From the IMG/VR virus record IMGVR_UViG_3300044530_000662, positions 1 through 64,000 of that record: a stretch of DNA of 64,000 nucleotides. One strand, written 5' to 3'. Below are positions 1 through 64,000 of the stretch, piece by piece. The first letter of the stretch is position 1; every line of letters begins with the position of its first letter. A program made the position numbers and the translations under genes. The notes beneath the pieces are model-generated. The model was not told the origin of the DNA, ran no database searches, and was given only the letters and a program-made list of their open reading frames with translations. The stretch is from a virus.

Positions 1-2
1 AA

Positions 3-482
3 TTAGAATGCAAAAGACTGCAAAAGGATAAATGGCTTACAGAAGACTTGCATTTAACAAGCAAAAGTCTTATCTTTATGGAAGAAATTAACGGGTTCTT
101 TAAAAGAACTAAGAAGAAAACTTCAACAGATTTAATGGGTTCAAGCTTTTTGCAAAAAATACAGGAGTATGTAGAAATATTTCCTAATAGGAAACTCAAC
201 TCTGGTAAATATGCAAGAGTAAATCCCAAAAATCTTGAAGCTGGCTTCAGATGGTTCTTTGAAAATTATGATTATGATTGGGATCTGATTATAAAAGCAA
301 CAGAAAAGTATGTAGATGAATACAGTGTGAGAAACTATGAATATATGAGAAATTCTCAATATTTTGTCAGAAGACAAAACATAGATAAATCATTTGAATC
401 TGACTTAGCTACATACTGTGAGATTATTAACACAAATCCTGATGATGGAGGAGATTCTTATTTTAAAGAAAGAATAGTATGA
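3..482 (+). CDS. Hypothetical protein, cut by the left window edge
   Basis: The reading frame is open to the left edge with no upstream in-frame ATG; the first possible start inside the window is a TTG at 48, so I treat this as the 3' part of a gene that begins outside. The visible part is basic and helical in its first third, followed by an aromatic-rich segment (FRWFFENYDYDW) and the phrase NYEYMRNSQYF, then an acidic, Gly-containing tail. It sits directly before a small membrane gene, with a 4-base stop/start overlap, and before the DnaB-type helicase, so a role near replication is possible but unproven. I do not recognise the family. Confidence 0.6.
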   Translation, partial: LECKRLQKDKWLTEDLHLTSKSLIFMEEINGFFKRTKKKTSTDLMGSSFLQKIQEYVEIFPNRKLNSGKYARVNPKNLEAGFRWFFENYDYDWDLIIKATEKYVDEYSVRNYEYMRNSQYFVRRQNIDKSFESDLATYCEIINTNPDDGGDSYFKERIV

Positions 483-655
483 GAAAAGGAATTTTATTAG
501 TAGTTGCAATATTAGGAACCCTAATAGCATATTCTATAACTGATTTGTTCATTATAGATATATCATTTTGGAAGTTCTTTTTTATTGAACTTACTATAAC
601 ATTAATGCATGAGTTATATAACCAAGCAAAACAACAAGTAATTATAAATCCCTAA
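479..655 (+). CDS. Small membrane protein, 58 residues
   Basis: A short ORF starts at an ATG overlapping the previous stop (ATGA) and ends 4 bases before the helicase start. The product begins MRKGILLVVAILGTLIAY, one clear hydrophobic helix. A second hydrophobic stretch (residues about 24-42) follows, then a short polar tail. The perfect fit between neighbours and the overlap with the upstream stop support a real gene. Function is unknown; two-helix membrane peptides of this size in phages include holin-like and superinfection-exclusion proteins, but its place in the replication block gives no specific support for either. Confidence 0.55.
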   Translation: MRKGILLVVAILGTLIAYSITDLFIIDISFWKFFFIELTITLMHELYNQAKQQVIINP

Positions 656-659
656 TACA

Positions 660-1661
660 ATGGCTGAATTATTTAATGGTGCCAGGCCCTTATTGCCTGT
701 AAGTGAAAGAGAAGCTCTGAGAAAAGCAATTCTGAAAATAAAAGCAAGAAGACAAGGTGAAATTAAATCACTAGTTAGTGCATGGCCCAAATTTAATGAT
801 GCATTTTGTGATGGGTTAGAGTGGAGAACTATCACCGTAGTTGGTGCTAGACCGGGAACCGGTAAAACTTTATTTATGGAACAGTTGATTAGTGACATTA
901 TAGTGCACAATCCTGACCAAGAATTTAGAGTTTTGAAGTTCCAGATGGAAATGGTTGATGAAACCAATGGAGTAAGAAAATTAAGTCTGAATACAGGTTC
1001 TGATTACAATACATTAATGAGCAAGGGTGGAAATCTTGTAGACAAAAAAGTCTATGATAAGTGTGTAGAGTACTATGAAAAATCTGGGGAAAATGATTTT
1101 ATTAATGTAGTTTATGATGCATGTACTGTTGATGAAATGTGTGCTACCATTCATTATGAAATGGAAAGATACAAGAAAGAAGATGGTACATACACTAATA
1201 TGCTCATTACTATGGATCACTCAGCATTATTTAGAGTTGGGAAGATGCAAAAAGACAAATTTGAAATGCTAGGAAGCTTGGGTGAAGCTCTCACCATGAT
1301 GAAAAAGAAATATCCTGTAGCATTTGTTGTGTTAAGTCAGCTCAATAGAAACATAGATGCTCCTGACAGACAAAGAGATGGTGAGTATGGAAATTATGTA
1401 TTAGATTCTGATATATATGGGTCTGATGCTTTATTACAGCATGCTGATGTAGTTATGGGTATTAACAAACCTTCACTAAGAAAAATAAGACAGTATGGAC
1501 CAGAAAGATTCTTAATTAATGATGAAGACATGTTAGTCTTTCATTTCTTAAAATCTAGAAATGGTACTACAAGAATAAGTTTCTTTAAGTTAGACAGAAC
1601 AACCATGAGGATTGTTGAAATAGACACACCAGGCCAAGCAACAAAGAAAATATCAATTTAA
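660..1661 (+). CDS. DnaB-type replicative DNA helicase
   Basis: This is a RecA-fold hexameric helicase that would unwind DNA at the phage fork. Visible motifs are Walker A GARPGTGKT (residues 62-70), Walker B LITMDH (about 182-187), the motif VVLSQLNRN near residue 225 typical of DnaB/gp4-type helicases, and a C-terminal FHFLKSRNG segment like the DnaB motif 4 region. At 333 residues it is shorter than bacterial DnaB (about 450-470) because the N-terminal primase-interaction domain is absent or reduced to about 50 residues. The following genes encode a Sak4-like ATPase, an SSB-like protein and a primase, which fits a replication operon. Confidence 0.88.
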   Translation: MAELFNGARPLLPVSEREALRKAILKIKARRQGEIKSLVSAWPKFNDAFCDGLEWRTITVVGARPGTGKTLFMEQLISDIIVHNPDQEFRVLKFQMEMVDETNGVRKLSLNTGSDYNTLMSKGGNLVDKKVYDKCVEYYEKSGENDFINVVYDACTVDEMCATIHYEMERYKKEDGTYTNMLITMDHSALFRVGKMQKDKFEMLGSLGEALTMMKKKYPVAFVVLSQLNRNIDAPDRQRDGEYGNYVLDSDIYGSDALLQHADVVMGINKPSLRKIRQYGPERFLINDEDMLVFHFLKSRNGTTRISFFKLDRTTMRIVEIDTPGQATKKISI

Positions 1662-1670
1662 AACAACAAG

Positions 1671-2285
1671 ATGAATATTAGAAAAGAAAAAGAAAAAGAG
1701 TTTTATTTAAAACACATGGATACTTTTAGAGTTCTAGGTAATGCTGATCCATTCTTTCTTATCAAAACTGCCTTTTTTCAAAAAGGTAAATTTGGTAGAC
1801 AGGTTCAATTATTTGAATCTGAAATAGGAAAAGGTGAAGACATTTATATAGAATTCTATGATAATGTCAATGATGAGAAAGGTAATGTTACAAACATTGT
1901 TCCTTTCTTTGAAGATAGACAATTATTTAAGTATAAGTATAATCCATTCTATGCAGAAGAGTATGAAACAAAAGAAGGTACAAGCTTTAAAGGAGAACCC
2001 TTTATTCTTTATACTGTTCCTGTTTCTGAATTAGTTGCAGTTCTAAAGGATGGTACAGAAATTACTTATGCTTTATATGAAAAAAGAAAAGCAGAAGGAG
2101 AAACTAAAGTTGAAGATGTAGAACTTCCAAGATTACAGAAGTCTTTATTTCCAAACTTTGAACAAGAATTTCCTGCAAAAACTGAAAAAGTTCTTGAATT
2201 AGAATTAGACAACACAGAAACTGTTTCTGATATTTTATTAAGAATTGCAACAGAATTTCAAAAATTAGCACAAAAACTAAAGTAA
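1671..2285 (+). CDS. Hypothetical protein in replication block, 204 residues
   Basis: It starts 9 bases after the helicase stop and ends 1 base before the next ATG, so it is probably co-transcribed with helicase and Sak4-like genes. The N-terminus is highly charged (Lys/Glu), the middle is aromatic-rich with short beta-like stretches, and the last 30 residues form an amphipathic helix ending QKLAQKL. No signal peptide, membrane segment or catalytic motif is visible. I do not recognise the family. Its position between helicase and recombinase suggests a replication accessory role, which is only inference. Confidence 0.75.
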   Translation: MNIRKEKEKEFYLKHMDTFRVLGNADPFFLIKTAFFQKGKFGRQVQLFESEIGKGEDIYIEFYDNVNDEKGNVTNIVPFFEDRQLFKYKYNPFYAEEYETKEGTSFKGEPFILYTVPVSELVAVLKDGTEITYALYEKRKAEGETKVEDVELPRLQKSLFPNFEQEFPAKTEKVLELELDNTETVSDILLRIATEFQKLAQKLK

Positions 2286-2286
2286 G

Positions 2287-3012
2287 ATGAGTATAATACT
2301 TCCAACAAGTAAAGTAAAGGCTAGTCAAGTGAATCCTAAGAGATTACTGATTTATTCAAAGCCTAAAACTGGTAAAACTACTGCATATGCAGGACTAGAA
2401 AACAATCTAATTATAGATTTAGAGAATGGTTCTGATTATGTTGATGCTCTTAAGATTAAAGTTAATAGTCTACAAGAGCTTTTAGATGCTGGTAAATCAA
2501 TTAAAGAAGCAGGTAAGCCTTATAAGTATGTTACTATAGATACTGTAACTGCATTAGAAACTATGATTATGCCACTTGCAATTAAGTTATATAAAAATAC
2601 CCCAATGGGAAAAGGATTTACAGGTGATACTGTTACTACTTTACCTAATGGTGCAGGTTATTTATATATCCGTGAAGCATTTTTTCAAGTTTTAGATTTT
2701 ATTGATACCTTAGCACCCCATATTATTTTATCAGGTCATATCAAAGACAAAGTGGTAGATGATAAAGGTGATATGGTTATGTCTGCAAATATAGATTTGA
2801 CAGGTAAAATTAAATCTCTTATATGTGCAAATGCAGATGCAATTGGCTACATGTATAGAAAAGGTAACAAAACTATTTTAAGTTTTAAGACTAGTGAAGA
2901 GGTAACTTGTGGTGCAAGACCTGAACATTTGAGAAATGAAGAGATAGTTATAACAGAGTTGATAGAAGGTGTTTTAAAAACATCTTGGGACAAAGTATTT
3001 GTAAACAATTAA
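2287..3012 (+). CDS. Sak4-like RecA-type ATPase (AAA_24 group)
   Basis: The protein is a small RecA-fold ATPase of the kind that phages use for single-strand annealing and recombination (Sak4). The P-loop is YSKPKTGKTT (SKPKTGKT at residues 24-31), where Ser replaces the usual first Gly, as is common in this group. NNLIIDLENGSDY is the strand after the P-loop, YVTIDT looks like Walker B, and LSGHIKDK near residue 149 matches the conserved His motif of AAA_24 proteins. At about 240 residues it has the usual family length. It is followed 12 bases later by an SSB-like gene, the common phage arrangement in which SSB loads the annealing protein. Confidence 0.8.
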   Translation: MSIILPTSKVKASQVNPKRLLIYSKPKTGKTTAYAGLENNLIIDLENGSDYVDALKIKVNSLQELLDAGKSIKEAGKPYKYVTIDTVTALETMIMPLAIKLYKNTPMGKGFTGDTVTTLPNGAGYLYIREAFFQVLDFIDTLAPHIILSGHIKDKVVDDKGDMVMSANIDLTGKIKSLICANADAIGYMYRKGNKTILSFKTSEEVTCGARPEHLRNEEIVITELIEGVLKTSWDKVFVNN

Positions 3013-3024
3013 AAATAAAATAAA

Positions 3025-3702
3025 ATGGCTTTAAGCACAAAAGATTTGAACGGAGGGGGACTTCCTAAAACAATTTCTCCAGGAAATCATAGATTAAGAA
3101 TTAACAGTTTAGAATTAGAAGATTTTTCTTTCATTCCAGGTGCAATGCACTTACTGTTACATACTGAAACAGAACCAATTGAAGGTTTTGACGGGTTTAT
3201 GATTGATAAAGATGATGCAAGCAAAGGTCACTATGCTGGTCAAATTGGTAAAGTAAAAGCAAGCCAGTATGCTTATGCAGATGGTGAAACTAAAAGTGGT
3301 ATTAAGATTGAAAGAGATAAATCCTTGATGATCTTCTTAAAAACTTTATGTAATGGTTTAAATATATCTAAATGGTTTGATGAGCAAGATGATTTGCATG
3401 AGACTATTGAAGATTTTGTTATTGCTTTTAACAAGACAGCTCCATTTAAAAATGTTTATTTAGATTTCTGTATTGCTGGCAAAGAATATGTTGGTAAAAC
3501 TGGTTATACAAACTATGATTTGTATTTACCAAAAGCAGAGAAAGGTAATTATGCATTTGGAGATTTCAAACAAGGAAAAGTAATGCTTTATAATGAAGCA
3601 GTGCATTTGAAAAAGACAGAAGTAAAAGAAGTTAAAAATTTTGGAGATGATGATGATTTATCAATTCCATCTAAAACTTCAACTGATTTCAGCTTAGACT
3701 AA
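3025..3702 (+). CDS. Probable single-stranded DNA-binding protein
   Basis: No clear OB-fold signature can be proven by eye. The protein does have a beta-rich N-terminal two-thirds followed by a linker and a strongly acidic tail (FGDDDDLSIPSK then TDFSLD at the very end), the layout of phage SSBs whose acidic tail recruits replication partners. It directly follows the Sak4-like ATPase and closes this operon segment before a strong terminator. Genes in this position in crAss-like phages are commonly SSB-like. Alternative: another DNA-binding recombination mediator. Confidence 0.55.
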   Translation: MALSTKDLNGGGLPKTISPGNHRLRINSLELEDFSFIPGAMHLLLHTETEPIEGFDGFMIDKDDASKGHYAGQIGKVKASQYAYADGETKSGIKIERDKSLMIFLKTLCNGLNISKWFDEQDDLHETIEDFVIAFNKTAPFKNVYLDFCIAGKEYVGKTGYTNYDLYLPKAEKGNYAFGDFKQGKVMLYNEAVHLKKTEVKEVKNFGDDDDLSIPSKTSTDFSLD

Positions 3703-3713
3703 TTAAATTAGTC

Positions 3714-3750
3714 AAAGGGAGTCAGATATTACTTTTGGCTCCCTTTTATA
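3714..3750 (+). terminator. Rho-independent-type terminator after the SSB-like gene
   Basis: The arms AAAGGGAGTCA (3714-3724) and TGGCTCCCTTT (3736-3746) pair over 11 positions with one G-T wobble and are followed by a T-rich run. Only 19 bases separate the hairpin from the next start codon at 3766. Confidence 0.8.
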
Positions 3751-3765
3751 TTTTAATTAAGTTTT

Positions 3766-4746
3766 ATGATTTCAACAAAAGGAATAATATCTGATATAAA
3801 AGATGTACCTGAAGAATGGGTATATGAGTATTATTTAAACTTGAAAGAAAAACTTACAGGTCAAGATATTAAAATGCTTTCTGCATTTAATTCAAAAGAC
3901 AAAGTTCCTTCAATGTTTGTTTACTTTGATACTACATCCAGTACATATAAGTTTAAAGATTTTTCATCAGGCAACCAAGGTAACTGTTGGAACTTAGTTC
4001 AGCATTTATATAATTTATCTTTTGGTGAAGCTGCTGCAAAAATCATAAATGATTATCAAGTATATATAAAAAATAATACTGTATCTGAAAAAAGAGAACT
4101 AGTAATTCATGATAAGTTTAAAGTTGTAGACTATGAAATGAGACACTGGAATACTTTAGATCAGAAGTATTGGATGATGTTTAAGATAGGCTCAGGATTA
4201 CTGGATAGATATAATGTAGTTCCTTTAGAATTTTTTACAATGGAAAAAGAAGAGATAGACAGTACTATGACTTCATTTACTTTTAAAAGACCTTATATGT
4301 ATGGTTATTTTAGAAATGATGGTAGTTTATATAAAATCTATATGCCTAAGAATACAGATAAAAAATTCATAAAGGTTGAAAATTATATTCAGGGTACTGA
4401 ACAGCTTAAATATGATTGCAAGTATCTGATTATTACATCTTCTCTTAAAGATTTAATGTGTTTTAATAAGCTTGGTATTAATAATGTTGAAGCTATTGCT
4501 CCGGACAGTGAGAATACTATGATTGGAGAAAAAGCTATTGGAGAATTTCAGCAATATTATCAAAAAATAATTGTTTTATTTGACAATGATGAGCCGGGGA
4601 TTAAAGCAGCAGAAAGATATAAAGTAAAATATGGTTTGAATTATATAATTCTACCTATGGAAAAAGATCTTTCTGATTCAGTTAAAATGCATGGTATAGA
4701 TAAAGTTAGAGAAGTATTATTTCCGTTATTAAAACAAACATTATGA
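3766..4746 (+). CDS. DnaG-like primase with TOPRIM domain
   Basis: This protein would make RNA primers for phage DNA synthesis. The N-terminal part (VPSMFVYFDTTSSTYKFKDF, then GNCWNLVQ) resembles the CHC2 region of DnaG-type primases but has lost the zinc-binding cysteines. The TOPRIM domain shows LFDNDEPGIKAA (Asp273 and Asp275) followed by DLSDSV. At the usual catalytic-Glu position the sequence is ITSSLKDLMC, so the Glu is replaced, as I recall for other crAss-like primases. At 326 residues it has no helicase domain, which is a separate gene here. Its stop overlaps the next small ORF by 4 bases. Confidence 0.8.
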   Translation: MISTKGIISDIKDVPEEWVYEYYLNLKEKLTGQDIKMLSAFNSKDKVPSMFVYFDTTSSTYKFKDFSSGNQGNCWNLVQHLYNLSFGEAAAKIINDYQVYIKNNTVSEKRELVIHDKFKVVDYEMRHWNTLDQKYWMMFKIGSGLLDRYNVVPLEFFTMEKEEIDSTMTSFTFKRPYMYGYFRNDGSLYKIYMPKNTDKKFIKVENYIQGTEQLKYDCKYLIITSSLKDLMCFNKLGINNVEAIAPDSENTMIGEKAIGEFQQYYQKIIVLFDNDEPGIKAAERYKVKYGLNYIILPMEKDLSDSVKMHGIDKVREVLFPLLKQTL

Positions 4747-4898
4747 AAAATCCTATGTATGATTATGTTTTTAAACATAGAATAACAAAAGCAAGATTAA
4801 GTTTTGAAAGTAGATCTATAGAAGAAGCAACAATAATACTTGCAAGAATGGTAAATAGTGTTGCAGATTGGGACATGAAAAGATATAGACACAAATGA
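4743..4898 (+). CDS. Hypothetical small protein, 51 residues
   Basis: A short ORF is linked by 4-base ATGA overlaps both to the primase stop and to the next gene start, which strongly suggests a translated, coupled gene. The product (MKNPMYDYVFKHRITKARLS at its start) is basic, with a central helix rich in Ile/Ala and a C-terminal Lys/Arg/His cluster. No known domain is seen. A small nucleic-acid-binding role is possible from charge only. Confidence 0.6.
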   Translation: MKNPMYDYVFKHRITKARLSFESRSIEEATIILARMVNSVADWDMKRYRHK

Positions 4899-5320
4899 GT
4901 TGGATATATCAAGGTAAAGAGTTTAATGAAGATAATATACCTGAAGACGCAGTAGGGTTTATTTATCATATGTCTGTAATATTAAATGGAAATACTTATG
5001 CATACATTGGTAAGAAAAACTTCTTTGCCAATATAAAAAAAAAGCTTGGTAAAAAAGCTTTAGCATTAGTTACTGATAAAAGATTAAAGACATATACTAG
5101 AGAACAGAAACCTAACTTTATGAATTACTATAGTAGCAATCAGCAACTAAAAGAAGCTCACAAAGCAGGATGTAAAATTAAAAGGGAAATTCTAGTAATA
5201 TGCTATTCAGCAACTGAATTGACTTATCAAGAAGTAAAGCATCAATTTAAGTATGAAGTGCTTGAAAAAAAAGGATATCTAAATGCCAATATTCTTGGCA
5301 GATTTTACAAAACAAAATAA
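4895..5320 (+). CDS. GIY-YIG-like endonuclease
   Basis: The N-terminal third carries the two-part signature of this nuclease family: GFIY (residues 21-24) and YIGKKNF (residues 37-43), separated by the expected short loop. The segment NFMNYYSSNQQL matches the usual tyrosine/serine-rich motif, and ATELTYQEVKHQF supplies the downstream Glu. The C-terminal YLNANILGRFY phrase is common in phage-encoded members. It is a free-standing 141-residue gene with no intron or split neighbour visible, so it may be a homing endonuclease or a recombination or host-DNA nuclease. It overlaps the upstream small ORF and lies 2 bases before a lipoprotein gene. Confidence 0.72.
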   Translation: MSWIYQGKEFNEDNIPEDAVGFIYHMSVILNGNTYAYIGKKNFFANIKKKLGKKALALVTDKRLKTYTREQKPNFMNYYSSNQQLKEAHKAGCKIKREILVICYSATELTYQEVKHQFKYEVLEKKGYLNANILGRFYKTK

Positions 5321-5322
5321 CT

Positions 5323-5784
5323 ATGAAAACAATTAAATTTATCTGCCTTAGCTTAGGATTAGCTTTGGTAATGACTTCATGTACAGAAAACTATTCTAAT
5401 GGTGAACGCATTGGAATGATAACTAAGTTCTCACAGAAAGGACTTGTGTTTGATTCATGGGAAGGAACATTGAATACTACTCAAACAGGTATGAACTCTG
5501 CTCAACCATTTGAGTTCTCAGTAGATAATGATGTAAATGATCCAAAGACAATTGCAGCATTAGATTCTGCAGCTACTTATGGATGGAAAGTTAAAATCAA
5601 ATATCATCAGACATTTGGTAAAAACTGGTTTAGTAATAGAGGTGAAACTAATTTCTTTGTAAATGAAGTTCAAGTATTAGATAAAGATCCTATTGGAAAC
5701 ATGTTTGGTGATAAAGCTACTGGATCCACTGGAGGAAGAGTAGTTGATACTATTTATGTTGTGATAGATAAATCTAGAGACTAA
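5323..5784 (+). CDS. Predicted lipoprotein
   Basis: The N-terminus is a textbook lipoprotein signal: a short basic start (MKTIK), a hydrophobic core and lipobox VMTSC with the modifiable Cys at residue 20. After the Cys come Thr-Glu-Asn and then a mostly beta-rich soluble domain with aromatic residues (WEGTLN, YGWKVKIKYHQ). The C-terminal phrase VVDTIYVVIDKSR is another strand. Similar small lipoproteins occur in Bacteroidota genomes and their phages. Lipid anchoring would place it in the host envelope, where phage lipoproteins can block superinfection; that role is inferred. It is coupled to the next gene by a TAATG overlap. Confidence 0.8.
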   Translation: MKTIKFICLSLGLALVMTSCTENYSNGERIGMITKFSQKGLVFDSWEGTLNTTQTGMNSAQPFEFSVDNDVNDPKTIAALDSAATYGWKVKIKYHQTFGKNWFSNRGETNFFVNEVQVLDKDPIGNMFGDKATGSTGGRVVDTIYVVIDKSRD

Positions 5785-6191
5785 TGACAGAAAATGAAAT
5801 GACAGGCCTTCTTCTTAAGTTGGCTGATCTTGGTATTACAGGAATTAAAGTACATTATGATGGTGGAGGAGACTCCGGTTCCATAGAAAGAATTGGATAT
5901 ACTAGAGTACCTTGTGCTACTCCAGAAGATGTAGATGATGAAGTAGATACTTGGAATGTAGAATCAAATTTAGCTGATTTAGATTCAAGTGCATATTCTT
6001 TAATTGAAGACTTTGCACAAGAAACTATTCTTAATGATATAGAAGACTGGTGGAATAATGAAGGTGGTTTTGGAGATTTATCTATATGTGTTCCTTCAGG
6101 AAAATACATTATTAATAATCATATAAATATTACTCACACTGAAGATTATACTCATGAAGGTAGTTTATTAAATAAAACAGAAAATGACTGA
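5784..6191 (+). CDS. DUF6878-like protein
   Basis: The segment VHYDGGGDSGSIE and the later EDWWNNEGGFGDLSI resemble a conserved family I recall as DUF6878, found in phages and mobile elements; the family name is from memory. The protein is very acidic and has a Gly-rich loop near the N-terminus that could bind a metal or ligand. No catalytic role is known to me. The start overlaps the lipoprotein stop (TAATG) and the end overlaps the next gene by 8 bases, so it belongs to a translationally coupled string. Confidence 0.65.
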   Translation: MTENEMTGLLLKLADLGITGIKVHYDGGGDSGSIERIGYTRVPCATPEDVDDEVDTWNVESNLADLDSSAYSLIEDFAQETILNDIEDWWNNEGGFGDLSICVPSGKYIINNHINITHTEDYTHEGSLLNKTEND

Positions 6192-6369
6192 AGAAAGAAA
6201 AGCAGATGAACTGTATAATTATGCACGTGTTCTACATGGAACTGAAAAAGCTAAAGAAGAAGCTTTAAATACAGCTAAAGCAACATATGCTTTAGCACCA
6301 TTTAGAGATGGAAGAATGAAAGCTAGAAGTTACTGGGAAAGAGTTATTGAATATTTAAAAAAGAAATAA
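6184..6369 (+). CDS. Hypothetical small protein, 61 residues
   Basis: An all-alpha, charge-rich peptide, beginning MTEERKADELYNYARVLHG and ending in a basic tail YLKKK. It overlaps both neighbours (8 bases upstream, TAATG downstream), which supports translation as part of the coupled string. Two Ala-rich helices could form a hairpin. No family recognised. Confidence 0.65.
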   Translation: MTEERKADELYNYARVLHGTEKAKEEALNTAKATYALAPFRDGRMKARSYWERVIEYLKKK

Positions 6370-6551
6370 TGGAAGATTTTGAAGATTGGTTAATAGATGA
6401 GTTAGAGACTCAAACATTAACAGATGAGTTAAAAGATGTGATACTTGAAAGAGTTAGAGAATTACGTGAAGATGCTCAAAGTGAAGGATATAGTGAAGGT
6501 TATTCTGAAGCAAAATATGAGATTATTGATCATATAACATACAAAATGTAA
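6369..6551 (+). CDS. Hypothetical acidic small protein, 60 residues
   Basis: The product is highly acidic and helical, with an internal six-residue repeat (SEGYSEGYSEAKYE) near the C-terminus. It joins both neighbours through TAATG stop/start overlaps. Such short acidic helical proteins in phages sometimes mimic DNA or bind host enzymes, but nothing specific is visible. No family recognised. Confidence 0.65.
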   Translation: MEDFEDWLIDELETQTLTDELKDVILERVRELREDAQSEGYSEGYSEAKYEIIDHITYKM

Positions 6552-6814
6552 TGGAAGAGAAAAAATTTAATGAAGCTAAGTATACAAAAGAAATGATTGA
6601 CAAGCTTCATACTAGATCTCTTAAACTTCTAGAAGCAATATCTGGAACCATGAATAAAATTACTGTAGAGTATGTTACTGGTGAAGGAAAATTTCTAAGA
6701 CCTGGAGAAATTTATTTAAATAATACTGCAGCACTTAGAGATTTTATGCAAAAAGAATATACAGAGATACAGCTTGAGTTAGGTGAATTAAGAGAAAAAT
6801 TTAAAAGTCTGTAG
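6551..6814 (+). CDS. Hypothetical small protein, 87 residues
   Basis: The sequence suggests two long helices joined by a short beta-like middle (VTGEGKFLRPGEIYL). The last 25 residues (TEIQLELGELREKF) have coiled-coil character. Its start overlaps the previous stop, and it ends one base before the next ATG. Function unknown. Confidence 0.65.
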   Translation: MEEKKFNEAKYTKEMIDKLHTRSLKLLEAISGTMNKITVEYVTGEGKFLRPGEIYLNNTAALRDFMQKEYTEIQLELGELREKFKSL

Positions 6815-6815
6815 T

Positions 6816-7163
6816 ATGGCACATCCTTATCAACATTCAAAATCATCAGCTAAAAAGTTTGGAGGAATACCTGAAAATTATCATCATATTCATGAGTGGT
6901 TTGATGCTACAAAATCATGGATAGGTCATAGCATGCATAGAATGTTCCGTCACCATAGTGAAGGTATCTTTGAATGTGAAAAAGTTTTTGGTGTATCTTT
7001 TCTTAACTCTGCTGGTAAAACTGTATATACAAGATATGTTGCAGAACAACATGTTAAAGAGGATTGCAACAATTACATTCCAACAGCAAAGGAATGGGTA
7101 GATATGATTGCAAGTGGTAAACCTGAGAAATGGGCTATAAAAACTTTAAAAATTGAAGACTGA
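6816..7163 (+). CDS. DUF6915-like protein
   Basis: The pattern of conserved His and Trp residues (HPYQHS, KKFGGIPENYHHIHEWFD, HRMFRHHSEGIF, AEQHVKED, IPTAKEWVD) matches a family I recall as DUF6915, common in phages and bacterial mobile regions; the name is from memory. The many clustered histidines (residues about 5-50) suggest metal binding. It ends with a TGATG-type overlap into the next gene. No enzymatic activity is known to me. Confidence 0.68.
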   Translation: MAHPYQHSKSSAKKFGGIPENYHHIHEWFDATKSWIGHSMHRMFRHHSEGIFECEKVFGVSFLNSAGKTVYTRYVAEQHVKEDCNNYIPTAKEWVDMIASGKPEKWAIKTLKIED

Positions 7164-7597
7164 TGGAAAAAGAATTTGTAACTTATGAGTTAGCTTTAAG
7201 AATGAAAGCACTTGGATTTAATGGACCTTGTTTTGGGTATTTTACTAAATATGAAGAATTTTTTTATTTTGATGTTGATGATTTAGGATCATCATACACA
7301 AAAAATATGGATAATTTGGTGGTATCGAGTGTTGATGAATTAAAATGTTCCGCACCATTATTCTCACAAGCATTTAGATGGTTTAGAGAGAAGTATGATT
7401 TATATCCTTCAATCAACATTTATAATGACAAGTGGTTGTGTGTAATCAAATCAACTGTTTCAAGTGAAACTGAAATTAGTGGTTATATAGTTGCTACTAT
7501 AAACAATGGTCATCCAACATTTGAAACTTATGAAGAAGCAGAACTTAAATGTTTGGAAAAGTTAATTGAGATTGTTGAATCTAAAACAGAAAAGTAA
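7163..7597 (+). CDS. Conserved Bacteroidota/phage hypothetical protein
   Basis: The segments VTYELALRMKALGFNGPCF, APLFSQAFRWFREKYDLYP and YEEAELKCLEKLIEIV are hallmarks of a small family often seen in Bacteroidota phages and integrated elements. Role unknown; the N-terminal part looks like a short helix-turn-helix-like stretch but I would not call DNA binding from this. It is coupled at both ends (TGATG in, TAATG out). Confidence 0.7.
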   Translation: MEKEFVTYELALRMKALGFNGPCFGYFTKYEEFFYFDVDDLGSSYTKNMDNLVVSSVDELKCSAPLFSQAFRWFREKYDLYPSINIYNDKWLCVIKSTVSSETEISGYIVATINNGHPTFETYEEAELKCLEKLIEIVESKTEK

Positions 7598-7788
7598 TGG
7601 ATAGAGTAGAACAAATTAAAGAAAAAGTAGAAGCTTTAGTTAATGAAGCTATAGAGCTGTTAGAAGCTAATTATGATATAGAAAATGCTAAGTTTAATAA
7701 TCCTGCATACATGACTATGATGGATTTAAACAGTGCCTTAATGGAACTAGATTGTTTAGATGATGAAGACTTAAAAACTGAAGACTGA
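7597..7788 (+). CDS. Hypothetical acidic small protein, 63 residues
   Basis: Acidic and helical, probably two amphipathic helices with the second ending LDCLDDEDLKTED. It overlaps both neighbouring stops and starts by a few bases. No family or motif recognised. Confidence 0.65.
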   Translation: MDRVEQIKEKVEALVNEAIELLEANYDIENAKFNNPAYMTMMDLNSALMELDCLDDEDLKTED

Positions 7789-8189
7789 TGAGTAAACTAA
7801 AATTTGACAAAGAAGAAACAAAGAATTTATTAAATATGCTAAAGTCAAGTGATTCTGAGAATCATACTATAGCATTCCAAGCATTGAATAATGCTGATCT
7901 TAAAAACTATAAAGGTGAGCTACTTGTATTATATAAGTTCTCTAAGTTAGGAAAAGCAACTTGGGAAAAAGAAGCTCCTAAAGCATACAAAACACTTAGT
8001 AAGGATTCTATCTTCAGTGAAGAGGGATTAACTAGTGGTAAGTGTTTATCACTTATGACTTCAAATAACTCTAGTAAAGATTCAATAGAATTGTTTTTAG
8101 AGAATTTTGTAGTTGACATGGTTGGATTCTTAGGACAACTAGGATACCCAGCTGATAAATTTGACATAAATATTAAACTAAAAAACTAA
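7788..8189 (+). CDS. Hypothetical protein, 133 residues
   Basis: A mostly helical soluble protein with no signal peptide or catalytic motif visible. It lies between a small acidic protein and the metallopeptidase/VWA gene, sharing TGATG and TAATG overlaps with them, so its amount is probably set together with that protein. A partner role to the VWA/MoxR pair is possible from position only. Family not recognised. Confidence 0.65.
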   Translation: MSKLKFDKEETKNLLNMLKSSDSENHTIAFQALNNADLKNYKGELLVLYKFSKLGKATWEKEAPKAYKTLSKDSIFSEEGLTSGKCLSLMTSNNSSKDSIELFLENFVVDMVGFLGQLGYPADKFDINIKLKN

Positions 8190-9493
8190 TGGACAAAGTT
8201 CAGAGTTTGAGTAAAGCTAGTAAAGACTTAATGTTGAAGGAGCCCTATTATGGGTTCTTTCTCATTATGTTGAATAAGCTTTGGGATAATAAGAGAGTAC
8301 CAACAGCAGGAGTTAGTAAGAATGGTATTAATTACCAGCTTGCTATTAATTCTGATTTTTGGGAAGAACTTAATGATGACCAGAGACTTGGTATATTAAA
8401 ACATGAGTTGCTTCATATTGCATTTGGACATCTTACTACTTTCTTTAAGTTTAGTGATAGAAGATTAGCAAATGTTGCAATGGACATGGAGATTAATCAG
8501 TATATTGAAAGTTCTTGGCTTCCAGGAGGAGAATATTCTGCACAAGAATATAAGACTATTAAAGAAGCTGTAGAAACTGAAATAGCAGAAGCTAGAGAAA
8601 GAGATGCTCCTATAGAAGAATTACTAGAGATTAGTAAAAAGCTTCCGGGTAGAGGTATTTTCATTGAGGACTATGAAGATATGAATCTTGAGCTTAAAGC
8701 TGGTTGTAGATATTACTATGATAAGCTTAAAGAGTTTAAAGATCAGAAAGACCAAAAGGGTACTTGTGGTAATGATGCAATGGATGAATTACTAGATAAT
8801 ATAGATTCTGGTAATGTTCCTGATCATGCTACTTGGGAAGACTTTGAAGATCTTACTGAAGCTGAACAAAAATTAATTGAGAAACAGTTACAGAAAGTAT
8901 TATCTGATGCTAAAGAACAAACTGTTAAAAAACGCGGCACTGTTCCTGGAGAGATTGAAGGAGTAATTGTTATTGAAGAAATAGTACCTCCTAAATTTGA
9001 CTGGAGAGGCTTCATTAGAAGATTTACTGGTGTAAGTACTAAAGTATTTACTAAGAAGATCAGAAGAAAGGAAAACAAGAGATTTGATGCTAATCCTGGT
9101 CTTAAAGTAAAGATGAGACAACATATGTTGTTGGCTATTGATACTTCAGGTTCTGTAAGTGATGATGAGCTTAGAGAATTTATGGGAGAGATGCATCATA
9201 TTTTTAAATGTGGTGTTGATATTACTGTTGTACAATGTGATACAAAGATTAGATCAATTGAACCTTACAAAGGTAAATTTGAGATGGCAGTACAAGGTAG
9301 AGGTGGGACTGAATTTGATCCCGTCCTAGAATATTTTAATGAAAACCTAAAGAAATATACAAGTCTTGTGTATTTTACTGATGGTGAATGTAGTACATCT
9401 GTAAGACCAAAAGGAAATATTCTATGGGTTTTGTCAGAACAATCTTATATGAATAATGATCTTCCTGGAAAGGTTATAAAACTTGAATTATGA
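8189..9493 (+). CDS. Metallopeptidase-like plus VWA domain protein (DUF2201 type)
   Basis: Two domains are visible. The N-terminal part has HELLHIAFGH (residues 72-81), an HExxHxxxxH zinc site, within the putative metallopeptidase domain usually fused to VWA-like DUF2201. The C-terminal VWA domain has a complete metal-ion-dependent adhesion site: DTSGS at 318-322, GGTEF near 375 and FTDGE with Asp398. The middle contains an acidic helical linker and a basic stretch. In bacteria these proteins pair with a MoxR AAA+ ATPase, and exactly such a gene follows at 9660. Together they probably form a chaperone or metal-insertion machine acting on a phage or host target. Overlaps on both sides place it in the same operon. 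Confidence 0.82.
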   Translation: MDKVQSLSKASKDLMLKEPYYGFFLIMLNKLWDNKRVPTAGVSKNGINYQLAINSDFWEELNDDQRLGILKHELLHIAFGHLTTFFKFSDRRLANVAMDMEINQYIESSWLPGGEYSAQEYKTIKEAVETEIAEARERDAPIEELLEISKKLPGRGIFIEDYEDMNLELKAGCRYYYDKLKEFKDQKDQKGTCGNDAMDELLDNIDSGNVPDHATWEDFEDLTEAEQKLIEKQLQKVLSDAKEQTVKKRGTVPGEIEGVIVIEEIVPPKFDWRGFIRRFTGVSTKVFTKKIRRKENKRFDANPGLKVKMRQHMLLAIDTSGSVSDDELREFMGEMHHIFKCGVDITVVQCDTKIRSIEPYKGKFEMAVQGRGGTEFDPVLEYFNENLKKYTSLVYFTDGECSTSVRPKGNILWVLSEQSYMNNDLPGKVIKLEL

Positions 9494-9642
9494 AAAAGTA
9501 TAATGGTAAAATAGAAACTAAGTTTTTATGGCTTATTCCATTTTTAATTGGTGTAAGTAAGAGTGTTATAGATGATAAAGCAAAAGTTTTTGCTTTACAT
9601 ATTACACCTCTGTTTGAGATTGGATTAAATTGGAAATATTAA
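9490..9642 (+). CDS. Small protein with one hydrophobic helix, 50 residues
   Basis: The short ORF begins at an ATG overlapping the VWA stop by 4 bases and ends 17 bases before the MoxR start. The product (starting MKKYNGKIETKFLWLIPFLI) has one central hydrophobic segment of about 13 residues and a second, weaker one near the C-terminus. The stop/start overlap supports translation. It could be a membrane tether for the neighbouring pair, but there is no direct evidence. Function unknown. Confidence 0.5.
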   Translation: MKKYNGKIETKFLWLIPFLIGVSKSVIDDKAKVFALHITPLFEIGLNWKY

Positions 9643-9659
9643 TTAGTAAAAAGAAAAAG

Positions 9660-10829
9660 ATGAGTCAAGTACAATTAAATGTAGAAGAGTTAAAGAACTT
9701 TATTAAACACATGGTTGGTAATAACCAACACATTCAAAAGGAAGGTAAAGTTCCTGTAGCTGTAAATATTGAAGGTGATGCTGGTTTGGGTAAAACTTCT
9801 GCTATTATGCAGTTAGGTAAAGAAATGAATATGGAAGTTGTAAAGCTGAATTTATCTCAGCTTGAGGAATTAGGTGACTTAGTAGGTTTTCCTGTAAAAG
9901 AATTTCAGATATCAAATGCTGATGGTAAAACTACTTGGATTAATGAAACTCAGATATCTGCAGCAAGTGCTAAAGGTTATAAAGTTATTGGAAAGAGAAT
10001 GTCACATGCTGCTCCTGAATGGATTCAGGGTAAAGGTGAAGGTGGTTTCTTAATCTTAGATGACTATACTAGAGCAGATCAAAGATTTATGCAAGCAACT
10101 ATGGAGATCTTGGATAGACAAGAATATGTATCATGGAAACTACCTAAGAACTGGCATGTTATCTTAACTACTAATCCAGACAATGGTGACTATAATGTTA
10201 CTAGTCTTGACGTAGCTCAGAAGACAAGATTTATCTCTGTTGAGTTGAAATATGATTCTGATGTATGGGCTAAGTGGGCAGAGAAAGCACAGATTGACGG
10301 TAGATGTATCAACTTTATGTTAATGCATCCAGAACTTGTAACTCAAAGAGTAAATCCAAGATCTATTACTACATTCTTTAATGGTATTAGTTCTATTCCT
10401 AAGTTTGAAGAGAGCTTGCCTTTAATTCAAATGATTGGTGAGGGTTCTGTTGGTGTAGACTTTAGTTCTATGTTTACTATGTTCATTAACAACAAGTTAG
10501 ATAAGATTATCTCACCTGAAGATATCTTGACTAAAGATGAGCAGTACGTGATGAACTCTTTGACCAATGCTGTTGGTAAAGATGATGACTTTAGAGCTGA
10601 TATATCTAGTGTAATTGCAACAAGATTAATTAATTATTCATTAGTATTTGCAAACACTAAACCTGTTCCAGCAACTATGACTCAAAGATTAATCAAACTT
10701 ACAACAAACTGTGATGCATTTACAGATGACCTTAGATATTATATTATCAAAGAGATTGTTAATGGAAACAAAGTTAAGTTTGCTCCATTGATGATGAATC
10801 AGGACGTGGTGAAGATGGCTGTTAAGTAA
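9660..10829 (+). CDS. MoxR-type AAA+ ATPase
   Basis: I chose ATG 9660 over an upstream in-frame TTG at 9630, because the TTG lies inside the preceding small gene and the extra ten residues look like leader sequence. Walker A is GDAGLGKT (residues 39-46), followed by the MoxR-like LEELGDLVGFP. Walker B is FLILDDYTRAD (Asp134, Asp135), and TTNPDNGDY is the sensor region. The Arg in QKTRFISVEL is a good arginine-finger candidate. At 389 residues the protein has the AAA+ core plus a lid. MoxR proteins act with VWA-domain partners, here encoded just upstream. A terminator follows. Confidence 0.82.
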   Translation: MSQVQLNVEELKNFIKHMVGNNQHIQKEGKVPVAVNIEGDAGLGKTSAIMQLGKEMNMEVVKLNLSQLEELGDLVGFPVKEFQISNADGKTTWINETQISAASAKGYKVIGKRMSHAAPEWIQGKGEGGFLILDDYTRADQRFMQATMEILDRQEYVSWKLPKNWHVILTTNPDNGDYNVTSLDVAQKTRFISVELKYDSDVWAKWAEKAQIDGRCINFMLMHPELVTQRVNPRSITTFFNGISSIPKFEESLPLIQMIGEGSVGVDFSSMFTMFINNKLDKIISPEDILTKDEQYVMNSLTNAVGKDDDFRADISSVIATRLINYSLVFANTKPVPATMTQRLIKLTTNCDAFTDDLRYYIIKEIVNGNKVKFAPLMMNQDVVKMAVK

Positions 10830-10884
10830 TTGAACATTAATCAGTTCCCACTAAAAGAAAAATAATTTAAGTATAAACAAATAT

Positions 10885-10910
10885 AAGGGGAGATAATACT
10901 CCCCTTTTTA
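10885..10910 (+). terminator. Rho-independent-type terminator after the MoxR gene
   Basis: The arms AAGGGGAG (10885-10892) and CTCCCCTT (10899-10906) are perfect complements around an ATAATA loop and are followed by T residues. The next start codon (10922) is only 15 bases beyond the hairpin. Confidence 0.85.
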
Positions 10911-10921
10911 AATTTTATTCT

Positions 10922-12211
10922 ATGAAAATGTTTTTAAAACTTGAAGTTGAAGCATATTCAACAGAGGTAGTTTTTAAATTAGAACCCATGAACTGTTTAG
11001 ATAATAGAAATGAACTATTATTAGAAAACAGAATTAATGAGTATTTACCAACAAAAGGAGATAAACTTTATTTCTTAGAGGGTGTAAATGTTCCCAGAAT
11101 TAAGCTTAAAGATTTAGCTTTACAATATGGTATAAAAACAGTTAGAGATGTAAATGATGCAACTCATGTATTTGCTAGTAAAAATACACAAGCAAAAATA
11201 TGTGATGGTAATTGGTTTTATTCAATGAAAACAGCAGATTTTAAAGCTATCTGTGATGATACTAGTATCCATATAGATGACAGATATAGAGAAAATATTA
11301 GAGAAGCTTTAGAAAATTATACAGAAGATAGACTTTTATTTAATTATGAGGAGACTAGTGTAATTAGACATGGTGATAATGTTGCATTAAATGAGCATGC
11401 TGATAAAATTATAACATCAAATATGTATTATAGTGTTGATTCAGAGTATGTTAAATTATCTGAAATACTTTCTACACATAATCTATATGATGAGTCTGCA
11501 ATCTTAAAACATATTAATGGTGATGATGCTACTGTTATAGATGAATTTATGTATGAGCAAATACACCAAATGTTTGAAAGTTCTGATAAAGACAATCATA
11601 TCTTAGCAATGGAGATAATGGCTAATTCTAATTATACTGAATCTTTATTATATTTAGAAATGTTATTTAAAGAACATAGTCATGCTATGGGTAACTGTCA
11701 TACTAGAAATCATGTAAACTTTAAATCTTTAGTTAATTATCTAGGTAAAAACAAAACTTATCTTAGTACTAGTTTAGATGCTATTGTAAGATCTCTTATT
11801 GAGAAAAAAGTAATTACAAAAGATATGATGGATGTTTTAATGCGAAGATATGCTGATGAAATTGCTGATGGTGGAGACAGCACATATTTTAAAGTTAAAA
11901 CTATAACTCTTCATGAAGATTTACTTAAGTCTCTGAATGTTAATTACACTTATCAACATGTTGAAGAGTACACTCCAGAAAGTATTATAGAACTAGTTGA
12001 TGTGCAAAATGAATCTGTACAGGTAGAAGAGATAGCTGATGAAGATATAGAAGATGCATTTACAGTAATTGAAAGAAATGAACTCAAGTCAGAGTTAATA
12101 GCATTGGAAGAAGCAAATCCTGTTTCCGAATCTGAGTTAAATAAAGAATTAGAAGAATCACATAACCATAACATAACACAAACAAATGATACAGACTTTG
12201 ATTGGTTCTGA
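10922..12211 (+). CDS. Hypothetical protein with acidic C-terminal tip, 429 residues
   Basis: I do not recognise the family. The N-terminal 130 residues are mixed alpha/beta and contain LYFLEGVNVPRIKLKDLA, then HVFASKNTQ; the middle is helical and includes a His/Asn-rich stretch (HSHAMGNCHTRNHVNF). The last 80 residues are strongly acidic and end TNDTDFDWF, like the acidic aromatic tips of SSB-type proteins that recruit replication partners. It is the first gene after a terminator and overlaps the exonuclease gene by 26 bases, suggesting a shared recombination or replication role by context. Confidence 0.7.
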   Translation: MKMFLKLEVEAYSTEVVFKLEPMNCLDNRNELLLENRINEYLPTKGDKLYFLEGVNVPRIKLKDLALQYGIKTVRDVNDATHVFASKNTQAKICDGNWFYSMKTADFKAICDDTSIHIDDRYRENIREALENYTEDRLLFNYEETSVIRHGDNVALNEHADKIITSNMYYSVDSEYVKLSEILSTHNLYDESAILKHINGDDATVIDEFMYEQIHQMFESSDKDNHILAMEIMANSNYTESLLYLEMLFKEHSHAMGNCHTRNHVNFKSLVNYLGKNKTYLSTSLDAIVRSLIEKKVITKDMMDVLMRRYADEIADGGDSTYFKVKTITLHEDLLKSLNVNYTYQHVEEYTPESIIELVDVQNESVQVEEIADEDIEDAFTVIERNELKSELIALEEANPVSESELNKELEESHNHNITQTNDTDFDWF

Positions 12212-13190
12212 TGAACTAGAACAATTTTATAAGAAGAAGTTTTACTTCAGTTACAGTGGAATAAATAAACTATTGTTTTCACCTGGAATGTTTTATAACC
12301 ATTATGTCTTGAATCAAAGAGAAGATAGCACAGACGCGCACCTTGTAGGAGGGCGCGTTTTGCACTGTCTTTTATTTGAGCCAGATAAATATGATGAACA
12401 TTTTATATCTATGCCGGGTAAATTTCCAACAGATAGTCAGAGAAAAATTATTGATAATATTTTTAAATACCACTTGGTAGTTGGAAATAATACATTAACT
12501 TTGGAAGACTACTCAACAGATATACTCACACATCTACTTACAGCAAATCTTTATCAATCTCTTAAAACAGATCAACAAAGACTTGACAAGATTCTAACCG
12601 AAGAGAACAAAGAGTATTTTGCTTATCTTAAACTTAGTCTAGACAAAACAACAGTGGATCAACCTACTTTAGACAATTGTAAAGTAGCAGTTGAAATACT
12701 AAAAAACAATAAAGATGTGAGAACTTTATTGCAACTAGACAAAGATGAAGCAGATAAAACTATTCAAGCTTACAATGAGTTGCACATTAAAGCTGAGCTT
12801 GAAGATTTACCTTTTGGTTTTCACGGTGTCCTTGACAATGTAGTTGTTGATTACAACTCAAAAACTCTGTTTATCAATGACTTAAAGACACTTGGTAAAT
12901 CAATACAAGACTTTCCAGACTCTGTTGAATATTATAGATATTGGATTCAAGCTGTTATCTATACAGTTCTTGCAAAAAGAAAGTTTAATATTGCTGATGA
13001 TTGGAGTATACAAATTACTTTTATAGTAATAGATAAGTATAATCAAGTTTATCCTTACCAAGTTTCTTCAGAAACACTAGTTAAATGGGAGAAAGATTTT
13101 GCAGACATAATCCAGAAAGTGAGATGGCATTATGAAAACAAAAGATATGACTTACCATATGAGCTAGCTTTAGGTAATGTAAAATTGTAA
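12186..13190 (+). CDS. PD-(D/E)XK exonuclease (RecB/lambda-exo type)
   Basis: The core active site reads GVLDNVVVD then FINDLKT, giving Asp217, Asp232 and Lys234 as the metal-binding and catalytic residues. A downstream QAVIYTVLAKR segment matches the Q-x-x-x-Y helix of the RecB/Cas4-like subgroup. The N-terminal helix-rich region (KLLFSPGMFYNHYV, then LVGGRVLHCLLFEPDKY) is the usual cap of phage exonucleases in this group. The likely role is DNA end resection for recombination-dependent replication with the Sak4-like annealing protein. The start lies inside the upstream gene, and no later in-frame ATG fits the conserved N-terminus. The early coding region holds a GC-rich inverted repeat (12334-12358). 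Confidence 0.82.
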   Translation: MIQTLIGSDELEQFYKKKFYFSYSGINKLLFSPGMFYNHYVLNQREDSTDAHLVGGRVLHCLLFEPDKYDEHFISMPGKFPTDSQRKIIDNIFKYHLVVGNNTLTLEDYSTDILTHLLTANLYQSLKTDQQRLDKILTEENKEYFAYLKLSLDKTTVDQPTLDNCKVAVEILKNNKDVRTLLQLDKDEADKTIQAYNELHIKAELEDLPFGFHGVLDNVVVDYNSKTLFINDLKTLGKSIQDFPDSVEYYRYWIQAVIYTVLAKRKFNIADDWSIQITFIVIDKYNQVYPYQVSSETLVKWEKDFADIIQKVRWHYENKRYDLPYELALGNVKL

Positions 13191-13194
13191 AATT

Positions 13195-13767
13195 ATGGCA
13201 ATCAATGCGCTTTATAGAAAGTATTTTCAAAAGTCTAAGATATTCTTGTATCCGCTCTTAGATATTAAAAAAGGTAGTATAGTTCCTATTGAGACTTATG
13301 TAAGTTGGAATAGTAGTTATGCTCCCGAGGATGCAAAATTAATTTGTGTTTACAAATCTGATAACACAAGTGCTTTTATAGTTTTTGAAGAAAGTGTTCT
13401 TCTTAAACATAATAGGCTTTGTGATTATATAAAGGTTGATTCAACACAAACTATATTTACATTTGACTTTTCTGATTTAAAAGATGATTGGAATTTATTT
13501 ATGAATGGTAAATATAGCCAAATGAGTGATGTGATAAAGCGCAAAATATTAACTTACTTTGAGAAAAATAGTGGAAACTATAATTATATTCAAAGCTATC
13601 TATTTCCTAAAAAGTATATGGTCAAATATGCTGAGCTGTTAGAAGTTCCAGTAGATTTACTCATTTCTGTAGGTGAACTCTGTGACAAACCTGATCTAGA
13701 AAAAGAAAAATTATTAATTGAGGTGGTAGATTTAGAGAATGTTAATGATTCTAGATTATCTTTGTAA
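13195..13767 (+). CDS. Conserved phage hypothetical protein, 190 residues
   Basis: The opening MAINALYRKYFQKSKIFLYP and the phrase PIETYVSWNSSY recur in a crAss-like and gut/aquatic phage family of unknown role that sits near the exonuclease and polymerase genes. The protein ends with acidic, Leu-rich sequence. No catalytic motif is visible. The start is 4 bases after the exonuclease stop, so it is co-transcribed. A replication or recombination accessory role is inferred from neighbours only. Confidence 0.7.
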   Translation: MAINALYRKYFQKSKIFLYPLLDIKKGSIVPIETYVSWNSSYAPEDAKLICVYKSDNTSAFIVFEESVLLKHNRLCDYIKVDSTQTIFTFDFSDLKDDWNLFMNGKYSQMSDVIKRKILTYFEKNSGNYNYIQSYLFPKKYMVKYAELLEVPVDLLISVGELCDKPDLEKEKLLIEVVDLENVNDSRLSL

Positions 13768-13786
13768 AAATTTAAAAACCAATAAA

Positions 13787-14179
13787 ATGAGTGAAAACAC
13801 AATGATGCTTGTTCAAGCTACTTGGCAAGAAAAGCAAACTTTTAGAATGATTCCAATTGCGGATTCATGTCCATATGTAGAATGTATCTTTGACCCTGAA
13901 ACTAAGGTCTTTGTTATCATCTCTAAACAAACCAAACAGTCTTTGCACATGTTACCTAAGTTAGATGACAATGGTGATCCAATGCAGATTAAAACTCCAA
14001 GACCTAATGGTAGAACTTTTAGAGAAGAAAGACACAAGATTGAAGTATTTCAAGAATTTTATGTAGAAGATAAATCTGCAGTAGAAGACTTAATTAAACT
14101 TTTTGCAGTTAATGCTAAGAAGTTTGATTACAAACAATTCTTGGGTACACCAAGTAAAGAAACTGCTGTAAATGAGTAG
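13787..14179 (+). CDS. Conserved hypothetical protein, 130 residues
   Basis: The frame is open from 13739, but I place the start at ATG 13787: the upstream part overlaps the previous gene and is unlike protein sequence, while MSENTMMLVQATWQEKQTF begins a well-formed domain. The product is a compact alpha/beta protein (SCPYVECIFDPETKVFVII forms two strands) with a helical C-terminus ending KKFDYKQFLG. It is the last gene before a strong terminator. Family seen in crAss-like phages, function unknown. Confidence 0.7.
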   Translation: MSENTMMLVQATWQEKQTFRMIPIADSCPYVECIFDPETKVFVIISKQTKQSLHMLPKLDDNGDPMQIKTPRPNGRTFREERHKIEVFQEFYVEDKSAVEDLIKLFAVNAKKFDYKQFLGTPSKETAVNE

Positions 14180-14196
14180 TAATTAAGTTAAACGGG

Positions 14197-14230
14197 AAAG
14201 GGTAAGTAGAAATATTTACCCTTTTTTTTA
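14197..14230 (+). terminator. Rho-independent-type terminator before the polymerase gene
   Basis: The arms AAAGGGTAA (14197-14205) and TTACCCTTT (14216-14224) pair perfectly and continue into a T run. The polymerase start is 44 bases beyond the hairpin. Confidence 0.85.
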
Positions 14231-14268
14231 TTAATTAAATGGGGGAACAGCTTAACTGAACATAACAT

Positions 14269-16179
14269 ATGAAGACTATTAACAAAACCCATTGGGTAAT
14301 GGATTACGAGACCTTATCTAATTGCTTTATAGCTGTATTTGAGGATATTAAGTCTGAGCACAGAGAGATTTTTGTTATACATGAATCAAGAAATGATCTT
14401 GTACCTTTTTTAACTTTCTTGATAAGAAACATAAAACATAATGAATGGCATGTTAGCTTTAATGGTTTAGGTTTTGACAGTCAAATAACTGAATACTTTC
14501 TTACAAATGGTCATGACTTACTTGAGATGTCTGGTGATGAAATTGCCAGATTTATTTATTCAAAAGCTCAATATGTAATTCAAAAACAAAGAGATGGTGA
14601 ATTCTTAGATTTTAGCCCTAAAGATCTTCAGATCAGACAGATTGATGTATTTAAACTTAATCATTGGGATAATCCAGCTAAGAGAAGTTCATTAAAGTGG
14701 ATTCAATATACTATGGATTGGACTAATATTATTGATATGCCTATTCATCATAAAAGTTATATTGTAGAAGAACAAATCCCAGAGATTATAAATTATTGTA
14801 TTAATGATGTTAGGTCTACTAAACAAATCATGCATCTTAGTAAAGAACATATTAATCTTAGGAGAGCTTTAACTGAAGAATACAACATTGATTTGTTCTC
14901 AGCCTCTGAGCCACGGATATCTAAAGAATTATTTTTACATTTCTTGAGTAAGCAAACTGGTATAAAAAAATATGAGCTTAGACAAATGCGGACTCATAGA
15001 CCTAAGATAGTTGTTAATGATATTATACTACCTTATGTAGAATTTAAGACAGCTACTTTTCAAAACTTGTTAAAGAAATTTAGAGAAGTTGTTATCTATC
15101 CAGGTGAAACTAAAGGAGGGTTTAAATATTCAGCACAGTATAAAGGTGTTAAGTCTGATTATGGTCTTGGTGGTATTCATGGTGCTAGAACTTCTAGAGT
15201 TTATGAATCTACAGAAGATATGATTATTATGACAAGTGATGTTACTAGTTTTTATCCTAATCTAGCAATTAGAAACGGATGGGCTCCGGGACATTTACCT
15301 AAAGAAGCATTCTGTCAACTGTATGAATGGTTCTTTGAAGAAAGAAAAAAGATACCTAAGAAAGATCCTAAGAATTATGTATACAAGATTATCTTAAACT
15401 CAACCTATGGGTTAAGTAATGATGAGAATAGTTTCTTATATGATCCTGAGTTTACCATGAGAATTACAATTAATGGTCAGCTTAGTTTAAGTATGTTGTA
15501 TGAGATGATTTGTGAAGAGATTCCGGGAGCTATTCCGCTTATGCAGAATACAGATGGTCTTGAGACTATGATTCCAAGAGAGTATGTAGATAAGTATATG
15601 GAAATATGTGCCCGCTGGGAGAAGATAACTAATCTGCAGCTTGAACATGATAAGTATTCTAAACTAGTTCTTGGTGATGTAAATAACTACATAGCAGTTA
15701 CTGAAGATGGTAAGTCTAAATGCAAAGGTAGATTTGAGTATAAAGATTTAGCTCTTCATAAAAACAAGAGTTTCTTAATTATACCTAAAGCTTTGCATGC
15801 ATATTTTGTAGAAGGTATCAAGCCTGAAGATTACTTAGCACAAAACCAAAACATATTTGATTATTGTGGTGGTGTAAAGATTAAAGGTGACTGGAAATTT
15901 GTAGAACATGCAATTATTGATGGAGAATTTCAAAAGAAAGAAGTACAACATACTATTAGATATTTTATATCTAAGTCTGGTTGTAAAGTAATTAAAACCA
16001 ATCTCTTTGATGGTAGAGAAATACAAGTAGAAGCTGGTCCTTGGATGCAGACTATTTATATTGATCACAAGGAACAATCTTTTGATGATTACAATATTAA
16101 TGTAGCTTTCTATTTAGATAAGATAAAGAAAGAGATAGCTGGATTAGAACCTAATAAAAATCAATTAAAATTATTTTAA
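14269..16179 (+). CDS. Family B DNA polymerase with 3'-5' exonuclease domain
   Basis: This is the phage replicative polymerase. The exonuclease domain has ExoI MDYETL (Asp12, Glu14), ExoII FNGLGFDSQ and ExoIII YCINDVRST. The polymerase domain has motif A SDVTSFYP (Asp324), motif B KIILNSTYG (Lys373) and motif C QNTDGLE, where the usual DTDS is NTDG (Asn427, Asp429). The second Asp, the main metal ligand, is kept. At 636 residues it is short for family B but normal for small phage forms. It follows a terminator and lies directly before the DUF932-like gene with no gap. No protein-priming (TPR) insertion is obvious. Confidence 0.88.
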   Translation: MKTINKTHWVMDYETLSNCFIAVFEDIKSEHREIFVIHESRNDLVPFLTFLIRNIKHNEWHVSFNGLGFDSQITEYFLTNGHDLLEMSGDEIARFIYSKAQYVIQKQRDGEFLDFSPKDLQIRQIDVFKLNHWDNPAKRSSLKWIQYTMDWTNIIDMPIHHKSYIVEEQIPEIINYCINDVRSTKQIMHLSKEHINLRRALTEEYNIDLFSASEPRISKELFLHFLSKQTGIKKYELRQMRTHRPKIVVNDIILPYVEFKTATFQNLLKKFREVVIYPGETKGGFKYSAQYKGVKSDYGLGGIHGARTSRVYESTEDMIIMTSDVTSFYPNLAIRNGWAPGHLPKEAFCQLYEWFFEERKKIPKKDPKNYVYKIILNSTYGLSNDENSFLYDPEFTMRITINGQLSLSMLYEMICEEIPGAIPLMQNTDGLETMIPREYVDKYMEICARWEKITNLQLEHDKYSKLVLGDVNNYIAVTEDGKSKCKGRFEYKDLALHKNKSFLIIPKALHAYFVEGIKPEDYLAQNQNIFDYCGGVKIKGDWKFVEHAIIDGEFQKKEVQHTIRYFISKSGCKVIKTNLFDGREIQVEAGPWMQTIYIDHKEQSFDDYNINVAFYLDKIKKEIAGLEPNKNQLKLF

Positions 16180-17463
16180 ATGCCAAAGAAAATACAAAAC
16201 ACAACAAAGGCCACTTTAATTAGTGTGCCTTTACCAAATCATGCTGCTACTTACACAGTAATTAGTCATCAATTTGTTATTGATTATGCATTCCAATCTC
16301 TTGCTGCTGCAGGATTTAGTATTGTAGAAGAGGAGTATAGATGTACTGCTGATGGACAAATAGCTCAAGGAATTTACAGATTAAATTTTAATTCTGATCC
16401 TGAGTTATCAATGATGTTTGCTTGGACAAACAGTTATAATAAACAAGTAAAGTTTAAATGTGTAATTGGTGCTTATATAAATGAAACAGGATCAGTAATG
16501 ATTTCTGGTAATATAGGTAACTGGGTTAGAAAACACACCGGAACTGCAGATACTGAAGTAAAAGATACTATAGATCAATATGTGTCTAATGCACATATGT
16601 ACTACACCCAATTATGTTCTGATAAAGTTTCTATGGAAGCAGTAACTTTGAATAAAAGAAAACAAGCTCAACTTTTAGGAGTATTATTTGCAGAGTATGA
16701 GATTCTTACTACTGAACAAGCTAATATGATTAGAGAACAAATGAAGAAACCGAAACAAGTATTTGTTAATACAGATAGTTTGTGGGCTTTCTATAATTTT
16801 GTAACTAATGCATTACAGTATTCTCATCCTAAAACATGGTTAGAAGATCAAAGAATCTTACATTACTTTATTGGTACTATCTGTAATTTAAGTGCACCAG
16901 TTCAACCCGTTAGTGCACCAGTTCCAGATTTAAGTACACCACCTCAAGATTTAAGTGCAGCAGTAGAAGAAGTAGATCCTTTATATGTTATTCCTAATCA
17001 GACTAATATCTTAGATCAGATTGCAGATTTAGAAGCAGATGAAATAGATGAGGATATTAGATATGCTGAAAATGATGACACCTATGATGACACCTATGAT
17101 CAAAATGATGACACCTCTGAGAATGATGACAATGAAGGTCCTTTTGATACAGGTATAGATTATGAAGAAGATTCAATAGTTGATCCATCTGACATAACTT
17201 TTCCAGAAATTACTGTAGAAGATGATTTACCTTTACCTAATGATGCAGTTGTAAATTTTAAAGATGTGTTTGGTAATACATTTGAAGCTCCTATAGTTAC
17301 TGATGATTTTGCTACTGAAGATAATTTTGAAGAAGCAAACTTTGATACTCTTGAAATAGAAGAAGAAGAAGTAACTGAAACAGATGATGTTGCTGATTTT
17401 GATTTAGATTTTACTAGTAATGAAACTGAAGAAGATAAGGATAATACTCCTGACTTTTTCTAA
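16180..17463 (+). CDS. DUF932-like protein with long acidic tail
   Basis: Residues about 20-230 resemble the DUF932 family of phage/plasmid proteins: YTVISHQFVIDYAFQ, FAWTNSYNKQVKFKCVIG, RKHTGTAD and a helical continuation with conserved Lys/Arg. A Pro/Ala linker with a degenerate repeat (LSAPVQPVSAPVPDLSTPP) follows, then about 150 very acidic residues containing the direct repeat described separately. The C-terminus is DNTPDFF, another acidic aromatic tip. The gene starts at the base after the polymerase stop, so a polymerase or fork-associated role is likely by context. DUF932 function is not established. Confidence 0.7.
   Translation: MPKKIQNTTKATLISVPLPNHAATYTVISHQFVIDYAFQSLAAAGFSIVEEEYRCTADGQIAQGIYRLNFNSDPELSMMFAWTNSYNKQVKFKCVIGAYINETGSVMISGNIGNWVRKHTGTADTEVKDTIDQYVSNAHMYYTQLCSDKVSMEAVTLNKRKQAQLLGVLFAEYEILTTEQANMIREQMKKPKQVFVNTDSLWAFYNFVTNALQYSHPKTWLEDQRILHYFIGTICNLSAPVQPVSAPVPDLSTPPQDLSAAVEEVDPLYVIPNQTNILDQIADLEADEIDEDIRYAENDDTYDDTYDQNDDTSENDDNEGPFDTGIDYEEDSIVDPSDITFPEITVEDDLPLPNDAVVNFKDVFGNTFEAPIVTDDFATEDNFEEANFDTLEIEEEEVTETDDVADFDLDFTSNETEEDKDNTPDFF
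17071..17130 (+). repeat. Short direct repeat coding for Asp/Thr/Tyr units
   Basis: The 12-base unit GATGACACCTAT occurs twice in tandem (17074-17085, 17086-17097) and once more as GATGACACCTCT (17107-17118). It codes for acidic D-D-T-Y type units in the disordered tail of the DUF932-like protein. Such repeats arise by slippage and vary between strains. Confidence 0.8.
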
Positions 17464-17474
17464 AGATCCTTGCC

Positions 17475-17535
17475 TTAACCGGCTGGGTTAAACAAATAAT
17501 CAATTAAGGGATGCAGAAATGTATCCCTTTTTTTT
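17475..17535 (+). terminator. Hairpin plus rho-independent-type terminator
   Basis: A first small hairpin TTAACC/GGTTAA (17475-17491, loop GGCTG) is followed by the terminator hairpin AAGGGATGC (17506-17514) with GTATCCCTT (17521-17529), loop AGAAAT, and a run of T. The next ATG at 17548 is 18 bases past the second hairpin. Confidence 0.8.
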
Positions 17536-17547
17536 TAATTTTACATT

Positions 17548-17955
17548 ATGGAAAAACAACTTAAAGCAGTGGAACAATTCCACAAAGCATTTGGACAAGA
17601 GAATGGTAAATGGCCAAAAAACATTTCAGCTGATGAATTTGAACTTAGACATAGACTTATGTCTGAAGAGAATGATGAATACTTAGATGCATGTGATGAA
17701 AATTCATTGGTGGAAATTGCTGATGCTCTTGGTGATCAACTTTATATTCTTTGTGGTACTATTCTTAAACATGGTATGCAACATATTATTGAGGATGTTT
17801 TTGAAGAAATACAAGCTAGTAATATGAGTAAACTTGGTGAGGATGGTAAGCCATTATTGAGAGAAGACGGTAAGATACTTAAAGGACCTGGATTTTTTAA
17901 ACCAGATTTAACTAAGTTTATTAAAGTTGACACAAATGCATCCAACAACATTTAA
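17548..17955 (+). CDS. MazG-like nucleotide pyrophosphohydrolase
   Basis: An all-alpha NTP-PPase with the family metal site: EENDE (Glu40, Glu41, Glu44) on one helix and EIADALGD (Glu56, Asp59, Asp63) on the next. The final third (NMSKLGEDGKPLLREDGKIL then PGFFKPDL) matches the phosphoribosyl-ATP pyrophosphohydrolase-like phage group. It would hydrolyse (d)NTPs or related nucleotides to monophosphates; in phages MazG proteins are proposed to lower alarmone levels or clean nucleotide pools. It overlaps the next gene by 20 bases and follows a terminator. Confidence 0.82.
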   Translation: MEKQLKAVEQFHKAFGQENGKWPKNISADEFELRHRLMSEENDEYLDACDENSLVEIADALGDQLYILCGTILKHGMQHIIEDVFEEIQASNMSKLGEDGKPLLREDGKILKGPGFFKPDLTKFIKVDTNASNNI

Positions 17956-18127
17956 AAAACATATGGTAGCTTCTTATCTAGCAGGAGCGGCAGCTGTCAT
18001 TGATTCTGATATTAGAGAGTATCTTAGTAAAAAGGAAGCTAATGACTGGTACATAAATGAATATGGATTAACAGTAGCAGAAGAAAAATGTGACTGTTGT
18101 GAAGAAAATGAAGATGGAGACACTTAA
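17936..18127 (+). CDS. Hypothetical small protein with Cys pair, 63 residues
   Basis: I start at ATG 17936 rather than TTG 17927. The product has an Ala-rich helical first half and ends in CDCCEENEDGD, a tight cluster of three Cys in an acidic context. It overlaps MazG upstream and the zinc-ribbon gene downstream, so all three are probably translated together. No family recognised. Confidence 0.6.
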   Translation: MHPTTFKKHMVASYLAGAAAVIDSDIREYLSKKEANDWYINEYGLTVAEEKCDCCEENEDGDT

Positions 18128-18365
18128 ATGTTTTACTTGTAAAATAGATAAACCATTAGAAAAATTTGCAGACAACAGAAGAAAGTATCAGACTAAGTCT
18201 TCTAAAGGAAAATGCTTAGTATGTAAGCTTTGTTCTTTCCAAGATGCTCTTAATACTTTAGGAGTAGTAAGATTTGATTATGCTGATGAAACTTTTAAAG
18301 TAATCAAGTTTAATAGTAAACATGAAGTTGTAGACTTTTTTGAAAAAGAAGGAGGTGAATTTTGA
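18114..18365 (+). CDS. Small zinc-ribbon protein, 83 residues
   Basis: The frame is open from a GTG at 18090, but ATG 18114 gives a product starting METLKCFTCKIDKPLEKFA, which fits the domain; ATG 18108 is also possible. The Cys pairs CFTC and CLVCKLC, about 28 residues apart with basic residues between, form a zinc ribbon of the kind found in phage HNH-like and DNA-binding proteins. The rest lacks an HNH motif, so I call binding, not catalysis. The gene ends in GGAGGTGAA, which doubles as the ribosome-binding site of the next gene. Confidence 0.65.
   Translation: METLKCFTCKIDKPLEKFADNRRKYQTKSSKGKCLVCKLCSFQDALNTLGVVRFDYADETFKVIKFNSKHEVVDFFEKEGGEF
18350..18364 (+). promoter_or_regulatory. Strong Shine-Dalgarno site deciding a TTG start
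   Basis: AGGAGGTGA at 18350-18358 lies just before TTG 18362, at normal spacing. The only nearby ATG (18367) is in another frame and stops after a few codons, so the TTG is the start of the next gene. Most genes here lack so good a site. Confidence 0.75.
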
Positions 18366-18691
18366 AATGGTATGTAATTAAAAATCCTCAATGGAAACAT
18401 GCTAGTGGATTTCCAGTAATAAAAAGTGGTTATGGTAATGGTTATGTAGCTGTTCCACCTACCCATCCTGCTTATAAAATACATTATGATAATATTGATA
18501 TTGATGTACATGGTGGATTAACTTATTCACAGCATGGAAATGGTAAAACTGCACCAAAAGACTGGTGGGTATTTGGATTTGATACTAGTCATTTTCAAGA
18601 TAATCTAGAAAACTGGCCTAAAGAAGCTGTAGAAGCTGAAACAAAAAGATTATACTGTCAATTACTTGACATAGAATTGGGAGAACTGTAA
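18362..18691 (+). CDS. Hypothetical protein, 109 residues
   Basis: Starts at TTG (see the ribosome-binding site), overlapping the zinc-ribbon stop by 4 bases. The first half is beta-rich with many Gly, His and Tyr (GYGNGYVAVPPTHPAYKIHY), the second half has WWVFGFDTSH followed by a helix ending in the acidic ELGEL. It resembles small phage proteins that bind a ligand through an aromatic pocket, but no family is recognised. It is the last plus-strand gene before the convergent minus-strand block, and its final codons form the 5' arm of a terminator. Confidence 0.65.
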   Translation: MKWYVIKNPQWKHASGFPVIKSGYGNGYVAVPPTHPAYKIHYDNIDIDVHGGLTYSQHGNGKTAPKDWWVFGFDTSHFQDNLENWPKEAVEAETKRLYCQLLDIELGEL

Positions 18692-18710
18692 AAGGTTCTC
18701 CCTTTTTTTT
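18679..18710 (+). terminator. Terminator ending the plus-strand block
   Basis: The arms GGGAGAAC (18679-18686) and GTTCTCCC (18695-18702) are perfect complements followed by eight T. The 5' arm lies inside the last codons of the upstream gene. Read from the minus strand it has no T run, so it probably serves only plus-strand transcription, and no separate minus-strand terminator is obvious between 18703 and 18741. Confidence 0.85.
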
Positions 18711-18740
18711 CTGGGTACCTTGAGCTTTAACTATAAACTA

Positions 18741-21700
18741 TTACTTAACAAATGTAGATTTAAAGCTTTTTACAGCTTCTTCTGGAGCAAATGTATAACC
18801 TGAAAAACCCATTAATTTTAAGAAGTATGCCCAAGATTTATTATCTCCTTTATTCCATACACCAGTATCTTTTTGATATGTTAACTTTTCTTCATCCCAA
18901 GTAAATAAAAATTGATCAAAGAACTTGACAAATCTATCTATAGTACCTGTGATAGCTGAAGGAGATTTAGCTATCCTCCAAAAGTCAGCAGGACTTAAGT
19001 ATGAGAATGTTTCACTTCTCATCCTAATAGCTTGATACATCATAAAGTAATATGCATATGGTAAATCTTCTTTTTCTTCTCCATCATCTCCAGTACCCAT
19101 ATAAGTTAATGCCATAATAAGAGCTCCTAATGCTGCAATGATTGTTAACTCTGCTACTACTTTTCTAATTTGTGCTTTTTCAAATGGTGAGTAAGTACTC
19201 CATTGTTTCATTATATCTGTTTTGTACCTATAAGTATCTTTTATTAAGGTTCTCCAAAATACTCTATACATACCTTCTGTTGCTCCACCAAGTTCTTCAT
19301 CAAAAGATACACCTTTGAATCTTCTTTTAATACCTTGATATAAATGTTTACGGTACATTAATAATAATCTACCTCCAGCATGTCTTTGTAAAACACCTTT
19401 ATCAAAATCATTATATACACCATGCATTTTTTTATTAAGTGCATGAAGTGTATTCATAAAGTCTTGTCTTTGTTTTTCATCAAAGTCTTTTCTTTCTACA
19501 ACTCCTTCAGAATTTGTAACATCTATTTGTACTTTGTATTCTTTTACTTTTTTTCCAGTCTCATCAGTTGTCATTTCATATAATACAGGACCATATTTTT
19601 CATGAGCTTCTAATAGAGTCATTTCAGTACCAGTAGCTCTATCAATAACTTTTGTTGCATCCATTAAAGCAAGCATTGTTTTTACTTGAATCTCATGCTC
19701 TGCAAAGTTTTGGTTAAAAAATAAAGTATTAATTCTGAATAACTTATTTGCTACACTGGCTGATACATTTTTACCATATTCATCCTTAAAGGTTCCTTGA
19801 ATAGGATCATAGTATTCAGTTAACCTACCTAACCAACTTTCAGGTTTTAATTGTCCAAAATCACTAAGAGCACCTCCTACTGTTGACCAATATTTTGCTG
19901 CTCCTTTAGCTAAATTTTTACCATTAAAGTATTCACCTCCTGCAGCTTCTATAGCTACTTGAATATTACCTTGTATATTATTTGCTGCACCTTTAAGTAC
20001 ATCCATTGAGATTGTAGTAACAGCTGAAATACCCATAGCTGTATTTACTATTTTGGATAACTCAAGTCCTAAGATCTTTTCTGCTTTTTGAGATTCTCCT
20101 TGTACTACCATTTCTAAGAATGCTTCTAAATGCATTTTAGAATATGGTGTAGCATTTGATCTAATATAATCATCAAAGCCTAGTTTCTTAGCTGCAATGT
20201 TTAAGATAGACTCTCCTGATGCTGTTGTTACTGCTGTTTCTCTTTCACCAATAATACTTCTAAAGGCTGTTATTTCTGCATGAATTTCATTCATAGCATT
20301 GTATTTTCTTGCCATTGCTCCAAATTGCAATACAGACTTTAGTAAATCTACACTAACATCATCTGCATTCATAGGTTGAGTATAGTATACAGGAAGCATT
20401 GTCATTTTTTCTCCTGACAAACTTGCTCTACCATATGGTCTTGTATCTATGTCATCACCTTCCTTACTAAGATTTGTACCATATAAACTTTGATCATAAC
20501 TTTGAATAGCTACAGCATCCTTTAAATTTGTTTTAACAAAATTACCAACTCCTTTTCTATACATTCTTTCATAATCTTCCATAGGTATAGAAGGTAGAAT
20601 GTAACCCATTCTCTGAGATTCTGGTAAAAGTTCTTGATCTTTTAAATATTTATCAGTTAAGTACTTATGATATTCTCCTTCAGGAGATATAGGATTACCT
20701 TCTTTATCATATAGTTTTAACCATTTTTTACTTAGGTACTTTTCAGCTGGCTCAGATAATATACCATAAAAAGTTTTAGCTCCTGTTTTAGTATCTACAC
20801 TTTCAACTTTAGTAAGCCATTCTTGATATTCTTCAGCTGTTATAATACCTTTATCTAACTCAGCTTTTTTTTCATTCTTAATTTTAAGTATTTCTTCAGT
20901 AGATTTAGGTTGTCTGTTTTGTTTATACCATTGTCTTCTTTTTTTTCCCCAATCTTTAAGTTGTTTATCATATAGACTTACTTCTTCTGGAGAAGCTTCA
21001 GTAGATAAAGTTGGTTTTGGATTATCTTTATAAAATTGTCTTTCAGCTTCACCATATAAATTAAGATCAAACTTTTGTACAAAAGACATTTTTTTATCAA
21101 TGACCACTGCTCCCTTTTCTTTTATAGCTTTTCCTTTAAAATCTCTTCTTACTACAGAAATTTCTTCAAAAAGACCCTCATTAAATTCTGCAACATTGTT
21201 TATACTTCTTCCAGACTTAGCTTTGAATTCTTTAAGTTTATCTACACCTTCATTTCTTTCAGCTATATCATCTATTCTAGATTCTTCAAATTGAGACTTA
21301 ACCATTTTAGCAAACAAAGCAAGAGCACTATCTTCTGAACTAATTAAAGGATTAAGTAAATAGTCAAACACACCCTCATCTTTTAATGACATTTTAAGAA
21401 TGTTTTCCATTCTTTCTTTATCAAGAAGCATGTTTTGCCACTTAGTTAACTCTCTTTGAGCTGCTGCAATATCAATTGCTTTTGCTTTATCAGATAAAGT
21501 AGATGTTTTAATTTTCTGAATTCTATCTTGATAAGTTTTTATCTGTTCAGTTATTGAACCAATGTTTCTAGTGTTTCTTTGAGCAACTAATACTTCTGCT
21601 AATAAAGGAGTTACCTGATTTATATAAGCTGTTCTAATAAAGTTTCTTATCTCTAATGCTGTAGTTAGTTTGTCCTGTGGGGTATATTCAGCTAGACTTT

Positions 21701-22238
21701 TTCTTTCTACGGGTTTCCCAAAATATTCTACAGCATCTGTTTTAGAAATCTCATCTAATATAGAGTAGTTATTAGCAAAGTCATTTATGTTTACTAGACC
21801 TTCTAAAAACTCTTTATTATCAATCTTACCTTCCTGAAAATCAGTCATTAAGCTTTTAAAATATTTCTTAGCAGAAAGAGCTTTCTCAAATGAATCTTCT
21901 ATGAATATATTAATAGAATCAACACCATCTAACTCATTAACCATTTTAGTTAATCTAGCTAGTTGAGCCTCTTGTTCTTTTTGGTTCTTAAGTTTTTTTC
22001 TGCTGAGAGCATATTTCTTTTCTTCCAAAAATATTTTTACTTTTTGTAAGGCTTCACCAAAATTAGTAGGAGCTTCATCAGGAGTAATGTTTAAATCATC
22101 TTGAAGTATATCTTCAAACTCTTCATCTTCTTTTACTAGTCTGTTCCATTCTTCTAGGGCACGTTCTTCATTACCATTTTCTTGAGCAAGAATTCTTCTC
22201 CATTCATCACTACTTTTATTGGGACAACTTCCTAACAT
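18741..22238 (-). CDS. Large virion-module protein after the RNA polymerase, 1165 residues
   Basis: This is the last gene of the late minus-strand unit. Its ATG overlaps the polymerase polyprotein stop by 7 bases, so it is translationally coupled. The first 380 residues are charged and coiled-coil-like (many Lys/Glu helices); the middle is mixed. A predicted membrane segment (VVAELTIIAALGALIMALTY, near residues 1027-1047) lies near the C-terminus, followed by a tail rich in aromatic residues. Proteins in this place in crAss-like phages are large, packaged and poorly understood. A membrane-inserting, DNA- or protein-delivery role is plausible from the helix but not shown. No catalytic motif is visible. 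Confidence 0.75.
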   Translation of the reverse strand: MLGSCPNKSSDEWRRILAQENGNEERALEEWNRLVKEDEEFEDILQDDLNITPDEAPTNFGEALQKVKIFLEEKKYALSRKKLKNQKEQEAQLARLTKMVNELDGVDSINIFIEDSFEKALSAKKYFKSLMTDFQEGKIDNKEFLEGLVNINDFANNYSILDEISKTDAVEYFGKPVERKSLAEYTPQDKLTTALEIRNFIRTAYINQVTPLLAEVLVAQRNTRNIGSITEQIKTYQDRIQKIKTSTLSDKAKAIDIAAAQRELTKWQNMLLDKERMENILKMSLKDEGVFDYLLNPLISSEDSALALFAKMVKSQFEESRIDDIAERNEGVDKLKEFKAKSGRSINNVAEFNEGLFEEISVVRRDFKGKAIKEKGAVVIDKKMSFVQKFDLNLYGEAERQFYKDNPKPTLSTEASPEEVSLYDKQLKDWGKKRRQWYKQNRQPKSTEEILKIKNEKKAELDKGIITAEEYQEWLTKVESVDTKTGAKTFYGILSEPAEKYLSKKWLKLYDKEGNPISPEGEYHKYLTDKYLKDQELLPESQRMGYILPSIPMEDYERMYRKGVGNFVKTNLKDAVAIQSYDQSLYGTNLSKEGDDIDTRPYGRASLSGEKMTMLPVYYTQPMNADDVSVDLLKSVLQFGAMARKYNAMNEIHAEITAFRSIIGERETAVTTASGESILNIAAKKLGFDDYIRSNATPYSKMHLEAFLEMVVQGESQKAEKILGLELSKIVNTAMGISAVTTISMDVLKGAANNIQGNIQVAIEAAGGEYFNGKNLAKGAAKYWSTVGGALSDFGQLKPESWLGRLTEYYDPIQGTFKDEYGKNVSASVANKLFRINTLFFNQNFAEHEIQVKTMLALMDATKVIDRATGTEMTLLEAHEKYGPVLYEMTTDETGKKVKEYKVQIDVTNSEGVVERKDFDEKQRQDFMNTLHALNKKMHGVYNDFDKGVLQRHAGGRLLLMYRKHLYQGIKRRFKGVSFDEELGGATEGMYRVFWRTLIKDTYRYKTDIMKQWSTYSPFEKAQIRKVVAELTIIAALGALIMALTYMGTGDDGEEKEDLPYAYYFMMYQAIRMRSETFSYLSPADFWRIAKSPSAITGTIDRFVKFFDQFLFTWDEEKLTYQKDTGVWNKGDNKSWAYFLKLMGFSGYTFAPEEAVKSFKSTFVK

Positions 22239-25200
22239 AACTTATCAAGTATTTTTGTTATTTTATTATAATCTTCTTGTGTTTTAGCTTCTGCTAAATT
22301 ATTGATTATATCATTGATATCATAACCTTTAGTAGCTAATTGTTCTTCTATGTTAGTAGTAGCTCTTAAAGTGATAAGTCTATCAAGAGCTTTAGCTATA
22401 ACTTCAGGATCTACAGGTGAATCAAGACCTGGTTCAGTTTCCTGCTTACCTGTCTCCATATTAATATTTCTCACATATATTTCACCCGTTGTTCTATCTA
22501 CAAGATCATAGTTACCAAACTTGTTAAGCTTATACATTCTTATACCCTCTGTACCACTACTAAAATCTTTTGGTTGTACACCGCTCATTTCATGTACTAA
22601 CCAGGCATATACTTTCATGTCATACTCTATACTATCTATTGGAGCTGGACTTACTGGTGCTTTAGTAGGTTGAGTAGATGGTAACAAATCAGAAAGATAT
22701 CTATCTGTAACTATTACTTTGTTACTAGGAATTTTAGATACTGCATCTTCAATTTGTTTTTTCCATGTTACTGTATCATACTTAGCACCTCTTTCAGATA
22801 TTCTTTTTTGGAACTCTTCATTAGTAAGATTGATAACTTTATCAAAAACATCTGCATTATTTTTTAACAGATTAGTATTGGATGTAAATAGAATTTTATT
22901 TTCAGATAGAGCAACTGCCTTAACTTTATCAAAAAGATTTTGCATCATTTTATTATACTCAGTATTCCATTGTTGATCACCTCCATCTTTAACCTGATAT
23001 GTTGTTACATTATATTTATCAGCTATTTCTTTTACTTTAGTGTTTATTTCACTAGCATAATCATCATCTAGAGAAATGAATCTGTTGTCTTGATTTTTCT
23101 TTAAGAAACTTTTACCAATAGTTGGATGTCCCCAGATAATTTTATCTGTAGGTTCTATTTTAACTATAGCAGGTTGAGTAGATGGTTGAGAAGGAGCTTT
23201 AAATGTATTTTCATACACATCTCTAATAGCTTGTTTACCTGCTTCATTAATTTCTCTAGTGCCTATACCTGCAAATTTAGTTGTAAGTGTAGGGACATCA
23301 GATATACGGAATTTACCATCTTCCCAAGCAAACCATTTTTCATATGTTTGGTCAAACACATAAACTGGTTTTCCAAGATTGATAGCCATTTGTACAGCAT
23401 AACCTGTACCACCATCTACTGAATCTGTCTTAGATTTAACAGCATATCCTTTTTTGTTTTTATCCCCTGGAGTAAGAACATTTCCAATTGCAAACACGGC
23501 ATCTGCAGCTTTAGCTTGTAAATAATCTCTCCTTACTAAACCACCATTATAATAAATAGATTTACCATCTACTTTTTTATTTGGGTCATTCCAATCATAA
23601 GGTAAAGGATTTCTACCTAAATCTTTTACAGCTTTTTGATAAGCTGTTTCTACTTCTTGTACTTGATCTTGTGATAATTTTTGTAATGTTTGTGGTGTAT
23701 AATCAACTTGTTTACCTAATCCGTATTCTTTACCTACTTCTGCCCATACTGTATCTCCGCCTGTTGCAGCACCTGAATAATTAGTGTATCCTGATGCAAC
23801 ACCTGTAGGAGCTGGTGTAGGTGTAGTAGTTTCAGTAACAATTGATGGAGCTTGAGGCATACCTGCTGTTAAAGGCATAACTCTTCTCATAGTAATAGTT
23901 ATCCTATAAGAACCTTCAGGATATGTTTTACCATCAATCTTAGTTGTTAACTCTGGTAAAAAACTATCTTGAGGAGTAGGAAATGTTCTATGCCATACTT
24001 CTCTATTAATACCATCTACTCCAAATATATATCCTGAACCTGCTTCAAGATTTAACATAGCATTTTCTGGACCTAATCTTTCTATAGAAAAATTACCTTT
24101 ACCACCAATGTTAATTCCAATAACTGGATACTTAATAGCTGATTTACTTTCATCTACGTCATTATGAGAAGAGATAAATGTATCTTTTTCATAAAGATTT
24201 ATAATAGCACCATCATAGTTAGTCATATCTACTCCTGTAGCTTTCTGCATAAGCTCTCTAAATCTAGGTGTAATTTGTCCAAGAGATTGACCATTAACTG
24301 ATTGATTATAATAACCATACTTAGGATTTCTTTTTATTGGGTCGGGAATATTAACAGATGCTCTTCCAGGATTATTATTTGTATAATCCCATCTTAAACC
24401 AAGACCAATCATTTTACTACCTTCTGAAGATTTAAGACTTTTATTAGCTTGTTCTTCTAAATAAGGTTTAAGATAATTAAATAACTCAAGTTGTTCTTCT
24501 TTAGTAAGAGCTCCTTGATTTACATAAATACCTTCTTTAACTTGTTGACCTTTTGGTTTATTAGACTGACTTACAGGACCTGTAGATTTTTGTTCACCTT
24601 CAACTTTAGGAGCTACGTACATACCTGTTGAAAGGTTAGCATTTTCATAGTATACTTCTCCAGACTCTTGGTCTATCATGTCATAGTTGTCATATTTGTT
24701 TTTAATCCATATAGCTGATTGAGGCATACCAGATCTTTTACCAGTAGATGTATTATAAAATGCAGGGAATAAAGTTTTAGATGTAAAGAATCTTTCTGGT
24801 CTTTTACCTCCTGATTTTTTTACATAAGCATTAAATAAATCTACATCTTCCTGATTTATTAATCTTACTAAAACTTGATCTTCTCCTTCATCATCATCAA
24901 AGGTTTCTAATGTACCATCATTAGCTGGTTTAGATGCTTCTAATGTAGCTAATTCAGTATGTATGTATCCTTTTGGAGAAACAAGATAGTTTTTAAACTT
25001 ATCCATACTTACTACTGTATTGAATATACTATCAAGTGTTTCTTTATTTAGATAATTTGCAGTAAATGCTTTAGAAGCATTTGATATAATATTCTTATAC
25101 TTAATAGGATCCAATGCTTTAACAAAACCTAATCTTGTTTTACCAATACCGTTTTGATAGAACATAGCTAATGAGAATAAATCAAACATCTCTGATATTC

Positions 25201-28200
25201 TTTTATTATCACTTGCATTCTCTTCTGCAGTTTTATTTTTATTCTGAACTTTAGTAATACTTGGGTCAGATAAATTTCTAAGGTTGTTATAATAAACTGA
25301 TGCTAGTTCTCCCTGTGCTTCTTTCTGATTATTTAATGTTAGAACTTTAGCTCCATCTGTATTTGTACCAGGTGTTAATTGAGCTGTGATAGGATAATTA
25401 ATTTTAAGTGTGTCACCAAACTCATTAATTAAATTTAACAAAGAGTCAGAATAACTATACTTGGTTTTACCCATAATATATTTATTGTTATAACTACCTG
25501 CTAATGCTCTTTCTGATATGTAACTTTCATATGCATCACTAGCATTACCCATATTAACAACTCTTTTTAAGAAGTCACTATTATCTTCAAGAGACTCAAT
25601 TGGATTATTTACTCTGATTGATTCTCTAGCAATAACATATCTATAGTAACTTGCTAATGTTTGGAATGGATCATCTTTAAGTTTAAATGTATCCAAGCCT
25701 CTAGCTCCATAGTTATTTTCTGATGTACTTGATTCTAAATATGCTTTGTTTGCATAGTCAGTTTCAATTCTAAGAGTGTTGATTGCAATACCTTCTTCAA
25801 ATACTCCGGCATCTGTATCTAAATCATCTACAATTAACACAGGTCTATTATCTGTGTATGTATCAGGGATGTTTACTAACTCACCTTTCTCATTTGCAAA
25901 GTTAGATGTATAGTTTTGTAAGATAAAGTTTATTACTCCATTGTTAAACAAAGTACTAAATCTTTCTTGTCCATTTATACCTTTACCAAATGTTGGATTA
26001 TTTCTAATCTGAGATGCTTTAGACTGATCAACAAATGCATCACTGATGTATTTAGTAATTTCAGGATTAAGTCTTAAGTTAAACAAAGGCTCTGTTAAAT
26101 CTTTAATTAATTGATCTTGATTAAATGAAGATAAGACAGACTTATTAATTAATTTTTCTAAGAATTCTTGGTCAATTGATTTACTTTTTCTTAAAGCATC
26201 ATAAGCTTCCATTCTTTTAATTACCTGCTGTACTGTGGTAAGCTTACCAGTATCTGGAGAGAATGTTTGTTGTAAATCATTCATACCTTTAAACTGTCTT
26301 TCCAATTCAAGATAGTTCATAAACAATGTAAGAGCTTTCATTGTCTTATCATCCTTTACACCATCTTTTAGAGTTGTTGTAGAAACATCTCCTTTTGGTA
26401 AAAATTCTTTTGATAATACTTCAGTAGTAAATGCAAAGTTCTCTACACTGTTTATTAAAGTACTATAAGAATAGACTGTGGAGTCTTGGTTTAAACTAGG
26501 ATCCCATGATATTCTTTCAATATTTTGAGCAGCTAGTCCACCATTATTTAACTTTTTAATTAAATCTTCTAAGGTTGTTTCTGTAACACCAGAAACTTTT
26601 TTTACTTTATAATAGTACTTAGTATCTTCACCTTTAGCTTTTAAGTCATTAAGAACATATCTTAGTTTAGCAACATTGATTCTGTCATAGATAATATCTA
26701 AACTATCTTTGCTAAAATTTTTAAGTACTTTATTTATAATATTATTTGCTACACCACCTTTTTCTTGTCCACCAACTATTTTAGAATAAGCGCTTTCTTT
26801 TAATTTTTGTTTTTCAAAGTACTCAGCAATAAGAGGTTGATTTAAGAAAAAGAATATTTGTTCTTCATCAACACCAGCCTGAAGCATGTAACTAAATACA
26901 TCCATTGCTTCTGGAACTAGCTTTAATTCAAAAGGGAATGATTCTTTTGCTCTATCTAAAATACCTTGTAAAGCATGAGATGATACATCTGATATACGGG
27001 AACCTCTTTGAGTTCTCTCACCAGATAATGATATAACTTCTTTACCTTTAGCATTCTTAATTTTATTATGAGTAAATCTCATAACTACTGGTAATTCATA
27101 ACCTGTCTCTACAGTTTTATTTAATGCTTCAATGAAAGAAGAAGCTTTATATGTAGCAGGCATCTTAGCTCCTACAGATTTATATATAGGATGACTCTTA
27201 GTTAACTTAGCCATTATACCTAATGAAGCTTCTAGAGATAAGTTAGCATCATGTTTATACAAATTGTATGTAGCCTCTAATACTCTTGTAGGACTAATTA
27301 CAGTTTTTCTTTTACCGTTTTCATCAGCAGCAGAAAGCTTAGGTGCTTGACCATGAGTATTAGTATATCTGTTGTAACCTTTCTTGTTTTCTTCTAACTC
27401 AGGTACATATTTATCTACTAAGTATGTTCCGTTAGGTTTGGTTAAATATGCATAGTTCTCTGGTAACATTAAAATTTCTACAGCAGCATTTTTAAATCTA
27501 TTCTGTAAATATTTTTTCTGTTCAGCAAGCAAAGCTCTTGAAGAAGGTCTTCCTTTTATAGACTTATTAGCTTTTTCAAGTGCTTGAGTTTCTTTAAGAA
27601 GAGATTCAAATTTATCTACTCCTTTAGAAATAACCTTACCATCTCTATCTAAATTAGGAAAAGTCATAAATAACTTATCACCATCAAAGTCAGATCCAGC
27701 TTTAGCAACTATTTCTGTTGGTACAATAATACTATTACCAAATGCTTCAGGTAAGAAATGCCATACTGTTGCTGCTTCAATTGTATTAGTTGCATCATTA
27801 GGAATTCTTGGACCAAACATAGTAACAGCATCCTTATTGTCTTTTAACCATTTAGGATCTTTAATTACCTCATTAAGTCTATCAATAGTAGAGATTTTTT
27901 CTCCATCTGTATGCTTACCATTTAAGAGTTTAACAAACTCACCTTGTAAAGCAACAGCAACTTTCATCTCAGTACTTCTACCATTCTCATTATATCCATA
28001 AAAAGGAAGAGTATTTGTACCTAACCATTCTTTAATTTCTTTTGGATTAGTTAGAGTACTGTATTGAGAATCCCAAATACCATTAGTAAATGTACTTGGT
28101 GTTTGAACTAAAGGTTCCCCATTAGTTTTTTGTTTGATTAACCCATTCTGTAAAAAGCTCATGATAAGCTTTTCAACAGTGTCAGCTTCTGGATGTAATG

Positions 28201-31200
28201 ATAAATCCATTGCTAATTGATTATCATTATCAGTATTAAGAAGTCTGATTAAATGATCCGGAGTATCTCTGTTTTTTAATTCATCTCTGATAACTTCTAT
28301 AAACTGTGTTAAGTTACCTATGTATCTACCATCAACAAGTTCAAAACCAATTTCACTTAATAACTCTTCTTTTAATATTTCTGAGTAATCTTTTACTGCA
28401 GACAAATACTCATCAAGAACTGGCTTATTTTTTTCATTAATAAGACCTCCTTCTGAGTAAAGGTTGTCAAGTAAGATACCTCTAGTTTGTGTAGCTATAG
28501 GAAGAGAACCTTTAAAGTGCTCATTGATAACAGTTACTTCTTTTAAGTTGGCCATGTAAATAGGATTAACTGTAAAAGCAGTATCCTCTTTAATAGCTTT
28601 CTCATCTTTATTAGCAAAAATATTATCTATTTTACCATTAGTTGTTAGGTTAGCTCCTTTAGAACATGAGTCAAATGCTACATACTGAATGTTTTCTCTT
28701 AACATTTTCTTATGTAATGTATCTAACTCGGAACCTTCTTGTGCATTAACCCCTGGTATTAATGGTATAACAGCAAACTTATGCATTGCTCTTACTGGTA
28801 AGAGATTGTTTTCTAGTGCACCAAAGTAATGTAATTTATATACAGGAAAATAATCTTTTACTGTCTTAGGACTTATCTTTTCTCCTTTGATAATTCTTTG
28901 ATAAAGATTTTCTTGAGCAAGTGTCCAACCTCTTCCTGTTTTGTGCAATGTTCTATAGGCATCAAAAGTCATATAAGCCATACCATCACCTTCTTTCATT
29001 CCCATAAATGGCTTAATGTCTTTTTTAATAAGCTCATCTATAGTTTTAGAATCATAGGTTCCGGCATATTCTTTTTTCCATGCTTTAACCATATCATCTA
29101 AGTATAATGAATCTCTTACAGCATCTTTTATGACAGCTGTATTTAAAGTTTCACCATACATGAATTTATTCTCTTCAGATATTTCTGGCATGTTTAAGCT
29201 AGCATAGGTAACGTTATTGTAGTTAGTATTTATGAAATCTGAAATACCTTCATCAAAATTAAACCCAACACCATCTGAAGTTGAACCTGGAATACGCTTA
29301 GTCCAATCTTCTTTATCATGACCCCATTGTGCATGATCACCATACACAAGCATTGATGTCTCATACTTGTGAATAAAGTCATTGTATAAATAAGCTTTTA
29401 GTATCTTTTCAGTTAATGTCTTATCTTTCTTTAAATTATTAAGTGTATTGTTATCTAAACTTTCAGCTTTGTATCCCAGTTTTTCAAAAATAGACTTAGA
29501 CAAGAATGGCATTTTTTGGAAATACAGATTGTCTATTTCACCAGTTTTCTCATTAAAGTAGTCTATGATATCATCAGTTATCATTTTTCTTAATGGCTTA
29601 CCTCTTAAATAGTCTATCAAAGGAACATCTACTTGTTCATCAGCTAATTTATAAAGTTCATCTTTAGTTTCTTGTCTTAATACAGAATCAAAAGCTGAGA
29701 ATATTGAACCAGCAGGTACATCATTACCATTACCATCATTAACTAATTTGTTATATCCAGTAACTTTTAAATACTCTTCTTTGTTTGCTCCTCTGAATTT
29801 TTTAATTCTATCAAATTCACCCTGGATATATGGGAAAAAGTTATTACCAATAGCATAGATTTCACCTTCACTTCTTCCTTTAGAATCAGTTGTCATGAAC
29901 TTATCCATGTCTACATAAAGGTTTTTATCATCACCTTTTTTATAAAAACCTACTGAACTTCCTTCTACACCTCCTATAACTTTAATACCATAGGAGAATT
30001 TTTTCTCTGAGTGTCTTGGGAATTCAGCTACACCACCTAAAAGCATAGTATGTAACTCTTGTAAGAACTTAGACTGTGGGTCTAGTTCAGTAGTAGTATT
30101 ACCTTCTGCTTCTTCTACTTCTACATCTCTTCCATTTTTCTTTATTGTTTTTTTATTAGACATAGATGTACCATCTACAGCCATTAATAAAACACTTTTA
30201 CCTTCTATTTTTTTACCGTCTGCACCAAATAAACTTTTTATTATGTTTAATTGAAGTGTGTGAGGATTAATAGCAGGATTTAGATAAGACATATAACTAA
30301 ATCTTGGGTCTGTCCAAAGCTGATTCATTTCATCAACTTCATTTAATGCATATACATATGATGCTGCAGAACTCCAATTCATCTCTTGGTATCCAGTATT
30401 TCCATTTGCACGGATAACACCAGTAGTTGCAGAATCAAAACCATATTTAGATTGTAATTCAGCAAGTCTCTTTAACTGTGTAAGCTCTTTTACGGAACCT
30501 TTAAGATTAGACAGTACACCAACAGGAACAATATTTTTAAGAACATCAATTGGATTTTTCTTAAACATATCAAGATACTTGACTTTATCAGCTGTTAATG
30601 CTGGGTCACCTTCTTTTAGATTGTTAATTTCATTGAAGCCTTTAACAATATCAAATATATAAGGCAAACCATAATAATCAAAATTAGCTACAAGTTCCTT
30701 TTTAATATTATCATTGTTATCTAAATCAATAGCCATTGCTCTAGCAAAGTCTAATGCATCTTTTTCAGCTAGTTCTCCTTTAGTACTAAAGTCTTTTACT
30801 AGATTAGCTAAGTTTAATGTGGATACATTATCTTTAGACTTATTAATGTATGAGTTAGCTTGGGTGCTTTTAAATAAAGCCATCCACCTATTTAGAGTGT
30901 TGTCAATAGCAATAGAAGATTCTTTAACTCTGAAATCTATAGTTCTACTATCAGCATCATTGAATGCAAATAACTGCATGTACTTAACTCTAAATTTACC
31001 AAAGTCTTGCCAGAATCTTAAACTAACATCTATCTCATGTGTGTTTTTGATATTGCTTGGGTCCGGATATTTCTTTTCATATAATTGTTTAAGTTCAGGA
31101 AACTTCTCAGCTTCTTGTCCTAATTTTTCATATGCTTTGTATCTGTCTCTTTCTCCACCAATAGTTTTAGCTAGAATAGTAAATACTTTAGCAAAGTCTG

Positions 31201-34200
31201 CTCTTTCTTTAATACCAAATCTATCTGTTGGTGTAGTACCATCAGGATTAACTTTAAACAAACTTTTGATAAGATAATTAGTTTCTTTACTCATCATTTG
31301 CTGTAAAGACAATGTTCCTGTCTTAGGTTCAAATGCACCTGTGTCAGATTCAGTTTCATCTACAACATCACCATCCTGGTCAATCTCTTGTTTTGATTGG
31401 TTCTGTACTTCTATGTCAAATTTGTCTTTACCAATTTCATAGTCAGTATTTTCCATATGGTATTTTATAATACCATGTTTTTCATCACCCCAGTTAGCTA
31501 TTGTGTTTTGTAGAATTCTTATGTTATCTCTAACTAATTGTTGTTTCTCATCAACAAGAATATTCTTAGCATCTTTATTTTGTATAAGTTCAGTATATAC
31601 ATCAGCTTTACCTACTTTATAGTTCTCAAACTGTAATGGAGCATCTTCTAATTTAGATATGATAACAATATCAACAGGTCTTTCATCTTTAGTAATTTCT
31701 TTATGCTTGTAGAAATCACCAAGTATTTTAATACTGTCTTTATAGTCTTCTCCTCTTACTCTTTCACCACGTTTTAAAGATGGGTTTAGTTTACTAAAGT
31801 CATCTACCTGAGATGCTAAGAAGAAGTACTTGTCTTCTCCTTTTTTATTCTTCATTACAGCTACTGCATTATCAGAAATTTCTTTTAATGTAGTATATGT
31901 ATTAAAGTCTTTTTGACCTTCAACTTTTTCTAACTTATCTTTTTCTTGTTTAAGTATTTCTTGAAGTCTATTTTTTGTTTCACCATATAACCAAGTTCTT
32001 TTAGCTGGTTCAGTAAGCATTAATACACTTGCTGACTTAAGACCTTTTGTATGTAATTTTTTTTCAATATACTCAGGAGTTACTTTGTCTCCTGCTTTAA
32101 GACCTTCTTCAGCAATTTGTTTTCTTGTTTCAACAACTCTAGTATCATAGATATCATCAATTATTTCAGCCCAGATACCATCTATAGTATTAACCATTTG
32201 ACTACTATCTTGAGGACTTAAGGCATCTTCTTTTGTATTAACTACTTGTCTTGCTCCTCTATCTAATTCATATAACAAAGCATTATCAATACTAGCTTGG
32301 TAGCTGTTAAATCTACCAAGATATAAATTATCAAATAGCTCTTTAGCCATTGGAGAATTCATACTATCTATCTGAATATTTTGTTTCTTAAATTTATTAA
32401 GGTATTTGCCAAATAGTTGTTTTAAGAAGTTTAATATTCTTCTGAATATAGTATTTCTTTTTGGAGCATTTTGTTTTGCTTTACCAGTCTTAACATAATT
32501 TCTAAAGTCTTCAGCTAACATTTCTTCAAGTTGTCTAAAACTTTTATTAGCATGCGGTTGATTACCTTTAGCATCAGTATAATTCTGAAGTTCCGTGTAT
32601 AGCTCAATCTTTTGTTCCTTAGTTAAAAACAACTGAGAGAAAACATGCCACGCTTCATGGTATGCTGTAAGATTTTGGTAAAATGAACCGTTAGCCTTAT
32701 TCACTTTAATAGAACCCATTTTCTCATTTGTATCAGCTAAGACTGCACCGTTAACTATAAATGTGGCAAACACATCTGAGTTAACAATATTAGCTACATG
32801 CTCTAATGATATAAGGTCTCTTAAAGGTTTAAGCTCTTTACTGTTCCACCACTTTTTAGCTTGAAGTATTTTAACAGGATTTATAAAATCTTTACTATAA
32901 CCTTTTCTGTCAAATGAACCTGGTATAGAGTTTAAGTCTATCTTACCATTTGATTTAAATATCTCACTAACTGCAGAATTAGTACTTTCAGGAGCAGGTG
33001 CTTCAGGTTCAGTTAAGATTTGTACTATTTCTTCTTTCTTACTTTTAGGTGAAGGATTATGGTCTTTTGCATATGCTATTCTATCATAATACTCATCCTC
33101 TCTTTTTTGTGCTAGTCTTTCAGCTAAACTTCCCGCTGCATCTAATCTATTGTCATCATTACGGGATAAAGATAATTCTCTTTGTATACTAGCTGCATCA
33201 GATAAATCTATGTCACTTCTTCTTTCAATTGAAGGTGAGTCACCTTTTTTAATTATTTGACCTAGTGTACTTTCTGGCGTGGTGTAACTAACTGAATAGT
33301 TATAAAAACCAGGGTCTGCATTTATTATTTTTACTTCAATAGGAAGAGTACTTAAAAACTCAGTGTATGATTTATCAATAAATCTTGTACCATCTTCAGA
33401 TAATCTTTGATATGTTTTACCAAGCTTATCACTATCATATGACATGAACACAGCATTAGTCTGACCTTCTTTATTGTTTCTGTAACCACCATTCATTAAA
33501 ACATTAACAATTCTTTCTTTAATGCTTTTAATTTGTTCTGCTGATAGTTTTTTTAAATTAGTATCAGTTAATAAGTCTCCTTTTTCATTTACCGGATTCT
33601 TAAATTTAAAGTCTTTGTACTCATTAAAATATAAATACTTAAGGTCTTTATCAAAATTAAACTTATATTTTTTAGTAGTGCCTTCAGTATCTAATGAAGC
33701 TGGTAAGAATTGATCAACAAAAACTTTTTTAGCAGCTAATGGGATATTAGCATTAGTTAAAACTGAAGCTACTTCATCAGCAACATCTTTTGTAATTCTT
33801 GGTCTATCTAATGCAAACTTACTACCATTAATTATTATTGATGCTTCACCCTTTCTTAGTGTAGCTGTAGCTCTTGGAGCTGTCCTAATAGTTCTATATA
33901 CATCAGTAGTAATACCGGGAAATTTAGTAAGCTCATTCAAAAGAATATTTGTTGAACTTAAATTAGAAGGTACACCTGTAGTAATACCTGTAACTGGTAA
34001 TAGTTCTGCTTCATTCTTTAATGCTTTTTGTTGTAAGTCATACAACTCTTTCATTTGCTTTTGTTGCTCTGCTACAACTAAATCAAAGTATTCTCTCTTT
34101 GTTCCATCTATTTCTGGATTGTAAGTCATTTTTGCAAACTCTTCTGGAGAAAGAACTTGGTCTTCTTTATTATAGATATCTTTTACTGTATACTTACTTC

Positions 34201-35137
34201 CGTCTTTTCTTACAGTTCTCATGAACTGGTATACTAACTTTCCTTTTTCACTATCAGTTAACTTACCTTCATTATCTACATAGATATTACTACCAAATTC
34301 ATCAGTAAGAATAAGAATTACTCTTTGATCAACTTGTGCAATGTTTGGATTTACATTTTCTTTTTTGGTCTTTCCTGTTTTTATATTATCTCTTATAGTT
34401 CTAGAAGCAGCTATTTCAGTTCTAGTTTCTTTATCAAGCATGTCTAGGTTTTTACCTCTAGCAAAAAGATCTAAATTTTCAGCACGGAACATTAACTTTT
34501 TACCTTCATAAATAACACCATCAGTAGTATCACTCATGGCTTGTATTTGTTTTATGTTTTCAAAAGTCTTTATGATAGCAGCTTTTTCTGGATTAATTTC
34601 TTCAATTACTATAGAACCATCAGATTTCTTATTAGGATTAATCTTAATGTAGTTTTGAAGGGTGCCTCCCCAAGGACTTAGTGTTTTAAATCTATTTGAT
34701 TCAATAACAGTTACTGGTTCTTCAGGTATTGGAATTTGATTAAGCTGTAACTTATTAGCTTCATTAGCTTCATTTTCAATTTTATTTGGTACAGGATCTG
34801 GTTTTACTGAGTATTTATCAATTACAGCTTTGATACCTTCATCTGATTTAAACTGAGCATTTAATTTTCTAAGAGATTTTTCATCTAGAGCCCCAACAAA
34901 ATCAAGATTTAGTAAAGCTTTTTTGTTAGACAAATTAGAAACAATAGCAGGAATCTGTTGAACAAATTTAGCTGCAGTATCAGTATCTTCTTTACTTGAA
35001 ATTTTATTAAACAAATCTTTCATGAAAGCATCAGCATCAAACTCAGTACCTGAGTCTAGTGCATCTTTCATTCTTTTATAAGTTAGTTTAAATAATTTTG
35101 CAATCTGGTCATCAGACAAGGCACATGTTATACTCAT
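22232..35137 (-). CDS. Giant virion RNA polymerase polyprotein, 4301 residues
   Basis: The protein is a crAss-type two-barrel RNA polymerase, probably packaged in the head and injected to transcribe early genes. The catalytic loop is GSDFDGDKLF (Asp at 2483, 2485 and 2487), preceded by FGPRIPND and LPEAFGNSIIVP, typical of the crAss/phi14:2 polymerase. Other domains in order: a zincin-like site HEAWH (827-831) with Glu/Asp-rich helix after it; the polymerase core (about 1700-2800); an AlkB-like 2OG-Fe(II) dioxygenase (His3658, Asp3660, His3716, then YRITITMRR); a SLOG-like Rossmann domain (about 3785-3955); a P-loop GHPTIGKS (4003-4010). A 27-residue module is present at 3480 and again at 4205. 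Known crAss polymerases are roughly half as long. Confidence 0.88.
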   Translation of the reverse strand: MSITCALSDDQIAKLFKLTYKRMKDALDSGTEFDADAFMKDLFNKISSKEDTDTAAKFVQQIPAIVSNLSNKKALLNLDFVGALDEKSLRKLNAQFKSDEGIKAVIDKYSVKPDPVPNKIENEANEANKLQLNQIPIPEEPVTVIESNRFKTLSPWGGTLQNYIKINPNKKSDGSIVIEEINPEKAAIIKTFENIKQIQAMSDTTDGVIYEGKKLMFRAENLDLFARGKNLDMLDKETRTEIAASRTIRDNIKTGKTKKENVNPNIAQVDQRVILILTDEFGSNIYVDNEGKLTDSEKGKLVYQFMRTVRKDGSKYTVKDIYNKEDQVLSPEEFAKMTYNPEIDGTKREYFDLVVAEQQKQMKELYDLQQKALKNEAELLPVTGITTGVPSNLSSTNILLNELTKFPGITTDVYRTIRTAPRATATLRKGEASIIINGSKFALDRPRITKDVADEVASVLTNANIPLAAKKVFVDQFLPASLDTEGTTKKYKFNFDKDLKYLYFNEYKDFKFKNPVNEKGDLLTDTNLKKLSAEQIKSIKERIVNVLMNGGYRNNKEGQTNAVFMSYDSDKLGKTYQRLSEDGTRFIDKSYTEFLSTLPIEVKIINADPGFYNYSVSYTTPESTLGQIIKKGDSPSIERRSDIDLSDAASIQRELSLSRNDDNRLDAAGSLAERLAQKREDEYYDRIAYAKDHNPSPKSKKEEIVQILTEPEAPAPESTNSAVSEIFKSNGKIDLNSIPGSFDRKGYSKDFINPVKILQAKKWWNSKELKPLRDLISLEHVANIVNSDVFATFIVNGAVLADTNEKMGSIKVNKANGSFYQNLTAYHEAWHVFSQLFLTKEQKIELYTELQNYTDAKGNQPHANKSFRQLEEMLAEDFRNYVKTGKAKQNAPKRNTIFRRILNFLKQLFGKYLNKFKKQNIQIDSMNSPMAKELFDNLYLGRFNSYQASIDNALLYELDRGARQVVNTKEDALSPQDSSQMVNTIDGIWAEIIDDIYDTRVVETRKQIAEEGLKAGDKVTPEYIEKKLHTKGLKSASVLMLTEPAKRTWLYGETKNRLQEILKQEKDKLEKVEGQKDFNTYTTLKEISDNAVAVMKNKKGEDKYFFLASQVDDFSKLNPSLKRGERVRGEDYKDSIKILGDFYKHKEITKDERPVDIVIISKLEDAPLQFENYKVGKADVYTELIQNKDAKNILVDEKQQLVRDNIRILQNTIANWGDEKHGIIKYHMENTDYEIGKDKFDIEVQNQSKQEIDQDGDVVDETESDTGAFEPKTGTLSLQQMMSKETNYLIKSLFKVNPDGTTPTDRFGIKERADFAKVFTILAKTIGGERDRYKAYEKLGQEAEKFPELKQLYEKKYPDPSNIKNTHEIDVSLRFWQDFGKFRVKYMQLFAFNDADSRTIDFRVKESSIAIDNTLNRWMALFKSTQANSYINKSKDNVSTLNLANLVKDFSTKGELAEKDALDFARAMAIDLDNNDNIKKELVANFDYYGLPYIFDIVKGFNEINNLKEGDPALTADKVKYLDMFKKNPIDVLKNIVPVGVLSNLKGSVKELTQLKRLAELQSKYGFDSATTGVIRANGNTGYQEMNWSSAASYVYALNEVDEMNQLWTDPRFSYMSYLNPAINPHTLQLNIIKSLFGADGKKIEGKSVLLMAVDGTSMSNKKTIKKNGRDVEVEEAEGNTTTELDPQSKFLQELHTMLLGGVAEFPRHSEKKFSYGIKVIGGVEGSSVGFYKKGDDKNLYVDMDKFMTTDSKGRSEGEIYAIGNNFFPYIQGEFDRIKKFRGANKEEYLKVTGYNKLVNDGNGNDVPAGSIFSAFDSVLRQETKDELYKLADEQVDVPLIDYLRGKPLRKMITDDIIDYFNEKTGEIDNLYFQKMPFLSKSIFEKLGYKAESLDNNTLNNLKKDKTLTEKILKAYLYNDFIHKYETSMLVYGDHAQWGHDKEDWTKRIPGSTSDGVGFNFDEGISDFINTNYNNVTYASLNMPEISEENKFMYGETLNTAVIKDAVRDSLYLDDMVKAWKKEYAGTYDSKTIDELIKKDIKPFMGMKEGDGMAYMTFDAYRTLHKTGRGWTLAQENLYQRIIKGEKISPKTVKDYFPVYKLHYFGALENNLLPVRAMHKFAVIPLIPGVNAQEGSELDTLHKKMLRENIQYVAFDSCSKGANLTTNGKIDNIFANKDEKAIKEDTAFTVNPIYMANLKEVTVINEHFKGSLPIATQTRGILLDNLYSEGGLINEKNKPVLDEYLSAVKDYSEILKEELLSEIGFELVDGRYIGNLTQFIEVIRDELKNRDTPDHLIRLLNTDNDNQLAMDLSLHPEADTVEKLIMSFLQNGLIKQKTNGEPLVQTPSTFTNGIWDSQYSTLTNPKEIKEWLGTNTLPFYGYNENGRSTEMKVAVALQGEFVKLLNGKHTDGEKISTIDRLNEVIKDPKWLKDNKDAVTMFGPRIPNDATNTIEAATVWHFLPEAFGNSIIVPTEIVAKAGSDFDGDKLFMTFPNLDRDGKVISKGVDKFESLLKETQALEKANKSIKGRPSSRALLAEQKKYLQNRFKNAAVEILMLPENYAYLTKPNGTYLVDKYVPELEENKKGYNRYTNTHGQAPKLSAADENGKRKTVISPTRVLEATYNLYKHDANLSLEASLGIMAKLTKSHPIYKSVGAKMPATYKASSFIEALNKTVETGYELPVVMRFTHNKIKNAKGKEVISLSGERTQRGSRISDVSSHALQGILDRAKESFPFELKLVPEAMDVFSYMLQAGVDEEQIFFFLNQPLIAEYFEKQKLKESAYSKIVGGQEKGGVANNIINKVLKNFSKDSLDIIYDRINVAKLRYVLNDLKAKGEDTKYYYKVKKVSGVTETTLEDLIKKLNNGGLAAQNIERISWDPSLNQDSTVYSYSTLINSVENFAFTTEVLSKEFLPKGDVSTTTLKDGVKDDKTMKALTLFMNYLELERQFKGMNDLQQTFSPDTGKLTTVQQVIKRMEAYDALRKSKSIDQEFLEKLINKSVLSSFNQDQLIKDLTEPLFNLRLNPEITKYISDAFVDQSKASQIRNNPTFGKGINGQERFSTLFNNGVINFILQNYTSNFANEKGELVNIPDTYTDNRPVLIVDDLDTDAGVFEEGIAINTLRIETDYANKAYLESSTSENNYGARGLDTFKLKDDPFQTLASYYRYVIARESIRVNNPIESLEDNSDFLKRVVNMGNASDAYESYISERALAGSYNNKYIMGKTKYSYSDSLLNLINEFGDTLKINYPITAQLTPGTNTDGAKVLTLNNQKEAQGELASVYYNNLRNLSDPSITKVQNKNKTAEENASDNKRISEMFDLFSLAMFYQNGIGKTRLGFVKALDPIKYKNIISNASKAFTANYLNKETLDSIFNTVVSMDKFKNYLVSPKGYIHTELATLEASKPANDGTLETFDDDEGEDQVLVRLINQEDVDLFNAYVKKSGGKRPERFFTSKTLFPAFYNTSTGKRSGMPQSAIWIKNKYDNYDMIDQESGEVYYENANLSTGMYVAPKVEGEQKSTGPVSQSNKPKGQQVKEGIYVNQGALTKEEQLELFNYLKPYLEEQANKSLKSSEGSKMIGLGLRWDYTNNNPGRASVNIPDPIKRNPKYGYYNQSVNGQSLGQITPRFRELMQKATGVDMTNYDGAIINLYEKDTFISSHNDVDESKSAIKYPVIGINIGGKGNFSIERLGPENAMLNLEAGSGYIFGVDGINREVWHRTFPTPQDSFLPELTTKIDGKTYPEGSYRITITMRRVMPLTAGMPQAPSIVTETTTPTPAPTGVASGYTNYSGAATGGDTVWAEVGKEYGLGKQVDYTPQTLQKLSQDQVQEVETAYQKAVKDLGRNPLPYDWNDPNKKVDGKSIYYNGGLVRRDYLQAKAADAVFAIGNVLTPGDKNKKGYAVKSKTDSVDGGTGYAVQMAINLGKPVYVFDQTYEKWFAWEDGKFRISDVPTLTTKFAGIGTREINEAGKQAIRDVYENTFKAPSQPSTQPAIVKIEPTDKIIWGHPTIGKSFLKKNQDNRFISLDDDYASEINTKVKEIADKYNVTTYQVKDGGDQQWNTEYNKMMQNLFDKVKAVALSENKILFTSNTNLLKNNADVFDKVINLTNEEFQKRISERGAKYDTVTWKKQIEDAVSKIPSNKVIVTDRYLSDLLPSTQPTKAPVSPAPIDSIEYDMKVYAWLVHEMSGVQPKDFSSGTEGIRMYKLNKFGNYDLVDRTTGEIYVRNINMETGKQETEPGLDSPVDPEVIAKALDRLITLRATTNIEEQLATKGYDINDIINNLAEAKTQEDYNKITKILDKLC

Positions 35138-35139
35138 GA

Positions 35140-38100
35140 TTATTTACAGGTTAAGTCTTTTAATAAATCATCCTCAGCAGCTTCTGAAGATTTAATTTTA
35201 TCGGCTTCAGCCATTAGTACATCAGTTTTATCTGCACTTTCTAATAAGGCATCTACACTATCTTCAGTTTGATTTACAAACTCTTGTTCTTCTTTAGTGA
35301 TTGGAGCTGTTTCAGGAGCTATTTCAGACCCTAATAAATCTGATTCAGTCTTGTAGTTTTTATTTAAATCATCCATAGTAACAGTAAGTTCATTTCCTTC
35401 ACTATCTTTAAGAGTAACCGTGTTATTTTTATTAATAGTTTGGACAGTAAATTTATCATTTTTTGAGTAAAGAGTCATACCTTTTTTGACAATAATTTTA
35501 TCTAATTGTTCTTCAGCATCAAATTCTTCAAGCTCTCCTTCAGTTACTTCTTGTTCAGGTATAAATTGTTCTTCTACATAACCTGTTGTGATTACTATAG
35601 CTTCACTTATACTATTAAGATCATTTATTTTATCCTGAATAGTTTTCTTAACATTATCATTTTTAGTTTTTTCTAATGTTCTTTCTAATGCATAAACTTC
35701 ATTCTCAATAATATCCAGTGCACGTTTAATATTACCTGCAGTTATTTCTTCTTGGGCTGTGTTTAAAGCAGTTGTGATAGCAGTATTTGATTGATTAACT
35801 TTTGTGCTAAACATCAAGTTAAAAATATCATTTTGATAATCTTTAAACTTCTTAGCTTCTGCAGTAGTATCACTCATGGCAGATAAATACTGAATTCTTT
35901 TTACAGCTTTATGTATTAATAAAGAGACATCACTTGTGTTATAGTTTTCTTCTACAATAGCTTGATATTCATCATCAGTTATGATACCTGATAGATGTAA
36001 TGTATCTGCTGCTATTAACTGACCCATTGTAGGTTTATATGATTTACCCTCAAACATTTCTTCATGTGTAGCAAATCTTTGAGCAAATGCTTTATCTTTT
36101 TTAAGTTGTTCTTGTATAAAAGCACTATCAGGACTAAGATCTATTTCATCAAAAGATATATCTGATTTAGTTTGAGCAAGTCTAGTTACTAATTTATCTA
36201 CATCATTTTTACTTTTTGTAGCAAGATTAGTATATTTAGTTACTATTTTATCAATTAAATTTTTACCTACAACTTTACCCAATGCTAATTGTTTTTCTTT
36301 CAGTAACTCTTTTAAAGCTTCTGGTACAGCAAGATTATTTACTTCTGCAAACTCATTGATTTTGTTTTCTATTTTTACTAATTCATTTTTGTTTTCATCA
36401 GTATCAGCATCTGTAATAGCTTGTAAATCAGTAGTGTAAGAATCAAATTCTTTTTTAGCTTTGTCTTTAAGACCTGGCATAAACTTAACAGTAGATGGCG
36501 GGAATAATATATCTAGTCTATCCTGTACAGAATTTCTATACAATGGAATAAACCATTCAGATGATTTTTCATTTGTTGGGTTCATTACTAATTCACCAAA
36601 CTCATTTCTTTTATAAGTACCATCTTCATTTTTAACAAACTCAATTTTATTGTAAACTCCTGGAGCAGACATGTTAGGCTGACCTGCAGATACCATTTGG
36701 TTTGTTTCTTTATTAGATGCTCTCTCTATAGGTAGTAAAGCTATACCAGCTACCGGATAATCAATCATTCTCTCAAGCATAGTTGCATATCCACCTTGTT
36801 GTAGTGTATACTCTTCTCTTTTAGTATAATTTAATTTCTTAGGATCCTTACTGTTCTTATTAAAGTTTTGCCATTTTCTTTGTTCACCAGACTTGATATC
36901 CACTATCATGATACCATTCTTAGTAGCAAGAAGTAAATCTATCTCTCCGGCAATTCTATCTTTTTTACCATCAGGTCTTGTAATATTAGAATCATAAACT
37001 ACTAAGTCTCTACCAATAAGATAGAACTCACCTGAATCAACTTTTTGTTTTAATTTAGTTAAGTAACCATTTAAACCAAACATGTCTTCATAAGCTTCTT
37101 GTGATAACTTAGCTGGATCAAACTTAGGTTTAACACCAGACTCTAAATAATCTTTAGCATCATCCACATAGTTACCAGCATCTCTACTGTCTTGATATGT
37201 TTCTTCCATGAAAGTATTCATGATAATATCAAATGTAGTATTGTTACTTAAAGCTTCATTTGTAATCTCTGCAGTAGGTTGTTTTGAAGAAGCTAGTTCT
37301 GCATCATATTCAATAGTAATAAAAGTAGAATCATCTGTTTTATTTTCTTTTTGAAACTTAGCAAAATCTAATTTTTTACCAAAGTCAGAGTTAATAAAAT
37401 CTTGAATAGCTTTATCTGTTTCTATAAAATCCGTTGCTAAAACTAAAGTTTCTCCTTCATTGAGAGTTATTGTAAAGTTATCTGTTTTAGGAGTACTACT
37501 AAAAGGTTTGCCATCTTTAATAGAAAACATATAACCACTTGTTGTAGCAACATCAGATAACCCATGTTGTTTTATTACTTTCCCATTTTTATCTACAACA
37601 AAAAATACTGTATCTCCTACTTTTTCTATTTTATAAGTATTTTTATTAATTTTTTCTGCTTTTAATGCAGTAGCTCCTGACCTAAATCCTTTTTTAATAC
37701 TTAAATCACCCTTTGTTTTAAAAGCAGTTAACATAGGTGTTATAAAAATAGAATTAGGTTCTGAAAAACCTTTAGATATTAAAAATTTAACACCATCTTC
37801 AGATGATATATTTGGATTTTTTAAATACTCTTCATAAACTAAATCAGTTAGTGTTTTTTCTTCTTTCCCCAATAACTTATTAATAACAACTTTAGAAGCT
37901 TGTGCTGGAGATAAGGTAATCATACCTTCCCCTCCCATACCATCAGCTAAAATAAAAATACCATTTTGTGTATCTACATAAACAGCATCCTCATTACCAT
38001 CAGTTTGTCCTTGCTTATTAGCAGTACCAAAAGTTACATTTCCAACTGTTTGAATATTAGGTTCATTTGTTTGTATTATATCAGCTTTAGTATCTGTAGT

Positions 38101-41100
38101 AGTAGTTGTTGTTGAAGGCAAACCTTTGATTTCTTTTTCAATTTGTGCTAACTCATTGAATATACTATTCTTCTGTTCAACTAATTGGTTTACTCTATTT
38201 TCATTACCAGCTTTTTCAGCCTTGATAATATCTTTATCTTTATTAGCTATTTGTGTTAATAACTTATCTTTCTGTTTCTCAAGTTTAATTTGAGCAGGAG
38301 ACATGCCAGAAAGATTTCTTAACTGAGTTTTTAAGTTCTTTAAAAAATCTTTATTAGTTCCAGGTAATTTATCAATGGCTAATAAACCATTTAAGCTGTC
38401 AATAAAGTCATTGATTGAATCTTCATTTAATCCTTTTTTAGCAATAGAATTATTAAATGCAGTTTCTACACCTTGTTTAGCAGCATATTCATATTTTTTA
38501 GGAAGAACCTCTTGTATAGCATTGGTCATCCTTCTATGGATTAAACCATTAACTCTATATGCTATCTCTCCTTTTTTAAGACCTGTTACAGAATCATCTT
38601 CAGTAAGCAAATACTTTTCTTCTACACCTTTCTGAGCAGTTAAAAGCTTTTGTATTTTTTTTACACCTTCTCTTACTTCTTCTGAGAATCCAGAATACTG
38701 TCTTCTTTGAATAATAGTATTAATATTCTTTAAGTCAGTCTCTAAATCTCTTAGTTCTTTTGTATTATCTACAGTCTCCTCATCCTCAAACTCATCATTA
38801 ACTTTAAGATTATTATCTAAAAGCTCAATCTTAGCATTGATAGCATCTCTGTATTTAATTAACTCAGGTAATGATAAATCTTTAGTGTTAATATCCGTGC
38901 CTTCATAAGTGAATGTTATATCACTTTTAGATACAGCAGGTTTATTGGCTTTGTTGTACTTGTCAAAGTATTTTTTATTCTCTGCAAGTCTATACCATTT
39001 TTCAAACTCAGCATCAGCAATGTTATCATCTCCATATATAGAATCCTGAACTTCTTGAGGTAAAGTAACTACGTACTTATCATAGAACTCATTGTATAAC
39101 ATTTGTTTAAATTCTACTAAGTCAGCCGTGTCTAAGTTAGAATCTTGTGTTATTTCTTCATAAGGTACTTCATCATCAATTGCTTTCATGTCTGCATTAT
39201 ATGCTTCCATTACCTCTGCAATTTTAACCTCATACCTATCCTTAATCTTTTTCACTTCAGACTCATCAGGTTTCTCTTCTAGTTTAAACCTTTTTGCCTC
39301 AGTAAATCTGGTTTTAATTTCACTAAGAATTACTGAAGCACCTTCAGCATTATCATATAGTAATTCACCATCTGTATTCTTGTAAAATACCATAGGTGCA
39401 ATAGCATCTTTGTCATTTACTTCTACATACTGATCATTCTCAAGTTGCTCATTGATTTCTTGTATGGTAACTGATTTGTTCCCACCTTTTCTTTTAATAT
39501 CATCAAGTTCAACTCTAGTAGGTGTAGTTGGTAATGCATCAATCTCTTCTTGCATTTTTCTATTTAACTCATCAATTTGTTCCTGATAAGTCTTTTTAAC
39601 TACTCCTGTTTTCTTTGGATTCATTTGAGCTTTTAACTGAGCTCTTTTCTCAAAGTATTCAGCATAGATTTTCTTATACTCTTCACTTCCTGCAGGATAT
39701 ACTTTTTTTGCTTTACCATCATAGATTTCAGATGGTGGAATATTCTTGTCTCCAAGATAATTCTCCATGTCTGTTTTGTTTAGATAAATTTGATTATCAG
39801 CTAGGGTATTCAAGAAAGCATTATCTCTTACCTTACCCATCTCAGAGTGAATAAGATCTTCAAAGTACTTTACTCTCTGAGCATTAAACTTTCTCATCCA
39901 TTCAACATTCTTTTGGACTACATCCATAAATGCTGCGGGATCATTAAACATGTCTATGTACTCAGCAAGAGCTCTTGACTCATGACCTAATTTATAGTAA
40001 TCAATAAGTGCTTCAAATCCTTCATCTGTATGTTCATCAAAGATTCTATCATCATTACTTTGAGCAACACCTTTTAGATAGTTATTATGTGCTTCTTTAA
40101 GTTTTTTAATATTCTCTACTTTAAGGTCTTCATTATCTAATGAACCTAGTATATCATCTAGCTTATCTGAAATTTCTTCAGCAGTAGGTTCTTTACCTGT
40201 TTCTTTTTGAAGCATCTCTTTAACACTCTTAGCATACTCAGCTCTATTAAAAAACTTATCAAAAGCTGTATGAGCTTCAGAATAGTTCTTTAGTAAATTA
40301 ATTTTGTTTTCTAATGCATTTACTTTAACACCTCTGTTCTCACCTTCTTTTTCTGTAGCCAATTCTCTCTCAAGCATTTTAACTTCATCAGAGATTCTTT
40401 CAGGTTGAAACAATAAAAGTTTATCAGTAGTGTTTAAACTTTTAAAGTTTTCATTGTTGTTATACTTGTTTTGAATTGCAGCTCTTCTACTTTTAGTATC
40501 ATCATAGTTTTCATGGAAGAAAGCCATATTTTCAATACCTCTATTCCAAGCTTTGTATAAGGTTAATTTAGCTTCATATTCAGGAGTTCCTTCTTCACCT
40601 AAGTTATTTAGATTTACAGGATTAGGATATTTTCTTTCAGCAGTATTAAAAATATTATTTACTCTTTCTATTCTTGCAATACCAGAATCAATTCTTCCTC
40701 TATATTTATCTACTTGGTCTTCTGAAATTTTTAATGCTTCAGCAAACTCTTTGTCATCCATTTCTTTGAAAGACTTCATTGTATCCATGAATAAACCAGA
40801 TGTTCCGGTTCTTCTCATAGTACCTACATGATTTATATATGCTTCTGTCTCAGCATCTAATCCTTCTTTTTTACTTGCTTTATCTCTAATCTTACTGATC
40901 ATATCCTGAGCACCAAGATTTAAAACTTTGTCAGACATGAAATCTTTCATGCTCACAGAGTTTAATTCATTTTTAAGATTCTCAGCAACAGACATCTGTG
41001 CTTCTTTCCATTTAGTAAAACCTTTTTTATCAAAAGTTCTATTCCAAGTAGAACTTAAAAATGGAATAGCACTATTTATTGGAGATGCCAAGGCACCCAT

Positions 41101-42846
41101 AAAGAAACCAGAAGCAAATGTTTCAGCACCTGTACTATTAAACTGATCTTTTAATGCATCAGAATAATAATCTTTCTTAGGTCTTAAGTTTGCTTTAATT
41201 ACTCCTTTAGAATATAATTGAGTTTGAAGAGTAGGACTTTTATAGCTATCAACATAATATCTTTCATTTGCTTGAGCAATAACTTCCTGTAAGTTTTCTT
41301 GAATACCTTCTGTAAAGTTTGATTTAAAATAACCTACTGTACCTAATACAGACTTGTAGATTGGATCTTTTGTCCAACCTTTAGCCCAAGTTCTTAATCC
41401 TGATTTTTGAAGTTCAAATTGTCTTGCTGCTTTATCATATACAACTTTGCCAAGTTTACCAAAATCTTTGGCTCCTTCTCTTGATGCTATTTCATAAATA
41501 TCATCTGTTGAGGATTTTAAAAAGTTTCTTAAGCCTCCTCTTGGTCCTGTAATGTTATTAAAGGTAATTGCATTTGATGCGTATATCAATGCTGTATTAG
41601 CTAATAAAGTTTCCATTGAAGCTTCCTTAGCTTGTTTCTCTAAATCAGCTTGTTCTTTATTACTAGGAGCCTCTCCTTTGGCCATATAAGCTTCATGATA
41701 TAGTTTATCATAGACACTGTTCTGTACCATCCCAGCTTCAAGTCTAGATTCAGCTAAAGCCATATTTATCTTTCTAACATCTCTATAAAATCCACCAGCT
41801 GTTTTAGATAATGCAGCTAAGTCAGTTATGTTATCTGTATTTTGAATTGTTTTAAAAGCATCTAAAGTATTTTCTAATGGATTTAAACCTTTACCCATTG
41901 CAGATAAAGTTTTATTAGAAGCAGCTGTATTCCAAAATTGTCTTGCAGTTTGTATACTATCAAAACTTTTTAAAGTGCTTTTTACTGCATTGTATCCGTT
42001 AATTGTTTTTTGTACTAAAGATAGCTTAGGAATTTTAGTAGCAATATTAGCAGTAGTTGCTATTAAACTTGCACCACCTGTTGGAGCAGCAAGTAAAGCA
42101 CCACCAATTTCTTCAAGTATTGCTTCACCCATGATACCAGCTGTATAGCCAAAATTCATCATAGCATTATTAGCAAAACCAAATACACCTCCTTTATTAG
42201 ACTGACCAATAGCTGCAGCTTCTTCATAAGCTTTAGCATCTTCTCTGTCTCCACTAGTAAAATCTCCAGTTAACATTTTAGCTAAACTCTTAGGTCCAGA
42301 CACAAAACCTCTTGTAAATAAAGGAACAAATGAATTAGTCATCATTCTAGAGAAGTCATCCCATCTGCTTGTTTGTGCATTAAAATTAGCCTCATTGTTT
42401 CTTAATGGGTGAAATCCAATTTTGTCAAATGTTTCTTGTCCATATGCAGCATATCTTTTATAAAAGTTATTACCATCTGGTCCGGCATTATAACTAAAGA
42501 TTTTTGCATAGTTATTTTTATTCTGATTAGTTTGAAAGAATGCATCAAGGTATTGACTTGTACTAGCTTTCTTTTGTTGAGGAGAAACTTTACTATAAGG
42601 TATGCTGGGATTATTAGCATTAGTTCTTACAACATTTTGTTCAATAGCTCTGTTAGGTCTATTAAGATTACTAACTTTAGGTAAAACAGGAAAGTAATTC
42701 TCTGGTTTAGGATAGTTAATCTTAGGGTCTCTAAGCATTTCACCCTCAAAAGGTGCTAATCCTTTTGAATCAACTATTGGACTATTAATACCACCATACT
42801 CCGGACCTAGCGGATCCAGTGAACTAAAAGGAGTTTCTTCTGCCAT
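35140..42846 (-). CDS. Giant cargo protein with PP2C phosphatase and PD-(D/E)XK domains, 2568 residues
   Basis: The N-terminal 300 residues (AYGQETFDKIGFHPLRNN, then hydrophobic Gly/Ala segments near 225-270) resemble crAss-like cargo proteins packed in the capsid. A long coiled-coil region follows. Residues about 1605-1845 form a PP2C-type Ser/Thr phosphatase: GNEDAVYV (Asn1618, Glu1619, Asp1620), ADGMGG (1634-1639), SGATAL, VGDTVFF (Gly1744), LATDF and DDSTFI (1838). Next is a RecB/Cas4-like nuclease: GEIDLLL (Asp1970), VDIKSGE (Asp1983, Lys1985) and QQGGYATMLE. The C-terminal 500 residues are helical and acidic. The start overlaps the previous stop by one base; the polymerase starts two bases after its stop. 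Confidence 0.82.
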   Translation of the reverse strand: MAEETPFSSLDPLGPEYGGINSPIVDSKGLAPFEGEMLRDPKINYPKPENYFPVLPKVSNLNRPNRAIEQNVVRTNANNPSIPYSKVSPQQKKASTSQYLDAFFQTNQNKNNYAKIFSYNAGPDGNNFYKRYAAYGQETFDKIGFHPLRNNEANFNAQTSRWDDFSRMMTNSFVPLFTRGFVSGPKSLAKMLTGDFTSGDREDAKAYEEAAAIGQSNKGGVFGFANNAMMNFGYTAGIMGEAILEEIGGALLAAPTGGASLIATTANIATKIPKLSLVQKTINGYNAVKSTLKSFDSIQTARQFWNTAASNKTLSAMGKGLNPLENTLDAFKTIQNTDNITDLAALSKTAGGFYRDVRKINMALAESRLEAGMVQNSVYDKLYHEAYMAKGEAPSNKEQADLEKQAKEASMETLLANTALIYASNAITFNNITGPRGGLRNFLKSSTDDIYEIASREGAKDFGKLGKVVYDKAARQFELQKSGLRTWAKGWTKDPIYKSVLGTVGYFKSNFTEGIQENLQEVIAQANERYYVDSYKSPTLQTQLYSKGVIKANLRPKKDYYSDALKDQFNSTGAETFASGFFMGALASPINSAIPFLSSTWNRTFDKKGFTKWKEAQMSVAENLKNELNSVSMKDFMSDKVLNLGAQDMISKIRDKASKKEGLDAETEAYINHVGTMRRTGTSGLFMDTMKSFKEMDDKEFAEALKISEDQVDKYRGRIDSGIARIERVNNIFNTAERKYPNPVNLNNLGEEGTPEYEAKLTLYKAWNRGIENMAFFHENYDDTKSRRAAIQNKYNNNENFKSLNTTDKLLLFQPERISDEVKMLERELATEKEGENRGVKVNALENKINLLKNYSEAHTAFDKFFNRAEYAKSVKEMLQKETGKEPTAEEISDKLDDILGSLDNEDLKVENIKKLKEAHNNYLKGVAQSNDDRIFDEHTDEGFEALIDYYKLGHESRALAEYIDMFNDPAAFMDVVQKNVEWMRKFNAQRVKYFEDLIHSEMGKVRDNAFLNTLADNQIYLNKTDMENYLGDKNIPPSEIYDGKAKKVYPAGSEEYKKIYAEYFEKRAQLKAQMNPKKTGVVKKTYQEQIDELNRKMQEEIDALPTTPTRVELDDIKRKGGNKSVTIQEINEQLENDQYVEVNDKDAIAPMVFYKNTDGELLYDNAEGASVILSEIKTRFTEAKRFKLEEKPDESEVKKIKDRYEVKIAEVMEAYNADMKAIDDEVPYEEITQDSNLDTADLVEFKQMLYNEFYDKYVVTLPQEVQDSIYGDDNIADAEFEKWYRLAENKKYFDKYNKANKPAVSKSDITFTYEGTDINTKDLSLPELIKYRDAINAKIELLDNNLKVNDEFEDEETVDNTKELRDLETDLKNINTIIQRRQYSGFSEEVREGVKKIQKLLTAQKGVEEKYLLTEDDSVTGLKKGEIAYRVNGLIHRRMTNAIQEVLPKKYEYAAKQGVETAFNNSIAKKGLNEDSINDFIDSLNGLLAIDKLPGTNKDFLKNLKTQLRNLSGMSPAQIKLEKQKDKLLTQIANKDKDIIKAEKAGNENRVNQLVEQKNSIFNELAQIEKEIKGLPSTTTTTTDTKADIIQTNEPNIQTVGNVTFGTANKQGQTDGNEDAVYVDTQNGIFILADGMGGEGMITLSPAQASKVVINKLLGKEEKTLTDLVYEEYLKNPNISSEDGVKFLISKGFSEPNSIFITPMLTAFKTKGDLSIKKGFRSGATALKAEKINKNTYKIEKVGDTVFFVVDKNGKVIKQHGLSDVATTSGYMFSIKDGKPFSSTPKTDNFTITLNEGETLVLATDFIETDKAIQDFINSDFGKKLDFAKFQKENKTDDSTFITIEYDAELASSKQPTAEITNEALSNNTTFDIIMNTFMEETYQDSRDAGNYVDDAKDYLESGVKPKFDPAKLSQEAYEDMFGLNGYLTKLKQKVDSGEFYLIGRDLVVYDSNITRPDGKKDRIAGEIDLLLATKNGIMIVDIKSGEQRKWQNFNKNSKDPKKLNYTKREEYTLQQGGYATMLERMIDYPVAGIALLPIERASNKETNQMVSAGQPNMSAPGVYNKIEFVKNEDGTYKRNEFGELVMNPTNEKSSEWFIPLYRNSVQDRLDILFPPSTVKFMPGLKDKAKKEFDSYTTDLQAITDADTDENKNELVKIENKINEFAEVNNLAVPEALKELLKEKQLALGKVVGKNLIDKIVTKYTNLATKSKNDVDKLVTRLAQTKSDISFDEIDLSPDSAFIQEQLKKDKAFAQRFATHEEMFEGKSYKPTMGQLIAADTLHLSGIITDDEYQAIVEENYNTSDVSLLIHKAVKRIQYLSAMSDTTAEAKKFKDYQNDIFNLMFSTKVNQSNTAITTALNTAQEEITAGNIKRALDIIENEVYALERTLEKTKNDNVKKTIQDKINDLNSISEAIVITTGYVEEQFIPEQEVTEGELEEFDAEEQLDKIIVKKGMTLYSKNDKFTVQTINKNNTVTLKDSEGNELTVTMDDLNKNYKTESDLLGSEIAPETAPITKEEQEFVNQTEDSVDALLESADKTDVLMAEADKIKSSEAAEDDLLKDLTCK

Positions 42847-45800
42847 TATTGATTTACTTTTACAAAGTTATTATATTCAAGAGTATTTTGTACATCTATA
42901 TCATCCATGAAACCATTTACTAAACTGTTTCTTATATCAGTTAGGTTTTCACCAATGTAACCATAGTTTGCTCTGTAAGGTACTTTTTCCATTATACCTT
43001 TGTCTGGATTATATTGAGGATATGTCATAGTAACTATGTAGTCTCCTGTTCCTAATTTATTTTTTTCAACTTTGAAAGATTTCATAGGATCTCCACCAAT
43101 ACTGTTAAGCTCATACTTGTCATGATAATCTACATATGATTCTATTGGTGATTGATATGAAGACTTATACATTGAGCTATTCATTTTTTTACCGTCCATC
43201 ATATATGAAATACCATTTTTAAGTGCAGCTTGTGCTTGACTTGGCATGAGTAATCCTGGTTCTGTTACTACAACATTACCATTTACAGTTTTTGTTTTAG
43301 CAGTATTAGCTTTAATCCATTCAATATTTGGATATATAGTCACAGCAGATAAATCACCTGAACCTCCAGCAATAGGAGTAACTTTCAATTTAAATGTAGA
43401 TAATGAAGATTTAGGTTTATGCATGTCATTAATAAATTTATCCATGAAAGCTTTACCTAAATTATTATTTTTGTCTCCAACTTTATCATAAGCATCTTTG
43501 GATATACCATTAACACTTACTCTATCTGTACTACTTCCCCAATCAAAATTCTTTAAGTCATTTACAACTTCACCAAATTTAGCTTTACCTATTGTTAAAC
43601 CTTTAGGATTAACAGATATTACTGAAGATCCCGTAGTTGATAAACCTGTTCCTGGATCAATTGGACCACTTCCTAATCTAATAGGTGGTGTTTTAATTAC
43701 TTTAGCATTACTGTAAGCTTCACCTGCTTTAGTTACTAAATAATTGTAATCTATTTTTTTACTTGCTGATTCATCAATAGCACTTGCTAACCAATTCCCC
43801 GGTCCAATTTTATCAAGATTAGATATAAATCTTAGAGCCCAACTTGTTGCTGAACCCATTATTGAACTAGGATTTAATTTAGCTGTTGCATCAAGAGCCG
43901 TATCCCATGCTTTTCTTGTAGCTTCATCTTTTATTTTAGAACGGAGCATCTTTAAATCTCCAGGTGATATATTACCACTTTTTAAAAGCTCTTTATAAAA
44001 TTCATTTTTAGTTCTTAAATTACCATTGTCATCATGTAAATACTTAGCATTTGTAAGACCATCTCTAACAAGTTCTGTTGTAACAGACTTACCAGCTTTT
44101 CTATGCCATTCTTCATCTGTTTTTATATACATCATGTAATCTTGCATTTTCATATTAGCATCTCTATATTGTTTATATAGAGGAGTCTTAGAACCATTAT
44201 CAGTGAATAATGAAGTCTCACGAGATTCACTAACCCACTCATTCATGTTTGATCTAATCTTACTAATACCTTTACTACCTACATGTTTTCTTAACCAATT
44301 GTCTCCATATTTGTCATACTTATCAATAAACTGTTGAAGTGTAATACCTTGATTTTTATTATACCCAAGTATCTGACCTACTTTTTCTTTAGTGATTTTA
44401 CCAGAAGTTAAAGCTTTATCTAATACCATAAATGTTGATTTGAAGTAAGGATCTAGATATTCTTGTTTAGTCATATCCGATATCTTTTTACTTGTCTTTC
44501 TCATGTTACCAGTATCTGTAGTATTCCCTTCAGTAGTAAATTCTGTAGTAACTGTATTTTGATCTTCATACTGAACTAAGTTACCGTTCTCATCTCTGTA
44601 TGCTGTACCATTTTCAATAGCCTCTTTTTCAATATCTTGTTGTCTTTTAAGATCACTTTTATATTTAGCTACTCTCATTGAAGATGATTCTCTAGCAGCA
44701 AGTAATTGCATGCTATTTTTTTGTTTCTCATCTAAAATCTTATAAGGGTTAGCTTCAATATCAACTTCCATGTCTTTATAAGCAAGTACATTAGCTATCT
44801 CATCTAAGCGTTTCTGCATTATAAGAGATGCCATACCATTGTCTACTTTGTATCTTAATGATTTAATATCTCCATAAGGATTAACAAAAGTACCACTTCC
44901 AGCAGAAGTAGCTGACTGACCACCATTCAACATTTTTGATTCAGCTTCAGCTCTTGTCAATACTTTATCATTAATATCCTTATTCATTTGATACTGAGCA
45001 AGCATTAGCTTAGCATTAGGAGAAGCTGTACCATTCTTTATTTGTGTCTCAAGATCTTTAATGTTATTCTCATATACAGTACTATTAGCTTGCAACTGTT
45101 TATATCTTAAATCACTTTTCTCTTTAAGAACATTAAAGCTGTTCTCAAGATATTTCATCTCAGCTTTATTCTTATCTCCACCAAATTGTGCAGCATTAGC
45201 AGATGCATAATCTTTTCTATCTACATATGCTTGCATTTTGTACATAGATTCAATTGAAGGATCATCACCTAATGATGCTTCTAATAACTTTTGCATAGGT
45301 TCAGTAAGAGCTTCACCATTTTTAGTTTTAACTATAAACTTACCTCCATCAGTAAACTCTACTTTTTCAACAGATATACCTGCGTCTTTAGCAATCTTTC
45401 TAGCTTTTTCACTAACATCAACACGGGAAACATACTCAGCATTTTGAAAACTCATTGCTTCATCTGATGTAGCAGCTTTAAACTCTTCTGTTAAATAGTT
45501 AACTCCTCTAACACCTTCTTCCCAATACTGACTTTTATCTTTCTCATCAGTAGAGTTTCTGAATATATCAGCTCTATTTAATTGATTGTTTTTGTTTTTA
45601 GTCCAAGCCATGTCTTTCATTAACAGCTTGTCTTCATAAAATGGTTTAAATACTTGTGTTGCTTGATTTACATTTTGCTCCAAAGAAAGATCTAATTGAG
45701 AAACTTTTTTTAATTGAAAATCAATATTTTTTAAATAGCTTTCTTTTTTCTGAGTTGTGTCTTCTCTTGTTAAGTCAGCATAATAATACTGACTATACAT

Positions 45801-45935
45801 TTTATTTAATGCATTCCAATTTGTATCATACTGAGTTTGCTTAGTCTGCATGACATTAGCATAAAAGTTCAGATCTGGTTGAAATGGTTGAACCTGTGGA
45901 ATATAGTCTGTGACCCCTTGTAAATACGTAGCCAT
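42846..45935 (-). CDS. Probable cargo/virion protein, 1029 residues
   Basis: The opening MATYLQGVTDYIPQVQPFQP, followed by DLNFYANVMQTKQ and YDTNWNALNKMYSQY, matches a conserved Crassvirales virion protein that I connect with the packaged cargo proteins of crAss001-like phages. The protein is mostly helical with Lys/Glu/Gln-rich coiled coils and no signal peptide or catalytic motif. It is preceded by one of only two clear gaps in the late unit (62 bases) and abuts the 2568-residue gene. Probably ejected with the polymerase; the precise role is unknown. Confidence 0.72.
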   Translation of the reverse strand: MATYLQGVTDYIPQVQPFQPDLNFYANVMQTKQTQYDTNWNALNKMYSQYYYADLTREDTTQKKESYLKNIDFQLKKVSQLDLSLEQNVNQATQVFKPFYEDKLLMKDMAWTKNKNNQLNRADIFRNSTDEKDKSQYWEEGVRGVNYLTEEFKAATSDEAMSFQNAEYVSRVDVSEKARKIAKDAGISVEKVEFTDGGKFIVKTKNGEALTEPMQKLLEASLGDDPSIESMYKMQAYVDRKDYASANAAQFGGDKNKAEMKYLENSFNVLKEKSDLRYKQLQANSTVYENNIKDLETQIKNGTASPNAKLMLAQYQMNKDINDKVLTRAEAESKMLNGGQSATSAGSGTFVNPYGDIKSLRYKVDNGMASLIMQKRLDEIANVLAYKDMEVDIEANPYKILDEKQKNSMQLLAARESSSMRVAKYKSDLKRQQDIEKEAIENGTAYRDENGNLVQYEDQNTVTTEFTTEGNTTDTGNMRKTSKKISDMTKQEYLDPYFKSTFMVLDKALTSGKITKEKVGQILGYNKNQGITLQQFIDKYDKYGDNWLRKHVGSKGISKIRSNMNEWVSESRETSLFTDNGSKTPLYKQYRDANMKMQDYMMYIKTDEEWHRKAGKSVTTELVRDGLTNAKYLHDDNGNLRTKNEFYKELLKSGNISPGDLKMLRSKIKDEATRKAWDTALDATAKLNPSSIMGSATSWALRFISNLDKIGPGNWLASAIDESASKKIDYNYLVTKAGEAYSNAKVIKTPPIRLGSGPIDPGTGLSTTGSSVISVNPKGLTIGKAKFGEVVNDLKNFDWGSSTDRVSVNGISKDAYDKVGDKNNNLGKAFMDKFINDMHKPKSSLSTFKLKVTPIAGGSGDLSAVTIYPNIEWIKANTAKTKTVNGNVVVTEPGLLMPSQAQAALKNGISYMMDGKKMNSSMYKSSYQSPIESYVDYHDKYELNSIGGDPMKSFKVEKNKLGTGDYIVTMTYPQYNPDKGIMEKVPYRANYGYIGENLTDIRNSLVNGFMDDIDVQNTLEYNNFVKVNQ

Positions 45936-45984
45936 AATTTATTTTATCTATGATGTAAAAATATCAACATTTTTTAAGTTTACT

Positions 45985-45999
45985 AAACCTTACAGGTTT
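45985..45999 (-). other. Small hairpin across a stop codon
   Basis: On the minus strand AAACCT-GTA-AGGTTT forms a 6-bp hairpin spanning the 730-residue gene's stop and opening the 62-base gap before the 1029-residue gene. There is no T run, so it does not look like a terminator. It may stabilise or punctuate the mRNA. Confidence 0.35.
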
Positions 46000-48190
46000 A
46001 AAGAAAGATTGGCCAGTCTGTATAGATGTAACCTCTTTGAGTAGCTCCTCCTTTTTTAGACTTAAATTTATTAACTACCATTTTACCAGCAACATCAGGG
46101 TCTATTCCTTGCTTTATTAAATCTGCATAGTATTCACCTTCTTCTTGAGCAGGTTTTTCTGGATTAAACTTTTTGTCTGTTGGAGTATAAACAACTTTAC
46201 CACCTGGGCCAGCAAGAGTCTGATAGTTAGGATATAACTGATTTAATGCATCTGTTTTCCATTTATTAGTAACAGCTGTATTATATTGATTTCTCATATT
46301 AGCTCTACCAGCTTTAATAGAATTATCAAACTGTTGATTAGCAATAGTATTTTTATCATATACTCTGTTAGCCATTGCTTGATTAAGCATGTTCTCTTGG
46401 TTTCTTACACCAACTTGATTAGCTTCAAACTGATTAGCAACATTAACATTCTGATTATTAATATTAGAAAGAGTGTTAGCAGCTTGTGCAGCTCCTTGTC
46501 CTTGTATTGCAGATAGTCTAGCTCCTAATGCTTGAGGTCCTGCAAACTGAGCAGTAGCTTGTGAAGCAATATTAGCTTGTTCTGATTGTGAAGCAAGTTC
46601 TCTTGTAGGATCTAAGAATGTAGGTCTTGGTTCTTCAAGATCAACTCTTGCTTCCCAAGGCATATATTTCTTAGTACTCATAAGATCACCAAATGCACCC
46701 ATAGTATTTACAGTATCTTGCAACCACCATTGAGGTTCTGTTCCTGGAGGAGTTTCAACATCTGCTTCAGCTTCTGCAGTTTCACAGTCTTTACAAGTAC
46801 CATCTTCATTCATACCGGGATCAGATCCATCTTCACATTCACATCTTTTCTTTTCAGTAGTACAAGGAAGACAATTACCATCAGCATCTTTACCTACCAT
46901 GTAAGTTTCTCCAGTTTTTTCATCTTTACATTCACATTCTGTTTGTGAGATTTCTTCTGGTACTGTTTCAATAGCTTCTTCTTTTTCTGCAAATTTTTCT
47001 TGAACGTCTGCTGTATTACATCTATCAAAGATTGCTTTTGATGATGGTCCCGGTGCCATGTGAGTTTTAAACTTATTTTTTTCTGAAGGCACGGTAAGTT
47101 CCTCATAAGTAGCTCCTGCTTTAATCATATCACAAATAGAACCCTCCCATGCTTTTTTATTAAAGGTACCACTACCACTTCCTGATTTAGCTTCTTTAGC
47201 AGCTTGTCTTTGAGCAGCAGCTGTTTTATTGTATTTATATTCCCCTTTAGCATCTTTTCTAGTTTCCCAAGTACTTTTACCATAGTCCTCTCTACCAACC
47301 TGTTTTGTATTAACAGGTCTACCATCAGCAGCTTGAGGCAAGTAACCTCCATAGGCCATCTCAGTAGGATTATATGGGAACATGTAGTCTTGTTCTAACA
47401 TACCTCCCATTTGCATCATAGTATCTTCTTGTGGCATACCCATTTGATCAGGAGACATTCCTGGTTCCATAGTTGCCATTTGCTCTTGTTCTTCAGGTTC
47501 TATGTTAGGTTCTTGACCTTCATCTTCAGGACCTTGTTGTTGCATCTGTTGTTTTTGAATTGCAAGTTCTGGCATTATTTGTTCTGGAGTAATTTTATTA
47601 GCTTCCATATAAGGTTGAGCAACAGCAGGAATTCCTTGAGGGAATCCTTTCTTACCTTCTTGAGCTAATGCTAAAGCACCTAACTTAATAGTATAGTTCT
47701 TAATCATTAACTCAGCTGTTTTTCTTGCTATTGCATCTGACTCAGGATCTTGTAATACTTTTCTATATTTATTAATGTCATACTGTTTTGATAATTCAGC
47801 CGGAGTGTATCCACCTTTCTTAACCGGCTTATTAAACATTTTAAGTATAGCAGGATCACTAATCTTCATAGATTGTGTATCACTATATATAAAACTATCA
47901 TCTGGAAGATTTAATGGTACACCACCACTATGGTGACGGGGTCCTTTAATAGTATAGAATGATGGCATGTCACTACCATCAATATTTCCTATTACAGTTT
48001 CACCACCTTCAGCTTCTAAGTTAGCTTTAGATCTTGGAACTGCAGATATTGTTTTTTTAACCTCAGAAGGTTTCTGACCAATATATGCATTGTAGTCTGC
48101 ACCACCCATTGCTGGAACATCATTTACTAAGCTTCCTTGAACTTGATATCCAGTTCTAGCCTGTGGTAATTTGGTTATTCTTACTTTCAT
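45998..48190 (-). CDS. Virion-module protein with Cys-rich repeat, 730 residues
   Basis: The N-terminal 140 residues carry a widely seen phage phrase set: EAEGGETVIGN, SFYTIKGPRHHSGGVPLNL and SFIYSDTQSMKI. A Gln/Met/Glu-rich linker contains GG motifs (MQMGGMLEQ, MAYGGYLPQ, also KKGGYTPAE). Residues about 418-470 contain two similar cysteine units (CECKDEKTG..CLPC and CECEDGSDP..CKDC), likely zinc- or disulphide-stabilised. The last 200 residues are Gln/Asn/Ala-rich and helical. It lies among cargo genes, so it is probably structural or packaged. Function unknown. Confidence 0.7.
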   Translation of the reverse strand: MKVRITKLPQARTGYQVQGSLVNDVPAMGGADYNAYIGQKPSEVKKTISAVPRSKANLEAEGGETVIGNIDGSDMPSFYTIKGPRHHSGGVPLNLPDDSFIYSDTQSMKISDPAILKMFNKPVKKGGYTPAELSKQYDINKYRKVLQDPESDAIARKTAELMIKNYTIKLGALALAQEGKKGFPQGIPAVAQPYMEANKITPEQIMPELAIQKQQMQQQGPEDEGQEPNIEPEEQEQMATMEPGMSPDQMGMPQEDTMMQMGGMLEQDYMFPYNPTEMAYGGYLPQAADGRPVNTKQVGREDYGKSTWETRKDAKGEYKYNKTAAAQRQAAKEAKSGSGSGTFNKKAWEGSICDMIKAGATYEELTVPSEKNKFKTHMAPGPSSKAIFDRCNTADVQEKFAEKEEAIETVPEEISQTECECKDEKTGETYMVGKDADGNCLPCTTEKKRCECEDGSDPGMNEDGTCKDCETAEAEADVETPPGTEPQWWLQDTVNTMGAFGDLMSTKKYMPWEARVDLEEPRPTFLDPTRELASQSEQANIASQATAQFAGPQALGARLSAIQGQGAAQAANTLSNINNQNVNVANQFEANQVGVRNQENMLNQAMANRVYDKNTIANQQFDNSIKAGRANMRNQYNTAVTNKWKTDALNQLYPNYQTLAGPGGKVVYTPTDKKFNPEKPAQEEGEYYADLIKQGIDPDVAGKMVVNKFKSKKGGATQRGYIYTDWPIFL

Positions 48191-48200
48191 TATATTATAA

Positions 48201-51197
48201 TTATAAGTATTCTACTTGTCCTCCATTTGCAATGAAGTCTGCTAATTCTTCTTCTGTCATATCTACTATAGCACCTTCAGTATAATTTGAAGATCCTCCT
48301 TGTTGAGCAGATCTACTTCCCCAGTTCTGACCTTGTTCATCTGGTCTATATAGTCCTTTATCAGTTCCTGAAATTACATAATCTCCACGGTCTCTACTTG
48401 GATCAGAAGCATAAAGATTATCAGCTGTAAGATTTTCATACATCTTAGCTTGTCTCTTATTATTTTTTGCTCTATCTATAAAACCAGCTAAACCTTCTAT
48501 ACCAGCATTTGCTGAAAGAATGGCTCCTTGATTATCACCTAACCATTGCTTTTTATTTTTGTAATCTACAGAGTATTCATCTGGTTCATAGTTAGCTTCT
48601 TCTTGTAGTTTTTTTCTGCTATCCATCATTAACTCTTGTCCAACTTCTTTACTACTTCTTGTTGGTAAAGTAAGTTTACTATTAGCTGGATTGTTTTCCA
48701 TACTTACAGGAGTTTCATCACCTAGTAAAGCTTGTGGTAAAAATCTATTTAAACCACCATATTGATTTTTACCTAAAAAGGCTTTAGAAGGATCTATAAC
48801 CCTAGCTGGTGTATTATTTACAGGTTCTCTTTTTTCTACCTGATTAGCTTTTAAACCAGGTCCATAATATTGAGCACCTACACCAGGAGTATCTTGATAT
48901 GACCAGTTTCTATTTTTAGCTTGTTGCATATACTCAAGATTACCTAATCTAGGTGTAGTATCAGTAGTTTCTGGAAATTCTTCTTCTCCTCTACCTACTT
49001 CTCTAGCAGTTCTTCTTTCACCTTGTCTTATTTGTCTTTGAGCACTATTAGATAAACCTTCTGTATTTGAGAATTTTCTTTGTTCATCTTTTGTTTTAGG
49101 TGCTTGTTCTTTAGATTTAGCGGCAGCTTTTGATGTACTATCTTGAGTAAATGAATTTGTACCAGCAAGTCTTCTATCTTCAGGTTTACCAGAAGGATTA
49201 TTGTTATAAGTAACTGTGTAGTTTTTAGGTCTTCCAAAAACACCTGTCTTAGTTACATTGATATCTTTAATTAAAGCATTAGGATTGTACCCTGGCATAT
49301 TAGCAAACTGTTGACCAGTAGCTTTGTTATAAGCAGGACGCATCATTTTTGAATAATAACCTCTTTGTGGTAAGTTTGCTGGGAAATAGTTTCTCATCAT
49401 AGCTCCCCAGAATCCACCACCAAACTGTGCTTCTGGCATATAAGGATCTGATGTATCTTTAGAATACATATCATCTATGTCTTCTTGAGATATCTCTTCA
49501 TCACCACCAGACATAAATCTTTGAAGATTTCCAAATTGATCTGGCATAGGATTATCTATAACTCCACCTTGTTGTTTTTTATTTAATGAATTACCAACAA
49601 ACTTTGTTCCATCCCATACATCTGTATTCCTATAATATCCGGGATTACCTGTTACCCTCATTAGATAATCACTATTGGTCTCACCAACTTTAGGTGGATT
49701 TTTTCCAAATAGTTCAGTAACAGCTTCAGGAACATTACTTTTTTCTTGAGTAGTTGTAGAAGCAGGAGAAGTTCCCCAAGTTCCAGCATCTCCAGCAGCT
49801 GTTGCAGCAGCTCTCATTTCTTCTAATGTTGGTACACCAGCTGATTTAGCTGTAGCATCTGTACCTGTTGCTTTTGCAACTTCTTTGGTTGCTTCATTAT
49901 TAATAGTGGTTCTTACCTTTTCAGTAATTAATTTTCCTGGAGTTTTTGTAGTTTTAGCTTTATATCCATAACCATAAGCCTGTGATAATAAAGGATTATT
50001 TGCTAATTGTACTAATGGATTTTCTCCAAACTCTACAGTATATTCTTTTGGACCACCAAAGATACCTGTTTTACGTACATCAAACTTTGTTATAGGGCCC
50101 ATCATACCTGGTGCTCCACCAGGAAGATGTTTAATAGCTCTATTCATTCTTCTCATAGCTCTTCTTTGTTGACCACCAAACTGCATTTCATCCATACCTT
50201 CATAGTCTTCTGGTATAAATTGTTGTAGCTGAGGTTGAGGCATCATCATTTGTTGATGCATAGCTTGCATTTGCTCAAATTGTTTTTCTGCTTCTTCTTT
50301 AGCAATAGCCATATTGCCTTCTTTCTTAATAGAGCCAACAAAAGCATCAAGTCTATTTTTTCTTAAATCATCTCCTCTAGGATCAGCATCAGAAGCTTTT
50401 ACATCTGCTTCAGAATCTTCACCTCCCATTTGTTTTTTGACAAGTTTTAAAACAGAGTTGACATAACCTTTTTTAGTTTTAAAACCACCCATTTTAAATT
50501 CTTCTGGATCAACTGCAGGATCAACATAATCTGCTGAAGACTGTTCATCTATAGCTTCTTCTGATTCTTCAGGACTAGCCCAAGCAATATCAGCAGCAGC
50601 ATTAGATAAATACTGCTCCATTCCGGACGGTAAATATTCTGATACATCAGGGAATACAATTTGTTGTTGAGGACCAGACCAAGTGTTACCATCATTATTC
50701 ATTTCATTGAGGTAATCTTCTTCTCCGCCATCTTGATATCTTGGTGTACCACCATATCTCATCATGTCTTCATCACCAAGATCCATTACATCTATCTCTT
50801 CATCATCCATAGCAAGATCTGTGTTACCTCTAATCTTGCTCATAGGTTTATTCTCATTAAGAACTTCTTCTTCTACTTGTTCTTGAGCTTCTTCCTCTGA
50901 GTTATCTTCTTCTTCTTCTTCGGGTTCATCTTGATCAATTTTATTCTGAAGTATACCATATACTTGTTGGACATACTGATTAGCCATAGCTGGATCCAAG
51001 TTATATGCATTAACAAGTTTAGCAACAATAGCTCCTTCAGGAACTTCATTACTTATGTCTTGGTAAATAATTTGCATTAACTGTTCTTCTCCTGATGCTT
51101 GTTGTTCTTGAGCTTGTGCACCCGGATATCCTAATTGTTCAATAGATGGTTGACCACCTTCTTGAGCTTTATAAAGTCTTACTCTTCTTTTTTCCAT
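48201..51197 (-). CDS. Virion-module protein with internal duplication, 998 residues
   Basis: A disordered-looking, Gln/Glu-rich protein. It has two copies of a beta module, KTGIFGGPKEYTVEF near residue 375 and KTGVFGRPKNYTVTY near 650, each preceded by an FGG-containing, Arg/Met-rich stretch. Repeated GG motifs (RYGGTPRYQDGG, MGGFKTKKG, MQFGG, AQFGG, QYGGLN) run through the chain. The C-terminal tail IVDMTEEELADFIANGGQVE closely matches the tail and an internal copy in the next gene's product. These features suggest a flexible packaged or capsid-associated protein. No enzyme motif seen. Confidence 0.7.
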   Translation of the reverse strand: MEKRRVRLYKAQEGGQPSIEQLGYPGAQAQEQQASGEEQLMQIIYQDISNEVPEGAIVAKLVNAYNLDPAMANQYVQQVYGILQNKIDQDEPEEEEEDNSEEEAQEQVEEEVLNENKPMSKIRGNTDLAMDDEEIDVMDLGDEDMMRYGGTPRYQDGGEEDYLNEMNNDGNTWSGPQQQIVFPDVSEYLPSGMEQYLSNAAADIAWASPEESEEAIDEQSSADYVDPAVDPEEFKMGGFKTKKGYVNSVLKLVKKQMGGEDSEADVKASDADPRGDDLRKNRLDAFVGSIKKEGNMAIAKEEAEKQFEQMQAMHQQMMMPQPQLQQFIPEDYEGMDEMQFGGQQRRAMRRMNRAIKHLPGGAPGMMGPITKFDVRKTGIFGGPKEYTVEFGENPLVQLANNPLLSQAYGYGYKAKTTKTPGKLITEKVRTTINNEATKEVAKATGTDATAKSAGVPTLEEMRAAATAAGDAGTWGTSPASTTTQEKSNVPEAVTELFGKNPPKVGETNSDYLMRVTGNPGYYRNTDVWDGTKFVGNSLNKKQQGGVIDNPMPDQFGNLQRFMSGGDEEISQEDIDDMYSKDTSDPYMPEAQFGGGFWGAMMRNYFPANLPQRGYYSKMMRPAYNKATGQQFANMPGYNPNALIKDINVTKTGVFGRPKNYTVTYNNNPSGKPEDRRLAGTNSFTQDSTSKAAAKSKEQAPKTKDEQRKFSNTEGLSNSAQRQIRQGERRTAREVGRGEEEFPETTDTTPRLGNLEYMQQAKNRNWSYQDTPGVGAQYYGPGLKANQVEKREPVNNTPARVIDPSKAFLGKNQYGGLNRFLPQALLGDETPVSMENNPANSKLTLPTRSSKEVGQELMMDSRKKLQEEANYEPDEYSVDYKNKKQWLGDNQGAILSANAGIEGLAGFIDRAKNNKRQAKMYENLTADNLYASDPSRDRGDYVISGTDKGLYRPDEQGQNWGSRSAQQGGSSNYTEGAIVDMTEEELADFIANGGQVEYL

Positions 51198-51242
51198 GTA
51201 ATTACTTATATATTAAATATAATAAATTTTATTTTAACAGGT

Positions 51243-51257
51243 AAACTTAATAAGTTT
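51243..51257 (-). other. Small hairpin across a stop codon
   Basis: AAACTT-ATT-AAGTTT on the minus strand forms a 6-bp hairpin over the 878-residue gene's stop, at the start of the 58-base gap before the 998-residue gene. It parallels the hairpin at 45985 and also lacks a T run. Confidence 0.35.
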
Positions 51258-53892
51258 AGTCTACATATTCTATTACCCAACCTCCTTTTTTGTATTCATC
51301 TATTTCTTCTGGAGTAAGATCTAATTCTATAAAGTTATTTACATCACCTCCTTTTGCATAACCTGTAGCATCAAGTATAGTTTTTGAATAATAAGGATCG
51401 GGTCTTGATAAAAAATCTGTGGGTGCAGTTATACTATTTAAAAAACCTTCTTTAGTAGCTTGCATTCTTGTTGGTATTGAATAACCTTTTTTTCTAAGAT
51501 CTTCAACAGTTATATTATTTTTCTTTATAAATTGTTTAGCCTCATCATCCATATCACTGTATGGATCATAAGTTAATGCAGCAGTTGCGGCACCTGCACC
51601 ACCTACTACAGGTATTGCTTTACCAAATTTTTCAGCAACATTTTGTAAACCAGCTCCTGTAGTTGACCATTGAAATTCATTGTTTAATAGCTTTTGCTTA
51701 TTAATATCTACATATCTATTTGAAAAAGGTAGTCTTCTATTTAAAGATACACCTTCATCTAATAAAGATACTTCAGTTAATGGATTACCTGTAGTCTTAG
51801 ATTGTAAAGGAGTTAAAGCATTTTTTTTATTAAAAGTTCTTCCCATAAAACCTTGTCTCATAGGATCTCCAAGAACTATATCAGAATTATCTACTGCATC
51901 ATCAAACTTTGCAGCATATATATCAGTATTAGTTCTATTCATTTTAGTAGTTATTGGATCAGCTTGTCCTTTACCTATTACATTTTTTGCTTTTCCTATA
52001 ATACCTTGTTGTTCAACAAGATTACCATTCTTAATATTCTTATTAATTACATTACCTAAAGGCTTAACAGCTCCTTCTAATTTTTTACCATAACCAGGTA
52101 CATAATTTAAAGGACTAATTTTATTTAAAGTTTTATTAAGAACACCCATAGATGGTGAAACATATGCTTGGTCTAATAAATTAGCTCCTACTTTATTTGA
52201 AGGCCCTACTGCATTTTTTAATAACTCTGGAGAAATACCTGCATTTAATGTACCACTGGTATTTTTAGTAGGTATTGTTTTAGCTACATTACTAATATTT
52301 TTAGTTTTATCACCAAGTTTGGATAAACTACTAATTCCTTTAGTACCAATATTTGTTAAACCTTTTAAATCAGTTCCGGCCATAAATGCTTCACCTAAAT
52401 TTAAAGCTGCTTGTCCATAATTGCCTTTATTTGCATTTACTGCAGAAGATGTTGCATAAGAAGCAGGATTAATTATATTAACTAAATCATTAATTGGATT
52501 ATTATCAGCACCTGTTATTTTTTTATAATATTGCTGATTAGTATTTTGATCATCTCTCAAAGCACCAGATTGACCCATTAAAGGTCTATTACCAGACATA
52601 GCATTAGCACCTGTAAGTATAGGATCTGCCATAAATGCACTTACAGCATTTCCTGTTTTTTGTAAAATACCTGCATTGTCATAAGCTTTTTGTTCATTTT
52701 GTTTAAACTCTTCTAGCTTATTCTCATCTATTTTTTTTAAAAAATTAGGATCTGTTGTTAAAGCTTCTCTTGTAAGTTGCTCTAAAGATTTAGTATTATC
52801 TTTTGCAAAATATTTATCTTTTAATAATCTAGCTGCATCACCAGATGTTACTAAAGAATTAACTTTATTATCAAACTCTTTTAAATTATCAGATAAAGAC
52901 AAAGGTTTATCTAAACTGTTTTCTATATGTTGTACTTTTGGAATACTACTATTACTATTTACTTTTTGTATTTCAGTAGTTTTTTTAGCTACTGGAGGAT
53001 TCTTTAATGTTTTTATAGCAGCTGCTTTTTTTGTTGAATCTAAAGGATCAATACTTTTTTTAGTTTCTTGAGGAGCTGTAAAAAAATTACTTACACAAGA
53101 TTTAGAATTACTATCCCAACGGTAACCTTGAGGACAAGTATTTTTTTGTAAACCTGTTTGTGCTTTTATTAACTCTGGTACAGATATATCTTCTACTACA
53201 TAACCACCATCTTTGTATGCTTGTATCTCTTCAGGGGTAAGATCTAACTCAATGAAGTCATTAACATCTCCTCCATTTTGTTTTTTAGTCATAGGATCAA
53301 ATCCATTAACAAAAGCATTATAGTTTACTCTATTATCTCTTAATGGTAAATTAGGTATACCACCTACATTAAAGTTATCTCTATTACCAATAAAGTTCTG
53401 AGATACTCCAGTACCTAAAGGCATACCATATTCTCCACCTGATGCATAATACTTAGCATTAGGATCAAATACTTTTCTTTTTTTATCCTTTGGTTTTTTA
53501 AATAAATTATTCTCAGTAAATAATTTATTAGTAGCATCTAAGCTTCTAGAGTATGCTTTAGATGCTAAACCTTTTTTACTAGGTTTAGGCATAACAACTA
53601 ATTTTTTCATATAACCTCCTCTTTTCATCTGAGGATATTCATCAACATAGTCTGCTTCAGGAAACATATATTCTTGACCTGGATACATCATCTGTGGTTG
53701 ACCTACGTTAGGTTGTGCATATACAGGATATGGTACTCCTTGCATAGTTATATTACCACCAGGTATTCTTGTATTTTGTCCAGGAAATTTCCATTGTCCT
53801 GCAGGATCATAGATTATGTCCTTTGATTTTTTAGGAGCTTTGGCTTTAGTCAACTCCTTAGTTGCTTTTTGTAATATTCTGCTGTTACCCAT
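51256..53892 (-). CDS. Virion-module protein with duplicated GG-tail motif, 878 residues
   Basis: The N-terminal half is Pro/Gln/Lys-rich and low-complexity, with repeated GG units (MKRGGYMKK, YASGGEYGM). A 30-residue unit GGDVNDFIELDLTPEEI... occurs at residue 207 and again as the last 31 residues (848-878); the 998-residue protein ends in a similar unit. CPQGYRWDSNSKSCV (about residue 253) is a small Cys-bracketed motif. The C-terminal third has Ala/Gly-rich hydrophobic segments (GGAGAATAALTY). It directly follows the muzzle gene with a one-base overlap. Probably a packaged protein; no function known. Confidence 0.7.
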   Translation of the reverse strand: MGNSRILQKATKELTKAKAPKKSKDIIYDPAGQWKFPGQNTRIPGGNITMQGVPYPVYAQPNVGQPQMMYPGQEYMFPEADYVDEYPQMKRGGYMKKLVVMPKPSKKGLASKAYSRSLDATNKLFTENNLFKKPKDKKRKVFDPNAKYYASGGEYGMPLGTGVSQNFIGNRDNFNVGGIPNLPLRDNRVNYNAFVNGFDPMTKKQNGGDVNDFIELDLTPEEIQAYKDGGYVVEDISVPELIKAQTGLQKNTCPQGYRWDSNSKSCVSNFFTAPQETKKSIDPLDSTKKAAAIKTLKNPPVAKKTTEIQKVNSNSSIPKVQHIENSLDKPLSLSDNLKEFDNKVNSLVTSGDAARLLKDKYFAKDNTKSLEQLTREALTTDPNFLKKIDENKLEEFKQNEQKAYDNAGILQKTGNAVSAFMADPILTGANAMSGNRPLMGQSGALRDDQNTNQQYYKKITGADNNPINDLVNIINPASYATSSAVNANKGNYGQAALNLGEAFMAGTDLKGLTNIGTKGISSLSKLGDKTKNISNVAKTIPTKNTSGTLNAGISPELLKNAVGPSNKVGANLLDQAYVSPSMGVLNKTLNKISPLNYVPGYGKKLEGAVKPLGNVINKNIKNGNLVEQQGIIGKAKNVIGKGQADPITTKMNRTNTDIYAAKFDDAVDNSDIVLGDPMRQGFMGRTFNKKNALTPLQSKTTGNPLTEVSLLDEGVSLNRRLPFSNRYVDINKQKLLNNEFQWSTTGAGLQNVAEKFGKAIPVVGGAGAATAALTYDPYSDMDDEAKQFIKKNNITVEDLRKKGYSIPTRMQATKEGFLNSITAPTDFLSRPDPYYSKTILDATGYAKGGDVNNFIELDLTPEEIDEYKKGGWVIEYVD

Positions 53893-56800
53893 TACCTTGG
53901 AGAGTATTGATTTTTACTATCTACTGTTTTTAATATCATATTGACATTACCAGATATTTCTTTTCTTAAAGATAAGAAATGTGTATAGTGTCTAAACTTC
54001 TTTCTTTGAAGTTGAGCTTTATTATAGTCTATATTTACTAAGTTAAGTTCTCTTGTGTAACCATCAGGTTTACTATTCCAAATTAACTGTTGTACATAGT
54101 TACCTAATAATACAGTTGTGTTAGGTACAAGAGGTCCTTGTGGAGGATAACCGGCACCAACTGGAAACTCACCTCTATTGTTTGTTACATCCCAGAATTG
54201 ATTAAACCTGTATTTGTTTTCTTCTTTAGAAAATAATATATCAAATCCAGGAACACCAGTAACACTAGGTAATCCAGTAACAGGATTAGTAAATATCATT
54301 GGTATTGAAGGATTAAACTTAGGATAGTTTAAACTCAATACTATATTGTTCTTAGGGAATATATTTAAGTTTAAGTATCCGGAAACTTGTTCTGAATTAT
54401 AAATTACAGCATTGTCAAAGTTAAAGTCTAATACATGAAACTGGTCAACACAATTACTAGCTCTTGTATAACATTCTAGTATATACTCAAATGATTTTAC
54501 AACAGTAGGAGTTTGCCCAGTAATAATAGGGAACTCAATTTCAAATGGATAATTAACACCATAGTAGTTACAGTACTGTTGACAATTAAAATTATGTTTC
54601 CATATAGTCTCCATCTTAGTAGTTAAGAATACTGTTTTAGTTGGTATAACTAAATCTGGATGCCAGTCATGATATGATATCCAAAATTCATTTTTTGGAT
54701 CATAACTTATTGTCCATGAAGCACTGTCAAATAGTTTTGGATCTCCAATTAAATAACGTCCAGCACCATCTAATGTAAAGTAATCTCCTGTTCCTTTTTG
54801 TACAGCTGCTCCATTTGAATTAACATAACACTCTTTTACAAAAGGAATATATTCTACTCTATCAGCTAGTTCTGGTTTAACATCATAATCTTTTTTACAG
54901 AAATACAATATAGAGTTTTCATTATCATATACTGCTTGGATGCCAATACCTGCTACTGGATTATCTTGCCATTCATAATTTGGAAAATGTTGTGTTAATT
55001 TATATTTTAAAAATAATGAGAACCACCATTTTAAACCTATCTGAGATATCTCTTTTAAACCTTCACCATAACTAAATATTTTACCTTGGTTTTGTGACAC
55101 ATAAAAAAGTCCAGCAGGTGTAGACACAACAGATAATCTATTTTGAGAAGAACCATACTCATATGGTTTATCTGCATTAGATACAGATTGTCCAGGTTGA
55201 CTAAATAAACCTCCGTCACCTATAGTAATCTTAGTTCCAAGAGCTGTATTAAGTGTATCAACACCTTGAAACATTTGAGGCATATCATTTTTAAACGTGA
55301 TAAATAAACCACTTTTATTAATAGATTTTACACCAGAGATTTGAGACTTAAATTCTCTATAGTTATTTGCTAAATATACAAACCAACTATCTTTAAATGA
55401 TTGATCTTGTTGTGGTAATGAATAGTATATTGTGTCTGGTAAGTATGTGTAACAAAGTTTAGCTACAGCAGGATTATAATAAGGACTCTGTAAGGCACCA
55501 GAAGAAAAGTATTCTGTAAACAGTTTACTTATACTTAATGAGTAATCATATCTGTATGTATTACCTCTAGTAATGTTTTGAGGATCAATATCAAACATTC
55601 TTGTTAACTCTGTATAGTTATATGGGTTATAATGTTTTTCCCATTCATAATCACCAGCAATTCTAAAATCTACAAGTACATCTGATTCTACAAAGAAATC
55701 TCTTACAGAAGAACATGCTAAATAAAAGTTAGCATTTTTTGCTCTAAACAAACCTGGGTAACCACCAATAGGAAAGTCACTTGAATAACTATAATACCTT
55801 GATGAGTTTTTATAATAATCTAAATTATAGAAACTGGTTGGTAAATCTCCTGTTCCTGGAGTTGTATTACCATTTGCAAAATCTGGAGCTAAATCTGATA
55901 CATCATAATCTTTTGAATTCATCCAGAATCTTGGTTGCGGAATCATTTGACGCAATAAGTAATTAAACTCAAATCCATCAGGTTGACCAAATAACCAGTC
56001 ATAGAAAAAGAACATACTATTCTTTTCTGTATATCTATTTACAAAAGTATCACCTCCAAAAAATACAGGTGATTGTCTTATTCTTTTGATTTTTGTATCT
56101 ACATTACAAGCAGCACATTTTGTACTTGCACCTGGTGTATCTTCTAATTGTCCTAAACTAAACTTCTGTTCACATGGAGTAATTACAATTTGTTTAACTC
56201 CTTGCAATTGACCATATTGATTTCCAAGTCTAATTTTCATACCAGCATAATGACTGGCAATAGGTGCTTGAAAAGGTGTATCAGTTTTTGTAAATGTTGG
56301 GATGTCTAAACTTGACCCAGTAATATTAGCTAAGGTGTCAGTTTTAATAATTCCATTTTGATTTAATCTACCTAGTGTTGTTAATGATTGATCTACATAA
56401 CTTACACCAGTTGGTTCAGTAATATAATTAGGACCAATAACATTATTATATAAAGGACCTGCATAGTTAGGACCAGCCTTTGTTCTTATTACAACTGTAT
56501 CAGATCTATTAAGGTTGTTTATACTATAGCTTGTGAGAGCATTATTATATTTATAATATGAAGGAACTTGTTGTATGTTACCTCTAATGTAAAAGCTATC
56601 TTCTATTTTAAATCTAAATAATCCATTAGCTGCATTGTTGCGTCTCATATCATCATAGAAACCATGAGCAATCATTTGTAATGCAAATTGATCTTCAGGT
56701 ATAAAAGCTTTTATTAAAGTTAATGTTGTTCTAGCACCTTCACTAAAATAAAATAATAATTGATTAGTTGCACCAAGTGCTCTACTAAAAGGATCTAAAT

Positions 56801-59417
56801 ATGCCCAATCAGGTAATGTATAACTGTATCTACTTCCTGATGCAGCTACCCCTCCTACTGCAACAGCACCTGCCATATAACCTTCAAGTGTTGTATCAAT
56901 TACACTTAAAACTGGAGTACTGCCTGTATAGGCCATAGAAAAAGAATCAAGTAAAGCACCGCCCGATGTAAAATATCTTGTTAATGCATTATTGTAACCT
57001 AGAGCTGGTATAAGACTTGAAGGTAAAACGTAGGGACTTACAGTATATGCAGCATTTGCAATACTTGCACCAACAATTTGAGCAGCAAAACTGACATCTC
57101 CTCCTAAGCCGGGAGTTGTATACTCAGCAGAAGTAATATCTATTTTACCTCTCATAGATATAATAGCTTCAATAAGACCTCCTATTGAAATTACAGCAAC
57201 AACAAGATCACTTAGTAATTTATTCTGTGGATGTTTGTTTGGTTCAATATATCTTTGATTAGATTGTCCTCTCAAATAACCATAGAGTTTTAATTCTGTA
57301 GATGATAAGAAAGGAGTATTAAACATAGTATCCGGAGAATGGAAACTTACCATATCCATCGGAACTGCTTGATCTAATACATTGTTATTATTACTAGGAC
57401 TTGGTATTCTAATATAAGGATCCATAAAAGGTCTATCATGATTATTTCCAGACCCTGTATTAAAAAATGAGTTAATTGTATTAAATGGATAGTTAGCATA
57501 TAAGCCTGTAGTAGGGTTTGCTTGATTAACCACTTGACCTTGTATATTATATGTTCTAAAGTTATTCAACATACCTTTAGCAATAATAGACTTGTTCCCT
57601 TCTCGGGAACCTCTTAGTATTTCATAACCTACTATACCAGGAATATCATTACCTTCATTATCTTTTGGATAAGAAATGTTTTCAAAGTATACTCCCATTA
57701 ATCTAATCTTTAAAGGATTAGGTGTATAAGGAGGATTTGGTTTAAAATGATTAGTTACAGCATTAGGTGTAGTATCCGTCATGTTGTCTGGAAACTTATG
57801 ATGTCTTATGGCTTGTCCACATAAATCATATTTAGTACTTTTTTTACCAAATACTCCTGTCCAACATTGATCACTAGCATTCCATATGTCAGGTCTATCA
57901 TCAGGATATTTTTCACTAGATTCCCAATAAGCCATACGACCAACAGCAATAACAGTACCTCCATCATCAGTTACTGAACCTACTACAGGATTACCAATAG
58001 GATCAACACTTGCTGTATTATATACTTCAAATATTTTATCATCTGGAGTTAAAGAATTTACACCATTATCATCATCATTCTCATATGTTGGACTAGCTGA
58101 TGTTGGATATCTTTCAGCAGCTCTTCCTGGAATATGATAGGATGAAGATTTATCTCCTGTATCATATACCCATCTAATAAAATAACAGTATACTTCATCT
58201 CTTAAATAGCTTCCTTTATTACCACCTTTTACATAATAGTCTGCTGGATATTCTACGGAAGCCCACTTAGCTTGAATAAGATTAGCAAAAGGTTGATAAT
58301 TAAAATCAAATTTAGAAGTAGGACCTACTCTTAGCAAGTAACTGTTTACTTCAGCTATTTGATCACACTTTTCAAACACTGGAGTTTGTAATGGTAGAAA
58401 TTGTAATGGTACAGATAATAAATCTGTTATAATTTGATCTATTGCAATTCTACTAGTCTTAGTAGAATAGGTACCAATTTGTTTTGCTACTGTTCCTTGG
58501 TTAATATTCTGAACAATGACTAATTGAAATTCATCAAAGTTTTCAAAGTCTGCTTCTACATCTATTACCAAAGATCCTTGTAAATCATTTGGATACCAGA
58601 TTGGTTGTGAATTACTTGGAGAAAAATAATCTGTAACTCTTTGACCTTTAATACTATATGCAATAGTAGCAAAGTAAGTTCCGTTTCTTAATGTTCCTCC
58701 TTGATCTCCTAATCTTACTTTAAGACATGGTGTTGACATAAGTCTTGCAAGTCTTATTTTATCACAATTTAAACTAGAGTCAAAAGTAATATAATCACAT
58801 GAACCTCCAGGTTTTACAAATTCATTCCATGCAACACCAGGCCATAATATTCTATTGGTACCATCAGAATAATAATTTATAGTAGGTTGACCTAACCACA
58901 CATAAGGAGCTTTTGGCCATGTCTGTGGATCTCCTACATTTAAAAATCTATCTGGATTATTTGCATCAGCCCAATATACTTGCCAAGTACAATCTTCTTT
59001 TTCTCTTGCTGAACCAGATATAAGATATCTTTTATCAAATCCTAAACAAGCATCTTGAACAATAGGTCTATATGTACAGGTATCTGTTTCAAGTAAACCA
59101 ATTTCTGACATAACGCTACCACCTTTAATTCCGTGACCAGCTGTAAAGATTATCCATTTATCAGAAAATAATTGTATTGCACCTATGATGTATTTTTTTA
59201 CTACACTAATAGGCATTGTTGATCCTGCTGTAATACATAAAAAGTTTGCACTCTCATTTGATATTGTACCCAAGTCACCTTCTTCTGTATTGTTTACAAC
59301 ATTACGGGCATGAGTCCACATACCTTCTTGTATAAAGGTAGTGTCAGCATCTTTATTTAAACCTTTAGTAAAACTACGGTTGATAATTTGTGTTGTGTTT
59401 TGCATTCCTTTTGCCAT
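53892..59417 (-). CDS. Muzzle / tail stabilisation protein, 1841 residues
   Basis: The start (NRSFTKGLNKDADTTFIQEG, then MWTHARNVVNNTEEGDLGTI) matches the large crAss-like protein often annotated as stabilisation protein, which forms the tail muzzle in the crAss001 virion. The chain is almost entirely beta-rich with many Tyr, Asn, Gly and Pro, in line with propeller and jelly-roll blades. A CAAC pair (CAACNVDTKI) lies in the middle. Length is above the usual 1300-1600 I recall for relatives. It overlaps its neighbours by one base at each end and follows the ring protein gene, the expected order. Role: closes the tail and probably contacts the host surface or gates release. Confidence 0.75.
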   Translation of the reverse strand: MAKGMQNTTQIINRSFTKGLNKDADTTFIQEGMWTHARNVVNNTEEGDLGTISNESANFLCITAGSTMPISVVKKYIIGAIQLFSDKWIIFTAGHGIKGGSVMSEIGLLETDTCTYRPIVQDACLGFDKRYLISGSAREKEDCTWQVYWADANNPDRFLNVGDPQTWPKAPYVWLGQPTINYYSDGTNRILWPGVAWNEFVKPGGSCDYITFDSSLNCDKIRLARLMSTPCLKVRLGDQGGTLRNGTYFATIAYSIKGQRVTDYFSPSNSQPIWYPNDLQGSLVIDVEADFENFDEFQLVIVQNINQGTVAKQIGTYSTKTSRIAIDQIITDLLSVPLQFLPLQTPVFEKCDQIAEVNSYLLRVGPTSKFDFNYQPFANLIQAKWASVEYPADYYVKGGNKGSYLRDEVYCYFIRWVYDTGDKSSSYHIPGRAAERYPTSASPTYENDDDNGVNSLTPDDKIFEVYNTASVDPIGNPVVGSVTDDGGTVIAVGRMAYWESSEKYPDDRPDIWNASDQCWTGVFGKKSTKYDLCGQAIRHHKFPDNMTDTTPNAVTNHFKPNPPYTPNPLKIRLMGVYFENISYPKDNEGNDIPGIVGYEILRGSREGNKSIIAKGMLNNFRTYNIQGQVVNQANPTTGLYANYPFNTINSFFNTGSGNNHDRPFMDPYIRIPSPSNNNNVLDQAVPMDMVSFHSPDTMFNTPFLSSTELKLYGYLRGQSNQRYIEPNKHPQNKLLSDLVVAVISIGGLIEAIISMRGKIDITSAEYTTPGLGGDVSFAAQIVGASIANAAYTVSPYVLPSSLIPALGYNNALTRYFTSGGALLDSFSMAYTGSTPVLSVIDTTLEGYMAGAVAVGGVAASGSRYSYTLPDWAYLDPFSRALGATNQLLFYFSEGARTTLTLIKAFIPEDQFALQMIAHGFYDDMRRNNAANGLFRFKIEDSFYIRGNIQQVPSYYKYNNALTSYSINNLNRSDTVVIRTKAGPNYAGPLYNNVIGPNYITEPTGVSYVDQSLTTLGRLNQNGIIKTDTLANITGSSLDIPTFTKTDTPFQAPIASHYAGMKIRLGNQYGQLQGVKQIVITPCEQKFSLGQLEDTPGASTKCAACNVDTKIKRIRQSPVFFGGDTFVNRYTEKNSMFFFYDWLFGQPDGFEFNYLLRQMIPQPRFWMNSKDYDVSDLAPDFANGNTTPGTGDLPTSFYNLDYYKNSSRYYSYSSDFPIGGYPGLFRAKNANFYLACSSVRDFFVESDVLVDFRIAGDYEWEKHYNPYNYTELTRMFDIDPQNITRGNTYRYDYSLSISKLFTEYFSSGALQSPYYNPAVAKLCYTYLPDTIYYSLPQQDQSFKDSWFVYLANNYREFKSQISGVKSINKSGLFITFKNDMPQMFQGVDTLNTALGTKITIGDGGLFSQPGQSVSNADKPYEYGSSQNRLSVVSTPAGLFYVSQNQGKIFSYGEGLKEISQIGLKWWFSLFLKYKLTQHFPNYEWQDNPVAGIGIQAVYDNENSILYFCKKDYDVKPELADRVEYIPFVKECYVNSNGAAVQKGTGDYFTLDGAGRYLIGDPKLFDSASWTISYDPKNEFWISYHDWHPDLVIPTKTVFLTTKMETIWKHNFNCQQYCNYYGVNYPFEIEFPIITGQTPTVVKSFEYILECYTRASNCVDQFHVLDFNFDNAVIYNSEQVSGYLNLNIFPKNNIVLSLNYPKFNPSIPMIFTNPVTGLPSVTGVPGFDILFSKEENKYRFNQFWDVTNNRGEFPVGAGYPPQGPLVPNTTVLLGNYVQQLIWNSKPDGYTRELNLVNIDYNKAQLQRKKFRHYTHFLSLRKEISGNVNMILKTVDSKNQYSPR

Positions 59418-60448
59418 TATCTCAAAGTTGTATTGCGTCCAAAATAACCATTATACCCTTGGTATGATTTAAACATATCATAATACTTAGAGTATTGTGC
59501 TCTTCTGTTTGTCCACCATAGTTTCTCCATCTCTTTAAAGTTTGGAGTATTAACTAGGCTAAGTGCTTGACTTCTAGCTGCTTTTAATCTTTGTTCAAGT
59601 AATGTCATTCTTTGAGCAACATCTTCACCATTTAGAAATAGGTTTTCCATGATTCTCATTTTTAATGCATACTCATAATATTCATTTAATAAATCATGAT
59701 CAGGAACTAAAAGCTGTCCTTGCTCATTCTCCATTAAACCTTGATAGTTAAGATATACTTTACCATCTTGAAATGTAGTAAACAAATATCCATTCTTAAT
59801 CCAACCTTCATTAGGTCCATTGTAATATAAGTTAGGACATTCACATTCTATTTCTTGACTAGCTTTTAATCTTAAAGGAATTAATCCAGTATATGTATAA
59901 TAGTTTGAATTAGTTATTACTTGGATTAGTTCATACTTGTCTCCTTTACAGTTCATAAAAACTCTTGGTGGAATACATGTATCACCATATGGATTATTTG
60001 GATCATATGATGTTGGTATTGGATCTACTATAGGGTGATTAAGATCACAACCTGCTGTATGATTACACGGATTAGCATTACATGTTCTACAGTTAACACT
60101 TATGGGAGCACAAGTATCAACAGTACTTGGAACTTCTACATAGGGTATCTCTTGTATATTAGTACCGCCCTGTGGGTATCCTGTATGTTGTGTATATTGA
60201 CCACACACCATTGCATAGTTAACTGTATAAAAATTATCAGGTAATTTTACTTTACCATGACATACATCAAGTACAGCTTCTTTTGTTTGATTAATTCTAA
60301 GACCTAAATCATAATTAAGTTTTTTTACAAGCTTAATTAATTGTTGAGGCTCAATCATATTTTCAAGAGCAAATGAATTTAGATCAACTGTTACATCTTC
60401 AAGTAACTGATCAAATGTACGGTATTTAAGTGTGTAGTTAAAATCCAT
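59417..60448 (-). CDS. Ring/tail connector protein, 343 residues
   Basis: The opening MDFNYTLKYRTFDQLLEDV and the following LIKLVKKLNYDLGLRINQTKE match the crAss-like ring protein next to the muzzle. A cysteine cluster (CAPISVNCRTCNANPC, near residues 113-136, plus nearby Cys) suggests a bound metal or disulphides. The C-terminal third is helical (ENLFLNGEDVAQRMTLLEQR). It overlaps both neighbours by one base. By position it forms part of the portal-to-muzzle channel. The ring number cannot be set from sequence alone. Confidence 0.68.
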   Translation of the reverse strand: MDFNYTLKYRTFDQLLEDVTVDLNSFALENMIEPQQLIKLVKKLNYDLGLRINQTKEAVLDVCHGKVKLPDNFYTVNYAMVCGQYTQHTGYPQGGTNIQEIPYVEVPSTVDTCAPISVNCRTCNANPCNHTAGCDLNHPIVDPIPTSYDPNNPYGDTCIPPRVFMNCKGDKYELIQVITNSNYYTYTGLIPLRLKASQEIECECPNLYYNGPNEGWIKNGYLFTTFQDGKVYLNYQGLMENEQGQLLVPDHDLLNEYYEYALKMRIMENLFLNGEDVAQRMTLLEQRLKAARSQALSLVNTPNFKEMEKLWWTNRRAQYSKYYDMFKSYQGYNGYFGRNTTLR

Positions 60449-61110
60449 TATCTAAGAGCATTTTGGCTGTCATCAGGACCATCACTTGGAACTGACATTG
60501 ACATTGTTAATTCTTTTACTACATATTGTTCTACTTCTGCAAACAAGTATTCAGGAATATTTAATATTTCATCTTGTTGAATCAAGCATGGTTCTGTATC
60601 ACATTTTACTGTATTGTTTTCAAAGATTGCTTCCATTCTTATTGCATCCCAATCAATATTAGGACAGTATACATATCCGTTAAGATACCAGAAGTAAGGT
60701 CTTGTGTTATACTTAAATGTTGTTGTTCTAGTCATGGATACCCAAGTGCCTGGATCAGTTCTAAACATTTCAATACTACCATCAATAGATGAAGTAGTTC
60801 TTATTATAGGACCAAACATACCATTAAGTATACTAGGTAATTTATCTTTAGATCTTTTGAAGTAACATTCTGAATAAACACCAACACATCCAGCTTCAAC
60901 TTTATCAACATCAATTAATTCTATGTAGGGAAGTACTTGAAATATCTGACTCATCTTCATTAACCTAAATTGATTATCCTCTCTCTTAATAAGAGTCTGA
61001 GAATATTTCATTAAAGAAAAGTAAATAGTCCTGTCAGTTAAAAAGGGATCCTCTTTAACAGCTTTTAAAGTATTTCTTACTCTTGATATTGCTTCACCTA
61101 TTGTTGTCAT
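60448..61110 (-). CDS. Ring / head-completion protein (P22 gp4-like place), 220 residues
   Basis: The helical N-terminus (SRVRNTLKAVKEDPFLTDR, then IYFSLMKYSQTLIKRE) and beta-rich middle fit the crAss-like adaptor family compared in the literature with podovirus head-completion and tail proteins. Its stop-side overlap with the 343-residue ring gene and 4-base start overlap with the 193-residue gene place it in a compact connector cluster. No catalytic motif is seen. Confidence 0.6.
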   Translation of the reverse strand: MTTIGEAISRVRNTLKAVKEDPFLTDRTIYFSLMKYSQTLIKREDNQFRLMKMSQIFQVLPYIELIDVDKVEAGCVGVYSECYFKRSKDKLPSILNGMFGPIIRTTSSIDGSIEMFRTDPGTWVSMTRTTTFKYNTRPYFWYLNGYVYCPNIDWDAIRMEAIFENNTVKCDTEPCLIQQDEILNIPEYLFAEVEQYVVKELTMSMSVPSDGPDDSQNALR

Positions 61111-61688
61111 AAGTTAAATTCATTATATGTTGTCAAGGCTTCTGCCTGTTTTTTAAGGGCATAATGCTTCTTAAAGAAGTTTTGATATGTTATTCTTATT
61201 TTAGCATTAGGTTCAACTACCACATACATATTCCAATTTTCAGGATATGTTTTTGCTACAGCTCTTTTAAATTCTCTGCATGCTACAAATTTCCAATACT
61301 CCTTATTTTTCATTTTTATTTTAGGAGCATAATTTGTATAAAATATTTTAGCTAGTTTTCCATCAGTAGCCCAGTTATTATTTGATACAGCCATTCCGTA
61401 TGTATGAGATTTGGCAAAGTCTATATTCTTTTTCTTGCTTTGCTGACAAGTCCCTATAAATAACCAACCAATTGATTCTGGTAATTGCACACCATCTCTT
61501 GTATTAATAACTGTTTGATATACAGTTTGATTAAATAGTTTAGCTATTTGTTTCAATGTTGCATTATCAAAGTGTTTATACTTTGGATACCTATTTCTAA
61601 AATTTTCAAAGAACTCATTATTTAGAACATTATATACATCTGGTCTAAATCTTGGAGCTTTAACATCTGGTTTTTTAATTTCCTTCAT
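61107..61688 (-). CDS. Conserved crAss-like virion-module protein, 193 residues
   Basis: The sequence contains the family phrases FNQTVYQTVINTRDGVQLPE, IGWLFIGTCQ and FAKSHTYGMAVSNNNW, then a basic second half (FKRAVAKTYPENWNMY). I recognise these as common to Crassvirales genes beside the ring proteins, but have no certain name; it could be a further ring or an accessory DNA-binding protein. It is the first gene of the long late unit, preceded by a gap with promoter-like sequence, and its end overlaps the next gene. Confidence 0.62.
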   Translation of the reverse strand: MKEIKKPDVKAPRFRPDVYNVLNNEFFENFRNRYPKYKHFDNATLKQIAKLFNQTVYQTVINTRDGVQLPESIGWLFIGTCQQSKKKNIDFAKSHTYGMAVSNNNWATDGKLAKIFYTNYAPKIKMKNKEYWKFVACREFKRAVAKTYPENWNMYVVVEPNAKIRITYQNFFKKHYALKKQAEALTTYNEFNL

Positions 61689-61699
61689 GCTACTATATT

Positions 61700-61728
61700 A
61701 ATATACTAAAAATAAATGACTTTAACAA
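61700..61728 (-). promoter_or_regulatory. Possible promoter for the late minus-strand unit
   Basis: On the minus strand TTGTTA (61728-61723) and TATATT (61705-61700) are spaced by 17 bases, upstream of the ATG at 61688. This looks like a sigma70-type promoter, but Bacteroidota normally use a different -7 motif and the region is AT-rich, so chance is likely. It would give a very short leader. Confidence 0.3.
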
Positions 61729-61736
61729 ATGTACAT

Positions 61737-61768
61737 AAAAAACAAAACCCCCACAAGTGTGAGGGCTT
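61737..61768 (-). terminator. Minus-strand terminator
   Basis: Read on the minus strand, AAGCCCTCAC and GTGGGGGTT(T) pair over about 10 positions with two or three G-T wobbles around loop ACTT, followed by TTTTGTTTTTT. It ends transcription coming from the fibre genes or from the palindromic element before the late unit begins. Confidence 0.72.
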
Positions 61769-61817
61769 TGCCGTTGTTGTTACAGAAACCAACAAACCGT
61801 AACTTCTTTTAATACAG

Positions 61818-61926
61818 AATAATGTTATGGGCACGCCTATAATCAGGTATACACCTAGGTGCGTACTTATAATCAGGCAATCTCCTTGGAGATCAATTAT
61901 CATCAAGCACTACCCATAACATTATT
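61818..61926. repeat. 30-base-periodic palindromic element closed by a 14-bp inverted repeat
   Basis: Perfect arms AATAATGTTATGGG (61818-61831) and CCCATAACATTATT (61913-61926) enclose three 12-base units at exact 30-base spacing: CCTATAATCAGG (61836), CTTATAATCAGG (61866) and ATTATCATCAAG (61896). Between them are two 18-base units, each a hairpin with a different sequence: TATACACCTAGGTGCGTA and CAATCTCCTTGGAGATCA. The element lies between a fibre stop and a minus-strand terminator in a non-coding gap. It may be a structured RNA made from the minus strand or a protein-binding or replication DNA site. I do not know a matching family. Confidence 0.75.
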
Positions 61927-61937
61927 GTGCATATTAG

Positions 61938-62888
61938 TTAATGATTAAAATGTTTAATATTAGTAGGATCATGATTTATTGCATATGAAACATAAGAAGG
62001 ACCACCAATAGTCAATCTAAACTTCACTATTTTACATTGAATACTTGCTGTTAATGGACCAAATATAATTGGATATTTTGAATTTGGATCTGGATTTTCA
62101 ATACCAATTGCAAATCTAAAATACACTGATCTGTTTGGACTATCTCTTTTTCTTCCTCTTACATAATATTTTGCTAACTGATCCCATAAAACTGTATTAT
62201 TAAATGGTGCTGGTAATGAGTCAGAAATGAGTGAACAAATATAAAATTCTCCTGGATTAAAATCAGTTAGTAATTGTCTTTCATAAGGTTCAGTTATTGT
62301 TAAAGGAAACTCTGAATGTGTAGGACATAATGTAGTTCCACTATAAAAATTACCGTTTGGAAAATTTATACCTTGCATGTGAGTAGTATGTTTCCATCCA
62401 CCATGGTAATACTTTTTTTGTGAATCATCATTAATATCACGCACTTTTCTATTCTTTCCATTTTTCTTTACAAAAAGATAAATCTTAGGATTATAGTCTA
62501 AGTATGCATTAGATTCAGTACCAGGTAATATTGAAGCATGCAATAACTTACCTGCTTGTGATTGTATAGTTAATTGTGGTATTTGAATACCAGAGCCTCC
62601 TGAATTATTACAAAAATAATCAACTATACTTTCTAAAGCTTCAGCTACTGTATCATTAGTATTTACAATAGGTCCTGCAGGTGCAGGATTAGGTTCAGGT
62701 GCAGCATTAAATGTTTGAGCTACTGTACATGATAAAGGTAATCCTGTATATCTTACACATTGTGCATCAAATATTTCAGAGCATGGTTGTGGAGTAGGAC
62801 ATCCTATTGGTGTAGGACATGGAGCAGGACTAACCATAAAGCTATCCTGACATCCGCATTTCTTACATGTATTATTTGTTGTTGTCAT
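61938..62888 (-). CDS. Fibre-like virion protein with Cys-rich anchor, 316 residues
   Basis: The N-terminal 45 residues are very rich in Cys and Pro (CKKCGCQDSF, CPTPIGCPTPQPC), followed by DAQCVRYTGLPLSC and the helical NDTVAEALESIVDYFCN, an anchor-like layout common in aquatic-phage fibre proteins. The remainder is a beta-rich domain with aromatic and Gly residues (GGWKHTTHMQGINF, FNPGEFYICSL), probably a receptor-binding or capsid-decorating head. It lies 17 bases after the next fibre-like gene and just before the palindromic element. No chaperone or enzyme motif is visible. Confidence 0.65.
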   Translation of the reverse strand: MTTTNNTCKKCGCQDSFMVSPAPCPTPIGCPTPQPCSEIFDAQCVRYTGLPLSCTVAQTFNAAPEPNPAPAGPIVNTNDTVAEALESIVDYFCNNSGGSGIQIPQLTIQSQAGKLLHASILPGTESNAYLDYNPKIYLFVKKNGKNRKVRDINDDSQKKYYHGGWKHTTHMQGINFPNGNFYSGTTLCPTHSEFPLTITEPYERQLLTDFNPGEFYICSLISDSLPAPFNNTVLWDQLAKYYVRGRKRDSPNRSVYFRFAIGIENPDPNSKYPIIFGPLTASIQCKIVKFRLTIGGPSYVSYAINHDPTNIKHFNH

Positions 62889-62905
62889 AGTTTAATTTTT
62901 TAAAA

Positions 62906-64000
62906 TTATGGACAAACTGTAGTAGTTAAACCATCTTTTAATTTTACAATAGAAAAAGAAATACCATCGGCACCAGCATAACCTGTACCATCATAATTTC
63001 TATTTGTTGTATTTAATACCTTTACTCTAAAAGTTGCACCTGCATTAGCTACTAAAACTTGTGAAACAGATATTTCTACATTTCTATCTATACTTGGTAT
63101 TAAAGCTTGACCTTGAGCAACATAAACATCTGTATTATTATTAGGATGTATACCTAATAAAAAAGAACCTATATCTGTTGAAACAGTTCCTGACCAAAAT
63201 ACTGTACTACCATTATCAGGTTTTAAATGGACTCTAGCATTAATTAAGTAAGTACCTGGATCGTTTATTGTAAATAAACCATTATCATTATCAAAGGTAC
63301 CAAATGATATAGTTGGTATACAACTATTAGTTACATAGTTACCACTTCCAAGAGCAGCTGTAACAAAGTTTTTATTTACCCCAATACTTGTATATTTAGA
63401 AATAACTTGTCCTTTTGTTACACCATCAACACTTGAAGGTACTACTTTAGGAATAACACCTGAATCTGGAGCGTATGTATTTTTAATAGTAAGATTTGCT
63501 ACAAATGTTTCTAAATAATCATTAGTAACTGTATAAGTTGTTTCATTACCAACAGTAACTGGTGTAACAAGTATGCCTTCTCCTGCTGCTACAACACTTG
63601 TTGGAAGATCCGTTACATATTCTCTAATATCACATATAGCAATCCAAATGTTATTTATTGCATTTGATACTGATGGAGATGATCCAAGAGTAGCTGCATT
63701 AATCCAGCTTCCAGAATAGTATGCACTAAAACTATTTAGAGCAGGTAAAGCTGCTAATGCTTGATCACTATCAGCAATACATTGAGATAATACTGCATCA
63801 TTTATTTCTGCAGGAGTTCCTGTAGAACTAAGCAATGCACAATAACCCAATGTATTATCATTCATAAGAGCTTCAACTATTGCATCTAAGGGTTGATCAC
63901 CTGTTAATATACAGTCTACACTAAATGAAGGTAATGTATATGTAGCAATGTTATCTATTTGAAACTGAAGATCATTTAAAGTATTATTGATTACACCTAT
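62906..64000 (-). CDS. Fibre-like protein with C1q/TNF-type C-terminal domain, cut by right edge
   Basis: An internal ATG exists at 63865, but the frame is open to the window end and the upstream codons give protein-like sequence (DCILTGDQPLDAIVEALM), so the real start lies outside. That upstream part has the same C..tG..L..IVE.L anchor pattern as the neighbouring 316-residue protein. The C-terminal 130 residues (FTINDPGTYLINARVHL, EISVSQVLVANAGATFRVKV and DGISFSIVKL) look like a C1q/TNF-type jelly roll, which forms trimers and often binds receptors. Likely a head or tail fibre. Confidence 0.72.
   Translation of the reverse strand: MGVINNTLNDLQFQIDNIATYTLPSFSVDCILTGDQPLDAIVEALMNDNTLGYCALLSSTGTPAEINDAVLSQCIADSDQALAALPALNSFSAYYSGSWINAATLGSSPSVSNAINNIWIAICDIREYVTDLPTSVVAAGEGILVTPVTVGNETTYTVTNDYLETFVANLTIKNTYAPDSGVIPKVVPSSVDGVTKGQVISKYTSIGVNKNFVTAALGSGNYVTNSCIPTISFGTFDNDNGLFTINDPGTYLINARVHLKPDNGSTVFWSGTVSTDIGSFLLGIHPNNNTDVYVAQGQALIPSIDRNVEISVSQVLVANAGATFRVKVLNTTNRNYDGTGYAGADGISFSIVKLKDGLTTTVCP

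Follow-up and report, generated by a model that had tools for sequence, protein, structure and literature searches.

A circularly permuted SLOG domain among the exchangeable cargo of a predicted crAss-like virion RNA polymerase

The stretch of DNA analysed here (the window, 64 kb out of a 117,285-base IMG/VR virus record) encodes an ORF of 4301 residues. In its C-terminal part an earlier note, made from the letters alone, had read a SLOG/YpsA-like domain of an injected protein with a possible anti-defence role. This raises the question of which protein carries the domain, whether the fold is correct and what the domain may do there. The ORF contains all five motifs quoted by the note, each of them in frame and in the order given, and the note's interval (23270-23800, residues 3780-3960) was correct to within a few codons. 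The features are collected in Table 1.

Table 1. Features of the window, contents of the cargo slots and related cellular loci (window positions unless another locus is named)
Feature	Residues (aa)	Position	Strand	Basis
ORF of 4301 aa, predicted crAss-like virion RNA polymerase with C-terminal cargo slot, polyvalent protein		22232..35137	(-)	tblastn of aa 2100-2700
HEAWH, zincin metallopeptidase-like HExxH	827-831	32645..32659	(-)	motif scan, motif level only
RNA polymerase core	2231-2560	27458..28447	(-)	motif and tblastn
DFDGDK of the core	2483-2488	27674-27691	(-)	motif and tblastn
Left slot boundary	3427-3511	24605..24859	(-)	paralogous to C-terminal segment; alignments to all relatives break at aa 3505-3511
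Cargo module 1, AlkB-family 2OG-Fe(II) dioxygenase	3521-3765	23843..24577	(-)	Pfam PF13532
Cargo module 2, predicted circularly permuted SLOG domain	3784-3982	23192..23788	(-)	motifs, AF2 model, structure and profile matches
NYSGAATGGDTVW	3786-3798	23744-23782	(-)	in frame
AADAVFAIGN	3877-3886	23480-23509	(-)	in frame
GGTGYAVQMAI	3909-3919	23381-23413	(-)	in frame
KPVYVFD	3923-3929	23351-23371	(-)	in frame
FAGIGTRE	3955-3962	23252-23275	(-)	in frame
Linker repeat CCATCTACTCAACC, codes PSTQP, before P-loop module		23172..23185	(-)	
Cargo module 3, P-loop NTPase/kinase-like	3991-4160	22658..23167	(-)	Walker A GHPTIGKS
Linker repeat CCATCTACTCAACC, codes PSTQP, after P-loop module		22668..22681	(-)	
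Right boundary, conserved C-terminal segment	4169-4301	22235..22633	(-)	47-87% identical in relatives
Slot, window: AlkB, permuted SLOG, P-loop				
Slot, L102: permuted SLOG, DUF4326-like, ART-like				
Slot, L103: unnamed module, P-loop, unnamed module, AlkB, ART-like				
Slot, L104: permuted SLOG and two unnamed modules				
Slot, L106: second 2OG dioxygenase (6e-8) and unnamed module				
Slot, L108: ART (weak), permuted SLOG, AlkB				
Slot, L110: A1S_2505, NADAR (6e-16), unnamed module, ART-PolyVal (3e-11)				
Slot, L112: A1S_2505, permuted SLOG, unnamed module, ART-like				
Slot, L113: 2OG-like, DUF4326-like, ordinary SLOG				
Slot, L116: unnamed module, ordinary SLOG, unnamed module				
Flavobacteriia permuted SLOG and WYL loci		L121 5971-7726; L122 1589-3097; also L123, L124, L125, L127, L128		

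The identity of the ORF was tested with the region of aa 2100-2700. By tblastn it matched 79 phage records, which, where classified, were essentially all crassviruses and in many cases annotated as RNA polymerase; crAss002 was among the best matches and Cellulophaga phage records were also listed. The crassvirus proteins annotated as RNAP, including crAss002, were matched at E 1e-10 to 1e-3. The motif scan found the HEAWH position fixed in every relative covering that region, where family models gave no match. The DFDGDK motif, the crassvirus RNAP matches and the HEAWH at its fixed place therefore identify the ORF, by its sequence, as a crAss-like virion RNA polymerase. A phmmer comparison of the RNAP core with PDB sequences, a sequence search only, in which the phi14:2 RNAP structure was sought, returned nothing relevant. 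As in polyvalent proteins, one ORF joins the RNAP core, the AlkB, SLOG and P-loop modules and the HEAWH zincin motif.

Mass spectrometry of crAss001 virions detected the RNAP-associated proteins gp47, gp49 and gp50, for which ejection into the host has been proposed (PMC10172136). Purely by homology, that of the crAss-like RNAP core and that to these crAss001 proteins, the window polymerase is probably injected as well, which supports this part of the earlier reading. Two side observations were made on the large ORFs. At window 32990-33235 (aa 635-715 of the 4301-residue ORF) the alignments to the distant relatives L108-L115 have a second break, possibly marking another variable segment. An ORF of 1841 aa (53892-59417, minus strand) gave matches at 8e-39 and 6e-29 to two PHROGs that comprise virion structural proteins, and the remaining large ORFs tested between 18741 and 53892 gave no informative match.

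The fold of the SLOG domain was modelled with AlphaFold2 on 45 aligned relatives (pLDDT 95.5, pTM 0.92). The domain has the Rossmannoid alpha/beta fold and the glycine-rich motifs SGGAxGxD and GGT of the SLOG superfamily, and the one deviation of the window copy is SGAA in place of SGGA. In the fold search, which the earlier note had proposed as a check, the best solved structure was 3imk (Z 11.1 over 128 residues, 17% structural sequence identity; next row Z 5.6). This structure was found by the VIA second look only, the best Foldseek match of the model in the PDB having an E of 0.37. It is labelled as a putative molybdenum carrier and we take it to belong to the cpYpsA family. Neither the domain sequence nor its profile gave more than chance matches among PDB sequences. 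The window domain had no match in NCBIfam and none over the cut-off of any family model. The Pfam matches among 45 members were all weak, with cpYpsA in 11, Nuc_deoxyrib_tr in 10, DprA in 5 and LDcluster4 in 4. For cpYpsA (PF12694) the best E was 0.0022, and the copy of Klebsiella phage Pylas scored 16.4 bits, under the gathering cut-off of 26.2 bits. PF12694 did not match the window domain at E 0.1, and a search for it across the virus record of the window gave no match anywhere, not even for the controls, and therefore carries no information. PADLOC weakly matched ShosA, a protein of the SLOG/DprA kind, to the window domain (0.0048) and to the Pylas copy (3e-5), which we took as superfamily resemblance.

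In the AlphaFold2 model FAGIGTRE forms a strand (175-180 in domain numbering) followed by the last helix. An ordinary SLOG has this strand at its N-terminus, whereas here it lies at the C-terminus; the domain therefore appears circularly permuted. The near relatives L113 and L116 have an ordinary-order SLOG in the same slot, with YAGIGSR followed by RSGAAEGAD and then GGTGQAVEMA. To compare the two orders, the family profile was cut at FAGIGTRE and rejoined. The permuted profile matched the SLOG of L116 in one collinear piece with 41.4 bits, whereas the native profile matched it in part only with 31.4 bits. On ordinary SLOG the permuted profile reached E 7e-12 versus 0.2 for the best shuffled decoy, and the decoys scored at most 8 bits. 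An assembly or frame artefact was ruled out for the permuted order, which is common to tens of independent contigs, cultured phages and standalone genes. The SLOG/YpsA-like fold was thus borne out by the model, the 3imk match and the permuted profile, and can be sharpened: the domain is predicted to be a complete circularly permuted SLOG, related to Pfam cpYpsA but outside that family. Because the matches lie below cut-off and the structural sequence identity is 17%, we regard it as a separate phage family.

The sequence comparisons place SLOG as one of three modules in a variable C-terminal cargo slot of the polymerase. Residues 1-3511 are collinear with L103 and L104 at 82% and residues 2161-3511 with L102 at 85%, and the polymerases of L108-L116 align unbroken up to the slot at lower identity. 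The alignments stop at aa 3505-3511 and resume at about aa 4154-4169 in the conserved C-terminus. The stretch between is 433-921 aa long and has a different content in each of 10 distinct genomes, the cargo types seen being AlkB, permuted SLOG, ordinary SLOG, macro-fold, NADAR, ART-PolyVal, DUF4326-like and P-loop. Named families were assigned by model match, and the other modules by sequence similarity or by eye. The AlkB module of the window matched PF13532 at E 1e-11, above cut-off, and TIGR00568 (alkb) at 6e-7, under cut-off; its HND, distal H and RxxxxxR are recognisable. The P-loop module had no family model over cut-off, and a 92% identical copy is found in L103 at a different position. 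Pfam gave no match for the by-eye 'NADAR_a' and 'ASCH-like' modules, for the first module of L103 or for the ART-like module of L102, and NADAR_b of L085 reached E 0.033 only, versus 6e-16 for the L110 copy. A module of about 127 aa (IEAGFRTRTTRS...VGDTIKHFG...AIEFEVI) was observed in the slots of L103, L104 and L116; it is PUA/ASCH-like by eye, had no Pfam match and is 93-94% identical between polymerases that are 60% identical.

Exchange of the modules was followed by pairwise identities. Between L018 and L102 the SLOG domains are 94% identical in amino acids and the polymerases 47%, whereas between L102 and L104 the polymerases are 93% identical and the SLOG domains, at the same place in the slot, 50%. 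The AlkB, A1S_2505 and DUF4326-like modules show the same pattern against their polymerases. At the nucleotide level a match of 92% between L017 and L018 spans the SLOG module and ends in the linkers, as do the matches of AlkB (L018/L103) and P-loop (window/L103). The two copies of CCATCTACTCAACC that flank the P-loop module of the window are exact, and junction DNA is held in common, for example ACTCAACCATCTACTCAACCTACTGAA, coding for TQPSTQPTE. In the slots, 20.3 kb in total, the linker octamer ACTCAACC was counted 22 times, and in the other 94.7 kb of the ten ORFs not once; the p-value of this enrichment is not to be taken literally because the ten ORFs are related. That isolate genomes show the same pattern lessens the worry that assembly chimeras lie behind the slot variation. 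These identities indicate that modules are swapped between phages with junctions in repeated TQPSTQP-type linkers, and recombination at the linkers would be the natural reading.

A second slot was found in N4-like polymerases. The enzyme of Pylas has an insert of the SLOG family of about 190 aa within a T/P/E/Q-rich linker, and the insert is absent in MY01, of the same genus, and in Salmonella phage SP-058, where the flanks are highly similar. The vRNAP of Shigella phage B2 (L138) has a different domain of roughly 110-130 aa at this site, again between highly similar flanks. The N4 polymerase is T7-like and no kin of the crassvirus enzyme (PMC5512222). The same SLOG family is thus optional cargo of two virion polymerases that are unrelated to each other, the N4-like and the crAss-like.

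The presence or absence of SLOG is free among close relatives, which implies a polymerase function independent of it and would suit a structural or neutral cargo, a folded spacer that is swapped by illegitimate recombination and has no role of its own in infection. The dN/dS of the SLOG module is, however, 0.17-0.32, i.e. purifying selection, and the pocket-motif residues are kept, with G10, D16, R91, Q95, G130-G131-T132, G178, G180 and R182 (domain numbering) invariant in 50/50 fused copies. Since the domain is under purifying selection and these residues are unchanged, it is not mere filler. The family was also recruited by two unrelated polymerases and kept as standalone genes, and we consider a neutral cargo very unlikely.

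The family is widespread. By tblastn it was found in 43 annotated phage records with a best E of 5e-37, 41 of which cover at least 80% of the domain, and because of these matches the observation is not due to chance. In IMG/VR 197 relatives were detected and 80 kept, of which 45 lie in ORFs of more than 400 aa, 29 are standalone and 6 belong to two-domain proteins. The fused hosts comprise the vRNAP of Pylas and the RNA polymerase of an Alteromonas schitovirus, and the giant proteins of the crassviruses cr109, cr113 and cr130 contain a member. In L003, L004, L016, L021, L022, L052 and L056 the giant ORF is open only with TAG read as an amino acid. Standalone copies of about 180-210 aa occur in jumbo phages and megaphages; in L009, L011, L014, L015 and other jumbo phages they are annotated as DprA-like (phrog_768).

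A DprA-like DNA binder would protect entering single-stranded or damaged phage DNA or aid recombination, with the AlkB of the slot repairing alkylated bases. PHROG 768 ('DprA-like DNA recombination-mediator protein') indeed matched at E 3e-6, but over 30 residues around GGTG only. The DprA structure 4ljk was found with a Z of 5.4, far below 3imk, which we assigned to cpYpsA. DNA_processg_A matched 5/45 members, weakly and at best with 0.0023, and DprA has the ordinary strand order whereas the SLOG domain is permuted. Some standalone copies adjoin recombination nuclease genes (Cr30), yet SLOG is for the most part fused to macro, NADAR, ART and DUF4326-like domains. We therefore regard a DprA-like role as unlikely, and by fold and permutation the DprA-like name of the standalone jumbo-phage copies looks misleading.

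The partners of the domain were then considered for its function. In 6/6 two-domain proteins SLOG is joined to an A1S_2505 domain. The model of this domain (pLDDT 85.7) has a macro fold with a Foldseek probability of 1.0, and TARG1, DarG and ADP-ribose-bound viral macro domains were among its best rows (Z 9.5-10.8). The domain, present at L080 5569-6000 and in other copies, is listed by NCBIfam as 'A1S_2505 family phage non-structural protein', and its macro-domain model reaches a Z of about 10.8. In Flavobacteriia, cellular homologues sit immediately upstream of a WYL-domain regulator, identified by Pfam at five loci (L121-L124 and L128) and by close sequence similarity of the neighbour at L125 and L127; an alpha/beta hydrolase (UPF0227) is often upstream or fused at these loci. 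SLOG and WYL regulator are possibly a host nucleotide-signalling pair. The macro fusions, the slot-mates and the WYL neighbours point to signals of the NAD/ADP-ribose kind.

Whether the domain could rather hydrolyse nucleotides was judged from the LOG motif. The window copy reads GGTGYAVQ and lacks the PGGxGTxxE with catalytic Glu of LOG phosphoribohydrolases, where we assume the register by motif only. The position of the Glu is Gln in 43/50 fused copies (Glu 3/50, Ala 4/50) and in 34/39 standalone copies, and Glu in 5/89 overall. An N-glycosidase or deoxyribosyltransferase-like enzyme would hydrolyse or exchange bases on free nucleotides or modified nucleic acid, for salvage or de-modification instead of signal blocking. 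Nuc_deoxyrib_tr (PF05014) matched 10/45 members with a best E of 6e-5, and nucleoside 2-deoxyribosyltransferase and CMP N-glycosidase structures were found with a Z of about 4.3-4.4, but a Z of 4.3 is inside the tool's stated noise range. AlkB and the P-loop kinase-like module adjoin SLOG in the window, and the Arg in RNxxQ together with GGxGxxxQ/E mirrors the motif layout of LOG enzymes. Given that Gln mostly takes the place of the LOG catalytic Glu, putative binding or sensing is favoured over LOG-type hydrolysis, and we regard a glycosidase as rather unlikely.

The best-supported putative function is to counter NAD/ADP-ribose defence signals, because of the macro fusions, the slot-mates, the conserved pocket-motif residues and the prediction that phage SLOG domains in general act against cADPR-type immune signals (Iyer et al. 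2022, PMC9503650). The anti-defence role suggested by the earlier note is therefore plausible. Against this reading, the homologues are often DprA-like in PHROGs, Nuc_deoxyrib_tr is the best single Pfam match among members (6e-5), so that a nucleobase or DNA role keeps some probability, and the standalone jumbo-phage copies lie near DNA-metabolism genes. On balance we find it somewhat probable that the swappable cpYpsA-like SLOG cargo of an injected crAss-like vRNAP blunts signalling derived from NAD/ADP-ribose. In such a mechanism the polymerase, as its homologues suggest, would be packed in the phage head and injected ahead of the DNA. Entering first, it would bring its cargo into the cytoplasm ahead of all phage gene expression, and the polymerase's own zincin domain may set the cargo free. 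SLOG would bind a NAD- or ADP-ribose-derived nucleotide, which some members may cleave, and so blunt host signalling or toxicity that acts via such molecules. The macro-fold, NADAR, ART, DUF4326-like and AlkB slot-mates would act on related signals or adducts. More tentatively, with the odds a little against it, crAss-like and N4-like vRNAPs may be delivery vehicles with a cassette slot, in which repeated linker DNA swaps pre-folded counter-immune domains and the permuted SLOG, arriving with the virion, would soak up or sense an NAD-derived signal before phage expression, a pre-emptive evasion of Thoeris-like defence.

The anti-Thoeris proteins known so far are produced once infection has begun and have to race against the host signal; a counter-signal domain inside an injected polymerase would, if this reading is true, win that race. 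The swappable slot is also a ready list of candidate counter-signal domains, several of which carry no functional assignment, such as the macro-fold A1S_2505 module, and helps to explain why the virion polymerases of phages abundant in gut and water can be so large. Pylas versus MY01 and SP-058 are natural pairs with and without the domain in cultured N4-like phages, so the idea is directly testable.

How does the domain compare with known systems? In Thoeris, the SLOG pocket of the SIR2-SLOG effector ThsA binds 3'cADPR (PMC11204291). ThsA belongs to the same superfamily as a distant relative only: its SLOG is not permuted and is fused to SIR2, whereas the phage SLOG, known here from sequence and model, is permuted. 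The window SLOG had no specific ThsA match, and ThsA was absent among the structural matches listed. The Tad1/Tad2 sponges and the RyDEP glycosidase (PMC13232231) remove cADPR-type signals, the outcome proposed for the phage SLOG. Their activity is demonstrated and that of the phage SLOG inferred; their folds are, as far as known, unrelated to SLOG, and they are made after infection and not virion-delivered. With cpYpsA (PF12694, 3imk) the domain shares the fold and the permuted strand order, PF12694 being the most frequent Pfam match (11/45), but all matches are under the Pfam cut-off and the structural sequence identity is 17%.

The phage SLOGs of the NAD-ADPr network (PMC9503650) are likewise of the YpsA clade and linked with Macro, NADAR and DUF4326. 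That survey describes viral SLOGs as typically standalone, whereas here they travel as cassettes within vRNAP cargo, and do so in no fewer than two phage groups that are unrelated. Polyvalent proteins, which include N4-like vRNAPs fused to zincin, ART, lysozyme or PBECR domains (Iyer et al. 2017, PMC5512222), are similarly giant, multidomain and thought to be injected with the DNA, and join a virion RNA polymerase and a zincin motif to host-directed domains, and ART-PolyVal is also present in the slots of window-phage relatives. Unlike the T7-like N4 type, the window polymerase is crAss-like (DFDGD), and the slots carry SLOG, AlkB, macro-fold, NADAR and DUF4326-like modules. When the text of PMC5512222 was searched, no terms for SLOG, NADAR, AlkB, linkers or shuffling turned up. 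In the papers searched we found no description of a slot in crAss-like polymerases, of ADP-ribose-type cargo in it or of exchange bounded by linkers, a scope that leaves aside Fig. 3 of Yutin et al. 2021 (PMC7886860) on domains in the crassvirus transcription block. In conclusion, polyvalent proteins (PMC5512222) and phage SLOG domains (PMC9503650) were known already, and the larger result here is the exchangeable slot.

Follow-up and report, generated by a model that had tools for sequence, protein, structure and literature searches.

A nested palindrome of 109 bases (positions 61818-61926) lies downstream of a tail gene in the genome of a crAss-like phage, keeps its shape in a relative whose sequence has drifted, and accompanies one version of the gene that precedes it. 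We infer that it is transcribed as a structured segment of the 3′ untranslated region (UTR) of the late mRNA of this gene, here called gene X, and that it would shield or process the 3′ end of the message, a reading to which we give a probability of about one half. crAss-like phages are abundant viruses of Bacteroidota, and to our knowledge little is known of RNA-level regulation in them. Structures in 3′ UTRs and antisense RNAs are known as kinds, and their combination in crAss-like phages, together with the nested form described here, looks new; nothing relevant on crAss-like RNA elements of such a kind was found in the literature searched. The palindrome is a clear case of a shape conserved without its letters, and a neighbouring hairpin, K, provides a putative antisense circuit from late to early genes that is directly testable, one position of which varies naturally in a compensatory way (A or G in K, U or C in the target).

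The window analysed here is a stretch of 64,000 nucleotides from the start (bases 1-64000) of a virus record of 117,285 bases, which is named crAss-like because one of its tail genes matches the crAss ring protein 2 family in a family search. The minus strand carries nearly all genes from ~18.7 to 96.9 kb, and no gene lies on the plus strand at the locus of the element. In the minus direction, the order of features is gene X (61938-62888, an open reading frame (ORF) of 316 aa in the tail region), the nested palindrome, hairpin K (61779-61803, recognized by stem pairing across relatives), an intrinsic terminator (61741-61772, predicted and kept in the alignment of relatives), a promoter-like stretch (61690-61745) and the ORF of a 193-aa gene that forms the next unit (61107-61688), all on the minus strand. 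The element therefore sits in the 3′ UTR of gene X. An initial sequence-only reading of the window had placed it before a terminator at the head of the late operon; the terminator was found, and the operon head is not quite accurate in view of the extent of the leftward genes and the position of the element behind gene X. The promoter-like stretch is retained in relatives ahead of the 193-aa gene, has a conserved TATTTTTAGTATATTAATA core and recurs once elsewhere in the genome as a 78% copy (L002, 94384-94440). A replication origin at the element was rejected, GC skew showing no turn near 61.8 kb.

The outer arms of the element, at 61913-61926 (5′ arm of the minus-strand RNA) and 61818-61831 (3′ arm), form a perfect 14-bp inverted repeat, found by direct reading and inverted-repeat search, which extends to 20 nt at 90%. 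Within them, three A units at 61836-61847 (CCTATAATCAGG on the plus strand, CCTGATTATAGG on the minus strand), 61866-61877 (CTTATAATCAGG and CCTGATTATAAG, respectively) and 61896-61907 (ATTATCATCAAG and CTTGATGATAAT) alternate with two B hairpins at 61848-61865 (TATACACCTAGGTGCGTA and TACGCACCTAGGTGTATA) and 61878-61895 (CAATCTCCTTGGAGATCA and TGATCTCCAAGGAGATTG), the former read directly and the latter also taken from a pair listing. The first two A units are identical at 11/12 positions and the third is more diverged; the second marks the symmetry centre, the symmetry point of the entire element being 61871.5. The B hairpins are unlike in sequence and have their centres 30 bases apart. These main traits, namely the perfect 14-bp repeat, the five units with their 30-base period and the differing sequences of the B hairpins, had been described beforehand and were all recovered at the same places.

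By themselves, 14-bp arms at such a spacing are expected ~0.1 times per window (100 shuffles). The whole geometry, defined as an outer helix plus two symmetric hairpins spaced about 30 bases, was evaluated with a weighted score that replaced earlier stem descriptors allowing free G-U pairs, which were too permissive; this score was devised after both known elements had been found, the second one (L003) originally through gene orthology and not through shape. The element in the window scores 65 on the plus and 68 on the minus strand; dinucleotide-shuffled DNA (3.56 Mb) yields no score above 54. Across 1.78 Mb of crAss-like DNA, L003 ranks first (70), the window element second (65) and the next candidate reaches 60, so that L003 is the only locus to score as high as the element in the window. 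Folding of both strands, proposed earlier as a check, gave z values of -4.2 (plus) and -4.1 (minus), both better than all 200 shuffles. A and B units pair differently in the minimum-energy folds predicted for the two elements: in the window the A units pair mutually around one B (-37.9 vs -23.2 for the simple form), and in L003 there is little difference in energy between a three-way form (-41.1) and a long hairpin (-41.9).

L003 is the one locus among 80 examined, all orthologous by the 193-aa gene, that has the element, and there too it lies between the gene X homologue and K. Its outer arms are AATGTTGTGGGTGTTGC and GCAACGCCCCCAACATT, and its two 22-base hairpins are exactly 30 bases apart. 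Identity between window and L003 amounts to 53.5% in the element, as against 70.4% in gene X, 84.3% in the 193-aa gene and 96.5% from K to the promoter. When the shared columns were fixed and the 54 differing L003 letters permuted, none of 1000 trials attained the pairing score (70, null 37 +/- 5) or the energy (-47.5 kcal/mol, null -27 +/- 4) of the actual L003 element; therefore, the differing letters restore pairing, and pairing is conserved. As read off the alignment, two pairs of the outer helix have undergone compensatory change from A-T to G-C and one pair is broken, and MAFFT places the inner hairpins of the two elements out of register. Both diverged elements also have in common the 30-base period and the positions of mismatch and G-U in the second B hairpin. 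The orthologous element supports, on the basis of two sequences, the earlier proposal that pairing rather than sequence is kept: a homologue that retained letters and lost pairing had been named as contrary evidence, and L003 retains pairing at its low identity. The suggested covariation check is likewise answered in part, by changed letters that restore pairing in a single pair of sequences. Judged from these two sequences, shape is conserved without letters, and the element is probably a working RNA.

In the helices of both elements, the gene strand (minus) has 7 G-U pairs vs 1 A-C, with two of the 7 at shared positions and hence about five independent ones. The pair listing bears out that the second B hairpin gains two G-U pairs on the minus strand; in the first there are a single G-U and a single A-C. 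The earlier hint of a minus-strand RNA is favoured by position and by this G-U excess, to the extent that about five independent pairs allow, and a minus-strand RNA is suggested as the better reading.

Transcription in the minus direction would then pass through the gene X stop codon into the element and on to K and the terminator. The element RNA would fold into a long outer helix closing two hairpins spaced by 30 bases, and selection would retain this shape while letters drift. Such a structure could protect the 3′ end of the mRNA against exonucleases and/or offer a double-stranded processing site at which the gene X message, which varies, would be parted from the constant tail of K and terminator, and it would move together with a particular C-terminal version of gene X inside an exchanged cassette. 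RNase III processing sites and 3′ barriers are known from phages, for instance the T7 intergenic sites and lambda sib. The long helix and the location of the element would fit this class, whose members likewise are long helices that follow a gene within a polycistronic phage mRNA and need no sequence conservation. Unlike them, the element carries two extra hairpins with an exact 30-base period inside the helix and comes from a crAss-like phage with a presumed Bacteroidota host. Processing by a double-strand nuclease may be proposed only by analogy.

Other known classes were considered and set aside. Rfam 15 gave nothing at gathering score in the genome, the best sub-threshold matches resembling terminators (rnk_pseudo, 24.8 of 55 bits). 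An intrinsic terminator would be a GC-rich hairpin with a T run directly behind it; the element lacks a T run, and the terminator is the separate hairpin at 61741-61772. Diversity-generating retroelements, in which an IMH hairpin comes after a variable repeat, need a reverse transcriptase and a template that repeats the 3′ end of the target gene; the genome contains no PF00078 match, and the 3′ end of gene X does not recur in it. An integron attC site was rejected, as the arms GTTATGG ... CCATAAC are in the reverse order of RYYYAAC ... GTTRRRY and PF00589, the family searched for an integron integrase, has no match. Type III toxin-antitoxin RNAs are tandem repeats before a terminator with a toxin gene that depends on the repeats, and of 80 relatives that keep the 193-aa gene downstream, 79 are without the element.

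Gene X is composed of a conserved N-terminal part of ~96 aa and an exchangeable C-terminal domain, as seen from its N-terminal relatives and from the breakpoints of the exchanged part. Family searches matched it to no known family, and its AlphaFold model (pLDDT 28) is uninformative. Within IMG/VR, the C-terminal domain occurs in a single contig (L003/L093/L162); one further match in genomes, of 14 residues, was discarded as chance. In the relative L030, the N-terminal part of gene X (window 62604-62888) is 93% identical to that of the window and the downstream gene 77%, the C-terminus of gene X is different, and there is no palindrome; the element therefore belongs to an exchangeable cassette. 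The higher identity of the gene X N-terminus than of its neighbour (L030; L083 is also listed) is a sign of recent exchange of a tail-gene module. The element is absent from the other orthologous loci and from further contigs found through K, where the upstream gene differs, and searches of phage, plasmid and viral collections returned chance matches only, or none. In other relatives the stop codon of the exchangeable gene is usually within 18 nt of K, larger gaps probably reflecting for the most part short upstream genes missed by the 240-nt cut-off. A general occurrence of the element in crAss-like genomes is not supported: the proposed search of them yielded one homologue among the 80 loci, in a relative with the same gene X C-terminus. 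The element accompanies one C-terminal version of gene X.

Linkage to an exchanged module also raises the alternative that the element acts as DNA, as a cruciform or protein-binding site serving the recombination of the gene X module or the exchange of cassettes there, with RNA structure as a by-product. Near-perfect dyad symmetry and the constant 30-bp period would suit such a site, as would its place inside a module in which the N-terminus of gene X is shared with L030 and the C-terminus and palindrome are replaced; in addition, one contig (L174) ends just at the position of the element. Profile searches, however, detected no tyrosine recombinase, serine recombinase or reverse transcriptase in the genome, the same module has been exchanged in other relatives that have no palindrome, and the retained G-U pairs favour the gene strand. 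We regard a DNA-level role as unlikely.

Palindromes can persist through templated correction, and palindrome-correcting template switching could restore pairing without any function. The element might accordingly be a neutral relic, a tandem duplication within an inverted duplication kept palindromic by template-switch repair, and its occurrence in only two genomes is compatible with such an origin. Yet two diverged copies hold the full nested geometry, including the 30-base period and the mismatch and G-U positions of the second B hairpin, and G-U pairs confined mostly to one strand would not be an expected product of templated correction, which makes a functionless origin improbable.

Hairpin K, the neighbour of the palindrome in the 3′ UTR, is conserved more widely than the palindrome. 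On the minus strand K reads GUUACGG - UUUGUUGGUUU - CUGUAAC. It is present in nearly all relatives, and its stem is paired in 48/48 distinct sequences tested, with variation at 4 of the 7 pairs, always on one side only; the loop UUGUUGGUUU is nearly invariant. An H-type pseudoknot between the loop and a downstream AACAA was rejected, since the crossing strand would not fit and the bases are variable. A complementarity search matched the K stretch GUUGGUUUCUGUA (61781-61793, minus strand) to the mRNA of an early gene at genome positions 107219-107231 (plus strand; L096:7219-7231), annotated by PHROGs as an HNH endonuclease (E 6e-11). Among ten whole genomes, eight have exactly one other occurrence of the K core, antisense within an early gene of ~135-146 aa. 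The early HNH-like mRNA is complementary to K over 12-16 bases in 21 genomes, as compared with a maximum of 10 in shuffles (300 trials). With ~900-1200 windows on both strands ranked and K's own antisense excluded, the HNH-like site is the strongest predicted duplex target of K in 8/8 canonical genomes (the window genome and seven others), at -20.0 to -24.3 kcal/mol; it ranks 834 in G029, which has an altered K loop, and 437 in G013, where the gene is distant.

The base that follows CUGU in K is A in 12 genomes and G in 9, and the target base facing it agrees in 20/21. On a tree of the 193-aa protein this base changes at least six times in K and at least five times in the target, few of these branches being well supported, and pairs were too few for a formal independent-pairs test. 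The codons under the K core (CAG AAA CCA) are invariant in 21 genomes, as are those of only 6/44 other fully conserved residues; three given columns would all be invariant by chance with a probability of ~0.005. These matches suggest that K pairs with the early HNH-like mRNA, or that one protein recognizes the same sequence in both places. They also suggest a phage antisense circuit in which K may silence the early nuclease gene.

Lambda OOP is an antisense RNA of a phage. CisR is reported to be a regulatory small RNA (sRNA) derived from a 3′ UTR and acting on the CTXphi cep mRNA (PMC13250501). As with CisR and OOP, K and the terminator would form a seed followed by a terminator, and a second mRNA of the phage has a conserved site complementary to K, which shows the conserved complementarity, best in the genome (8/8; 20/21), by which 3′ UTR-derived antisense sRNAs are recognized in sequence. 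Unlike both, K belongs to the late tail operon of crAss-like phages, and its putative target lies in the coding region of an early HNH-like gene. It is conceivable, though we hold it only tentatively, that the 3′ tail of the late tail-gene mRNA is a composite RNA, in which K and the terminator would be released as an antisense switching off the early HNH-like operon and the palindrome would be a cassette-specific module for release or shielding.

In the window genome, a 301-aa gene (L096:7510-8415) begins 4 bases after the HNH-like gene. It encodes an RNA polymerase alpha C-terminal-like domain (E 1.6e-13), with a weak match to sigma-70 region 4 that falls below the cut-off, and its product is a possible phage transcription factor. 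Such a neighbour was found at the target loci of only two other genomes, in a clade with altered K, and is therefore not a general partner of the target. The A unit CTGATTATAAG (window 61866-61877) recurs in the same sense at L096:7231-7241, adjoining the K-complementary site, an odd adjacency, though individual 11-base matches are common.

That recurrence, together with tandem 30-base units inside a closing stem, would be in keeping with an independent small RNA cut from the late mRNA, a decoy or sponge whose repeated A and B units would bind a protein or RNA. L003, however, does not keep the sequence of the A unit, and 11-base matches are frequent in this genome; we consider such an RNA quite improbable. 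A protein-coding repeat with a 10-codon period, raised by the sequence-only reading, can practically be dismissed, since despite the 30-base period and a 66-codon TTG-started frame that crosses part of the element, stops interrupt most of the six frames (five in L003, four in the window), and six-frame comparison of the two revealed no conserved ORF.

Elsewhere in the same genome, ARAGORN predicted one odd tRNA-like gene with an unreadable anticodon (L096:4496-4581), and other very stable local folds were observed at L095 ~7200-7300 (minus strand, z -8.8) and L096 ~1951-2060 (plus strand, z -4.6).
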